DNA of 64,000 nt, taken from the NCBI RefSeq assembly GCF_035083965.1, contig NC_089729.1, forward strand, positions 317,501-381,500, written 5' to 3'. The notes under the pieces are model-generated. The model was not told the DNA's origin. It saw only the letters and a list, made by a program, of their open reading frames with translations, and ran no database searches. The position numbers were made by a program, and so were the translations under genes. Below, one piece after another: positions 1 through 64,000 of the stretch (its first letter is position 1; each line of letters begins with the position of its first letter). This DNA comes from Branchiostoma lanceolatum (lineage: Eukaryota > Chordata > Leptocardii > Amphioxiformes > Branchiostomatidae).

Positions 1-2363
1 TAGGGAAGGGACGGGGAGTCAGTCCTGAACTTGGGTACACTAGCGTGTTACACCTGGGTACAGGTGTACACTAGGGAAGGGACGGGGAGTCAGTCATGAA
101 CTTGGGTACACTAGCGTGTTACACCTGGGTACAGGTGTACACTAGGGAAGGGACGGGGAGTCAGTCCTTAACTTGGGTACACTAGCGTGTTACACCTGGG
201 TACAGGTGTACACTAGGGAAGGGACGGGGAGTCAGTCCTGAACTTGGGTACACTAGCGTGTTACACCTGGGTACAGGTGTACACTAGGGAAGGGACGGGG
301 AGTCAGTCCTGAACTTGGGTACACTAGCGTGTTACACCTGGGTACAGGTGTACACTAGGAAAGGGACGGGGAGTCAGTCCTGAACTTGGGTACACTAGCG
401 TGTTACACCTGGGTACAGGTGTACACTAGGAAAGGGACGGGGAGTCAGTCCTGAACTTGGGTACACTAGCGTGTTACACCTGGGTACAGGTGTACACTAG
501 GAAAGGGACGGGGAGTCAGTCCTGAACTTGGGTACACTAGCGTGTTACACCTGGGTACAGGTGTACACTAGGAAAGGGACGGGGAGTCAGTCCTGAACTT
601 TGGTACACTAGCGTGTTACACCTGGGTACAGGTGTAAGCTAGGAAAGGGACGGGGAGTCAGTCCTGAACTTGGGTACACTAGCGTGTTACACCTGGGTAC
701 AGGTGTAAGCTAGGAAAGGGACGGGGTGTCAGTCCTTAACTTGGGTACACTAGCGTGTTACACCTGGGTACAGGTGTACACTAGGAAAGGGACGGGGAGT
801 CAGTCCTGAACTTGGGTACACTAGCGTGTTACACCTGGGTACAGGTGTACACTAGGGAAGGGACGGGGAGTCAGTCCTGAACTTGGGTACACTAGTGTGT
901 TACACCTGGGTACAGGTGTACACTAGGGAAGGGACGGGGGGTCAGTCCTGAACTTGGGTACACTAGTGTGCTAAACCTGGGTACAGGTGCACACTAGGGA
1001 AGGGACGGGGAGTCAGTCCTGAACTTGGGTACACTAGCGTGTTACACCTGGGTACAGGTGCACACTAGGGAAGGGACGGGGGGTCAGTCCTGAACTTGGG
1101 TACACTAGCGTGTTACACCTGGGTACAGGTGTACACTAGGAAAGGGACGGGGAGTCAGTCCTGAACTTGGGTACACTAGTGTGCTAAACCTGGGTACAGG
1201 TGCACACTAGGGAAGGGACGGGGAGTCAGTCATGAACTTGGGTACACTAGCGTGTTACACCTGGGTACAGGTGTACACTAGGAAAGGGACGGGGAGTCAG
1301 TCCTGAACTTTGGTACACTAGCGTGTTACACCTGGGTACAGGTGTAAGCTAGGAAAGGGACGGGGAGTCAGTCCTGAACTTGGGTACACTAGCGTGTTAC
1401 ACCTGGGTACAGGTGTAAGCTAGGAAAGGGACGGGGTGTCAGTCCTTAACTTGGGTACACTAGCGTGTTACACCTGGGTACAGGTGTACACTAGGAAAGG
1501 GACGGGGAGTCAGTCCTGAACTTGGGTACACTAGCGTGTTACACCTGGGTACAGGTGTACACTAGGGAAGGGACGGGGAGTCAGTCCTGAACTTGGGTAC
1601 ACTAGTGTGTTACACCTGGGTACAGGTGTACACTAGGGAAGGGACGGGGGGTCAGTCCTGAACTTGGGTACACTAGCGTGTTACACCTGGGTACAGGTGT
1701 ACACTAGGAAAGGGACGGGGAGTCAGTCCTGAACTTGGGTACACTAGTGTGCTAAACCTGGGTACAGGTGCACACTAGGGAAGGGACGGGGAGTCAGTCC
1801 TGAACTTGGGTACACTAGCGTGTTACACCTGGGTACAGGTGTACACTAGGGAAGGGACGGGGAGTCAGTCCTGAACTTGGGTACACTAGCGTGTTACACC
1901 TGGGTACAGGTGTACACTAGGAAAGGGACGGGGAGTCAGTCCTGAACTTGGGTACACTAGCGTGTTACACCTGGGTACAGGTGTACACTAGGAAAGGGAC
2001 GGGGAGTCAGTCCTGAACTTGGGTACACTAGCGTGTTACACCTGGGTACAGGTGTACACTAGGGAAGGGACGGGGAGTCAGTCCTGAACTTGGGTACACT
2101 AGCGTGTTACACCTGGGTACAGGTGTACACTAGGAAAGGGACGGGGGGTCAGTCCTGAACTTGGGTACACTAGTGTGTTACACCTGGGTACAGGTGTACA
2201 CTAGGGAAGGGACGGGGAGTCAGGCCTGAACTTGGGTACACTAGCGTGTTACACCTGGGTACAGGTGTACACTAGGGAAGGGACGGGGAGTCAGTCCTGA
2301 ACTTGGGTACACTAGCGTGTTACACCTGGGTACAGGTGTACACTAGGAAAGGGAGGGGAGAGT
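1..2363. repeat. 71-bp tandem repeat array, about 33 copies, extends beyond left edge
   Basis: The unit recurs exactly every 71 bp, for example TAGGGAAGGGACGGGG at 1 and 72. Each unit contains an inverted repeat TACACCTG-GGTA-CAGGTGTA. A block around 590-960 recurs almost unchanged 710 bp later (ten units), and 1083 onward matches 1651 onward at a 568-bp offset. The array therefore grew by recent block duplication. It lies in the mesothelin-like gene, downstream of its last visible exon. Confidence 0.97.
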
Positions 2364-2501
2364 CAGTCTCGAATTTGTGTAAACTAGAGAGTTGTTAACA
2401 AAATACCATGACAGAGGGAGTGTCAATGATTTGTCAATGAAAAGGAGGAAGTGGAGACAGGTGATTGATAGGTGATTGACAGGTGATTGACGTGTGCTGA
2501 C

Positions 2502-3972
2502 CTGTGGCTTGCCTCCTGCGCCTGGAGCCGGACGATCCAGTCGTGGCCTCCTTTATCTTGTTAAACATCGCAGTCCTGGAAATAATCGGTATCATCATTT
2601 AGCTTACAAGGTAATCAATCAATCGATCAACAAAGCAAGCAAGCAATTATATAAAGTAGAGGGACAAGATGGAAGGTAGTAGGAAGGTAGTAGGAAGGTA
2701 GTAGGAAGGTAGTAGGGAGGTAGTAGGGAGGCAGTAGGAAGGTAGTAGGAAGGTAGTAGGGAGGTAGTAGGAAGGTAGTAGGAAGGTAGTAGGAAGGTAG
2801 TAGGAAGGTAGTAGGAAGGTAGTAGGGAGGTAGTAGGGAGGTAGTTGGAAGGTAGTAGGAAGGTAGTAGGAAGGTAGTAGGAAGGCAGTAAGAAGGCAGC
2901 AGGAAGGTAGTAGGAAGGTAGCAGGAAGGTAGTAGGAAGGTAGTAGGAAGGTAGTAGGAAGGTAGTAGGAAGGTAGTAGGAAGGTGGGTTACCTGTCGAT
3001 TCCGCAGCCGCTGTCTTGTACTGCGAGCTGCTCCTCCGCCACCACGTCCACGCTGTCTGCCAGAGACACCGCTTGGGAGACGACGTCCTGAACACACAAA
3101 ACCGGTCACGGGGGAAGGAGACAATGACTTCAACCAAACGGCATCCTCACACGAAATGACCATACCATTGCCCAAAGAAATGTGATCCCCAGAATCCTCA
3201 GATTGCGATGAATTACCAAAAACTGAGAATAAAAACTAATTACTTTTACTGAGAACTTGATCTCAAAAATCTGACTCGAACTGAGTTCATGCCATTGTCG
3301 CTACAGGCTTTCCGGAATGAACATGCCCAAGGAAACGTGTGTCTCCTCAGATTGTGATCAAATTACAAAAATGGATGAACTTGATATCTCAAAGATGTAA
3401 CTTAACTCGAACTGAGTAGATGGTCCATGCCATTGTCACGACATGCATGTGTTTCTGTACTTACGTTGGGGAGTGCTGAGATGAAGTCATCGGACAGGAC
3501 ATAAGCGTTCAGGCCAATGGTTGATATGGCTTCGGCGTCAATCGAACTAGCGTCGGTGTTACTGTTGGGAGGCAACGGAAATCAATAAACAAACAAACAA
3601 GCAAAAAACAAGCAAAGACGACCCCCCGTGAAGACTCCCAGCATGTTGAAGGACTATTTGAGTCCATTCAGGAAACGAAAAAGGTATATGAGGAGTGACC
3701 AATACTTTCCCAGATAGATAGGTGCCTAGATGCGTCAGCAGAACATGACTTTTCTTATTTTCTACTTACGCTGTGTATGTCTCAAACAGTTCCCGGATTT
3801 TTGTCTTCCGGTCCTCCGAGAGGCACTTAGTCGGGCAGTTCTGCAGGTTCTCCAGGGCGGTCCTGGCCCCCGAGGCGTCCACCCTGCCCAGAACCGCGTC
3901 CTCAGCGCCGCAGATCAGGTTCCCCATGGTCGCCATGTCCGACTCGCCCAGGTCCCCGCTGGTCTCCTTGCC
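2502..3972 (-). CDS. Last four visible exons of mesothelin-like gene, ending in a polybasic site
   Basis: Exons 3770-3972, 3465-3561, 2993-3087 and 2502-2575 are joined in phase. The first has Cys residues in an LICG and an LQNCPTKC context, the clearest mesothelin-superfamily resemblance. The last ends SGSRRRRQATG before a GTCAGC donor. RRRR fits a furin-type cleavage site; mesothelin precursors are furin-processed between MPF and mesothelin, so a similar maturation is possible here (inference). Confidence 0.65.
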
Positions 3973-6672
3973 CTGCAGGGAAAGATCGCCGGGTTGAACA
4001 TGTTTCTAAATAAGGCTGTGGAACTGCAGTTCAGACTGTCAAACTGCAGTTCAGGCTGTCAAACTGCAGTTCAGACTGTCAAACTGCAGTTCAGACTGTC
4101 AAACTGCAGTTCAGACTGTCAAACTGCAGTTCAGACTGTCAAACTGCAGTTCAGACTGTCAAACTGCAGTTCAGACTGTCAAACTGCAGTTCAGACTGTC
4201 AAACTGCAGTTCAGGCTGTCAAACTGCAGTTCAGGCTGTCAAACTGCAGTTCAGACTGTCAAACTGCAGTTCAGGCTGTCAAACTGCAGTTCTGACTGTC
4301 AAACTGCAGTTCAGACTGTCAAACTGCAGTTCAGACTGTCAAACTGCAGTTCAGACTGTCAAACTGCAGTTCAGACTGTCAAACTGCGGTTCAGACTGTC
4401 AAAATGCAGTTCAGACTGTCAAACTGCAGTTGAGACTGTCAAACTGCAGTTCAGACTGTCAAACTGCAGTTCAGACTGTCAAACTGCAGTTCAGGCTGTC
4501 AAACTGCAGTTCAGGCTGTCAAACTGCAGTTCAGGCTGTCAAACTGCAGTTCAGGCTGTCAAACTGCAGTTCAGGCTATCTTACTACAGTTCAGACTGTC
4601 AAACTGCAGTTCAGACTGTCAAACTGCAGTTCAGACTATCTTACTAGAGTTCAGACTGTCAAACTGCAGTTCTGACTGTTAAACTGCAGTTCAGGCTGTC
4701 AAACTGCAGTTCAGACTGTCAAACTGCAGTTCAGACTGTCAAACTGCAGTTCAGGCTGTTAAACTGCAGTTCAGGCTGTCAAACTGCAGTTCAGACTGTC
4801 AAACTGCAGTTCTGACTGTTAGACTGCAGTTCAGGCTGTCAAACTGCAGTTCAGACTGTCAAACTGCAGTTCAGGCTGTCAAACTGCAGTTGAGACTATC
4901 TTACTACAGTTCAGACTGTCAAACTGCAGTTCAGACTGTCAAACTGCAGTTCTGACTGTTAAACTGCAGTTCAGGCTGTCAAACTGCAGTTCAGACTGTC
5001 AAACTGCAGTTCAGGCTGTCAAACTGCTGTACAGACTGTCAAACTGCAGTTCAGACTGTCAAACTGCAGTTCAGACTGTCAAACTGCAGTTCAGGCTGTT
5101 AAACTGCAGTTCAGGCTGTCAAACTGCAGTTCAGACTGTCAAACTGCAGTTCTGACTGTTAAACTGCAGTTCAGGCTGTCAAACTGCAGTTCAGACTGTC
5201 AAACTGCAGTTCAGGCTGTCAAACTGCAGTTGAGACTATCTTACTACAGTTCAGACTGTCAAACTGCAGTTCAGACTGTCAAACTGCAGTTCTGACTGTT
5301 AAACTGCAGTTCAGGCTGTCAAACTGCAGTTCAGACTGTCAAACTGCAGTTCAGGCTGTCAAACTGCAGTTGAGACTATCTTACTACAGTTCAGACTGTC
5401 AAACTGCAGTTCAGACTGTCAAACTGCAGTTCAGGCTGTTAAACTGCAGTTCAGGCTGCCAAACTGCAGTTCAGACTGTCAAACTGCAGTTCAGAAAAAG
5501 TGTTCCTGAGTGACAAAATTGTTAAACTTTGTAAAACCGAGTCGAAAGAAGACAAAAAAAGGTTCAGGATGAGGTCTCATCCATTTTGGTCCACCATTGT
5601 TACATCCGGAGATGACCCATCCGTCTCTTTGTATAATCGATAAACATCTATTTGTTTCGTCGAAGAAGATTAGACAACAGCAAGGAGGGCTAAGGGTAGA
5701 AATGTCTTGCACTTGGGACACAGCCTTGGCGGCAAACCAGCTTTAGCTCCTATAGTAAAACAATAGGAACTATAGTCCCCTTTTACTTCAACCTTGTCTT
5801 GATATGTCTAATTTGTTTCCTATTGGACTACTCAAAATTGTCTTCTCATGTTAATTCATGATTCGTTGTTATAAACCTGCTGTTCGACTAATCTTGCTCA
5901 CAGTCACTGACGAAACGTAGTGGATGCTACTTGAAACGTCTGACCAATCCAAAGGCATATCCAGTTGTTCGAGTGACTGTTTTTTTGGCGCATCAATTTG
6001 TTTCATCGACAAACATCTATTAGCTTCATCGATAAACTCAATGATCTAACAAGAAATAGTCATGCCTTTAAGTACCAGAATTATCAACGAAGGATTGATG
6101 TGTTCAAAAATTCGTATTTCCCGAGAACCATAGTAGAATGGAACTCGTCGTCATCAGATGCTGTCGGAACACCTTCACTAAATAGCTTCAAAGACGATTG
6201 CAGTCAGATGTGCAAAAGTCAGGTGTGACAGGCCGTACAGTGTAATATAACCAGCTGCTGCCGCCGCGTGCCTGCGAAGCTGGTGGGTTACACCGAAGGG
6301 TAGTTATACCGGCTATACAGATACAGATACAGAAAAAAGAGCCGTACCAGACACCTGAGCGCGTTGGTAGAGTGCTTCTGCTGCCGAATCTCCTGTGTCT
6401 CGAACAGGCGCTCAGAACCCGCCACCTTCTGGGCAACGGCTTCGCACAGAGCGGCTGCCACGTTACCGAGATCCTCTGTCCTGGAGAGAGGGAAGAAACA
6501 GAGAAAGATGTCTTAAGATGATGTAAGTCAGGCAGAATATTCGATACGGTTGTACTGGTTGAGACTGAACTAGAACACTGCCAAAAATGCCAACATCCGA
6601 AAGTAAGACGCAGACGCTCAAAATTGAAGAGAACTTGACATGAAAGGCTGGCCCAATCCAATGGGTGGGGGG

Positions 6673-6722
<50 letters not shown>

Positions 6723-9700
6723 GTGTGTGTGTGTGTGTGTCCGTGTGTGTGTGTGTGATGGGTGGGGGTAAGTATGTGTGTGGTGGGGGTGTTTAAATGT
6801 GTGTTTTGGGGGTGTCAATGTGTGGATGAAATTGGTAGAAAGTGAATCAAAGTTCAATGTGATCTCGAAACTGGAGTATTTGCAAACTTAGTGTCCTGGT
6901 TGAAGTCTAAGATGATGTGGAGATGATCAGCGATATAATCGACAACTTTCTCAGGTGTTGAGGATAACATGACAGTTAGATACGGGGCAGTTGGTTAGTT
7001 CAAAGTCCTTCCCTAACCATATTGTTTATAGATCATTCCCATCTGGATTGGCGTGTTTGGGTAATTGAACCCACGACATATTTTTGAAGCCTAATCTTGA
7101 CTGTGAATCGAAACCAGGATCTAATATACTGCAGGCAAAGCGAGCTCCGGCTACAGTGCTATAGCCTCTGTGCATGCGCTTTTTGGCGACGCCCAAGGGG
7201 CGAAGGTGGTTGAGATAGGACGACTTACGACATGTCAGGAATGACGTCAGCGGGGATGGTGTCCAGGTCGGTCTGGCTCAGGTCAGCGAAGGACGAAGGG
7301 AGAATCTCGTCTTTCAGTCGCTTCGCTATCTTCCTGGTCTGTGGGAAGGGCAAGTCAAACACGTGGTCAGGGCAAGTCAAACACGTGGTCAGGGCAAAGC
7401 ATACAGGTGGCCAGGGCAAGTCAAACACGTGGTTAGGGCAAGTCAAACACGTGGTCAGGGCAAGTCAAACACGTGGTTAGGGCAAGTCAAACACGTGGCC
7501 AGGGCAAGTTAAACACGTGGTTAGGGCAAGTCAAACACGAGGTTAGGGCAAGTCAAACACGAGGTTAGGGCAAGTCAAACACGTGGTTAGGGCAAGTCAT
7601 AAAGGTGGCCAGGGCAAGTCAAACACGTGGTCAGGGCAAGTCAAACACGTGGCCAGGGCAAGTCATACAGGTGGCCAGGGCAAGTCAAACACGAGGTTAG
7701 GGCAAGTCAAACACGTGGCCAGGGCAAGTTAAACACGTGGTTAGGGCAAGTCAAACACCTGGTTAGGGCAAGTCAAACACGAGGTTAGGGCAAGTCAAAC
7801 ACGTGGTTAGGGCAAGTCAAACAAGTGGTTAGGGCAAGTCAAACACGTGGCCAGGGCAAGTTAAACACGTGGTTAGGGCAAGTCAAACACGTGGTTAGGG
7901 CAAGTTAAACACGTGGTTAGGGCAAGTCATACACGTGGCCAGGGCAAGTTAAACACGTGGTTAGGGCAAGTCAAACACGTGGTTAGGGCAAGTCAAACAC
8001 ATGGCCAGGGCAAGTCAAACACGTGGTTAGGGCAAGTCAAACACGTGGTTAGGGCAAGTCAAACACATGGCCAGGGCAAGTTAAACACGTGGTTAGGGCA
8101 AGTCAAACACGTGGCCAGGGCAAGTCAAACACGAGGTTAGGGCAAGTCAAACACGTGGTTAGGGCAAGTTAAACACGTGGTTAGGGCAAGTCAAACACGT
8201 GGCCAGGGCAAGTTAAACACGTGGTTAGGGCAAGTCAAACACGTGGTTAGGGCAAGTTAAACACGTGGTTAGGGCAAGTCAAACACGTGGTTAGGGCAAG
8301 TCATAAAGGTGGCCAGGGCAAGTCAAACACGTGGTCAGGGCAAGTCAAACACGTGGCCAGGGCAAGTCATACAGGTGGCCAGGGCAAGTCAAACACGAGG
8401 TTAGGGCAAGTCAAACACGAGGTTAGGGCAAGTCAAACACGTGGTTAGGGCAAGTCAAACACGTGGTTAGGGCAAGTCAAACACGTGGCCAGGGCAAGTT
8501 AAACACGTGGTTAGGGCAAGTCAAACACGTGGTTAGGGCAAGTTAAACACGTGGTTAGGGCAAGTCATACACGTGGCCAGGGCAAGTTAAACACGTGGTT
8601 AGGGCAAGTCAAACACGTGGTTAGGGCAAGTCAAACACATGGCCAGGGCAAGTCAAACACGTGGTTAGGGCAAGTCAAACACGTGGTTAGGGCAAGTCAA
8701 ACACATGGCCAGGGCAAGTTAAACACGTGGTTAGGGCAAGTCAAACACGTGGCCAGGGCAAGTTAAACACGAGGTTAGGGCAAGTCAAACACGTGGTTAG
8801 GGCAAGTCAAACACGTGGTTAGGGCAAGTCAAACACATGGCCAGGGCAAGTTAAACACGTGGTTAGGGCAAGTCAAACACGTGGCCAGGGCAAGTCAAAC
8901 ACGAGGTTAGGGCAAGTCAAACACGTGGTTAGGGCAAGTTAAACACGTGGTTAGGGCAAGTCAAACACGTGGCCAGGGCAAGTTAAACACGTGGTTAGGG
9001 CAAGTCAAACACGTGGTTAGGGCAAGTTAAACACGTGGTTAGGGCAAGTCAAACACGTGGCCAGGGCAAGTTAAACACGTGGTTAGGGCAAGTCAAACAC
9101 GTGGCCAGGGCAAGTTAAACACGTGGTTAGGGCAAGTCAAACACGTGGCCAGGGCAAGTCAAACACGAGGTTAGGGCAAGTCAAACACGTGGTTAGGGCA
9201 AGTCAAACACGAGGTTAGGGCAAGTCAAACACGTGGTTAGGGCAAGTTAAACACGTGGTTAGGGCAAGTCAAACACGTGGTTAGGGCAAGTTAAACACGT
9301 GGTTAGGGCAAATCAAACACGTGGTTAGGGCAAGTTAAACACGCGGTTAGGGCAAGTCAAACACGTGGTTAGGGCAAGTCAAACACGTGGTTAGGGCAAG
9401 TCAAACACGAGGTTAGGGCAAGTCAAACACGTGGTTAGGGCAAGTTAAACACGTGGTTAGGGCAAGTCAAACACGTGGCCAGGGCAAGTTAAACACGTGG
9501 TTAGGGCAAGTCAAACACGTGGCCAGGGCAAGTCAAACACGTGGTTAGGGCAAGTCAAACACGAGGTTAGGGCAAGTCAAACACGTGGCCAGGGCAAGTC
9601 AAACACGTGGTTAGGGCAAGTCAAACACGTGGCCAGGGCAAGTCAAACACGTGGCCAGGGCAAGTTAAACACGTGGTTAGGGCAAGTCAAACACGTGGTT

Positions 9701-11226
9701 AGGGCAAGTTAAACACGTGGTTAGGGCAAGTCAAACACGAGGTTAGGGCAAGTCAAACACGAGGTTAGGGCAAGTCAAACACGTGGTTAGGGCAAGTTAA
9801 ACACGTGGTTAGGGCAAGTCAAACACGTGGTTAGGGCAAGTTAAACACGTGGTTAGGGCAAGTCAAACACGAGGTTAGGGCAAGTCATACAGGTGGCCAG
9901 GGCAAGTCAAACACGAGGTTAGGGCAAGTCATACAGGTGGCCAGGGCAAGTCAAACACGTGGTTAGGGCAAGTCAAACACGTGGCCAGGGCAAGTCAAAC
10001 ACGTGGTCAGGGCAAGTCAAACACGAGGTTAGGCCAAGTTAAACACGTGGTTAGGGCAAGTCAAACACGTGGCCAGGGCAAGTCAAACAGACGTTTGGAT
10101 GTAGAGTCAATTTTCCTCTCAGTGTGCAGTACCATCATTAATATCCATAGACAGCTGATAATGATGATAATGTGAAAAACAGGAAAGACACAAAGTGATT
10201 TGCTCACCATTTTGGAGCCGAAGTTGGCCTGTCCAGACAGGGCATTGATGGTCTCCGGGAAGTTGTCGTTGGAGATGAGGTCAAGCGTGGCAGGCGTCGC
10301 CCCGGCAACGGCGTTACCCATGGAACTGTAGGGCAGGAGAGACGACGGTAAGGAACGCGCTTTCTTTTGTAAAAAGGTCAGCTGTTTCAAGAAAAACTGA
10401 CCATTCAAGTGCCTTTATCCTACACCTGAAGAGAAATGGGGTGGGCTTATCCTAACCCTAACCATTACCCCAAAGCCGAACATGAACCCATCCAAACCCA
10501 ACCCTAACCCCAAGTGGGGTCGTTTGGCATAACGACAGGGTTTTTGGCCCAGAACCTAGCAGTCCTGGGTTCGAATCCCCTGGCGCCACAGATGTTGCGC
10601 CCCTGGGAAAGGCACTTTACACGACTTTTCTCACTCCACCCGGGTGTAGAAATGGGTATATTGTTTTCTGTACGCGTCGCAGTTAGAATAAGTTATGCAA
10701 ACTTGATTGCAGTGCCACGTCGTCCTTGTGTGCCATAAAAGTGAACAACCAAAAATTTAACCCTGTTTTAACTGCAACGGAGTGGCCTTATTATAACCTG
10801 ACCGAAACCCCAAGCCTAAGCTTGCCTAAGACTAAGCCAAAACCCTAACCCTAACCCAAACCCAAACCCCAAGCCTAAACCAAACCAAAATCAATAACCT
10901 AACGCTAACCTAACCCCTAACAATAACCCTAATAACCCAAAACCCAACCAAACCCTAACCCCTAACCCGCATTGTTATCGCTGAAAGAGAAAGAGTCCAA
11001 CCTACATGACAGTGTCCCTGTCCAGCTCAGACAGTCCTTCCACCATCTTCCCAAACAGGAGAGTGGCCTGCGGATGCAACGGGAGGAGAGTCAAATGTCT
11101 GTCTGCTGTCGGTAACATGTTTCATTCGCACAGATTTGAGTGGATAAGGGCGCGGTAACATACGTCGTGCGATAGTCGTATGACCTTGATGAAATAGGAT
11201 TTTGATTGAAGTGGTAAGTGAGGATA

Positions 11227-11277
<51 letters not shown>

Positions 11278-14200
11278 AGGATGAGAGGGAGAGAGGGTGA
11301 GTGAGAGGGTGAGAGGGTGAGAGGGGGAGAGAGAGGGGGAGAAAGGGATAGAGGGGGAAGGGAGGGAGAGAGAGAGGGGTGAGAGAAAGGGAGATAGAGA
11401 GGAGAGAGAGGAGGGAAGAGAGAGAGAGGAGGGGGAGAAAAAGAGGGAGGGAGAGAGAGGGGGAGAGAGGGAGAGAGAGAGAGTAAAAGTACAGACGAGG
11501 TTCTCTCAGACGTACCTGTGCATCAGTCATTTGCAGATCACTGTATTTACTGTAGTCTCCGTTCGCAACGTCAGCGGCGATGCCATCGGCGTTGTCTTCC
11601 AGGTCCTTGAGGGGAAGGGCGTCGAAGAAAGGGTCGATCTCGTCGTTTGCCAGCTGGTCCAAGAGGTTTCCGGTTCGGGCCTGGAGAAGGAAAAATTGAT
11701 CTTCTCACATCCTTGCTCTTACTGATCGATCAGTGCGCTGTGTGCTCCTCAAACACCGGGCATCCAGCCTAACGCTCGTCCTAAGGACGTCAACCCCCTT
11801 TTAGTAGTATGGCGGTCAAGTAGACGACAGCAGTCGGGATTCCAACTCTTGACTTTCAGGGCAATACACAAGTAGTAGACTGGTTTATTCTGTCATCATC
11901 ATTTGACAGACAAGCCTCATAGCAGCCATTACGAGGCTGAATTGCGAGGCAAAATAAAACATAGTTCATTGTAGTTTACACAGCTTTCAGGCATCGATTA
12001 AAAGTTTATAGACAATGAATATCAGTTAAAACATTTACTTAGACCATTTAAAATATTTCACAATCACTCTCTTAGGGATTGCCTCGGGACAAACAATGCT
12101 ATGAAAATGTGGTAACAATGTTCTCTAGAGTTCATTTAAAAGTCTGATGATGGCCGGAATGGCGCTTCTGGTGTAACGGTTTGTGCCAGAGGGTTGTCCA
12201 TAGCGGCTCGCGTTCCGAAGGTTTCTGCCATGTTGCTGACCACGGGTGGGCGGAAGCGAGGAGTGAAAACGTGGGGACTGTTCTAGTTTAGCAGCAAAGT
12301 CGGTGCATAACTGTTGCCTTCTAGTTGACAGTCTTGGAAGGTTAAGCTGGTTCAGGGTAGCAGTGTATGAGTTGTAAGTCCGTCCTAGTATAATCCTGCA
12401 GGCCCGTTTCTGAACACGTTCTTGGGCGTCGGACTGACCTTTAGTAAAGTAAAGTAAGGTACCTACGCAGCAAACCACGGTACTGTTAGATTGTCAAGTT
12501 CATCGGTGAATTAAAATGGCATATAGCTGGGGCATAAATCTATAGGCATCCTTCCATCTTAGCAGAATATGCTATGAGATATTCCGTCAATAGACCATTT
12601 CACTGATCGTTGGCATGCAAGAAAAGCAAGGTACTCTGGATAACGCAAGAGGCAAATAACATCATTATCATGACAACATGGATCCAGTATATATCAGACA
12701 CATCACGCATGCGTCGTGCACGCCTTGTCATGGCAATGTTGGTGTTCACCCCCTACGTCACCGACGCACTTCTGTGATCCGGAAAAGAAGATTTTAAGAA
12801 GTTTGTCCCACCTTCTTGGCGATCTTCTTGATCTGTTGAGGGCTCATCTCGCTCTTGGCGCTGGCGAAGGTTGAGATCGAGCTTCTGACGTCAGCGTCGG
12901 ACATCTGGTCAATGTCGGCCGTGGGCAGCTTGCCGGCAAGACTCCCCAGGGCGCTCAGCTGTGGGGTTGGTTAATATCTCCGTTAGTCATACCGTACCTG
13001 AGTACGTAGTCATACATCACGTATCTAAGGACCCAGATACCTAGTCTTACCGTATTACCGGACCTATTTAGTCTTACCGTTTAATCGGACCTACCTAGTC
13101 AGTCTTACATTCCGTCTTACCGGACCTACCTAGTCAGTCTTACATTCCGTCTTACCGGACCTACCTAGTCAGTCTTACATTCCGTCTTACCGGACCTACC
13201 TAGTCAGTCTTACATCCCGTCTTACCGGACCTACCTAGTCAGTCTTACATCACGTCTTACCGGACCTACCTAGTCAGTCTTACATTCCGTCTTACCGGAC
13301 CTACCTAGTCAGTCTTACATCCCGTCTTACCGGACCTACCTAGTCAGTCTTACATCCCGTCTTACCGGACCTACCTAGTCAGTCTTACATCACGTCTTAC
13401 CGGACCTACCTAGTCAGTTTTACATTCCGTCTTACCGGACCTGCCTAGTCAGTTTTACATTCCGTCTTACCGGACCTACCTAGTCAGTCTTACATTCCGT
13501 CTTACCGGACCTATCTAGTCAGTCTTATATTCCATCTTACCGGACCTACCTAGTCTTACCGTCTTACCGGACCTACCTAGTCAGTCTTACATCCCGTCTT
13601 ACCGGACCTACCTAGTCAGTCTTACATCACGTCTTACCGGACCTGCCTAGTCAGTTTTACATTCCGACTTACCGGACCTACCTAGTCAGTCTTACATCAC
13701 GTCTTACCGGACCTGCCTAGTCAGTTTTACATCCCGTCTTACCGGACCTGCCTAGTCTTACATCGCGTCTTGCCTATCTAGACATGTAGGTCCCAAGTTC
13801 TCATTGGAACCCCCGGCAGTAATAGCTAGGCGTAAGTACTACCTACCAGTATGACGCGCCTTGACGGTACATTTTCAATATACCTGAATGTTAGATATGT
13901 GAGAGAAATTATTTAACTGGACTACAACAGAAACTTACCTGGGCTGCAGACAGGGCCCCGGAGACGGCAGCTCCGGACTTGTACTTGTCGATCAGAGCCC
14001 TCGCCTGATGCAAGAACAAACAAAAGAAATCAGGTTGATAGTAGTAAAGCTCACTCGGGCCCACTCGGAAGTTAGGTGAAGAATTCGAAGTTAGGAAGGT
14101 AGCTGACTTGTTGTCGAGGACCTATCGCAGTGTCAGCCGGTAACTTTCTATCGTTTGTTCAACATCGGGTCACCAGTATCGGGCAGACTCAAGTCAAACC

Positions 14201-17200
14201 GTCACATGCTTTAAAGTAAATCTAAGTTTGGTCAAATATAACCGGTCCTGTGCAGCATTCAAATGGATGAATTTAGGCCATTCTAGAAAAATAGATATTT
14301 TACGACCAAAATTGAGGAACCAGATTGTTCAGATCATCCACAATGGTGACATGTACAACGGATTATTTGTTGCAGACTACAAAGTAAAAAAAAAATGTAG
14401 CAATAGCCCTACATCCGCTCCGGTGAAGCCCTCTCCGGCCAGCTCGGAGATGGCGCCCACCACAGCTTCCTCGCTAAGGTTCTCTATCTCATCGGGCTGC
14501 AGCTCCGACAGGGACCCGGCCAGACTCTGGAGCGTCGCGGCGCTGACGGAGGCCGGGTCCGACATCTCGGCCGCAAGCAGCTTTCGGTCCAGCTGAAAAC
14601 AGAAATACCGGGAGTGAACCTCAAAAATGGCGCCCAGAATGGCGTAGGGAATTTCCGGAGCAGCCTTCGTCACCCCTGCGTCTCCTAATGCATGAGTCAG
14701 TGAAGTCATGCTTGTCTCGGGCATTGATGTTTCTGAGCTAGGGTGAAGAGATGCTGCTACAGTAACACTTAGTTCAGTGCTTAGATGAGTAGCCTCCTAC
14801 GGCATTGCACAGTGCGAGTTCGTTAAAAACAATGTGGATCAAAACCTCCAGAACTTTGAGAAATGTTCACTACTAACACAGATTGTTCATAGGTCATCAA
14901 GTGACAGGGATGACCTATGACAAGGCTTGCAATGCCTTGGACTGAATAATAAGTCCAAAAAAGGGACTTAAGGACTGAAGCTCCGAGTCACTACCAAACT
15001 AACTGCCCTGACTGTAGGCAGAATAAATGATTTTGCTAGGAGACTTGCAATGGTCACCGAAGGGTTTCATTGGGGGGAATGTGACTTCCCGTGGACAGGC
15101 CAATCATGCACCAAATGTTTGCAGAATTCCGCTATCTGTACCCCCGTAGGAAGGCCTGGTGGAGGCTAGATCTGTACCCCCGTAGGAAGGCCTGGTGGAG
15201 GCTAGATCTGTACCCCCGTAGGAAGGCCTGGTGGAGGCTAGATCCGTACCCCCCTAGGAAGGCCTGGTGGAAGCTAGATCTGTACCCCCGTAGGAAGGCC
15301 TGGTGGAGGCTAGATCCGTACCCCCGTAGGAAGGCCTGGTGGAGGCTAGATCTGTACCCCCGTAGGAAGGCCTGGTGGAGGCTAGATCCGTACCCCCGTA
15401 GGAAGGCCTGGTGGAGGCTAGATCCGTACCCCGCAGGAAGGCCTGGTGGAGGCTAGATCCGTACCCCCGTAGGAAGGCCTGGTGGAGGCTAGATCTGTAC
15501 CCCCGTAGGAAGGCCTGGTGGAGGCTAGATCCGTACCCCCGTAGGAAGGCCTGGTGGAGGCTAGATCTGTACCCCCGTAGGAAGGCCTGGTGGAGGCTAG
15601 ATCCGTACCCCCGTAGGAAGGCCTGGTGGAGGCTAGATCTGTACCCCCGTAGGAAGGCCTGGTGGAGGCTAGATCTGTACCCCCGTAGGAAGGCCTGGTG
15701 GAGGCTAGATCTGTACCCCCGTAGGAAGGCCTGGTGGAGGCTAGATCCGTACCCCCGTGTCCCTCCAGTAGCGTGCAAGATGAGGGTTTGAACCTATGAC
15801 CTCTGGATTTAACTCTTGAGACCATTAACCGTTCTAAGACGGTAGCTCTTACCTCTTTCTCCTCCTTAGAAGGCCCCTGCTGGCTCGCCTCGGTCTCCCC
15901 CTGGTTGCACACGCGGCTCCCGGAGATCGTCTGCTTCATCTTCTTCATCGCGCGCACTTCCAGCTGGCTCAGGTCGCCGATCATGTCTCCGATGATCACA
16001 GCTGCGGGACCCAGTCTGTCAATCAATATAAATCAATGTTGGTTGGTTGGTCTAAGCTACAGGACACAGCCTGCCAATCAATGCTGATCACGTAGCTGAT
16101 TGGTCTAAGCTACAGGACACAGCCTGCCAATCAATGCTGATCACGTAGCTGATTGGTCTAAGCTACAGGACACAGCCTGCCAATCAATGCTGATCACGTA
16201 GCTGATTGGTCTAAGCTACAGACCCGAGCCTGTCAATCAATGCTGACCACGTAGCTGATTGGTCTAAGCTACAGGCCCGAGCCTGTCAATCAATGCTGAC
16301 CAGGTAGCTGATTGGTCTAAGCTACAGGACGCAGCCTGTCAATCAATGCTGATCACGTAGCCGATTGGTCTAAGCTACATATATACAGGACCCAGCCTGC
16401 CAAACAATGTTGGCTACAGGAGAAACAGAATGAATCTGACACAAGAAGCTGAGACCACCTACTTCTCCACACGGGTGACGTTGTTGAAGAAGGTGATGAG
16501 ATCTGCTCCTTGCGGCATCCGGTCGGACCCCTCGAGTTTCGTCCTGATGATGGCGTTTCCGCCCGCGGGCATCTCATCAATGTCCTTGAAGAAGTCGTTG
16601 TCGTACAGGTCAATAATCTGGAAAACAAAGTTTTCGGTCAGGTTTTACTTCTCTTTTTTTTTATACACAATATAGAGCAACAACGAATTGCCTGCATGAA
16701 GTTTGGTCTGCATGGCTGACAAGTTTGACGACTGTGTCATCTAAAATGAGCGTTCGGACTTTCGTTTCAACTACTAGTAGGTATTTGTTAATTTACAATT
16801 CACAAGTTTTTAGTGTCTTGTCAAATATTCTATTTTCTACAATGTACAAGTGGTGGAGAGAATATAAGTTGTGTACAACCGTCACTTGGTCCTCGTCCAT
16901 TTCTTTGCATTATTTGATGTTTCTTTGTATAAAAGAATAACAAGTGTTTAAAGCTCGTACTAAGTCAGTGTCGGCCTGCTCCAGGTCTTCTGTACTTCTA
17001 CTTCACACAAAACAGAACAACAGCAGCTGACCTGCCTGAGGTTTTACTGCATGACTGACAAGTTTGACGACTGTGTCATCTAAGATTATAGCTGTGACGA
17101 CTACAGAAGGGTGGTTTCGCTTGTTATTACATATACTAGTCCTTCGTAGTCGTGGGGCAGTGCATACAAAATATCCATTTAGCAACCCCAGAAACCCCAA

Positions 17201-20200
17201 GTTAATCCACAACCAGCCTTGATACGGCACAAGTCAATTGAGAACACCATCGGGACCGCCATTTGAAGGAGGAGGAGGTGCAGCTAGGTGCAGGCTGATT
17301 GGTCAGGCCCAGTCACGTGAGTAAACTTTCGTCCTTCAAAATGGCGGTCCCGATGGTTTTCAATTGACTTGCGTCGTATCAAGCCTGGTTGTGGATTAAC
17401 TTGGGGTTTTTGGGTTTGCTAAATGGCCCGCCATCGCAGGTAAGTGCGTCGGGAGTTCAGGGACCAAGCATCGGGGCCCGCCATGAAAGGAAAACGGCAG
17501 GACGGACACCATCTGGATATTTTGTATGCACTGCCCCACGACTACGAATGGCTTGTTTATGTAATAACAAGCAAAACCGCCCTTCTGTAGTCGCCACGGC
17601 TACTAAGATTAGTGTTGAAAGCTCGTACCAAGTCGGCGGATGCCCCCTCCAGGTCCTGGGCCGTAAGACAGTCGGTGAACGGCGGCAGCTTCAGCAGGTT
17701 GTCCTTGGTGTCCTTCTGGTTGCCGGCAGCCTCCCGTGCGAACTCACACGCCTCCTTCCGCGCCTCGGCAGACATCATACAGTACCGTTTACGCCCCCCG
17801 CCCATCTCAAGCCTGAGATTAGAACATGGTCAGATTTATATTGTTACAGGTACACGTATAACTATAAGTCATATGTTTGACCGTTTGTTAGCTGCGGCAA
17901 TAGTTAACAATTGTTTGAAGCAATGTTTTAAAGTTACCCGCCAGAATACCGAGTGTTGGCGTCAGTTCTGTTAGAGTATGTGGATCCCTTCACATCCTTA
18001 TTGGTATAGGTATAGGGTTACTTGCTTGTTTACTGCATCATTATTTTCAGCATTTTTAAAAAGTTACCTGGTTGAATATCGAGGGTTACGTTACTGAGGT
18101 TACCTCTTTTACAGAAGACGAGGGTAGGATATCAGATAGGCAGTCAAGATTTTTGAAGAAGAGCTTTGCAACAGAACTCAGTCAGCTTACAGATGTGATT
18201 TTTGTGGCAGAGACTGCCATTCTCGTATAGGGCTGTTTAGCCATAGTCAATGCTGTAGGGCTGCTGTGAATTAGGATTTTACCATGGTCAATACTGACCG
18301 ACGGAGGCCATATATAAGTCAAGATTCCGAGATACTCACACTTTGTTGGCCACCGGTTCGCAGTTTTGGTCGCTGTTCTCTCGGAGCTTTTTCAGGTTGC
18401 CGGGAGTCAAGCCCCGTGGCATGAAGGAGACTTTCTCCAGACTAGCAGGCATCTCGTCGCAGGTGACGTTCACGTTCGCCTCCACCCACTTCCGCACCAG
18501 GAAGGCCTGCACGTCCGCGCTCAGCCCGATGGTGGGCCGGGCGTCCGGGTCCCCAGCGGGCTAGAGAGAGTAACAAGTCCATCAGAGACGGCAGATTCCC
18601 CCCCCCCCCTTACCTGTACTGATTCGTGGCCCTATCAGACGTACAATAGAAGCCCTAAGGATGACCTGTATGCTATAGGTGAGGGTGGAGTTGGGCCAGA
18701 CCTAGAGAGCGTGGCAGTTGGTGTTCTCAAAGATTAATCAATCGTGCAATATGACTAAACAGATATAATTATAAGTCAGATAAATCTTCTTAAAAGCCAA
18801 GTAACGTCCGAGTCACCATGGATGTTAGGAAGTTGGAGTTTTATTGTTTCTTTGTCGTATCGGAATCCAAGCATCATTAAGCTCTACTTGTCAGCTTCTG
18901 GATATTAGTTGAAAGAATTGTTTTTTTGGTTAATGGATCGATTTATTTATTTATTGATTGATTAATGCATTGATTGTTTGATTGATTGATTGGTTGATTG
19001 ATTGATCGATTGCCTGTTTACCTCAGCCGCGTCCTTCATCTTCGTCAGCACCTCCACGAACTTCGTTTGTTCGACCCGGACGGACAGCACGTCCAGCTGC
19101 TCGAGGTCGAACTGGTTGTTCTTGCGCAGCAGCCAGGCGACGATCTGGTCCGACGTGATCTTCGCAAACTCATCGTCCTGAGAACAAAATCAGCAAAATG
19201 AACAATCAGAGATGGCAGACTCCACAACAACTAGGGGGCCCAAACCTACACCACTTCTTTATTACATCATAAGCTATCTGCCACCCAAAAATTAAGACAG
19301 CACGTCCAGGTCAAAATATACAAAAATTGAAGTTCTGCTGCAGTACCAAGGTCACATACCAGGGGGCCCAAAATCGACCTTGAGCTTCGGATTCACAACA
19401 CCCGCCCACATACTAAATAACATTGTAATCCATCAAGAGGCTTTTGAGTTATGCTGACTGGGGTGGTGCGGAAACACAAACATACACACATACACACACA
19501 CACACAGACAGACACACCCAAAACAATATCTCCATTTTTCATGGAGATAATAATCACCCTGCTCTTCGACAGACAAGGCAATCAGAGATGGCAGACTTCA
19601 CTCCATTACCCTAACTCTTCTTCCAATTACACAGACGAATATAGCAGTGTTATGGATTTATGGCAAATAAACACCAGTAAACAAATGAGGCAATGAGAGT
19701 GGGAGGAAGGTACAAAAAGAAGACAGAGAGACACACAAATATAGAGACCGTGACAGGCAAAAACAACATTATAGTCCCGTCGTTGTCAGGGAGTGGGCCA
19801 AAGTACGTAGTTGCCTAATTCTATGGATTGTTTCACTGAACCTTCCAGTGTCACAGGAAAACAGCTCGGTGGTTTTATGGCGAGAAAAATTCATGACCAA
19901 AGAACCAAAAACAGCATTATATTCCGTCTGTTGCCAGAGAGTGTGCCAAAGTATGTAGCTGCCTAATTCTACAGATGCTTTTTTTACAAAATGATAACGT
20001 TATGGTGTTTACATTGAGTTTCGTCAGCAGGTTGCCTGGTATCATCTTGAACTCGTCGTCAGTAATGTCGGTAATGTCGGCCTCTCCTTTCAAGGCTTGG
20101 ATGATGGAAGAGTTGGCCGGCTGGTTGTTGATGCTGCAAGGAACGGCAAAACCAAACTTTGATTCCAGCTGTGAGGATTCCATTTCAAGCTCAACAAAAG

Positions 20201-23200
20201 ACCGAATACAGCTCGAAATTTCTCCAGGTGTTTGGTATTTCTTTCGATGACTGAATGATGTGTTGGGACATTTTTTAAACACTAAAACAGCCTTAATATC
20301 TGAATGATTCTTATTGCAGGTTCTTTTAAATATGACCTCACTTCTTCGATGTCCTACACATTTCTTCAATATTATCTTAACACAGAAGGTATGCCCAACA
20401 CCGACTGTACTCAGGTACATACAGCGAATATGTTTATATGAATATGTTTATATGAATATGTTTATATGAATATGTTTATATGAATATGTTTCACCCTGTT
20501 ACATGTATTTTATGTATGTTGTGTGCAATTAGCCCTCGGGCAGGAATTTGCAATAAACTTATTATAAATGAGCCAGCAGTGCACAAAATCCTATCTTTAA
20601 GCTGACTAAAATGGGCGTAAAGGTAACTCTCGAGTAATGAAACAGTATATTTACGGATACTTCAATGTGTGCTTAAAGATCTAATTTCATATAACATTGG
20701 TACATAATGGAACAAACAGTGCATTTACTCACAATTTAGCGACTGAGGACTGCGTCAAAGCAGATGTATCTGTCGGGAAAATAGGAAAGTGTCAGACAAT
20801 TGACCTTTTTCATCAAGCTTTAACAAAAACCATAATAAGAGTAGAATCTGTTTTCAAACCATTTCCTTTCAGCTACTTCGAAATGTAGCTTCTAGTATCG
20901 CATAAATCCTCGTACTTCTTCTAACACTGAAGTCAAACTGAACCAGATTGAAACCAAACCGGATTTTTCTTTACCTCCAAATGCGGCTGTAATGCCACTC
21001 GTCACATCAGGGTCGATAGAGGGCGCTGTGGGCCTAGCGGGAATTTGCGGGGTTGGTCGCTGAGGCTGCGCCTGTCTCTTCTCGCGAGGCACAGCAGCCA
21101 CCAGGCCTGAAAAACACATGCACAGACGTTAACATGTCGCCAGGCGGCATTATCACTTCACACGGCAGCCACAAGGCCTGTAAAACACATACACATACGT
21201 TAACATGTCGCCAGGCGGCGCTATCACTTCACACGGCAGCCACCAGGCCTGTAAAACACATACACATACGTTAACATGTCGCCAGGCGGCGCTATCACTT
21301 CACACGGCAGCCACCAGACCTTTAAAAAAAAACATGCACAGACGTTAACATGTCGCCAGGCGGCGCTATCACTTCACACGGCAGCCACCAGGCCTGAAAA
21401 ACACATGCAAAGACGTTAACATGTCACCAGGCGGCGCTATCACTTCACACGGCAGCCACCAGACCTTAAAAAAAAAACACATGCACAGACGTTAACATGT
21501 CGCCAGGCGGCGCTTTCTCTTCACGCGAGCCACGACAGCCACCAGACCTGAAAAAAAAAAACATGCACAGACGTTAACATCTCGCCGGGCGGCGCTGCTG
21601 TCCGTCCCGATCTGTTTATCTACCCGAAAAACGGAGGCCTCAGGACACGGAAAACACAACTGCACATACGTTAGAATATCGCCAGGGGCGCTGCACATAG
21701 ATGCATGTGTGAGTAATGTTCACAGGCTTTTTAGTGTCTAATAAAAACTTGACTTTCACCAGGCCTGACTGCAGACATGCATGCACAGTTTTATACCCAA
21801 CAAACTTCAGGCTCATCACAACAAACGTCTCTATGCCAGGAGTTGAACCTATAAGTAACCCAACAATTATGGCGTTCACACGTTCAGCGCCTTGACATCG
21901 TGATTAAATTCAAGTACGATAAAACAGTAAGATCAAAGTTAGTAGTTGGACGGTTGGTTTCACCGCTGTAGAATAGACATCGAAATCGTGCGACGGCCTA
22001 CACCGAGTGGGACCGCACAGTTAGAGGCCACATTTGACATGATCTACACGTGGCAGAAGGAAAGTTGACGGGCAGCCTCTAATTTAGGTTCTACGAAGAG
22101 AGACGGGATTTGGGAAGACTTCGCTGCACAGAGGTGTCTGGGGAACCGCGGTGGATCGAGTTAGAGGTAATTTAAGCCTAAAAAGCACCTTCAACCTTGT
22201 CGTAAGGGTGCCCGACTTACTCCGGTACGTCATGAATCGCTGTCCTCGTTTAGAGGTCCTTTGTTCAAGATTAAAGGTAACCAAAAACGGGACTGATGAA
22301 AAAAGCTTTGATTGATGGTTTCACTCTTTGTCACTGATGCCCATGGGCTTACTGGGGATTCAAACTTAGGATCTTTAAATTTGGTTCAGAGTAGATAAAT
22401 GTAGTTAGTTAAATGGTGCTATCTTAGCTACATGTATAGGAATCGAACCCGCAACCTTCTGACACACTGGGAACCTCAAATTCACTAAACCTGTGTTCTA
22501 CAGGCTCATTACCTTGACCCACGCACGCGTGGTTACAACAAAGACAGGCGGTAACATAAGACTCTTCGTCTTATGTTATAACGTTACATGGTAGGCTATT
22601 TCGGGATTTGACCTTGCGACACGTTGCCACCCACTAATCCTCCCATTACATGCAATTGACCCACCAACGGTTGGTTGAAACAAAAAGGTGTCAGTTGAGT
22701 TGTTATTTCAAGGCTTTGTCCTCACGGCGGTATTCATGTCACGAGGCGTTTGTGTTAGACTCCAGGTAACCGAACCTGGCGTGGTGAATAGGTACCGTCG
22801 GTACCAGCTCCCCGTCAGCTGGGGAAATGTGAGCAGCTTCTCGGTTAATGAGGCATGCAGGCGACAAAGGCAAATAGAAACCCTGTTGTATGTGAGATTC
22901 TCAGAGGAACAATGACTTTCAATGACTCGATTTTAAACAGTTGTCCAGAAGCAGAGTCTTCGTTAGGTTTCATTCTTTCCCATTACTTCTTTAAACAGAA
23001 ACCCAGAAGCATAAGTCTGGTTAGATTCAGTTCCTTCTGGAACGAGGTGCTGATTGGTAGGGCTAAGATGCAACAGGGTTCTGGCTTAAATGTTTTAGAA
23101 TGATTGACAATCAAGGATATTCAAGGTCGTTAAGGTTGGCAGCATGCAGTAATCTATATAGGACTCATTAGCACCGGAGCATGGCACAACCGCATTGATG

Positions 23201-25583
23201 CCACACAATGCCACACCTCTCGCCATGGCAACGCTTATGACGTCAATAGAGAAGCTTTCTGGTGATGTCGAAATTTGGCCATCTTCTGAAAAAAATCGGG
23301 CGAAGGTATTTGACAGTATGGATTTTAAAATTGACAGAAACTCGAGCGAACGTTTCGTCTGAAAATCATACTACCCTGCCAACATGTAGTCTGAGTATCA
23401 TCCTTCGTAGTGACCGCCGGCTCCAAAAATTGCTTGCTAACCACGTTTTTTTTTTGGAGCCAGCGGTCACTACGGAGGATGGTATTCAGGCAAGCCGACA
23501 CCGGCCGATCCCCAATAGCGTGGGATTAAAAAAAAACTTTCTACAGCAAAAACTGTCACATAGACCTCGCAGACTTAGCGGGCGAGTGTTTCTTTTTTCT
23601 GATGTGTGACAGAGGTATTGTGGCTGAACTACCCATTAAAGTCTGGGTGCGCGGCATCTATTTTTAGAGGCCACCATTTTCCATCCTAATTTTTCCACGT
23701 TTTCAGACAAAAAGAAAACTACTAACTCTCCTCTTAACATCACAAAACCCACACATCACAGAAAAAGTGGGATCATTCGACTTCAAAAAGAAGCCGAACC
23801 CAATAAGCTAGAGCATAGTGTCAGTAGTTAAGACTAGAGTAGTCATATGTTATATTGTTCATCATTGTCTGTCCGTCCTCCCCATGTTACATATACATGT
23901 ACTTGCAATTAGCCTACGGGCAGGAATTTGCAATAAACTTTCATTCTTCAGACGCTGGACCTTCCAGTCAGAAAACATTGCCCAAAACGAGTTGCGCAAG
24001 TCTTGGGAATCTTGTAATCAGGCCCTGCACGCTTCCATGCCTATTTACAAAACCTCCCCACTTGGGAGAATGGAAGATCGCGACTTGAAGCTTCTCACGA
24101 GAGGGATGCGCGCAGGTGTCCTTGCATTGTCATTTCTCTGAGGCTCTTTCCTGATTCAGCCGAGCCCTTTCCGGTAACTAAATCCCAAAATACTCCTGAG
24201 GAAAATTCTCTACACAGTTAAAGAATGCATGAAACCTGGAGGAGTATGAACATTGATATCAGCAAACTGTGGAACATTTAACTTTTGCGACGGTGTTTTC
24301 CTTTTTTTGCAAATTTTATGTCTAAATGTATTTCTATGTAAGTTCGAGAAGCATAGTCGGTGTGCCTTCAATATTGTGATCCCTCTGTGGATCAATCTTC
24401 CACTTCCGATGTTTGGTTATAATGACTGTCTTACTGATGTGTCGAATGTCGTCGGCTTGTCGTGTGGCATTTGTGACAGCAAGGGTCTTACTAGCACAGT
24501 ACTACTACTACTGCTGGGCTTATGCTACAGGAAAGGGTCTCAGCCAGACCTCACTAGACCCGAGGCACGATGGCGACCTCGCTGCGACAGAGCTCTCAAC
24601 GAATTTCATCGATGAAAAACGAATCTTTTCACTATTTGTGTGTTATGTTGTCTTGCTAGTCTTACTTGTACATTTTGCATGATATTCCCATTATAAAGGC
24701 TTTAAACACAAATCTAGATAAGCTGCAGCGAGCTCGCAAAGTGCCATAGTCCAGAGAGATACAAGCGTAAAGCTGGAGGCCCCGTGTTTGAGGGGAGCCA
24801 CACTTTCGAGCACGTTAAATAACCTAACACACTTATAGAAAAGGGTATGGGCCCATCCCGGTGTGCGTGGATCAAGACGGTTTTACGCAGCTTACACTTA
24901 CTGAACCCGCGGCACGCTGTGACCGGGCGAAGGGACTGTCACAGCTTTCAACGAATTTCGTCGAAAAATAAACTTTTTGCGCTTTGTGTGTTATGTTGTC
25001 TCGTTAGTACATTTCGCATGATATTCTCATCATAAACTCAAGGGTAACGCATATCCAATGTAGGTCGCAGCGAGGTCGCCAAAGTTTAGGGAAGTCCTCT
25101 CAGTTAGGGCGTAAAGCTGGATCATGGAGGTCCCGTTTTTTTTTAGATCTAGAGCCACATCCCGAGCACGTCAAAGAACCCAGCCACCACACTTATCAAA
25201 CAGAGTAGGTTCCCATCTCAGTGTGAGTGGATCAAACCTTACAGTCTGGTCTTTACGGAGCTTGTACTTACTGTACAAAACTGGTGTGTTACGCCCAAAG
25301 CCGGTTTATGCTAGGGTCACATTTCCTAACCGGGGCCCGGCCGGGCTGTTTGCGGAAAAGGAAAATCAAAATGTACATCAATAAATTTTCACTAGCTATG
25401 CTCTTAGAAAATTTTGGGTAAGTTTCGTGTTTTTGTTGTCTTTTATTAGTTTTATATCATACTTTACGTTCCGAAAGACTGTCCGTCCGGGCCCCAGGTT
25501 GAAAATGTGACCCTAGCATTACCGGGTATGTAATACAAACTCTTACCTGCAGCGAGCAGCACAAACAGCACAGCGGACCTCAT
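2502..25583 (-). CDS. Mesothelin/otoancorin-like secreted protein, 21 exons, 3' end outside window
   Basis: Exons in transcript order: 25547-25583, 20975-21106, 20733-20769, 20013-20133, 19022-19177, 18340-18560, 17629-17812, 16463-16617, 15853-16015, 14413-14592, 13939-14004, 12812-12958, 11516-11680, 11006-11067, 10208-10325, 7229-7338, 6348-6480, 3770-3972, 3465-3561, 2993-3087 and 2502-2575. They sum to 2656 nt (885 codons plus one base). Every junction is GT-AG and in phase. The product starts with a signal peptide and is then a long run of Leu/Ala/Asp-rich helical segments with scattered cysteines. A segment in exon 3770-3972 (MGNLICGAEDAVLGRVDASG) resembles the LG.L.CG...I..I pattern of the mesothelin superfamily, whose members are extracellular superhelical, often GPI-anchored proteins. 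Assignment to that superfamily is inference from pattern; the gene models themselves are much firmer. The last visible exon ends in a donor, so more exons lie beyond position 1. Confidence 0.72.
2673..2985. repeat. 11-bp tandem repeat (GGAAGGTAGTA), about 28 copies
   Basis: The unit repeats every 11 bp with minor G/A and T/C variants. Because three units make 33 bp, it leaves long open frames on the minus strand reading LLPSYYLPTTF, which are not genes. It fills most of the intron between exons 2993-3087 and 2502-2575. Confidence 0.96.
3088..3464. other. Intron, no recognised features
   Basis: This stretch lies between exons 2993-3087 and 3465-3561. A motif around 3190-3260 is partly repeated at 3345-3420 (TCCTCAGATTG, then AAC...GAGT), suggesting an old duplication. 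No gene or RNA was seen. Confidence 0.5.
4014..5494. repeat. 20-bp tandem repeat (AAACTGCAGTTCAGACTGTC), about 74 copies
   Basis: The period is exactly 20 bp and each unit carries a PstI-type CTGCAG. Variant units (TTACTACAGT, TTCTGACTGTT, TTGAGACTATC) form a higher-order repeat of 340 bp (17 units): 4681-5020 matches 5021-5360. It fills the intron between exons 6348-6480 and 3770-3972. Open frames across it are artefacts. Confidence 0.97.
5880..6340 (+). mobile_element. Non-LTR retrotransposon 3' fragment with (GATACA)n tail
   Basis: The reading frame at about 5998-6227 encodes a degenerate reverse-transcriptase-protein C-terminus (RRIDVFKNSYFPRTIVEWN). This is followed by a 3' UTR and a tail GGCTATACAGATACAGATACAG at 6310-6332. 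A related copy lies in reverse orientation at about 26180-26510. The sequence at 5900-5970 (GAAACG motifs) looks like a second repeat fragment. Confidence 0.7.
6348..16015 (-). CDS. Central helical-repeat exons of mesothelin-like gene (nine exons)
   Basis: Nine exons between 15853-16015 and 6348-6480 encode repeated short helices with patterns such as LSALGSLAGKLPTADIDQMS and LKDEILPSSFADLSQTDLDT. This is consistent with an ARM-like superhelix as proposed for the mesothelin superfamily (family knowledge). In exon 6348-6480 the donor GTACGG at 6347 keeps phase with the next exon; the alternative GTGTCT seven bases earlier breaks it. Minisatellites fill several of the introns between these exons. 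Confidence 0.65.
6669..6762. repeat. (GT)n microsatellite
   Basis: Long GT runs interrupted by CC, followed by G-rich sequence to about 6815. It lies in the intron between exons 7229-7338 and 6348-6480. Confidence 0.95.
7346..10090. repeat. 22-bp tandem repeat (GTGGTTAGGGCAAGTCAAACAC), about 125 copies
   Basis: The unit is 22 bp with frequent GGCC, GAGG and TTAA variants. Most units carry both TTAGGG and CACGTG. Diagnostic variants recur in blocks: the TCATAAAGGTGGCC unit near 7600 and 8305 (704 bp, 32 units) and the TCATACACGTGG unit near 7931 and 8569 (638 bp, 29 units). The array fills the intron between exons 10208-10325 and 7229-7338. Confidence 0.97.
10440..10510. repeat. Degenerate telomere-like CCCTAA repeats (first block)
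   Basis: Several imperfect CCCTAACCCTAACC units are visible. They continue after the SINE-like insertion at about 10795-10975. Confidence 0.75.
10510..10660 (+). mobile_element. tRNA-derived SINE-like element
   Basis: A perfect pol III B box (GGTTCGAATCC) lies at 10568-10578 after a tRNA-like head beginning near 10512. It is followed by GTTGCGCCCCTGGGAAAGGC and CACTCCACCCGGGTGTA, a body I associate with widespread metazoan SINEs. It splits the CCCTAA-rich DNA in two. Confidence 0.55.
10795..10975. repeat. Degenerate telomere-like CCCTAA repeats (second block)
   Basis: CCTAAC, CCCTAA and CCAAAC variants are densely packed. This is an interstitial telomere-like tract, not a chromosome end, because gene exons lie on both sides. 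Confidence 0.75.
11218..11485. repeat. (GA)n microsatellite and purine-rich tract
   Basis: Pure GA dinucleotides from about 11230 to 11273, then GAGAGG variants to 11485. It lies between exons 11516-11680 and 11006-11067. Confidence 0.95.
11870..12480 (-). mobile_element. Non-LTR retrotransposon 3' fragment
   Basis: The minus frame at 12125-12478 encodes a 117-residue reverse-transcriptase-protein tail (ERVQKRACRIILGRTYNSYT, LSTRRQQLCTDFAAKLEQSP, IPAIIRLLNEL). This is typical of the C-terminus of animal LINE ORF2 proteins, 5'-truncated, with a 3' UTR to about 11870. It sits in an intron on the host gene strand. Confidence 0.8.
13025..13780. repeat. 35-bp tandem repeat, about 21 copies
   Basis: The unit runs CTTACCGGACCTACCTAGTC then AGTCTTACATTCCGT, 35 bp, with edges decayed and single-base variants (TTCCGT, CCCGT, CACGT). 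It fills the intron between exons 13939-14004 and 12812-12958. Confidence 0.96.
15130..15765. repeat. 36-bp tandem repeat, about 17 copies
   Basis: The unit is 36 bp (CCCGTAGGAAGGCCTGGTGG core, then AGGCTAGATCTGTACC). Being a multiple of three it keeps frames open on both strands, but there is no other sign of coding. It lies in the intron between exons 15853-16015 and 14413-14592. Confidence 0.97.
16026..16405. repeat. 53-bp tandem repeat, about 7 copies
   Basis: The unit contains AATCAATGCTGATCACGTAG and CTGATTGGTCTAAGCTACAG. ATGCTGATCA recurs at 16081 and 16134, a 53-bp period. It abuts the acceptor of exon 15853-16015. Confidence 0.95.
16463..18560 (-). CDS. Cysteine-containing helical exons of mesothelin-like gene (three exons)
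   Basis: Three exons (18340-18560, 17629-17812, 16463-16617) encode the N-terminal helical region. The first contains an NVT glycosylation sequon with a nearby Cys and the phrase PRGLTPGNLKKL. The second carries three Cys and the phrase LLKLPPFTDCLTAQDLEGAS. The third has NNVT, a second candidate N-glycosylation site. For exon 17629-17812 two donors are possible; GTACGA at 17628 keeps phase with the next exon, whereas GTAGCC 14 bases downstream does not. Confidence 0.65.
16705..17085. repeat. Direct duplication with a decayed exon copy
   Basis: A 38-bp stretch with GACAAGTTTGACGACTGTGT at 16706-16744 recurs at 17047-17085. Between them, 16949-17000 resembles the donor end of exon 17629-17812: minus-strand GACCTGGAGCAGGCCGACAC then a GTACGA donor. 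The true exon reads DLEGASADL there and the copy DLEQADTDL. Confidence 0.6.
17093..17602. mobile_element. Foldback (inverted-repeat) element
   Basis: The left arm 17093-17270 is the near reverse complement of the right arm 17338-17602, for example CACGACTACGAATGGCTTG against the left CTAGTCCTTCGTAGTCGTGG. The loop is about 65 bp. The right arm carries an extra about 90 bp at 17423-17512. The right end abuts the donor of exon 17629-17812. Confidence 0.75.
17813..18339. other. Intron, no recognised features
   Basis: AT-rich sequence between two exons. Two similar AAAGTTACC-containing lines near 17929 and 18060 hint at a small duplication. Nothing else is evident. Confidence 0.5.
18930..19015. 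repeat. (GATT)n-like tetranucleotide repeat
   Basis: TTGATTGATTGATTGG-type runs lie directly beside the donor of exon 19022-19177. Confidence 0.9.
19225..19475 (+). mobile_element. Dispersed repeat, copy 1 (second copy at 56365-56600)
   Basis: This segment shares long matches in the same orientation with 56365-56600, including CCCAAACCTACACCACTTCT, CACGTCCAGGTCAAAA and GTTCTGCTGCAGTACCA. The family is not identified. It is followed by an (AC)n tract at 19478-19510. Confidence 0.8.
20430..20565. repeat. 14-bp tandem repeat followed by LINE-type tail
   Basis: GAATATGTTTATAT is repeated about four times at 20430-20490. At 20525-20562 a retroelement tail GCAATTAGCCCTCGGGCAGG then AATTTGCAATAAAC follows, one of several in the window. 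Confidence 0.75.
20975..21106 (-). CDS. Exon 2 of mesothelin-like gene: end of signal peptide, REKR dibasic site, Pro-rich linker
   Basis: This exon enters in phase 1 after a TTTTTCAG acceptor and leaves in phase 1 at a GTAAAG donor. It encodes the end of the signal peptide, then PREKRQAQPQRPTPQIPARP, a basic and proline-rich linker. The REKR motif fits a proprotein-convertase site, which is inference. The acceptor side of this exon is the source of the 71-bp tandem array just upstream at about 21085-21560. Confidence 0.72.
21085..21560. repeat. 71-bp tandem array derived from the exon 2 acceptor junction
   Basis: AACATGTCGC recurs at 21131, 21202 and 21273, a 71-bp period, for about six or seven units. 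Each unit repeats the exon 2 acceptor and its first coding bases (plus strand GGCAGCCACCAGGCCTG). The outermost copy at about 21514-21550 also retains more exon-like sequence and reads SGLVAVVARVKR on the minus strand, close to exon 2 SGLVAAVPREKR. Confidence 0.85.
23396..23480. repeat. Foldback element, about 30-bp arms
   Basis: CGTAGTGACCGCCGGCTCC at 23407-23425 pairs with GGAGCCAGCGGTCACTACGG at 23457-23476, with T/A-rich sequence between. The arms match with few differences over about 30 bp. Confidence 0.85.
24540..25275. repeat. Two alternating dispersed repeat families, direct copies
   Basis: Family A: 24587-24740 and 24943-25085 share CAACGAATTTC, TGTGTGTTATGTTGTCT, GCATGATATTC and GCAGCGAG. 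Family B: 24790-24905 and 25145-25275 share GAGCCACA, GAGCACGT, CACACTTAT and GTGGATCAA. A third copy of B lies inverted at about 26590-26730. Confidence 0.7.
25547..25583 (-). CDS. Exon 1 of mesothelin-like gene: start codon and signal peptide
   Basis: The coding part starts at ATG 25583-25581 and reads MRSAVLFVLLAA, then a GTAAGA donor in phase 1. Joined to exon 2 it gives a hydrophobic signal peptide followed by VAAVPREKRQAQ. The same frame is open upstream to another ATG at 25694, which would add 37 charged residues before the hydrophobic core. The internal ATG was chosen because it gives a normal secretory signal. Confidence 0.72.
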
Positions 25584-26159
25584 CCTCAGATCAGCCTCGG
25601 GTTCTGAGCGGTTCGGGAAGGGAGGGAAAATCGGCGTCCGTCTGACGGTCTTCAGAACTGTCAGTGCAGACCGGACAGATTCTACCTCATTCATGGCATC
25701 ATGGCACGGTCCACCGCAACACTCCCAGGGGGTGTTTAAAGAAAGAATGATTTTCTTAAATTATCATCCTTCAACTTTATTCACAAGAAGCTTGGGTCGA
25801 TATTATGGCACTGGTAGCCACCTTGTAACAGTCACAGCTCAAAGCCTTTAATGTACAGCAGGTAGTTTTATTCGTTACGTTCAAGGTCATTGTCTCCCCG
25901 TCTACCTAGACAAGATGGCTCCGCCAGCCAGGGGGATAGGTTCGCCAGGTACCTATTGTTCCTGACGTAACCGGACCGAGGTTAAGTTCACCTGGGGTCA
26001 CCTATCACCCGTGCCTGTTGCCAACACAAGCAGCCAAACACCGCCCGTGTGGGCCTATCGGGTTACAGCCGCGCCCCGGGTACAAAGGGAGGGACTACTG
26101 GCAAGGTCACTACGCGCACGGGCAGATCTCCAAGCAGATGGAGGGTACTGTACGACCCT

Positions 26160-26510
26160 GTGCTTTACAAGGACCTGAAAACTTATAAAGCTTTGTTTGT
26201 ATTTTTGTTTCTGTATCTGTATCTATATAGCCGGTACAACCGCCATTAGGCGTAACACACCAGCTTCGCAGGCACGCGGCGCGGCAGCAGCTGGTTATAT
26301 TACACCGAACGGTCTGTTACACCTAGTCTGCATATCTGACTGAAACCGTTCTTTAAAGCTATTTAATGAAGATGCTCCCACAGTACTTGATGACAACGAG
26401 TTTCATTCTACTATAGTTCTCGGAAAATACGAATTTTTGAACACATCAATCCTTGGCTGATAACCCTGGTACTTAAGCATGACTATTTCTACTCTTCTTC
26501 TGAGCTGTCA
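26160..26510 (-). mobile_element. Non-LTR retrotransposon 3' fragment, reverse copy of the 5998-6340 family
   Basis: On the minus strand this region reads the same coding tail and 3' UTR as 5998-6340. Plus-strand CACCAGCTTCGCAGGCACGC and TTTCTGTATCTGTATC correspond to the earlier tail. It ends in the (TATCTG)n tail near 26210-26226. Confidence 0.75.
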
Positions 26511-26589
26511 TTAGATACTTATCAGTGTTTGAATTGCATACACACTGCCTTATGGAGTAAGTCATGGAGTAACACGTCAGGCTTGGACT

Positions 26590-26730
26590 GAGAAGTACAA
26601 GCTGCATATCCGGACAGATTCATTTGGTCCACTCACACCGGGAAGGACCGCTACTCTTTTCGATAAGTGTGTGGTGGCCATGGGTTCTTTTGCGTGCTCG
26701 AAGTGTGACTCTCTCAAACATGGGATCACA
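26590..26730 (-). repeat. Inverted copy of dispersed repeat family B
   Basis: Reverse complement shares GAGCACGCAAAAGAACCCAT, CCACCACACTTATCG and GTGTGAGTGGACC with the direct copies at 24790 and 25145. Confidence 0.7.
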
Positions 26731-26794
26731 TCCGGGGGACTAGCTCTAGTCTGTTTCGCCAAATCTTAACGCGTTGCTTCGTATACATCTAGGG

Positions 26795-27095
26795 GTGTCC
26801 ATGTGGTGTAGTGGTCTGCACTTCTGTTACTAGCCACATCTGGTTCAAATTACTTGGACCAGAAGGCCCGGGTTCAAGCCCCGGGTAGGACACCTCTGGA
26901 CAAGAGGCGCATTGAGTCATACCAAAGACTTTATTTAGATAGTACATACTTCTGAAACAGTATGGAAGTTAAACACACTCCACTGCCAGTGGACTAGCCC
27001 CCTGCTGCAGTGATTGCACCACAGTGTGGCCCAGGGCTATGAAACGGAGATGGGCACCGCCCTATACACCTTATGGTGTGGGAGGATTTTAACTT
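26795..27095 (+). mobile_element. tRNA-derived SINE-like element
   Basis: The head has a pol III A-box-like TGGTGTAGTGGTC and a B box GGTTCAAGCC, with matching ends GGTGTCC (26795) and GGACACC (26887). The extra bases before the closing arm exclude a normal tRNA. It continues into a conserved body (GGGCTATGAAACGGAGATGG) to about 27095. Confidence 0.6.
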
Positions 27096-27099
27096 TTTA

Positions 27100-30000
27100 T
27101 ACATCTAGAGGGTAAACAGAGAAATACGGCCGCAACTAGAGCGATTTAAAGAACACCGCAAATAGACATGCAGCACATCTGCTTGGAGATACGCTCTGTG
27201 CAAGTGGATGCGGTATCAGGTTACCACTGTGCCAAAGGTAAAGGGCGCAGCCTTTGTCACTGGTCACTGGACAACAATGCCCCCTAGCGCCGGGCCGTAA
27301 CAGTGTCCGCGGACCATGACTACTAGTACATGTTCACAGGGCCGCTGTGTCTCAGTGTGTACCATTATGTGCGCTACAATCACCATGATGTAGTATTGTG
27401 TACGGTAGCCCCCATACTATAGTATTATGTACGCTACAGTCACCATGCTGAATAAGTCGGCGTTTCGGCATTACGTCATCAGTCAATCTATAACCGGTCG
27501 CTTTGACTTGAGCCACTCTAACCAATCAGACTCAAGGACACAAGCAGACTCGCAGACTATTAAAGGTACAAATACGGACACACGCGAAATGCAGGCTGCT
27601 GAAGTTGACAGACAGGAATCTCTGTGTTAGACTGTCACAACTTACTCAGTTGCTTGTCTTAATGAGTAACTTTTGCATTGTGGGCAAAGTCAAGTTTTTC
27701 TACTTTCTGTGGCAATTCTTCTGCATTCTTTTGAGATATCTTTTCTCACTCAATTTTCCTAGTCCCTGCCTCTGGTAACAAAGTTGTATATGTGGATTAT
27801 AGCAGTAGTTCTGGTTATATCAACCAGATTCAAGCAATGAATGTATGTTTACATTGAGCAATATTGAACCCATGGATGGACTATAAACTCGGTGAATGAA
27901 TTTGTTTCTATGTCGTTTTGTGAATAAAAGATGTTGGTGAAACATGCTCTAAAAATGTGATGGTGTTTTTGGTGGAGAGTCACTTGTATGGTGCGGTAGG
28001 CTTGTGGCAGTGCTGTGATCAAGGCAATGACTTGAACTGCTGCGTTACTGCATTTAGTCCGAGTCCTCATCTTGCAGTAATTTCGCAGGGAGTAAGGGGG
28101 CGCTATTTCCATGTCCATAAGTCACAGCGTTTCTCACCCCCTGTATATTTAGGGTTTCAGTGCCATTCTATGACAGCTAAATGATCTGAAATTTAGTAAA
28201 GGGGAACTTTTGCAGGAGAGATGCGGAAGACTCGACTTTGCATAGGAATATTTATTTAAGAGCGCAATTTAGGATTATTCTTTTTGGAAATTTGGTGATT
28301 CTGGAATAGTCCATTGCCCATTTTTGTAAAGGGTTGATTTGGAAGAGGCTATTTTCTACATGGGGAGAGTGAGTGAAAAGTGATGAGTGTTTTATATGCT
28401 CGCTTACATACAAGAAAGACACATTCGAATCAGCAAATCAATCAACCTTTATTCAGATCAAAATGTCGGACAAATATTTCGCTTAACAATTTTGCTGTAT
28501 ATCATAGTCATTTTGAAGTAGTCTTTTAGTTTCTAGAAAAATCTTTTTCTCATTTGGCCAAAATGTTTTCTTGACTGTGAATTTTGTGTAATGTGACAAC
28601 ATTTGTCAAAAATTTAGACATGTTTGTAGACATGTTAGGCCATGTTGATTTGCCAATTATATGGATGACATCAACTGGGAACCCCAAAGCTGATGCGAGT
28701 GTGCGAATAAAAAAAGGTTTGGCAAAAAAACCTTGCCTTAGTTCATTATGAAATCTACGTGGTCAGGAAGGTTGAACAAATGAGTAAACATACAAAGTGT
28801 GGTATACCAAATGATACATTCTTAATTTTTGTTCTTTCATATCTTCTTTGACTTTTGAATTAACCTTGGCATTCAACGATATTAGTATCCATTCTCCGAA
28901 ACAATTTTTGTTGTTGCAATTTACGGCATATATCTCTCATTTTGCAACAGCTTTGTACAACTTACCGTATGGTCCAAAACTTTTTCCTTCTTTTTTTTTT
29001 GGAAACGGACGAAAATTGATGCGAACAGGGATGTCATCCATATAATCAAATCAACATGGCCTTACTAACCCTGGAAATAAATGCAACTTTTTTCTTCTGA
29101 GCAGACCATCTTGAAATGTGACCTGAATTGATATGAGACTTGTCCCTGGGTCTTATAACAATTTTTGGTCTGTTATCAGATAAGGCTGCACCATTCTAAT
29201 TTGTTGGTCCTCGGATTTTTTCAGAAAAAATATGGACGACAGATAATGCGAAAAAACATTTTTGCAAAAAGGCTGGATTGAGGATAGGCGTTAACATAAT
29301 ACGGCTAGTTAACTTTTCTGCTTAAAAAAACATTCTATGGCAGACAACCACTCATCATAGTACTACTATCATTGTACAGTAGATCACCTTTTTGTTGAAA
29401 ATTTTTACTGCAATGATAAATCTTCCTACATGGTAAAGGGCCTTGAAAATTGATGAATAGCTTTATAGTGATGTAGTGAGTAAGATTTGCTGGGTGGGAG
29501 GTGTGGTGAAGTTTTCTTTTCAAATTAGGAAAAATAGATGGGGGCAATTCCGACAACCAACCAATTGAATAAGTGTGGCGTAATGTTACAAATTTTGTAC
29601 TTTCTTGCTGATTTTTTAATGCTTCTACTCTACAAGATTCCATGCAATTTAATCAAGCACATGCAATATTTTCAAGCAGTAGTTTTTTTACCTGACAAAA
29701 ATCTTGGTGACACAAGTGACATGTCAAGGGCTTTATGTAGTGTCCTTAGATTATATATAATTCATTGTTATTAAGTTTCATTTGTTTTAAAAGCACAAAC
29801 AGAACAGCCAAAACTGCCATTCTAGGCAGTCCAGAGGAACTTTTTCCCCAAAATATTTCCTACTTTTGATATTTTTGTTACTAATCCTGTGAACAATGCA
29901 ACTGGCTCTCTTTTTCTTCTGAGCGGGCCGTTTTAAAGTGTAAACTGAATCGATATGAGACTCTAAATGGAAACTTTTTTTCTTCTGGTGTTTTGAACAA

Positions 30001-30641
30001 TTTTTGGCCTGTTATCACATGATGTTACAAATGCTGATTTTCTCTTCCTATCAAGCTTTCAGGCAATTCTGATTAAGCACACGCAATATTTACAATCAGT
30101 AGTTTTTCTTCATGGCCAAAATCTTATGACACAAGTAACATCTTCGTTCAACTTGATATTTACTGATATAGTGATAGTTTCTTTGATAAGCAAAACTGCC
30201 TTTTTGTCGGCAGCCAAAAATACAACAAAACAAGTCCTCAAGTTCTTACTATTTCAAATCAAAGACATTACATACAATTCATAACATTGTAACATTATTT
30301 AACATGATGATAAAACCATTCATTAAGTATCTGTAAAGTCTAAACAAGGCAAATGTACTTAACAAAGTCTTTTCAAACTTTCATGAACTGAGGACAGACA
30401 CAAGTGGACACAATTCCTATAGATCCTAGACTAAATCCCTTATATCAAAAAATATTAAATGAATACACACACAAAAAATTGAACAGTAATGGTGTTGCAA
30501 TCAGTCTAACACTTTGTCATGACTCTGTGACCAGCCAGCTTTTCCATCCTAGAGTGATTTTGTTTCTTTACTTCGATCAGGAGAACATGTTCAGTTTTGC
30601 TTGATTTTCATCAGTACAGTCCTTTTTTATGCTGCAGTTTT
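27100..30641. other. AT-rich intergenic or 3' UTR stretch
   Basis: No coding exon was recognised. It may include the polycystin gene 3' UTR; a minus-strand AATAAA lies at 28450-28456. It holds a foldback at 28636-29056 and duplicated segments at 29075-29180 / 29895-30025 and 29660-29730 / 30075-30145. Confidence 0.5.
28636..29056. mobile_element. Inverted-repeat element, about 420 bp
   Basis: GGCCATGTTGATTTG then TTATATGGATGACATC at 28639-28673 is the reverse complement of GATGTCATCCATATAATC then AAATCAACATGGCC at 29029-29060, apart from a CCAA insertion. This looks like a non-autonomous DNA element. Confidence 0.7.
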
Positions 30642-31701
30642 TTACACAGCGCAGTCTCCACATACCCATGTGCCATCACGGGGAGGGCTGACTGGCAGGC
30701 AGCTGACGTGAAAGATCCTCCCGCATGCCTCGCACCTCTGCATCCTTCCCAGACGCTCCCCCTGCTCGCAGTGGCAGACCAGTGTGATGCGCTGTACCTT
30801 GGTTCGACCTTCCTTCTTTCTGAAGCCAGTCAGGCGTGGAAACGGTGTGAGGTTCCCTTGTTTGAAGCACGTCTTCAAATGGCTCCTCATCTTCCTGTTG
30901 TCATACACAACCCTGCTCACGTCATGCCCCTCTGCGATGTCCACTGCCCAGGCGATGGCGAACAGCCCACAATCCAAGACGTTCTTCTGATGCTGTACGT
31001 CCGGTAAGAAGACGGTCAGGGTGTTCCTTGTTTGGTCAACAAACGCGGCGTAGGACTGGTAAAGCTGGATCTGCAGAGATGGGGTCATGGGGACACTGAG
31101 GCTGTCATACAGGCACACCTTTCCGTCTGTGTAAGACGACAGAACCCAGTGCTGATGATTGTTGTGGTGGATTTGTAGCCCCTTTCCTGTCATCTTCACA
31201 AACCCGTCGTCACAGAGACCAACTGCAGGCCCCTCCAGCCCTTGGAGTGCCGGGTACTGGCGGCGGAGCAGCATCTGGGCAGCCTGGATGTGGTCGTCTG
31301 TCAGCATCTGGAGGTATGTCAGAGCCACCTTGTTACGAGCGCTCATCTTGACACTTGGCCACTCCACCTTACGCTCCTCAGTGTGACGAACAAGAACATT
31401 CAGAGCGAAACGTACTCTCTCTGTTGACTTCTTGTCACTATTTTCCAACTTGAAAATAATGGACTTTATTTTTACGACTTGGTTGGTTTGATGGTTTTCT
31501 TGGGTGCCCTCCACTTTTGGCGGGGACCTGGATGCCACCACCTCAGGAGCCTTGTTCTCGGAGCCGATCGCTTGACTGCCGTTGTCTGTGCAGTTGTTCG
31601 GGGAGGCAGCGCGTTCATGATGTTCCACTGCTGCAGCATCGGGAATATCTTTGACAGTCGGGACAAACTCAGGCTCTGCGGGGAGGTCCGTGTCCTTCAT
31701 C
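30642..31701 (-). CDS. Terminal exon: Ulp1/SENP-like cysteine protease domain plus PHD-type zinc finger
   Basis: This exon joins the coiled-coil exon in phase (AA+G, Lys) through a strong GTAAGT donor and a TCTCCTCACAG acceptor. It adds 352 residues: an acidic low-complexity linker, an Ulp1-like core at about 30852-31304, and a zinc finger at 30645-30788. The core shows the C48 catalytic order HW (His2174), YDS (Asp2189), Q (Gln2226 or Gln2228) and DCGLFAI (Cys2234). The finger has C-x-C, C-x2-C, H-x2-C and C-x2-C, ligands C2299 to C2340, a C4HC3 pattern. The frame is also open upstream to an ATG at 31781, and M1991 lies at the exon start, so a separate intronless gene is possible. Similar protease-PHD pairs occur in many animal genomes in mobile-element-like contexts (recollection, not checked). 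Confidence 0.72.
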
Positions 31702-34700
31702 CTGTGAGGAGAGAAATGTTGGAGTTCTTTGGAACCTCTCATGCCTATATGTTGTTTGTTTTCAACAATTATCACTTTCAACTTTTCAGTCTATTCTTTC
31801 TAATTACAATTACAGTAACCGTAAAGTATTCAGTAGGAGGAAGATCATTTCATGCACCTTCAAGGGCATCAGGCTCAAGCAGTATTTCTTGTAAGATGTT
31901 GTACTTACTTGAGGTTAAAGAGCAACAGTCTCTTCAGCCACAGTTTCTGCACTTCAATCTCCAACTCGGTCAGTCTGTCATGAAGAGAGTCCATGGAGTG
32001 TTCATCTGTGACCAAGTACATGATTTAGTAGGTTTTGTTTATTGTTTATTTGCACACAGAATAAACAAATCATTTAATAGCAACAATGATGTAAAAAGCA
32101 AAGTTGGAAAGGGGCAGAGGAAACAAAGGGACTTAGAGAGGGTGATTGAACGAGACAGGAATTAACTTTGGACCTTACTGCTGTCATACTTGCATTATAG
32201 CTCAGTGATGGAGCAAAGATCCTGGGTTCGAGTCACAAACTCATACCTTGTAATATAACATGCATTGCCACATAGAAAGAGCTTACAATAGTAATGATGC
32301 AGTGATCAAGTACGTATGTCAGTAGCCACTTCGCAACAGAATCAAGACCCAAAAGAAGACAGACTTTGTTCGTTGGGTACTGTCTATCTGTGAAACAAGA
32401 CTACGCTACCTGTGGCTGGTACTTTCCAGAGGCCAAAGAAGGCTGTGAAGCGTTCCCACAACCCCTGGACGAAGTACCAGTCCTCTTCAGGCATGACGTG
32501 GTTCCGCACATCCGGGAGGGCCCTGTTGATGATCGCCATGGCGATGTTCATCAGCACGAGGAAGATTAAGGAAATGAAAGCGAAGAAGTAGATAGGGCCA
32601 AGAATAGGAGCAGCCTCCTTGAGCTGATAATAGTAAAAATGTCCAAGAGACATCTGGAACAGTGTGGAGTAGGACTTGCTGATGGTGCTGAAAAACAACA
32701 ACAAAATTATCATATGATTATAAAGGTGACGTAACCTGCTTTACTTTCAAGCTGGCCACAAGTGAAGCACTTTTGTAAAAAAAGAAAAATCATCAAATTG
32801 AATTTTTTTACACCCAAAAGACTAATATATGACAGAAATAAAATGTTTCCTCACCTGTACTCTGTCACAGTAAGGCCGAACATGAGATAAGCGTAGACGC
32901 CAAAAGCTGAGAGCCACAAGAAGAAGTGGAGGATGAAGGAACAGAACTCCCCCGCCATCCCTCGGAACACGGACATCAGCTTGGAGAGGAATGGGTTGAA
33001 CCTCAACAGCCGGAGGAGCTTCATCATGTTGAGAAACGTCAGGAAGGCCAGAAACCAGCCATACACCAAGCTGATGTTCACAGCAGATCGGAAATGGTGG
33101 ACTTGATCTTTAAAAGAAGTGTAATGGATATAATCAAACATTAAAGTACAGTCAAAGCGTTAAACAACTACCTTGTAATACAGTCAGTGTGACAATTTTG
33201 CGTGTTCTCAAACATTGAGCATATTAAATACAATTTTTTTTGTAATCAATGCAGCGTTTTTGTATAAATGTGTTACACACCTTTCCCTTTCTTAACCGCC
33301 ATCAGAGCCTTGGAGCTGTACATTCTCTTAAAGCCGTACAAGACAATGATGGTGAATGCCAAGATGAAGTTGAAGATTTCGACAATATTCCATGGCTCCA
33401 TCAGGTAGGCCAAGCCGGCTGCACATGCAGTTTTTCTCTCTTTCCACAGTGTGTAGAGGAGAATGATGACGTAAACGATTTCCAGCAGGACGTAGATGTA
33501 CCCGATCGTCCCTGGCCGTTGATGAAGTCGGAAGGTGTGCACGTGATGACGGGAGAAAACTCCGGCCGTCTCGGAGAATTCGAACATCATCGTCACCGAT
33601 GTGAACAGATCCAGGTTTCCGTTGTAGAGCACGGCTTCCAAGAAGATGACCTTCGTGCGCTTGTCGATCCAACGGTGGGCCTTCAGCTCTGCTAGGATGC
33701 TGCGCATCTCGTCTGATGATTTTCCCAGGTGCAGACCGAAGCCGTCTCCCCAGTACTGCGTGGTCACACCGTAGATGGGGAGACTGGGGTAGGCGCTGGG
33801 GAGGTGGATCCATCCAGGGGCTTCTGATTCCATCGCTGATGTATTCCTGACCCTTTTCCATCCCTTTTCAAACGCCCCAGTCTCCTTGGTGTGCTCATCA
33901 TACGCTGATGAACATTCATCAAATGAGTGCTGCATTGTCACAGGCACCGTGCACAGCCCTAGGATGACAGGAGAAGGAAACATGAAAAGTCAGTCACAGT
34001 TTACATTTTGCTATTTTGGTATTCCCTTCACTTTTTAGGTAACGTTGGGTGTCTTTAAAGGGAGTGAATTATAAGATTATGATCCTTTGAATGGTAATAC
34101 TGCATGTGAAATCAGATTTTGTAGCATGTCATGTAAGCCCAAAGCAAGATAGATTATTCCTAGAATGTTAAGATAACGATCCTTTGAAGTCTTGAAAGTC
34201 GCTTTTCATAATGTTTCCGCTGTTATGGTAATGTTGCATGTGGCATTAATCACATTTGTAGCATGTCATGTAAGCTAAAAGCAAGTGTTCCATGAAAGTA
34301 GTTCTTCCTACCGGTCTGAACTCGACCTTGGATCAGGCTAGGTGGGTAGACCAGGACCGACTGCATGTCAGCCGTGAAGCTCTTGTCCTGCCAGAGGGGC
34401 TTGTCGCCTTTGTAGGAAGTCTCCGGGTAGAAGTTCCCAAGAGCAGTCTCGTACAGCCAGGACCACAAGGTTAGAGGATCATTTACCTGTGGAGAAATAG
34501 CATTGTGATATAGCTATACTAAGAAATCATAATAATTCTCGTAGATTTGTCATTATAAATTCAAATTGTGCGCACTGAATTTATGTTGTAATCACTATCT
34601 GAGAAGCTTCTAATATTGTCAATAAAAAGGCCCTTTCGCTGGCTCAAAAGCTTTGTCTCACCAATGCAATGGCTTAGTGATCAGGAACTGTACCTAATTA

Positions 34701-37700
34701 AGAAAGAATAAAGAGAGCTACCAATGCAAGAATTTAGCATATTGGACTTACCCCGTCCATAGACTGCACAAAGGTGTTGGTCATGCTCTGTGTCTGATAG
34801 AAACCCTCTGTGGTGTTGTGGTGCTCGTTGGAGATGCCGATGACAAGCAGGAGGCAACAGCAGAACCACATGATGTCCCAAAAGGTGTTCACAACTCTCC
34901 TGTCCCTGCGCTGCCTCATTCTCGCTTGTTTGATGTTGGCAAGGGATGTCATCGAAAGTCGTTCCATCTTCCTCCTCATGCGAAATGCATCGGCTGTAGT
35001 AAGCATATCAAAAAATATCAATAGAGTCACATATACGCTCTGTATTTGTTAGAAAAGTGGAAAACCCACCACCAGGATGAACAAACTGAGGGAAGACGAA
35101 ATGTCAGATCAATTCACAAAACAGGGTCTCGAACCCGTCCGGCTCAGGGAGCACACTCACACTGCACAAAAATGGCTTTCTTTTACCATCTTACAGACAG
35201 TTCTCAAATAATCATCACAGTAGTCACATATGATTGTGTATAGTTTACATCTTCATGGTAAACATATATAATGCTGTTTTCTACAAACACATGTGCTAAA
35301 ACTTGCAGTTGAAGCCTGTCTTCTTTTGTGAAGATACTGCACTAGTGCTGGCATCAATGGAAACGGGGCCCCGCTTCTCTTCAAAAATCTTCTTGACGGC
35401 TTGCGTCTTGCGGATGGATGTAGTCAAGATTGTGAGAAGCAATATCTGAAAGATAAAAGCAATGCTTGTTAGGATTTCTGAAGACATTGTTTATATATCA
35501 TTATAACTTTTATTTGAAAATTCATGCCCGTAGGCTAATTGCAAGGGTACAAACAGTAGAGAGGGTAACAATGGTAACAAGTGTCTATTCTATATGATCA
35601 CCGAAGGAAGAACAGTAACTGAAGATGGCGATACCATTCTAATGATCTGGCTTGTATACAGCATGTTATGAGGAAATTAGGTATTAAACATAACAGTGCT
35701 TGGATGGTAATTACAGGTGGCACTTCAAGGTGTTTTATATAACATAACAGAAGGCAACTGCAACAAACATGTAATGATATTACGTTACAATAATATACTA
35801 TACCTAGGCAATTCAACAGAGATGTCCTTACCTTTGCTGGTTGCATGAGGAACATGTCCACAAGAAAGGTTATGAAGTACACAGACAGCCACCTCTCCGA
35901 CTTGCCCTTGCCCCAGTCCAGACTGTACAGCACGGTGAAGACAGCTGACCCCACAGCAGACAGCACCACCAGCACCCAGGCCACGTACTTGCACCAGTGC
36001 GGCAGGCGCTTGGCTGGTTCTTGCTGGGCGGGTGCCTCAGCTGGGCCGCCCGTCTCCACATCTCGGACCCTCCGGTCGCCCTTGTTGCTGGGTCGGCTGT
36101 ACTGGAACAGCAGGACGATGGCCATGATGACGGGAAGGCAGGTAATGCTAGTCATGACCCCCGTGTAGACTCCATTCAGGGTGAAGGAGAACGACCCCAG
36201 GCTGATGGCCTGCACAACCTGAGTTTCTATTTCTTCCCTCAGCCACATGGCGCTGGACACCATGGACATGAGGAGGAGACTCAGGCAGCAGCCGAGCCTC
36301 TCGCTGCGGGTGAATGCGCTATCTGTAAAGGAAACAAATGGAGACATTTCATCAAAACAAGTTGTCTTAATGATAAAGAATGAGATCAACGTACTTTATC
36401 AAATACGGCAAAAAGAGGCATTCATCCAATACAACTTTATCAGTGACATTTCAGACATATCTTGTAATATGGAGTCCCAGGGATCTTCCATGATAAAGAT
36501 ATTAAATGCAGCTTCGCTACCGCTTTCAAAGGACGGTTATACCGGCTATACAGATACATGTTTATTTGCATGTTCATGCCCTTCCGGGCTAAATGCATTA
36601 CAAGTAATACAATTGTGCATTGTAATAACAGAAAGAAAAATGAAGAAAACTATTCTATGTTCTATCTACCTCTAAAGTTTACACGCTACTTCTCTCTTCT
36701 TGAGACATGTGTACACGAATTCACAGAGTTTCTCAATTACCGATTGATTATTCGATGACATCAAGTATATGAACAGTTTGTCATTTGTTAAGTTTGTATA
36801 TCTCTGGTCTAGTTGTATTGCGTTAACCAAAGAGATGCGTAAATCTTTGTACAGTGAGCATTCTAGAATAAAATGTACTTCATCTTCTATAGAGTTCTTA
36901 TTACAGAGTGCACATAGCCTATCGCTAGGAGGAGTCCGGCTGTATCTACCAGTTTCAATATGCAGTGGGTGGTCGCTAATTCTTAGCTTAGCCATGGCTC
37001 GGCGATGGCTAAAGTTTTTGATGACAAGATATTTTTCTCTTTCATATGCCCGTTTGAATTTTCTGTATGTTCTTAATTTGTTGCCTTGGTTCTCTTTCTT
37101 GCCAGGGGAGTTTAGTTCTGAGTAAAATGTTTGTATAAAAATGTCTTTTAGTCTTTGTTTTAAAGCAGACTGTGCATATGATGTATTGTGATCCTTGTTG
37201 ATAAGTAGGTAGGCATAGCCCGACTCCTCAAGAATTTTACTAACATCGGATAACCAGCATGGTACTTTACTTCGGTGCAATTCTTGCTGTGCTAAATATG
37301 CTTCAAACTGAAGGCTACTTGTCGGCACCTCTTTAACCAATCTTTTGTAATATGAATATAATCTAGTGTAAATTGCAATCCATAACGGGAACCTACCCAG
37401 TTCTGCTCTTGCGGCGAGGTTGCTAGCATTCTTTCTAACACCCAGGATTGATTTACAAAACTTAAGATGTACTTGCTCGATTGGGGACTTGTCGTTGAGT
37501 CCACTTTTGCCCCACGCCTCCGCACCATAAGTTAGTATTGGGACTACGCATGCATCAAATAGTTTACAATAGACAGATATTGACGGGTTACTGTCTCCCA
37601 GAGTTGTTTTGATACTAAATAAAGCTCTCAGAGCTTTCTTTTGTAATATTTTTAATGCTGTTGTGAAGTTTCCCCCTGTCGTAAAGACAACCCCTAGATA

Positions 37701-40700
37701 GCAGTATGAGGAGACGATCTCTATGTTCTTGTTGAGTGAATAAAATTTGAGGTTTGGGGACATATGTCCCTTTTTGTTGAATACAATTATTTTTGTTTTG
37801 TTTAGATTGATTGATAATTTCCATTTATTGCAGAAAGCACCAAGAGAGTTTATTGCATTTTGTAGTCCATGTTGGGTTGTGGACAGTAAGACAATGTCGT
37901 CAGCATAGAAAAGGCTTGATACCTTAGATGTGTTTAATAAGGGCGCATCGAAGTTTCCTGTATTCAGTTCATTTGCTAAGTCACTGATGTATAGATTAAA
38001 AAGTGAAGGACTGAGGACACAACCTTGCCTTACTCCAACCTCGATTGGAAAACATTCACTTAAACCTGAATTTGTCTTCACGCATGCTACCGATTGGCTA
38101 TAAAGGCTTTTTATTATATTGAAGAAATTACCAGTGATGCCGTTTGATAGAATTTTGAATAGTAGGCCTTCGTGCCAGATTGAATCAAACGCTTTGGATA
38201 GGTCCACGAAACATGCAAAGAGTCGCTTTCCTGATTGTGTATATTTTGAGATTAATGTTTTTAAGACAAATATGTTATCTGTTGTTCTGTAATTTTTGCG
38301 GAATCCGGTTTGGTTAGGTTTTAATATTTCGTTTTCTTCCAGAAAAGATGTGATTCTCTTGTTCAGTATAGAAGTAAATAGTTTACCCAGGCAGCTAGAA
38401 ATAGAAATTCCTCGGTAGTTGTTTGCGTTGTCTTTTTTTCCTGATTTGAAGATGGGGACTATGTAACTATTTGACCAGTTTTGGGGGAACAATCCTTTCA
38501 ATAATAAATTAAAGAGTGGATACTTCGATACTTTATCAAATCCATTAACTAACATACAAGATTTGTAAGCAGCTAATCTTCATGGACATAAAACGTACAA
38601 GACATACAAACTACATAAAACTCATTACAGCAACAGTAATTGTATATATAGTATTTATGGTAAAGATGTTAGAATGCAAATGTGGAAACTTCATTAAGTC
38701 CATTATCTAACATACAAGATTTGGAAGCAGCTAATCTTCATGGACATAAAACATACAAACCTAAGACATAAAAACTACATAAAAGTCATTACAGATAGTA
38801 TTTACGGTAAACTTAGGGAAGCAATACTAATGTTACCTTCCGGCATGATAGCGACGGACAAGAATAGGTGTTCCTTTGGCAGATTACTCCGCAGACTTGC
38901 CGGGAAGAGGAACCCGAAGGATCGCAGGTCCTCCTCAGTGGCGACAGGAAAGGTCTTCACCACCTGCCCGTCTCCGCGGTCGGCTGCCAGCCACTCGCCG
39001 CAGAAGAAATAGAACCTGTTGCAATTTAAGTTTGAAAAATTGCCGAGTGTGACTTTCTACTAAAGAAATTGAAAATTTCTGTTATACGTGCATGTAAATG
39101 TACTTTGAAGGACTCTACTTGTCATCAATGAAAAATTCAATGAATGTTTCACACAACATTCAAGCTGTTTTAAAATGTTGTTCAATTTGGCTACAAAAGA
39201 CGCATTACAGCACTCCGTGACTTTGTGTTTTCACAGAATAATTCTTAAATACTGAGAGAAGGAAAATTAATTGGCACAGTTATTAGGTGTTTGAAGAGTG
39301 ATACATTTTCTATCTCTTCATCTAAAAACAGCTGAGTTGACACACTGTGTATACAGGATCTGACGACCGCTCTGAACTCAACTGGCTACATTTATTATTA
39401 TTTTTATCTGTCATGATCACACCTCACTCCACCTTAGTAGCTGTAAGAAAGAAATACTATGAGAAGAAAAATATAGACATAAAGATGTATGTATCATAAT
39501 TATACTATAGGTGCAATACATGGAAAGCTCCAGTGAACTCACAGTTTGCCTGTGGTGAGATCCTGCACTGCTGCTCTGTCCACGTTCCACGATGCACGGC
39601 CCCCCTCCCCACTGTTGTCGTGCATGAGCTGCAGCAGCTCCACGTTACCCAGCTGTTCTGCTGTGCTGAAGGTCAGGGTCACCTGGCTGTTCTGGGTGAA
39701 AACCTAAACAACAACAAAAATTCCACATGTTAGGACCTGCCATTAATAATTGTACTCAAAAACATATTCAGGGGAAAGTTGGGTGATGAAATAATTATAA
39801 GGAGTTGAGTCAGTGCCAAATTTGATGTCCAACCTTCTCTGTGATGTCGACCACTCGCACATCGGAGTTTGCTGCAGCTCCAAACAGCTTGAAGGAAACA
39901 GTGGATTCTGTCCCAGCATGCTTAGCTGCCCCTGTCCAGATGAGCATGCGGTACAGGTAGCCGTTCTGAAGGTTGTCCAACTTCACAGCGTGATGTAACT
40001 GTAACAATATGTGAAGACATAGAACATGAATGTTCACATTGTACAGAGTACTGACCCTGACAGTAGATACTAATATCATAGTCTTACTGAAGCTGAATAT
40101 ATCATTATAGATACAGTAAACTGCAGGTATGTTGCTAATATGCATGCTAATTATATCTATAAGAAAATCTTCGTTCAATTACACATCGTGTCCTTGTCAG
40201 CAAGGCTTTAGCTACATGCACTGGCTTGCAGGGCTCGTATGTCTGTAACTGCTGATGAAAACTAATCAATATCCATATCAATATTAAATAAACATCTGAT
40301 TTTTCAATACTTGCTAAAAAAATGTACCAGCAGAACATCCAGTACGAAATAAAACGTCAACAGAGTAAAAATCAAATGATAACGAATAACCATAACATTA
40401 CACATGGTCACTTTTATTGGCCAGATATGCTTGATTGATTGATGATGACTACTTACCATCCTTTTCCCTCTACGCTCAGCAATCGTGACCACGGCTGTTG
40501 TGGAAAAGTAGAGACAGAGTGCCACAATGATGGCTGCCACAACGGCAACGTTGTCCACCAAGTCACTGAAGTTCAACTCCCCGAAGTCGAACGTGTTCGG
40601 CGGAGTGGCGAAATCAGTTCCGAAGGCCGTCAGATGGTTGCAGTGACAGATGGTGCTGGCAATGGTGGACTGCTTGCTAATCTGTGGAAAGTAGTAAAGA

Positions 40701-43700
40701 AACATGTTGTTATCAGATTTTGCTGGTACAACCACTGGTCATTTTATATTTATTTAGAAAAAAAGAAAAAGCTATCATTAATTTTCTAGCTTTTTATAGA
40801 ATTATCATTAAATGATTTCCACTGCTTCAGATGATATCATGATTGATTGAAAATGTCAGTAGACCATGGACCAAAAAGGCAGTTCCCATTGTCAAACATT
40901 TAGTCAGAAAGAGTGGCCTGAATACATGTACATTAGTACCTCTGGTCAAAACACTCTTGCAGAAGATTTATAAGTACCCAATCATTACCAAATTAGGCTC
41001 AGAAATAACATCATCATCATCATGTCAGGCGGGTTGCCCGGACTAAGTCAACCCTCTTCCTCCAGTCGCTACGGTCCGCCATTAAGTGCTCTAGATCTTC
41101 GGCCCTCACCCCTACGTCCCCAGCAAGTTGGTCAATGTAGGTCCTTCGGGGTCGACCGACACTGGAGTGTCCATGCTTTGGTGTCCAGAGTAGGAGTTCA
41201 CAGAAATAACAAATACGTATAACTATAGCTATCTAACTATCTAACATTAAGCTGTCCATCAATATCAAGATAGTATAAGTTAGGTATATTGTATTGTATT
41301 TTTATGTAGTCTTTCTCCTTTGTATTTTGTATTATATGGGCCAGGTGCCTGAAATGAAGGTTGAAATGAAATATGAACCATCTAATTGCTTTTGCTGGCA
41401 TAATATCAAACACAAACACTGTACCTGGTCCAGTAATGAAAAGGGCAGTCATGTTTCATGTACAGATTATGAACAATATGTGACAAAAATCTGCTGTTTT
41501 CTATACCAAAGCAAGGACATTTTATTGGTAAACAGCCAAAGTTTTTACTTTGTATGTGTTTACAATGTAGCACACTGTCAGGTATTAATAGTTGTAAAAA
41601 TTATGAATACTAAAAGCTAAGTTCTGACAAAACAATGAGAACTGTACACACCGTGCAGCCGTCAGTGCTCCAGTCTTCCTGGGTCTCGCTCCAGTAGACG
41701 CAGCTCAAACGGGCCCACTGGATCTGGTAGGCGTAGAAGTCATTGGCGTGTGACTCCTTCACGTCAGCTCTTTTCTCAAAGTCGCATTCGGCTACTGGTC
41801 CTGGAAAAAAGGAAGTTTATGACAGAGCTGAGAAGCGTGCAACTACTAGGATATCACCGGTGACTCCTGTTGTCAACATCACAAAGACAGTATATGATGT
41901 ATTTTTGCTTTTGGAGATTCCTAATGAAGAAACAAAGAAACAAACATCGCAACAGTGGAAGTGATTCATGAAAATATTAGGCACACTTTCTATGAATCAG
42001 ATTTCACATTCATTATCATAATGATGTACATTTTGTAAAATACCATGTTCAAAATCTCTACAGACATTTGTACTTTTCCTTCACAACAATAGAACAGATA
42101 TGACAAAACATAGTTTAGTGATTCATGTCATTATGGACAAGACAACCTCCTTCATCTGGCAAACAGAATTTTGTATTTGTAGCATTAAACATGTATCATC
42201 GTTCTGTTAAAAAACTTTACCTTTCTATATATGCCTGGATATCCTCAAATTTTGGTGTTCACATAGGTTTTTTGGTGGAAGGCATGATGTTCAGCACGTT
42301 TTTGGGATAATACTGTAGATCAACTGGGGTAGGTTGAAAACCCTTTTCAAAGCTAGAATACTGACACAATCCCACCAGTACGAAATCGGACACCACGCAA
42401 TTAAGTAGGACCTGCGTGCCGAGGTGCCAGACGTACTAACAAGGTATAGTGACAGACGGGCGTTCCCCAGGGTTTGCTCGGACGGATTGCAGAGATTCCT
42501 GTGGAATTCCGGGAATTCTTGCAAATCGGGCGTAAAGTATACTATCAAGCTCGCTCCTACAGCTTCGCTAAAAATACACACCACGTATTTGGACCTTGAT
42601 GTAGTAGTCCACAGGATCATCCTCTCCCGAGACGAACATTGTTGCCTCTCTCTTCTCTGTGTCTTCATCGCCACTCAGGGTCTTCATCAAGGCACACTCC
42701 TCGGGTAGGACGTACGTCTCCATGGACACGTTGTAGTTTTGGTCGTCAGGGCGACCGCCGTAACTACCGGAAACGTCGTACACCACACTCCTATTCAGCG
42801 GGGTGATGGTGACCAGGAATCCTTCTGCGGTGTTGGTGAGGTTCAGCAAATGGTAGCTTGAACTTGTGTTTCCTGGGGCAGGGAAGGTGATGGTTGTTGT
42901 CGCTGGTTTGTTTCCGGAGCCGCCCGGAATGGTGATGTAGAAGTCTTCAGTCAGGTTGTTGAAGGCCACGGGGATGTTGTTCTGTTGGAGTGACAGTTCC
43001 ATGACAGAGGAACGTGCCTGGTACTCCCCGCGCCCCCAGGTAAATGGGTTCTGTTGAAACTGCGTCAACTGCAAAAATAACAGAATCAATATTTCATTAA
43101 CTTTTGCAATATAATTCTGTCTTTTGCCCATTCTACTGTAACAGGAACTGGAATCTGAATTTCTGTACCCCACTTTCAATCCAACCAAGATAAACATGAT
43201 GTCAAAGTAGTGGCAACCACTGAATGAAAATGCAATCACAACTCTGTGGATATAAAAGATTTTTTTAATGAAAAATATCTCCAGGACCTGTACAAAGTAA
43301 ATGAACAACATATAAAGAGAAGTCAAACTCTACAACTGGATAAGAATTCGGAGATTTATTTCCGGACGTTTCGAGTGACATCAATCACTCTTCTTCAGCG
43401 TCACTAAAATGAACTAGCAGAACTAACCAGTACTTATTTACAATAACTAGAAAAACCGGTTTTACATGGCAAATCACACAGTCATGCATAAGACGTATTG
43501 AATTGTAAAACAAGATCTGGAAGGTTCCTATGGTAAGACAACACCATAGGAACATCTATTGTCCTTTGGTTGGGGGGAGGGCGGGGTCCCAGGTACCGGA
43601 GAGTTCTACGCGGAGTCCTCCCTTCCTGTTTAGGGTGGGGTTGTGGATTATTGTAAATTGTAGTTATTGTAAATAAGTACTGATTAGTTCTGCTAGTTCA

Positions 43701-46700
43701 TTTTAGTGACGCTGAAGAAGAGTGATGGATGTCACTCGAAACGTCCGGAAATAAATCTCCGAATTCTTATCCAGTTGTAGAGTTTGAATTCTCTTTATAT
43801 ATTGGTTACCTGGGTGTCTAACCTTCACAAACGTATAAATGAACAACAGTTACAGTTAACTCATAAGCATGTGACAAACACAAACAATCATACTGGAAAG
43901 ACAGATAGAAACAATCCTCAAAACAATCTTCAACATTGATATCATCACAGGTATAAAAAAGGAAAGATAAGGATCATTAATAACCAGAACCTTAATAGCG
44001 ACGCTGTGCGGTGTATAGTCTCCGAAGAGCGCTGTTTTAGACGGAACATGGAAGCTCCCATTCTTCGTCTGCACGACCTGGCCTCCAAACTGGTCACCCC
44101 AGATCCTCTGGGCACGCAGCACGATGTCGCCCCTCTCGATGGTTACCGGCGGGGCTCCTAGCCTCATGGCGCCGATAATGGCGCTGTACAGACCGTCCAG
44201 GACCTGGCGGCTTTCCTGGACAAGTCTTCGTCTCTGTAAGTAACCGTTAGGAGACAGTATGATGAGTTAGTGTTACTCAGATTATCTAGTTCTGTCCTCA
44301 ATAACCTGAAACACTATGAACACAATGTTTAAGACACCATAGTTTGACATTTTTCTGATGAAAGCAAAATGAAGATAGATAGGCATGAAAAAAAGAAACA
44401 TTTTAAGAAGGTACAAAAATGTATGTAACTAATATGTACAATCAAGTATAGCACAGTCAGGATTTGTTGTAATCAGTAGGTCTGAAAAAGTTTTTTGGGG
44501 GAAAATTTACAAACTCGAAGCTTTTTTGTTCACTGTTAATTACACATCATGCAAAATCAAACAAAGAAGAACAGCTTCCAATGCGTGTGATTTGAGTCAT
44601 GATCCAGGATGGAAGATGAACCTGAACAAAAACTCAACAAATGAAACATTTAATGTAGAGCAAAGTCAAGCACTGAACAAATAATGAAAACTTCTTGTTA
44701 CCTCAGATTGGTTCTTCTGCTCCTTTTCTTCTGCCTTTTCAAGACGCTCCTTTGGAGAGAGACTCTGGTCTTCCTCCTCGAGATCAGGTGCAGGCTTCCC
44801 ATCAGCCTCTTCTGCATCTCTCTCTGGTTCCTCAAGCAGAGAACCAACGGACTCCACCAGAGCTGATTTAGAAGTAGAACAGAAGCAAAATTATCAATTT
44901 GAAAGTGATGTTAAGCATTTCAGTGATTGATAAACACTAAGAGAAACAGAAAACCGAGAAGCGTGGGAAATGTTCTGTTGTGCCCCACTATAAAAGTTAG
45001 ACTATATGCAGATGAGAACAACATCCACAGTCTGTGTTGTTACGTATACGGACCATACAGAATTAAGATTCAGACTTAAAATTACAATTTTACAACAAAC
45101 TATACCATTAACAAAATCACTAACTTAAGGGACAATCTTTGACACTGATCAGTATAACATGTGTTTCATGAATCGTTACAGCTGACAAATTCAATATCAA
45201 CTCTTTTTTTCTCATCCTTACGTTTGACTTTGTGTGAATAATTTCATATTTTATGACTTTCTTTATGTTATGTGTGAATGTTTCTTACGTGTTTAAAGTC
45301 TTCCTCCCATGAAACATTGAAAAACACATTTAAGGTGATGCGCTTCTCCTGCATAAATAAATAAACTTCAGAATAGATTTCTGGAAGCACCGTGTGACTG
45401 ATGAACATGACCCTGTACTTACATCCTCCCACAGACTCGACAGTCGACGGGTCAGACATGTCCAGTTGGTCCAGGTTGCTGCTGATGGACTTCAGAACAC
45501 TCACGGCCATGTCCTATATAAAGCATATAAATGTTTGACAACTATGAAGGGTCTGCTTTATCTTAAAGCCCCACTATGTAAGATTTTGTCACAAAAATTG
45601 AAAATATTCTTGTGAACAAATCTTAATGTGAATGGCAGGTACTGACATGTACAACCCCTTTTCAGCATATTTTCTTCATTATTTCGTCTATTTATGGTGT
45701 TGGTGAACTGTGCAAAAACAAAACAAACTTGCTATCCAAAGAAATGGAAATGGAAAAATCTACTTTCTGTATTGGCCTAAAACTACATGGTGGGGCTTTA
45801 AAAGAGACAGATTTGAAAGTAACAGTTGCTCAACCGGCATCTAGATATGCAGATATTTTGGGCAGATTTCCACTAATCAAAAACAGAGTGACTTGTAATT
45901 ACATGCATCTGTGGTAAAGAGAATAGTTGATGAGATGCCTTATGCGGCAAAAGATTCTGACAAGTACAAAGTGAGATGTTTTGTTCAGTACATTCAAGTA
46001 TATGAAAAGGATTAATAGCTATTTGCATGATGTGAAAAATCCATGCTGCATATATTAACATTAAAAAGGATGCCCTAATACAATTTAGTATACAGTACTG
46101 CAGTACAATAAAGTCAAAGACTCATGCCATGCATAACAAGATAGGCACATTAAAACCCGAATCGGAGATGAAATATGATAGTTTTCTGCACAGCTGCAAG
46201 CATGACATGAGTAGTCAAGTCGTAGTTGTAGGTGAGGAGTCAAACGGTTCAACTTTGTAAAAAAATCCCATCAGCGCCTTTTACCTTATCCTCCTGTGGA
46301 ATGCCAGGACAGGACTTAATGACAAGTGATGATAACTCAGAGAGCATTTGCACACGTTGCGGCGTCTGGGCCCGACCCGTTTCAGACACCAATGTTTTAA
46401 TTGCCTTCCTGCACATCTACAACAACGGATAACAAGATTGAACACCTTATCCTGGTCCAAACTCCATAAAACGTCCCCATATTTCCACAAGAAAAAGATT
46501 TCCTGAATGTTTCCCAATGCTTTAACATTTTACAGACTACTTAGCAATGCTTACCTGTGCCTTTTCCTCAGCAGCTGATGTTGGCTGCTCCAATACAGCA
46601 GCATCTCCAGAGACATCCGCATTCTTCTCATTAATGAAAGATACATTCTTAAGAATAAATTTGCATTAAGGACAAAGAATTAGTAATAACATTGTGATTA

Positions 46701-49700
46701 ATTGTGGTGAATGTCTGCGTGGTCATTTTTGTTAATTGGCTTGGCCTCGCAAGCTCCGCCTGCAACACACGGGTCCTGAGCAGGTCAGCGCATGCTCCCC
46801 CCCCCCCCCCGTCGGCATCTCGGCTCGGACCACTTCCGCCCGGCAGTTTCGGCGGTCTGGCGGTCATAGTCGCGTCGCACAGCGGTCCGTTCTCCTAAAA
46901 TTTCAAGTCTTTCAAGTTCGTGTCCGTCTTCGTCTTTCAACGTCTCTGCTTCCGGCATCACGATAGGATCAGCGGGTCTCTTCGCCGTTTCCAGTCTCCA
47001 CGTCGGGAGCGATCCAAGGCCAGTAGAGGATCGAGTCGGCGTCACCGCAAGTCAGGTCGTCGGGAGTACCGTGACAGTTCGTCTACGTCGGCTTCGAGGT
47101 CGTCAAGGTCATTGTGATTAATTGAATGTGTGTTCTTAACATACTTAATGCACAAGTCCAGTTAATCTCTCTAAAGAATGGAACAGTGGTCCCCCCCCCC
47201 CCATCATACTGTAATCCCAGTACCAATTCATACCGACTTTCAAAACTAATGTTTCCTGCAACTGAAAAATTGTTCTTGTCTCTTTAAAATGCAAGTTTAA
47301 GTAAGATGCAAAGGTTAACTCCCAAGAAATGGCTAGTATTTTTATGGGAAGGTAACAAGCAGGAAGTCCCCCCCCCCTCCTGGTCCATAGTGGTTTCATC
47401 CCCAGCACCTTCTTGCTCTAAACTTCTGTGGAGATCCGAGCCATAATTGTTGAGAGAAAAACAATCCTGATAATGTATGACTAACCTGAGCCAGTATCTG
47501 TAGTACATCCTGTGGGCTTGGGGAGACGGATTCTGCATAGATGCTGTCCAGACTATGAGCAAGAGCCTTTCAAATCGAAATAAAGGGCAGCACAGTTAAA
47601 AAATTAGTATGATGTATGCCTTACGAATGGACAGGAATTAAGGTAGAATATCTTTTACAAATATTCTATGTTCATATACCTCTTGCAAGTACAGTACAGT
47701 GTACAGTCACTTCTTTTTGATTAACACACACACACACACACAATAACAGACACAATAACAGTACTTCAGTTTTTATACCTTCTCTTATCTCCCGAATACA
47801 CTTTTGGTCACTTACATTCAGGGTGAATAGGTTGTACTTTATTACCCCTTTCCACTGAGCTCATAAAGTCATGTAATTATAAGTCATATACAATTCGACA
47901 AATCCAATTTTGGTTGGGTCTTTAACCAAATAATTTACCCCCCAAAATCCCCTCCGCTGTAGAACCACATACCTGGTCAGGTGTCGCCCCGTTACCCACC
48001 GGCGGCCTGCTGCTGGTCAACTTGGTTTCTACACAGTAGAGAGAGAAGTATGATTATTCAATCCCTTAGCATATGGCATTGAAGAATAGGCATCTTTTTC
48101 TTGATAACATTGAAAGAAATGGGGGTTTGCAATATGGAAGATCAGATTCTACTGTCAATGGAAAACATAGCTTCAAATGCCTCATCAACTTGATTACTGA
48201 AAATCAATTATCATCATAGGACTTTGTAATTTTATAACAGTGAGGAAACGATATTGTTTTTTTTGCATTTGGTACACTGGCCAAATTGTACATTGGTTTA
48301 ACAAAAGAATCAATGCCTCATGTATAAGTGTATAAAATTAGTGCTCAGATTTTTGATGTATTTTTACAAAAAGTAAACAGATGAGACCTACCATCGCCAC
48401 TGAGTTGCACGGTTGCAGTTGCTGGTCTGGTGGACAGGACTGTGGTCATCCCACTTGTCTGCTCAGTTGTAGCAGCGGCGGCTGGTGTGATGGCCGCGGA
48501 GGGGGAAAATGCTTTAATAAATCTAAATGTCATCTAGATAGATTTTTATCACACACACACACTCAGTGTGTGGGTTTCAGATTCGCAACCTGTTATCCAC
48601 CTTAAACAACTTCACGCGAAGGCTACTATGCCACCCCTTCTTACTCCGATGTAGGAATTGACACGGTCGCCATACTCGATTTGAATATCTGTATTTTTTA
48701 TCTGCACTATGTATCTGTACTATGTATCTGGTGGACAGGACTGTGGTCATCCCACTTGTCTGCTCAGTTGTAGCAGCGGCTATTGGTGTGATGGCCGTGG
48801 AGGGGGAAAATGTTTTGATAAATCTAAATGTCATCTAGATAGATTTTTATCACACACACACACACACACACACTCAGTGTGTGGGTCTCAGATTCGCAAC
48901 CTGTTATCCACCTAAAACAAATCCACGCGAAGGCTACCATGCAACCCCTTCTCACTCCGATGTAGGAATTGACACGGTCACCATACTCGATTTTAATATC
49001 TGTATTTGTATCTGCACTATGTATCTGTACTATGTATCTGGTGGACAGGACTGTGGTCATCCCACTTGTCTGCTCAGTTGTAGCAGCGGCTGTAAATGTG
49101 ATGGCCGCGGAGGGGGGGGGGGATGTTTTGATAAATCTAAATGTCATCCAGATAGATTTTTATAACGTTTTACGAGGTAATTAACGATATAAACACCAAT
49201 GTTACAGTTGACATCACTCCAACATCAGGTTTCATGAAAACAATATTATGTCACTGGATGAATTGTTGATATGTTGAATATAAACATCACAGACAAGCTA
49301 AATTATAAAAGTGTCAATTGCTTAATGATGGCCTCTCCAGTCTTTTACTGCTGTAGTATTAAACACACAAGAACCTACCGTCATCAGATGACCCTTCGTC
49401 CCCCACGACTTCCCTTACGGTCGAAGTTGCGGGTTCGGTGGTAAGGAGGGTGGTCATCTGACTTGTCTGCGTGGTTGTAGCAGCAGGTGCAGGCGTGGTG
49501 GTTGTAGCAGCAGGTGCAGGCGTGGTGGTTGGTGTGGCGCCTAGCAGAGAAAAGACTCAGATGAAACAGACTACTTCACCAAATTTTCACAAATCTTTTT
49601 TAACATAGGAAGAACAGTACTTATAAATACCAAAACAAGAAGACTGCGCCTGTCCAGTGACTGTACTTAAATGTAGAAAAATCAGTTTCAAGGTTTCTGT

Positions 49701-52700
49701 ATGTATTTTGATTAAATCCAATATTTCCTTTTCAGATATCCATGGAATAAATGTATACATTAATCTACTAATAGTATTTTTCTACAGTTTTCAAATACAA
49801 ATCTGTAGATTGGATACATATCTATGACTTTGGTTGAGCAACACATAACATGTAGTATAGAACAATTCCTCACATGTGAAGATATTCTTTCTTTGAAAAG
49901 AAGCCTTAAAGATTTCTCTAGTAAATGTTTTAATCATTATAAATCCTTATAAATCACCAGAGGCATGTTTAACTTTTTAGCAGAATAGCAATGTTCTCCT
50001 AATAGATTAATACCAGATCATTGCTATCTGTGACTGCTATCAGCTAACATAGCTGTGGTGATTTAGTTATTCACAAAATTCTATCTTTGATTTCATCAAC
50101 TATCAATAACTAGTAGATAGTCCCTACCTGTGGTCGCCACTATCATTGTCGCCTCACTCTGTGACCTGCAACCGCCTGATGAGAACAGGGCTGTCACCCT
50201 GATGATGTAATCAGTCTCCGGTGACAGGCCAACCACCGGAAGCGATGAGTCGTCTGAGGTCTTGTTGACAACTGTCGTCATGTCCAGCTTGGAGACCACC
50301 ACACGGTATTCCTCAAGGTCAAGGTCAGGGGATGGAGACCAGGTGACCTTGAACCCTTCATCCGTGACGTCAGTTACGGCCAGGTCCAATGGTGGATCCA
50401 CAGCTGCAAGACAAATGATGCAATTTTTACATAAGACAAGTGTTTAAACACTTGCTCTGTTTGAAATTAAACATTTATTAACACTGAAAAGTGTCAATTT
50501 AAGTGTTCATAAATATTTTTCCCATAAGGGGTTCAATCAGAGCACCTGACACATGTGATTATAATATCATGTAATTTCAATTCACTGGTTTAGATGCTTT
50601 TGCAACTTGAAATGCAGATACAAAGTTTAAAGCAATGCTATCATATCCCGTTTTAAAAAGACATGAGTGTGTAAACATGAGATTCAGTCCAGTTCATTTT
50701 CCAAATTAATACAGAGTTTAGGGGTGCCGAATATATAAATTGTGAGAGAGAACAACAACAATATGGACACAGACGATACCTTTATCACAAAGCTGAGTTT
50801 TCCATCCATCCTGACACCCAGCCGAGCAGACACCTGACATCGGGTCACAGTTGACGTCCCCACCTTGGCATTGGCCGCACACTTACAAACGAAAAACATG
50901 GTATCAACACAACACAATGTAGTAGAAAATGCTATATTGCCTTTTCTAGATTGTCATTTTAAATGTTGCAGGTTGAATAATTACATATGATAGTTATGCT
51001 TTCATTTCAAACCTCTCCTAGCCAAGCTGGCATCGATTTTGGGTTAAAATAAAACACAAAGAACATAGAACATAGAACATAAAACAAATAGAGGATAATT
51101 ACTTTGATCAAATTGCACATTTCTGTTCTCTAAGTGCTCATTGTGAGAATAAGCTGCTTGATAAATCATGAACTGCAGATAAGCCCTTAATGTTTATTCC
51201 TAGTTTGTGCATGACTGTGTAATGAACTACAATCCCGTAACAACTTGTTTTACCTCCACAGCCGTGGGCGTCTGCCATCAGCACAAAGCCCTGGCGACAT
51301 TGGCACCTGTACCCCCCCGGAACGTTGGAGCAGATGTGGTCGCACCGGCCGTTCACTGTCGCACATTCGTCGGGCTCTACAAAAAGAACAAAGGTAAAAT
51401 TCAGGGTCTAAATCATCCACAAGAAACGTTACCTCTTCAAAGGATAAAATTCTAGAGTGCTAAAACTGGCTGCAATACATATACATGATTGTACACCTCC
51501 GCCATATGTACAAGTCAGAGCAATAACATTGCAACCGAAAATAATTTCATCAGGTTGGTAGAATATAGGATATAGGAGATTCTTTTTTTACACAACCAGG
51601 TAATCTCACCTGCTGACGTTTCGGTGTCTGTCAGACACCTTCTTCAGAGCTTCTGACTGGAGTACTGCTTCTCACCGCTATGGATCAGGAAGTCATCACC
51701 AGTGATGAACCGAGACGAGGGGGGATACAAGCTCAGCCACATTTGGGATTACATTCTCACCACAAAAGCGTCACCTATATCGGCTACTTATAGTGGTGAG
51801 AAGCAGTACTCCAGTCTGAAGCTCTGAAGAAGGTGTCTGACAGACACTGAAACGTCAGCAGGTGAGATTACCTGGTTGTGTAAAAAAATTAAAAAAAGAA
51901 TCTCCTATATCCAATAACACTGCAAGTCTCCTACCTGTGCAGCCATGCCCGTCCCCCATCAACACGAAGCCCACCGTGCAGGAACAGTTGTAACGGCCCC
52001 CAGGTAGGGTGGTACAGTTCTGGGCACACCCGCCATTTTCTCTTGCACATCCGTTCTCTACAATAAGTACAGAACACAACCAAGGCAAACGTTATTGGCT
52101 GAAGTTCTAGATAAAAGCAACTGCAACAGCAGCGATACTGTTTCGTTCCAATCGCTGTTACAATACTAGTAGTTCTCATTTACATAAATGTATTAATTGT
52201 TATTTCCTGGGATGTGCAGTTATGGGCACACCCACCGTTGTTTGTTGCACATTCGTCTTCTGCAAAGAGTTCAGAATACACAAGTCATGTTCGTTCGTTC
52301 GTTCGTTCACTCTTACCTTTGTAACGTAATGCTGCCCCTACACCTGACTAAGCTATGGGAGAGAGTGAGTGAGTGTTTATCTGATATGAAATTCTATATG
52401 CAAAATTCTGTGGTTCCGAAATCATTTTTCACCGACAGTAACAAACATGAACCTCCCCCTCCACCACCATATCAATCATATTCTGGTCGAACCAGAGACA
52501 GGCGCATTTTTTGGGGGTGTTTCGAAAGGTCATGACATTTGCAATAATCGTGTAATTCTATATGAAACGTTAGAGTGAATTTAATACCAATTATAAATAT
52601 GATAGTGGCAAATTCCTACCTGCTGAGCCTGCACACACGGTGTACACAATTCCGTCTCCACTCCCGTTTTGGGGAAAGGCTGCTTCTGTGTTGTACAGGC

Positions 52701-55700
52701 CCTGAGCGCTCTCGCGAATCCCACGTTGGCAGTAGCTGGTGCTACACCTGTAAAAGCCGAAACTCCTGCCCCCTGTATTCGCGGCTGAGAAAGCCAAGTT
52801 CGCCACGTCACGTACACCCAAGACCGGGCTACAGCCGAGCACGTTGTTGATGTAGGGGTCAGAGTTGTACTCAGTCACACACCTGGAAACACAACAGCAT
52901 CTTGTTATAGGTCAGTTATTATACTACCAGCAGCTGCGCACAGTATGACTGTTCTATATATATATATGGCAACCACTCGGTACAGATATTCAAATCGAGT
53001 ACGGTGACCGTGTCAATTCCTACATCGGTGTGAGGAGGGTTGGCACGGTAGCCTTCGCGTGGATTTGTTTAAGGTGGATAACAGGTTGCGAATCTGAGAC
53101 CCACACACTTTGGGCATCCGCCATCTCCGGCGGCACCAATTCGAGGGAGACGTGCTGGTTCTGGTTAGGATGCTTGCAGCAAGCTGCCGGATGCTTCTGT
53201 AACACTCGAGGTCCGCCTTGATAACGCCAGCCCGTCTGGCGCTGCTCTCGTCCGCCAGTTGAAGACAGCTGCCGTTGGAGACTTGTCCCTCTAACTGAGG
53301 GAGGAATGACTGTTCTATATGTCACCGAACCTACCGAATTTTGTCCGGGTGGCTGCTACTCCCACCCTGGACTGCATAGTCCTCCCCACAGCCCGTCGGC
53401 CTCAGTCCGTACTCTGCACAGAGGTTCTGGTAGTCCCTGCACCAGTCCGAAGTGGCAGACAGACCATCAGCAGGGAGTCTGGCGTTGATGGCCAGGAAAT
53501 TAACGCCATTATACTGCTGGTTTGCAGTAAGGAGGACCTCAAAGGCGTGGTTTCCTGAAGAGAAAAATTGGAACTTCATATATCAAAAATGTCATTGACT
53601 TTGATAAGAAAAGACACCGATTAGACCTATGATAGGGTAGGTACCGTAGAGACATAACAAAATAATGGAAAGCAAAAAGACAAGATTTCTTAGCAAACGA
53701 ATGCTCGCCAATCTATTCAATTCAATATATTTTGTACTGTGGTGCAGGCGCTTAAAACATTTTAGCACAGGAAAGGGAAGAAAAGAAAATAAGCAGACAT
53801 AAACAACATTTGACTTGATTCAAAACATAAAACTGTAACGGGAACGGTCCTAATTCCGACATATTCCTTATCTGGAACTTGTTTGCAAAACAAACATTAC
53901 GGCGCTATGCATGGGCGCTAGTATATGATAAGGACCAATAACATACTATTAGCCTGATATCCAAACCTACATGTATTATACATGTACCTCCCAAGTCTCC
54001 TCTCGGGAGCTATAAGGAACGATTTCAAACTGCCAAAACCAAAAACATCATCTGCAACCAAGTCTTTTCTCTACCGGTGCTCAAAATCATACAACACTCT
54101 TCCATATCATATCAGAACATCTGTACCATCCACATTCAAAATACACATCAAAGACAGACTAAAAATGGACAAAAACATTATGAACTGGTAGCAATTTGAA
54201 ATTGATGTAAATATGTATATATTATGTAATGTTATGTTATGTTATGTGTATGTGTTCCAATGTAATCTGTCTGTTCAACATGATGTGACTCCAGGAAGAG
54301 TAGTGCAGTACACTACGGTGCACTCACTAATGGAGTCGTTTTACCAATAAACCAATAATAATAAACAGGTTTGGATACCAGGCTACCAATAACAATGGAC
54401 TAAGTTGGTATGTCAAATACAGCTAGGTCCCGACACATATCAAAGCACTGATATCTGAGAAACACGCGCCTGGGATGGTGGGAAGCTGTTCCAGCAGTCA
54501 AATCAAACCTCCTTTACCTATAAATCATATACAGTAGATTCACGCTATTTGCATTACTGTTAATAGCATATTATGATATGAATGAAATGGCATAATTGCA
54601 TTAGCCATTTTCGCATACTCCTGCTATTTGCATAAATAATGCCAATGGCAACTGGAAAAACTGGCTGAACATGTCAAAGTCACTAACTCTTGGATCGTAT
54701 GCAAATGTCACTAGCACTCAAATGTAATTCGTGTATGGATAATTTCTATTGTAACACTATAGGAACTGTTGTTGCCCTTTCAGTTTTGTAAAAGCTATAG
54801 CGACTACATTGTCATTTGTGTCTGGATACAGAAGAATAAAATTGCCAATTTTTCGCTAAGTTTGCCACTCAACATGTGTAAATAAACTTATGATATGCTT
54901 ATGAATTCAATATGTTACATTTGGAATAACCTGGGAGTGAGTGAATTTGACACAAAGTGTGTGTGTTTCCTACAAGTGCCATCGTGGTAACCACTACAAT
55001 CCCTCCCTCCCCTTTAGTGCTGGTAATTTTGTCCCCTAGGGTTAATGAACTACTCCTTATTATTGCATAAAATATCATCATCATCATCATGTCGGGCGGG
55101 TTGCCCGGACTAAGTCAGCCCTCTTCCTCCAGTCGCTACGGTCCGCCATTAAGTGCTCTAGGTCTTCGGCCCTCACCCCTACGTCCCCAGCAAGTTGGTC
55201 AATGCCAAAAAGACTGCTTTAATCAACATGGTGAGATAATCATCATCATCATGTCGGGTGAGATAAAGTCCCTGAACGGAACCCAGCTCAAGGAAGTTGA
55301 GCATTTCACATATTTGGGAAGTGGCATAAAATATACTGACAAATATTTATGCAAATAAGAGGATTCTACAGTAATTTTCTCCACTGAAGCGTCTGTCTAC
55401 ATATCTTTGATATCATGTTTCTATCAAGACTAAATGTATAATATCAAGACTGAATGGAAATATATTATCTCCTCAAAAGAAAAATAGGATAGGAGTGTAG
55501 AATGCAGGGAGCGAAATGACCGAGGGGCGGACATGTGGATGGTGCTCCTCTCCTGCCATGTACCACAAACTTCACTAACTGTTACCATCTCAGTCTGCAG
55601 TTCCAAAGGAATCTGCGAGGGGGGCAGTACTGTAATTTGTTATAAATGAAAGTCAGAGAATTCAATCTTCTTGCACTGCCATGTGATAAAGTAGACCTAC

Positions 55701-57061
55701 AACAGTTACTGCAGGAATGACCTTCAGCACACAAAAGCCAACCACAAACCACAGGTCACAAATATTCATACATAATTAATCATCTCAGCTGATACTATGT
55801 ATATGCCCTCCCCCACAACCAGACGTTTCAGGTTACATCCATCACCCTTCTTCAGTGTCAATAGAATGAACTAGAAGAACTAATCAGTACTTACATAGAA
55901 CAAGAGTTCGGAGACCTCATATCTCCATGAAATATTTTTATCATGCAAATGACTTTCATATTTGCATAATCTATGCTTGGTCATGTACACCTTTAACTGA
56001 CTCACACAGGTCACAATCTTGACGGTACAATCATTTACCAGTTATATGAATTATGGCACTTCGGCATTAATTATGCAAATTAGGAATTTATTGGCATAAT
56101 TGGTATCTGTTAATGTTCCACCTGCCATAAATTACATATGTTGCATGTATTCTAGTCCTATAATGGAAAACACAGCAAATATGGATTTTCCTCATTAATT
56201 ATGCAAATTAAGTTCTAATTTGCATAATTTGCACTTTATTGTGTACATCTCTGTCTAAGCTACCTTCATACCAAATATCATGGAAATCCGTCATTCCTTT
56301 GTTCAGTTATTATCCTTGCAAGATTTTGGCAAAACTGCCCCTGCAGTTCCAGAGCAAGCTGCTGGGGGACCCAAACCTACACCACTTCTTTTTTACATCA
56401 CAAGCTATCTACCGCCAAAGAATCAAGACCCTAACACGTCCAGGTCAAAAGATGGAAAAAACGGAAGTTCTGCTGCAGTACCATGTTCATATACCAGGGG
56501 TCCCAAAATTGACCTTGACCTTTGTATGCCCAACACCTACCCATATACCAAATATCACCGTAATCCATCTAGAGCTTCTTGAGTAAATATGCTGACTACG
56601 GTATACCGTAGAGTGATGCGGAATACATCGTGTTGTATTTTATCTTTGTCATACCCACCCGAGAAAACACACATTCCAATGCGGAATGCGCCAGAAGTTG
56701 AGATAGTTTCGTGTCCTCGAACAAAAAACTGTAACAGCATCGATTCCAACCTCCGAATCCGGTGTTCGAATTTTCGACTTGACCAAGGCCAAGTTGACCA
56801 AATTTGCCATAGGCCGAGTTGGTGATGGTCCTAGTCGTCCTGATATCATACGATATATGTATCTAACAAATAACAAACCACAGATATCATACTCAGCTAT
56901 TTCTGGCCCAAGGCGTACGCAGCAAAACTAAATCTACATACAGGTAGATTGCGAGTTTATCTGTTTTTGTATGTATAGATAAACTTACCTTGCCCACCGC
57001 CTGACGTGATGAGAGAGGACCAAATGATGACGACGGCAAAGAACAGTCGAAAATCAATCAT
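30642..57061 (-). CDS. Polycystin-1-like receptor-channel with C-terminal Ulp1/SENP-like and PHD domains, 31 exons
   Basis: Exons in order: 56989-57061, 53335-53554, 52620-52882, 51935-52057, 51254-51376, 50780-50881, 50128-50403, 49379-49540, 48392-48511, 47973-48028, 47486-47566, 46555-46626, 46285-46404, 45423-45513, 44702-44862, 43991-44233, 42582-43068, 41652-41800, 40457-40681, 39834-39998, 39543-39703, 38837-39015, 35832-36322, 35343-35445, 34752-34993, 34312-34486, 33281-33958, 32855-33107, 32410-32687, 31909-32005 and 30642-31701. Total 7029 nt, exactly 2343 codons including stop. Residues: signal peptide 1-24, EGFs about 186-267, FN3 302-393, Thr/Pro linker 394-506, GAIN/GPS to about 1000, TM1, PLAT about 1050-1217, TM2-11 to about 1957, coiled coil 1958-1990, Ulp1-like 2123-2272, PHD 2295-2342. 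Polycystin-1 proteins are cell-surface or ciliary receptors that assemble with TRPP channels (family knowledge). The weakest junction is the 35343 donor (GTGCAG); the joining of the last exon is discussed separately. Confidence 0.82.
31909..36322 (-). CDS. TM2-TM11, extracellular polycystin domain and coiled coil (eight exons)
   Basis: Exon 35832-36322 opens with FTRSERLGCCLSLLLMSM, the conserved start of TM2 in polycystin-1 proteins, and carries TM2-TM5. TM6 (S1) is in 34752-34993. The extracellular polycystin domain spans 34312-34486 and the first half of 33281-33958, with WSWLYETALGNFYP and TVPVTMQHSFDEC. S2 and S3 finish that exon. S4 (MKLLRLLRFNPFLSKL) and S5 are in 32855-33107, and the pore loop and S6 in 32410-32687. 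The pore reads MSLGHF where PKD2 channels have LGD, so the acidic selectivity residue is absent, as expected for a PKD1-type subunit. Exon 31909-32005 is a short coiled coil (LHDRLTELEIEVQKLWLKRL). Confidence 0.85.
35505..35550 (-). mobile_element. LINE-type 3' tail
   Basis: AATTCATGCCCGTAGGCTAA then TTGCAAG is one of the recurring tails in this window. It lies in the intron between exons 35832-36322 and 35343-35445. Confidence 0.65.
36545..38560 (-). mobile_element. 5'-truncated non-LTR retrotransposon (LINE)
   Basis: An uninterrupted 627-residue frame (38555-36672) encodes a reverse transcriptase lacking its N-terminal endonuclease. Motifs: FVDLSKAFDSIWH, VGVRQGCVLSPSLFN and the catalytic FYADDIVLLS (residues about 216-225), then a C-terminal knuckle C-x2-C-x9-H-x4-C (CALC ... 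HFILEC). A 3' UTR reaches about 36545 with the tail GCATTTAGCCCGGAAGGGCA. The frame is intact, so the insertion looks young. It lies in the intron between exons 38837-39015 and 35832-36322, on the same strand as the host. Confidence 0.92.
38550..38805. repeat. Direct duplication of about 100 bp
   Basis: 38550-38650 and 38705-38800 share TAACATACAAGATTTG, AGCAGCTAATCTTCATGGAC and ACTACATAAAA. The first copy overlaps the upstream end of the LINE. Confidence 0.85.
38837..39998 (-). CDS. PLAT/LH2 domain exons (three exons)
   Basis: Exons 39834-39998, 39543-39703 and 38837-39015 encode the intracellular PLAT domain that follows TM1 in polycystin-1 proteins. Visible landmarks are GYLYRMLIWTGAAKHAGTES, VSFKLFG, a W..D segment and FYFFCGEWLAADRGDG near the end. 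PLAT domains bind lipids and proteins at membranes (family knowledge). The next intron contains a 5'-truncated LINE. Confidence 0.82.
40457..47566 (-). CDS. GAIN-like region, GPS motif and first transmembrane helix (nine exons)
   Basis: Exons 47486-47566 through 41652-41800 encode a GAIN-like region. The conserved tail runs from CVYW, through W and DGC, to CHCNHLTAF in exon 40457-40681, the standard GPS motif of adhesion GPCRs and polycystin-1. Self-cleavage is expected between Leu and Thr of HLT (family knowledge). TM1 (VAVVAAIIVALCLYFSTTAV) follows about 30 residues later. Exon 44702-44862 encodes a very acidic, Glu/Lys-rich insertion. For exon 46555-46626 the acceptor is ambiguous by one codon. 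Confidence 0.8.
41015..41180. mobile_element. Dispersed retroelement fragment, copy 1 (copy 2 at 55075-55205)
   Basis: CGGGTTGCCCGGACTAAGTC and CAGTCGCTACGGTCCGCCAT are shared with 55088-55150 in the same orientation, both preceded by (ATC)n. The family is not identified; copy 2 is followed by a reverse-transcriptase relic. Confidence 0.75.
43314..43810. mobile_element. Foldback pair with GAAACGTCC motif
   Basis: 43314-43450 and 43655-43805 are reverse complements over about 135 bp, including GTCACTCGAAACGTCCGGAA on the plus strand at 43731-43750. A third, partial copy lies at 55820-55905. The central segment contains GGGGGGAGGGCGGGGTCCCA. Confidence 0.85.
45563..45801. mobile_element. MITE with TTAA-flanked terminal inverted repeats
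   Basis: The element starts TTAAAGCCCCACTATGTA and ends TACATGGTGGGGCTTTAA, an 18-bp terminal inverted repeat with one mismatch. Flanking TTAA suggests a piggyBac-type target site. It is 239 bp with no coding capacity, in an intron between exons 46285-46404 and 45423-45513. Confidence 0.9.
46690..47125. mobile_element. GC-rich insertion flanked by a 15-bp target-site duplication
   Basis: CATTGTGATTAATTG occurs at 46690-46704 and 47111-47125. The inserted about 405 bp is GC-rich, unlike the AT-rich intron. Its plus strand encodes an RS-rich segment (SPRRERSKASRGSSRRHRKS). No poly(A) tail is seen. It could be a processed-pseudogene or retroelement ORF1 fragment. Confidence 0.75.
47725..47745. 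repeat. (AC)n microsatellite
   Basis: A short ACACAC run followed by AATAACAGACACAATAACAG. Confidence 0.85.
47973..49540 (-). CDS. Thr/Pro-rich mucin-like linker exons (three exons)
   Basis: Exons 49379-49540, 48392-48511 and 47973-48028 encode an extracellular stalk rich in Thr, Pro and Ala, with tandem TTTPAPAAT repeats in the first. It is probably O-glycosylated (inference). The second exon (AITPAAAATTEQTSGMTTVL) has two decayed tandem copies upstream at about 48733-48830 and 49043-49135. The frame is phase 1 in and phase 0 out. Confidence 0.68.
48545..49150. repeat. Tandem copies of a decayed linker exon plus LINE 3' fragment
   Basis: The block 48545-48845 (AC run, LINE 3' end with GATTCGCAACCTGTTATCCA and a (TATCTG) tail, then exon-like sequence) recurs at 48850-49150. 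The exon-like parts (48733-48830 and 49043-49135) match the linker exon 48392-48511 but lack its AG acceptor and donor. Confidence 0.85.
50128..50403 (-). CDS. Fibronectin type III exon of polycystin-1-like gene
   Basis: This single 276-nt phase 1-1 exon encodes a complete FN3 domain of about 92 residues. Visible hallmarks are DPPLDLAVTDVTDEGFKVTW at the start, LEEYRVVV in the middle, the LSPETDYIIRVTAL signature and a terminal VATTG. It is one exon for one module, like the EGF exons upstream. Confidence 0.85.
50780..52057 (-). CDS. Two EGF-like domains and a Cys-rich module of polycystin-1-like gene
   Basis: Exons 51935-52057 and 51254-51376 are both 123 nt, phase 1-1, and each encodes one EGF-like domain. 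The first reads C..ENGGCAQNC...Y.CSC..GF. The second begins PDEC and reads C..NGRCDHIC...YRCQC..GF, with an acidic start typical of calcium-binding EGF domains. Exon 50780-50881 adds a shorter Cys-rich unit (VCGQCQGGDVNCDP, AGCQDGW). Phase 1-1 exons are the classic shuffled-module type. A decayed third EGF exon lies next door at 52206-52259. Confidence 0.78.
51567..51910. mobile_element. Foldback element with about 110-bp arms
   Basis: 51567-51682 and 51800-51910 are reverse complements, including ACCAGGTAATCTCACCTGCT and GACGTTTCGGTGTCTGTCAG. It lies in the intron between the two EGF exons and may be the pair of termini of one retroelement family. Confidence 0.85.
52206..52259 (-). pseudogene. 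Decayed EGF-like exon
   Basis: After a CTTTGCAG acceptor this sequence reads EDECATNNGGCAHNCTSQE, the first half of a calcium-binding EGF domain, then an unrelated ITINTFM and a stop. The second half and the donor are missing. It lies directly upstream of EGF exon 51935-52057, so the ancestor probably had three EGF repeats. Confidence 0.7.
52620..53554 (-). CDS. N-terminal cysteine-rich extracellular exons of polycystin-1-like gene (two exons)
   Basis: Exons 53335-53554 and 52620-52882 together encode about 160 residues. They contain NHAFEVLLTANQQYNGVNFL, then several Cys (DWCRDYQNLC, PTGCGEDY, VLGCSPVLG, FYRCSTSYC, YTVCAG). The frame is continuous (phase 1 in, 2 between, 1 out). I do not recognise the fold. 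The spacing suggests two disulfide-bonded copies or one large extracellular domain. A 15-bp-flanked retroelement fragment sits in the intron just beyond the first of these exons. Confidence 0.7.
52949..53321 (-). mobile_element. LINE 3' fragment with 15-bp target-site duplication
   Basis: ATGACTGTTCTATAT occurs at 52949-52963 and 53307-53321. Between them, the minus strand encodes a retroelement protein tail (SQPVIHLKQIHAKATVPTLL) and a 3' UTR related to copies at 48565-48690 and 48880-49010, ending in an (AT)n tail. Confidence 0.85.
53970..54365 (+). mobile_element. Non-LTR retrotransposon 3' fragment
   Basis: The plus strand encodes a 69-residue ORF2-type tail (SKSYNTLPYHIRTSVPSTFK) followed by a T/G-rich 3' UTR ending in AATAATAATAAA near 54354-54364. 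It lies in the large first intron of the polycystin gene. Confidence 0.75.
55075..55365 (+). mobile_element. Retroelement fragment, copy 2, with reverse-transcriptase relic
   Basis: After the segment shared with 41015-41180, the frame at about 55258-55357 reads LNGTQLKEVEHFTYLGSGIK. This resembles the conserved FTYLGS motif of RTE-type reverse transcriptases. Confidence 0.7.
56085..56230. repeat. ATGCAAATTA-rich AT stretch
   Basis: TTATGCAAATTA and its complement TAATTTGCATAA occur several times between 56088 and 56228. It lies next to dispersed repeat copy 2. Confidence 0.6.
56365..56605 (+). mobile_element. Dispersed repeat, copy 2
   Basis: Same family and orientation as 19225-19475, with GGGGACCCAAACCTACACCA near the start and CCGTAATCCATCTAGAGCTT near the end. 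Confidence 0.8.
56989..57061 (-). CDS. Exon 1 of polycystin-1-like gene: signal peptide
   Basis: ATG at 57061-57059 opens MIDFRLFFAVVIIWSSLITS, a strong hydrophobic signal peptide. It is followed by GGGQ and a GTAAGT donor in phase 1. No upstream in-frame extension is needed. An inverted CCAAT box lies about 35-40 bases upstream, but no TATA box is evident. Confidence 0.78.
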
Positions 57062-59336
57062 TTTCGTTGGTTTCTTTCCGTCGGAATTTGTCCAATAGAA
57101 AAGGGAAATAAATGTCAACACCATTGACTGTCACATCTAACTGCGTTAAACTCTGATCAGTCTGATGACATATGGGAACGGAATGGAGGGCGAAACGATT
57201 ACAAGAACGGGGATGGTCATTTCAGAATTAGACGAGAACTGAGTCACTGACATAACCTCATCTTTATGCTATATTCTAGAAATTAGACCTGTAGTAATGA
57301 ATGCTTGTGCGCCATGCAATACGTAAGTAATGAATCTTATCATTGTACTTCGAAATCATTTCAACATCAAACCACCCCTCCCGTTGTTGCACTAGTAAAG
57401 TGGCCCAACTGTTGCTTTGAGTCAACAGTTGGCAAACGAACGAACAAAAGGCGCTGTAGTCACCTAGCAACGGCAATATGTTTCCTTCGCATCTTTCTCG
57501 CGTTTTCTTTCATTCATCTTCTTAAGTGACTGAAATTGAGTAATTATGAAACAAAAATTCACTCCTTATCAACATGTACCCACATTTACCCGTACTGTTG
57601 ACTAAAATAGTCCAGTTTTCATGTTTTACTTTTTTTCGGATAGTTAACTCTATTTTCATTCCACGCCTTAAAATTCAAGGATGACGTTTGAAATATTTAT
57701 GAAGGAGGCTACAGGTAACAATGGTTTTAAGTGCTTCCTGCTAGTTTCCGTGAGAGGACCATATGGTGCAACCTTGTGTATTGTTTTCAAACGCAGTACA
57801 GATTGTATACGCATTCTTGTTGTTGTATAATAAAAGGTGGGACATTACGTCTTCCATTGCTTACAAAAGAGAAGTCAAACCCTTCACTAGTTATAGACAA
57901 TTACGTTTGTATTATCTAGTTTAGCCGCTTTTATACCTATTTTGTACGCTGTTCTTTTATGTATGTTATTTGCAATTAGCCTTCGGGCAGGAATTTGCAA
58001 TAAACGTATTATAATGCCATACAATGAATGAATGAATGAAAGACCTTTATTGTGCATTCATGCCCCGAGGGGCTAGGTACAGGTCGTCTAACTTAACACA
58101 TGGAACATACAAGGACATAAATACAACAATACAAGCTATAAACATACAGAGTAGACAAACGTGTTATTAAACTAAGCTACCTACTAATTGGAAACCATGC
58201 CACACACGCAACGTCCCAAATTGGTCTCGCCATTACGTTCTTTTTCGATTTTGAAATAAAAACGTGTTTTGAAAGGAAAGGAACTCCGACCGACTAGCTA
58301 GCAGGGTGGTCAGGCCGTTCCCACGTGAAAACCCGAAATCTCTTTGTGCCAAGTAGCCGACAAACCGGGTTGGAAACCTGACATGGTAAAGTTAGATTCT
58401 AAGGTGGTTCCATCTAAAAGTATCCGAAAGCTATTCCTCACTTTTTGTGTGTGTCCCGCGATGACCGATCCATGTAGAATTGCTGAACTACGTATTATTT
58501 CAGGTTAACAGTTTTACGCCCGTTTCATTTTGTTGCATCGTTCAATTGCAACTTTTATCAACTTAGTTACTTATATTCTTCCCGGTGTCTCCAGAATTTT
58601 GTTTCGTTTATTCTCCACACTTGTGCCAAATTTTCTCTATCGTTAAGTATTCTTTAATTGCATTTTCAATGGTTGATAAAAGAAACGGGAGCGGTATTGC
58701 CTCTGTAACAGTCTGATTCAAGCGCCGCTTACTGACCAGTCTAACTGGCCCGGACATTTTTGTCTTGTGGTAAATGCGTTGGCAACGGCGGTTTGTGCGC
58801 TGCGGCCTGGGTTCGAATCCCGGGAACCAGGAGACTGTACTACTCTCCTCGTGCGTTTCAGAGGTTCCCACACCGGCCCTGTGAGTAATGGCAAAAGTAG
58901 TACAAATTGTATACGCATTTTCATTTGCGTGCTTACCAATATCTGAACATCTTATTCGACCAAGCAAGAAACAAAAATAAGAAATGACAACAATAGCAGT
59001 ATAAGGGCATTCCCATCTAGCATAAAATCAACTTTGTTGGGAGATTTGCCGCAAGGTTATTTTCATTGACAAAAATGAGAAGGCTTTCACTTTGACTAAT
59101 CGGCATAGACCGTGGACTTTTCACTAAATCGAACAAACTTATTTGGTATCCGTTGAAGCTCAGCGGCCATTTCAAACGTTGTGATCTCACCCCAAACATC
59201 TGCTTGAGTTTTAATTGAGAGAAACACGTGTGACAAAATGATTGTCCGTGGGTGGGCCGCTAAATGATGAAATTTGAATAATTGATGAAGATGGCCACAC
59301 CTAACAATGGGTGGAGATTACCTATCATTACTAACG
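57062..59336. other. Intergenic stretch between polycystin start and dynein 3' end, left part
   Basis: It contains the polycystin promoter region, then two LINE-type tails facing each other at 57965-58005 and 58027-58085. A tRNA-like B box (GGTTCGAATCC) lies at 58809-58819 with no convincing tRNA fold. No other gene was recognised. Confidence 0.5.
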
Positions 59337-59742
59337 ATAGGGCCCTGTCACACTTGAGCGTATAAACGTTGCGCGTGAGTTGCGCATGGAAAAATGCAAT
59401 ACGCGCAGCCGTACGCACAACAGTTGTGGAATTTTTCGATTATTTTGACGAATGTGTGACTCACATTTCGTTATTCACATGTTAGATGTGCCTCACACAT
59501 ACATTAAAATAATCGAAAAATATCTATAACGAATAACTTGCGTATTAGCGTAATTTCGTTAATACCCCAAACTATCATACCTACTGGGCCATATTGTGCG
59601 TATGCTGGCGTACATAAAAATTACACAAATCGATCGGGATGCGTGTGATATGCGTATTGTGCTCACGGCGGCGTATGGAAAACATGTCAATGCGCAACTC
59701 ACACGCAACGGCCACACGCAAACGTGTGACAGGGGCTATAGG
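59337..59742. mobile_element. MITE with long terminal inverted repeats
   Basis: ATAGGGCCCTGTCACACTTG at the left pairs with CAAACGTGTGACAGGGGCTAT at the right. TTGCGCGTGAGTTGCGCAT pairs with ATGCGCAACTCACACGCAA. The arms are about 50 bp. The internal sequence also contains the inverted AATAATCGAAAAAT motifs. Confidence 0.85.
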
Positions 59743-60064
59743 GTAGCATGTGTAGCTGCACGTGGCCTGGTCTGGACTATTAGGAACGTACAGTTGGAAT
59801 ATACCATTCAGTTTACAAATGCAACCATCTACTCGTATCTTGTGACTGCAAGATACTAAATAAATGAGTTACGAAGGGCCATTGAGGACAAAGTGCTGCC
59901 GGGGAAGTTCCCTGGATTGGTTCGAGCGGGAGCTCCAACTAAGTAAGTAAGTAAATTTTTTATCACTAGCATTGTGTCTCATATCATTAAAAAGTTTATC
60001 TATAACTTTTGATCAATAAACAAAATGAGGATACAATGAGCAGCAATACAACATGAAATTGTTT

Positions 60065-61332
60065 TCACTTTTTATTCAACATTTCCAAAATTCTTTTTAC
60101 AACTTTATATAGTTCTTCTCATTGGAACCTTCCACACCATTCAAACATACAGTTAACAAACACGTGTGTCAGAACACAAACCACGTGTCATGTCCACCAG
60201 CAACACGATATCATTCTAAAGTGCTGTGGTCAACAGATCAAATCATCAAAGCAATGAGGTCCCCATTTATGATATTATGTCACAATTGCACTACATCGTA
60301 TATGTGTATTACATGTATTTGATATCCCGCGGCATATTGACAGTATACTTTGGTGACACGCTGATAAAATTGTGCGACTTTCAGGCAACTTGGAATCTTT
60401 GTTGTAATATGGAGAGTTCACAAAAATACTCTTCTGAATAACAAACATTATTTAATAGGCACTTTTGGAGAACATGTTACTCATGGTTTTGCTTGTAATT
60501 CAACAAATAATGTGAGGCAACACACATGTCAACAACTCGGATGTACCATAGAAACGTGTTCACTTTATAAATCTCAAACAATTCAACACAGTCACCAGAT
60601 ATATGTTCACCATACATAATCATAGTATTTGTATCTTTACATATCTCAAAACACATATTAACTTTTAAATATTTTGCACCCAAAACACTGTCAGCTCCAA
60701 TACATAAGGAAAATTTGCAGCATAAAGACGTTTTAAACCAGCAGCAACAATCAAGGTCCAGAAGACCCTTTTAAGTCAACGTTTCAACATTTGGACAGAA
60801 CTTTAACATTACAAGAATGCCACACAAACTGAATAAAGGACCAAAATTTGCCCTCAATCTATTAGCAAACGCTTGCTTGTAGACCAGGTCATATGCAAGG
60901 ATGGCAAGAAGCAAAGAAAATCAATTCATCGCAGAAAAATGTTGAAAGATCACACAAGCTAGAATGAATGTCTGTCTGTTGTGCAGTAGGATCAAAGGCA
61001 CTGTTACTTTGTAACTTACTTAAATTGAAGTGGTCTGGATCCAACCAGTTGTGCAATCCAGTTAGAACTGGCTGATTCCAGTTTTTGTAGAAATTATTGT
61101 AACAGAAAAATGAAGAGACCTTTTAGGTTCCAACTGGTGAACTTTCTGGATGAAACCAAAGGTTGCAAGGCAGGTTTACCCGGTTCTACCCAGTGCAATC
61201 TGGTTGGAACTGGTTGATTCCAGTTTTGATAGGATATATGACAGAAAATGAACTTTTAATTTGAAACAGGTGAATAGCTTCTAAAACTGGTTCTATCCAG
61301 TGCAATCCAGTTTGAACCGGTTCCGTCCGGTT
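60065..61332 (-). other. Probable 3' UTR of dynein gene
   Basis: About 1.27 kb follow the dynein stop with no coding potential on this strand. A minus-strand AATAAA lies near 60066-60072 and is a plausible polyadenylation signal. The stretch 61040-61330 contains imperfect repeats of a CCAGTT/AACTGG motif, for example near 61053, 61194 and 61297. The UTR extent is inferred. Confidence 0.35.
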
Positions 61333-63748
61333 TTACACAGCCAGCAGCAGGGCCACGCCAGCCAGGACCCACTTGGCCGGCTTCTCCTTGGTCTTTAGGT
61401 TGAAAGTCCAGACGAAGGTGGGTCCCCGCTGTCGCGTCTTGTAGACGGGGCACTCGTAGATGTTCTTGGTCTCCTGGCGGTCCACGGGGATGGCCTTGAT
61501 GAAGATGACGGGCATGTTGGGGGTGAGCTCCTTCAGGCGGGAGTCCGCAATCAGGCCTGGGGAGGGGACGGGAAGGTTTGAGTTACTTTTCACTGCTGTT
61601 ATTGTTTGTATTTTCAGTAAAGCATTCGTTCATTCTTTCATTTGAAAAACAGCCCAGATATCCTCCATAAGACCTGGTGAGGAGAGGGAAAAGTTGCTGT
61701 TTGGCTATCTTCTGAGAAGACATACAAATACCTTATACATGTAGAGGGTATCTTTGGAGACCCGATTTTCAATTTGATTCAAGAGTATTATTTAAGAAAG
61801 AAAGTAGTCAGGCAAAAATTTCTGTCAGACAGGTTACAGTTGGAGACTGTGGCCACATGTGACCTAGTACCATTCCTGGTCAATCTGAATGTTAAATGCT
61901 TGAGAGGGAATCTGCTTCCCAGGGTAAGGGGCGCAGACATGCCAAGCGTAACCCCAGCTTGTTCTCAGGGTACCCACCTGTCTGCGTGTCCCAGCGCGCC
62001 CCCTCCATGAACAGCCCGTGGATGTACGAACCCTCGCGCGGCGGCGAGCTGAAGTCCTCGCGGTTCTTCTTCGTCACGTCGCACTGCAGACACATCTTGT
62101 CCAGCGGCCACTCGTTCTTACGGGCCATGCTCTGGGGAAAAACAGGCGCGGATTTAACATGTTTCAGGACAGCCATTTTAAGACATCTGAGCTTATTTTC
62201 AAGATTTATTACAAATGTAAGAAAACAGCTTCCAGCTTAATTTGGGAATTCCAGTGTAATTTATCACTACATCCCACATTTCAGCAATCTTAAACCCAAA
62301 TGCCTTAATATCACATCTGGTAGGTGAATGTTAAGTTAAAGATATGTAGTAGCCATTGATAAATAATAATAGTTTATTGCAAATTCATGCCCGTAGGCTA
62401 ATTGCATGTTGACAACAATGTCGAAATACAAATGTAAGGTTAGAATTATTTCAACCGCGAACTTAAAACGTTGCAAAAACCTGCTTTCTCCTTCCATCAT
62501 GGAATTTATTCCCTGTGAAAATAACTGAATTTACCGTACAAAAATGCAGAAAGTGACGAGCATTACCTGCATGATGGCGGTGAGGAAGGACTGTGGGTTG
62601 AAGAACCCGCCCAGCCAGACGGCAGCGGGCAGGTTGAAGTCGGACGTCCACTGCTCGAGCTCCTTGATTCTCTGAAGCAGGTCGGCGTACCAGGCCGCCA
62701 GGCCGTTCAGGGACGGGTACGCTCGCTTGGTCCAGGATTCCGGCACGTAGTCTAGGAACAGCGCGTTGGAGAGGTCTTCCATCTCCGAGGTGATCGTCAA
62801 CTCTCCCTGTGTGATGGAGATAGAAGATTTGAGTATTAGAAAAACTAGAAGCACTTTATTGCACGACAATCGTGCACAGTACAATGTATAGCAACAACTA
62901 TTAAACATAAACTTTTGACAAAATGGAAGAATAAAACTTAACATCCCAACTACGAAAACAATAAGGGCTAGCATAAGTCTTTGGTATAGTGTTACAATTG
63001 AGCAGTTTAGATCAATCTGTCATCCAAACTCAAAATATCCTATGTCATCCAAACTGTTATCATTATCATGATAATAATCTTAAACTTGTCCATGACACTG
63101 AAACTACAGACCAACTAATCCTTTGTCTAGCTTTCTGAAGTAAAACGTCCCAGCGACCTAATTTGCATTGAAGCATGCAGCTTCAGAGACATAACAAAGC
63201 TCTTTTAAATTAAACAAAACAAAAACACTGACTCAATTATGATTAAAAATGATGATTATGGATTATGGTTTCTGGTCGTAAATCTTCACTTGCCCTTTGA
63301 TAATGAAGCTTAAATTTTGACAAAAAATACCAGTGGCTGGACTAACCACCTTAGCATAAAAAAAACAGATTATTGTATTTTCGTTATTTTACGTGACCTC
63401 TCCCGCTCACTTTAAAGTCCACTACACTTCATTTTCCCTCCTGCGGGTAAGATCGCCCTCTGGCCTTTGGACAATGCAACCCGTAGTCGGGCTGGTACCC
63501 GGGCGATACAGAATACACCGTGTTGTATGATGATGATGACTAATTAAATCAACAAACAAACAGACCTTGAGTCCGAGGTCCAGCTCCTTGAGCGAGCGAC
63601 GTATCTCCTTGGTGAGCATGTTCATGCGCTCGCACTCCTGGAAGGCCACCACGACGTACGGCGTGCGCTCCTCCGCCTTCGCCATGATCTCCGCCATGTT
63701 GAACTCTTCCGGAAGCTTCTCCAATATCTCATCCAGGACTCCTTTCAC
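61333..63748 (-). CDS. Axonemal dynein heavy chain, C-terminal four exons; 5' part outside window
   Basis: Exons 63566-63748, 62567-62806, 61978-62131 and 61333-61556 join in phase and encode the last 266 residues with a stop at 61335-61333. The product has the C-terminal hallmarks of dynein heavy chains: [16 protein letters not shown], then [19 protein letters not shown], then [15 protein letters not shown], and the terminal [20 protein letters not shown] and VLAGVALLL. The ending is closest in memory to outer-arm beta chains of the DNAH9/11/17 group, but the paralogue is not settled. The protein is the ATPase motor of ciliary outer arms (family knowledge). The donor at 63565 is GTCTGT, slightly unusual. 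Confidence 0.9.
62360..62410 (-). mobile_element. LINE-type 3' tail
   Basis: AATTCATGCCCGTAGGCTAA preceded by TTTATTGCA matches tails at 35508-35550 and, in the opposite strand, 20525-20562 and 23908-23945. Confidence 0.65.
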
Positions 63749-63754
63749 CTTTGG

Positions 63755-63900
63755 ATCAATCAATCAATCAATCAATAAATCAATACCTCAATAAATCAAT
63801 TAATCAATCAACGAATAGATCAACTAACCAATTTATTAATCAATCAATCTGTTGATCAAACAACCAATCAATCAACCAACCAACCAGCATCAAACAGGCA
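63755..63900. repeat. (AATC)n repeat
   Basis: TCAATCAATCAATCAATA and variants continue to about 63890, next to the acceptor of dynein exon 63566-63748. Confidence 0.9.
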
Positions 63901-64000
63901 CACGATAACAAACCTTGGTGATAACGAATTACACTCTACGAATTCAAAGTTCTACAAAAAGCTTAAATCATCGTGTGATAGATTTTCAACTTTCAGAGGT

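Follow-up and report, generated by a model that had tools for sequence, protein, structure and literature searches.

Two of the known systems close to the gene considered here may be named first. One is the polycystin-1-like receptors, of which vertebrate polycystin-1 (PC1) carries a coiled coil required for its interaction with PC2 (PMC10502374). The other is a set of transposons: Ginger1-9_HM is tabulated with Ulp1 and PHD domains in PMC2836005, which also mentions a lancelet MuDR element with Ulp1 and says of the lancelet element Ginger1-1_BF that both domains are lacking. Within the titles and abstract openings of the open-licence literature, no description of a polycystin-Ulp1 fusion was found. 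The same literature yielded no paper in which Peptidase_C48 occurs together with PKD_channel and nothing relevant on amphioxus PKD1L3, and the main text of the lancelet pangenome paper (PMC12373286) has no polycystin, PKD, Ulp1, PHD or SUMO.

I propose, with a probability of about 0.6, that the window (the whole stretch of 64,000 nucleotides of Branchiostoma lanceolatum DNA that was analysed) encodes a single polycystin-1-like receptor whose tail consists of a coil, a protease of predicted Ulp1/SENP fold and a C4HC3 finger, that the protease and finger are of transposon-type origin, and that the product would act as a membrane-tethered demodifier. The fusion is read from the DNA frame, the splice signals, the predicted fold, the catalytic residues and an architecture conserved across Branchiostoma models.

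The receptor part is the least contentious. All its exons lie on the minus strand, and unless otherwise stated they were placed by gene model and tblastn. An open frame for the N-terminal ectodomain (53334..53582) is matched by the B. lanceolatum protein P0015, with 82% identity over 53552-53334 and a tblastn match extending to 53.55 kb. EGF-like exons (52057-51935, 51376-51254) and a fibronectin III exon (50128..50403) follow, then an ectodomain exon upstream of the GPS (42582..43068), the exon with the GPS (CHCNHLTAFG) and the first transmembrane segment (40457..40681) and the PLAT exons (39998-39834, 39703-39543), these last two features also resting on Pfam matches in P0012. Beyond them come two transmembrane exons (35832..36322 and 34752..34994, the latter with an approximate 5' end), an exon of the polycystin domain (34312..34486), one of the polycystin domain and channel (33281..33958), a PKD_channel exon (32855..33107) and the last transmembrane exon of PKD_channel (32410..32687), which was placed by tblastn with P0012 and by its splice join and has a weak donor, AG/GTAGCG.

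P0012 is a B. lanceolatum model of 2555 aa that bears the source name PKD1L3. In tblastn its residues 410-2555 align to the window one exon after another, from the fibronectin III exon at 50.4 kb down to the stop at 30.6 kb; residues 1-409 gave no separate tblastn match in the window. Pfam finds in it F5/8-type C, FN3, EGF-like, GPS, PLAT, polycystin and PKD_channel domains, so that GPS, PLAT, polycystin domain and PKD_channel stand in one protein, and the initial annotation was right to call the gene polycystin-1-like. In four proteins hydropathy shows 10 or 11 hydrophobic segments beyond the GPS site (in P0038 placed by pattern match only) and none past the protease; by homology the C-tail should be on the cytosolic side. 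A pseudogene was considered and rejected: the four stops in the P0012 alignments fall outside the modelled exons, to which this check applies, the far 5' part having been looked at less closely.

Other features share the window. A 635-codon open frame (36675-38579, minus strand), which I take to resemble a LINE-type reverse transcriptase, separates the polycystin exons at 39 kb from that at 36.3 kb. Open frames near the window's end (62339-63019, minus strand) presumably resemble the C-terminal part of a dynein heavy chain. Positions 1-16379 contain long tandem arrays, with units of 71 nt (1-2387), 20 nt (4022-5495), 35 nt (13086-13757), 36 nt (15134-15758) and 53 nt (16047-16379) and a 22-nt spacing at 7347-10089, and an imperfect AACCCT run occupies 10841-10968.

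The end of the gene, again on the minus strand, is where it departs from the ordinary. A 97-nt exon (31909..32005) encodes the coil of the polycystin C-tail, with heptad-spaced L/V positions that are conserved in clade A of the relatives described below. It is flanked by a CACAG acceptor and an AA/GTAAGT donor. The last intron (31702..31908, 207 nt, GTAAGT...CACAG) separates it from a terminal exon of 1060 nt (30642..31701), directly preceded by CTCCTCACAG, which is in frame with the coil exon, has homologues and gives a fold match to Ulp1/SENP. Joined in order, 33958-33281, 33107-32855, 32687-32410, 32005-31909 and 31701-30642 make one spliced frame with a sole, terminal stop. The coil exon with its GTAAGT donor and its in-phase junction to the terminal exon, as first annotated, is thereby confirmed over the last five exons. 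The donor by itself proves nothing, since GTAAGT occurs 19 times on the window's minus strand. A chance open frame is rejected for the terminal exon, whose open run of 352 codons exceeds the longest (242) in 2000 mononucleotide shuffles of it.

The donor GTAAGT contains an in-frame TAA (31905-31908), so an unspliced transcript would terminate the polycystin at ...FNLK*. Retention of the last intron would yield a protease-less polycystin, a possible splice switch. Between this TAA and the acceptor there is no AATAAA or ATTAAA; this absence is a weak point, because the terminal exon has no near signal either (none within 900 nt past it, the first being ATTAAA at 29653).

A search with the terminal exon found 11 proteins, eight from Branchiostoma and three others. 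Five of the eight (P0001, P0003, P0004, P0007, P0008) reach into the coil or channel, and the remaining three (P0002, P0005, P0006) are annotated from a Met beside the acceptor. With coil and terminal exon as query within the full protein, 38 proteins were found at E up to 1, all from Branchiostoma and all with PF08016: 12 from lanceolatum, 5 each from floridae and belcheri, 12 from floridae x belcheri and 4 from floridae x japonicum. The same fusion is thus present in protein models of further Branchiostoma species. The full-protein query was approximate upstream, and the search was confined to a range of protein lengths, so other animals may possibly have the fusion too.

An alignment of 44 rows comprises clade A (30 rows, the window included) and clade B (14 rows), which matches the query only in the protease part; P0002, P0005 and P0006, which start at the junction, and P0009-P0011, which are not fused, were omitted. 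In 29 of the 30 clade A rows the coil abuts the tail (P0037 has no coil). Directly past the join stands M in 24 rows, V in three, I in two and L in one, and this variation means that Met is not conserved as a start. Clade B has a different linker, and there too an Ulp1 domain follows the channel. Within clades, channel distances and protease distances agree. A like junction predicted in dozens of lancelet proteins is unlikely to be a mere slip of gene prediction. The join of a polycystin-1-like receptor to an Ulp1/SENP-like protease and zinc finger is confirmed at the level of sequence and well supported by comparison, and the predicted catalytic residues are retained in nearly all clade A members.

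What does the terminal exon encode? A linker (about 31700-31377) leads to the Ulp1/SENP-like protease (about 31376-30800) and the C4HC3 finger (about 30785-30645), and then to the stop TAA (30644-30642). The Ulp1-type core and finger noted at the outset are there in full: HW, YDS, Q-x5-C-G and all eight zinc ligands, hence catalytic His, Asp, Gln and Cys. Taken singly, the window protein's motifs make a weak case for these domains. Pfam scores its PHD at 21.7 bits (E 2e-4) against a cut-off of 24, and its Peptidase_C48 at 14.0 bits (E 0.044), under the gathering cut-off of 20.7, for which reason I class the protease as C48-like by fold. Its predicted fold matches Ulp1/SENP (Foldseek), and once model and relatives are considered the assignment to the Ulp1/SENP type is firm. 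The putative finger is identified by its ligands and relatives, the structure model having a pLDDT mostly below 50 in that region. NCBIfam assigned no family to any of three proteins submitted, and Pfam flags no protease in P0012 or P0038, a silence that may be why the protease was overlooked.

Of the 44 rows, His is kept in 43 (with one gap), Gln in 44 and Cys in 42, the exceptions being Ser in P0034 and P0035. Asp is found in 30/30 rows of clade A, and Asn in its place in 12/12 readable rows of clade B (two gaps). The eight ligands are complete in 29 rows overall. Clade A contributes 28 of its 30, the other two being prematurely ending models; clade B contributes 1 of its 14, although truncation may affect some of its models, and the protease is kept nonetheless. 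P0034 and P0035 (Cys to Ser), together with P0007, P0008 and P0038-P0049 of clade B (Asn, with an incomplete PHD in 13/14), constitute natural variants of enzyme state.

The function of the fused protease I infer as follows. The receptor would consist of GPS, PLAT, about eleven transmembrane segments and the polycystin channel domain, its cytosolic tail continuing by way of the short coil to the predicted cysteine protease and then the finger. Tethered at the membrane or cilium, the protease would trim SUMO, NEDD8 or ubiquitin off nearby proteins, and the receptor and its coil would set its position or activity. I think local removal of these modifiers from membrane partners the likeliest role. 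If the protease is active, this would be a channel-type receptor with its own demodifying enzyme, tying polycystin signalling directly to SUMO/ubiquitin control. The paralogs that have Ser for the catalytic Cys, Asn for the Asp or no finger offer a natural test series.

Two other roles for a true fusion are each rather improbable. In the first, the protease would be a non-catalytic module that binds ubiquitin-like proteins, as the Ser of P0034 and P0035 and the Asn of clade B might suggest, but the window has all four catalytic residues, and only those two rows have lost the Cys. In the second, which the initial annotation put forward as a membrane-to-nucleus signalling arrangement, the tail would be cut free and enter the nucleus, where the PHD reads histones and SUMO or ubiquitin is removed at chromatin. 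The complete finger of most clade A rows speaks for this. A Trp before the His-flanking aromatic residue of a PHD builds the H3K4me3 cage, however, and that position, read before [F/Y/L/V/I]H, is Ile in the window and never Trp in 33/33 readable lancelet PHDs (30 in fused models, window included, and three in models starting at the junction), as against Trp in 6/10 readable short relatives. Lacking the cage Trp, the finger, if it binds histones at all, would more likely belong to the type that takes unmodified H3. K[KR]x[KR], the only nuclear localisation pattern tried, is missing from the scanned tail stretch in 37/44 rows (it occurs in P0003, P0019, P0022, P0024, P0025, P0032 and P0033), and clade B keeps the protease with its finger mostly incomplete. 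The signalling proposal therefore goes unsupported. Nuclear action is conceivable, given that PC1-p30 of vertebrates is able to enter the nucleus and act as a STAT coactivator (PMC10502374), but nothing tested favours it.

As for origin, an Ulp1+PHD protein of transposon type would be the source of the tail cassette, which duplications of the receptor would then have multiplied. A search with a profile brought up 32 proteins. Four of them had come out of the terminal exon search before (P0003, P0009, P0010, P0011), and the other 28 were new and short. Among ten of the new short relatives run through Pfam, P0050, P0052, P0057, P0059 and P0064 pass the PHD cut-off and P0050, P0059 and P0062 that of C48, P0050 and P0059 passing both. 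The terminal exon has no transposase domain (Pfam), and none of the window's 10 inverted pairs of 60+ nt surrounds it, so it is at most a derived cassette. The domesticated mobile-element ORF once offered as an alternative fits as the cassette's likely source, and not as a rival to fusion. A viral source was also tried; 83 stretches fit a pattern and none was confirmed.

Was the cassette captured once or more often? Channel identities are 0.752 within A, 0.855 within B and 0.289 between them; for the protease the values are 0.766, 0.857 and 0.510. The net A-B distance relative to that within A (gamma-corrected) comes to 6.24 in the channel as against 3.07 in the protease, which makes the cassette appear younger than the divergence of its hosts, although differing long-term constraint could be the reason instead. 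A tree was built from 56 sequences (15 rows of clade A, 10 of clade B, 31 short proteins), of which 48 were left after removal of P0022, P0066, P0067 and P0072, which could not be cropped, and four more for gaps. It supports clade A (79), clade B (100) and the two joined (100), with P0050, P0051 and P0053 adjacent (100). Since A and B form one clade, the tree by itself is no proof of two captures, a reading that rests on depth; a single lancelet clade is equally compatible with one capture and later movement and with two captures that drew on the same family of elements. I hold it doubtful that two polycystin-1-like lineages of lancelets acquired a transposon-derived Ulp1-PHD cassette through two or more captures, or through its movement, to give a receptor-gated SUMO/ubiquitin-like protease that in some members is freed to work on chromatin.

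It is least probable of all, and quite improbable in itself, that two neighbouring genes were misjoined, with the polycystin ending at the donor TAA and an Ulp1-PHD gene beginning at the Met beside the acceptor: that TAA, the three models that start there, the false fusions on record in earlier lancelet predictions (PMC4967905, PMC6071037), which are the strongest counter-argument to fusion, and errors that homology-guided pipelines may propagate are outweighed by the loss of the Met in 6/30 clade A rows, the gapless join in 29/30, the channel-then-protease order repeated in divergent clade B and the agreement of channel and protease distances, the missing poly(A) signal counting little.

The proposed fusion, then, would combine an enzyme of transposon type with a large chordate membrane receptor, in many copies and several species, and it may be set beside three known systems. 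With the polycystin-1-like receptors (PKD1, PKD1L1-3) it shares GPS, PLAT, polycystin domain and PKD_channel, the 10-11 hydrophobic segments and a coil in the cytosolic tail. In vertebrate PC1, as described in PMC10502374, the tail finishes with its coiled coil, whereas here an exon for protease and finger follows the coil. From the Ulp1/SENP proteases (C48, clan CE) the window protease differs in being joined to a polytopic receptor and in falling below the Pfam C48 cut-off, and it is only 10-20% identical to the Ulp1/SENP rows in the Foldseek list. With the transposon tails (Ginger1-9_HM; Ulp1 in MuDR) it shares, as far as the descriptions in PMC2836005 go, an Ulp1 domain with a PHD, here putative, at the protein's C-terminus; the window's exon has no transposase or integrase.
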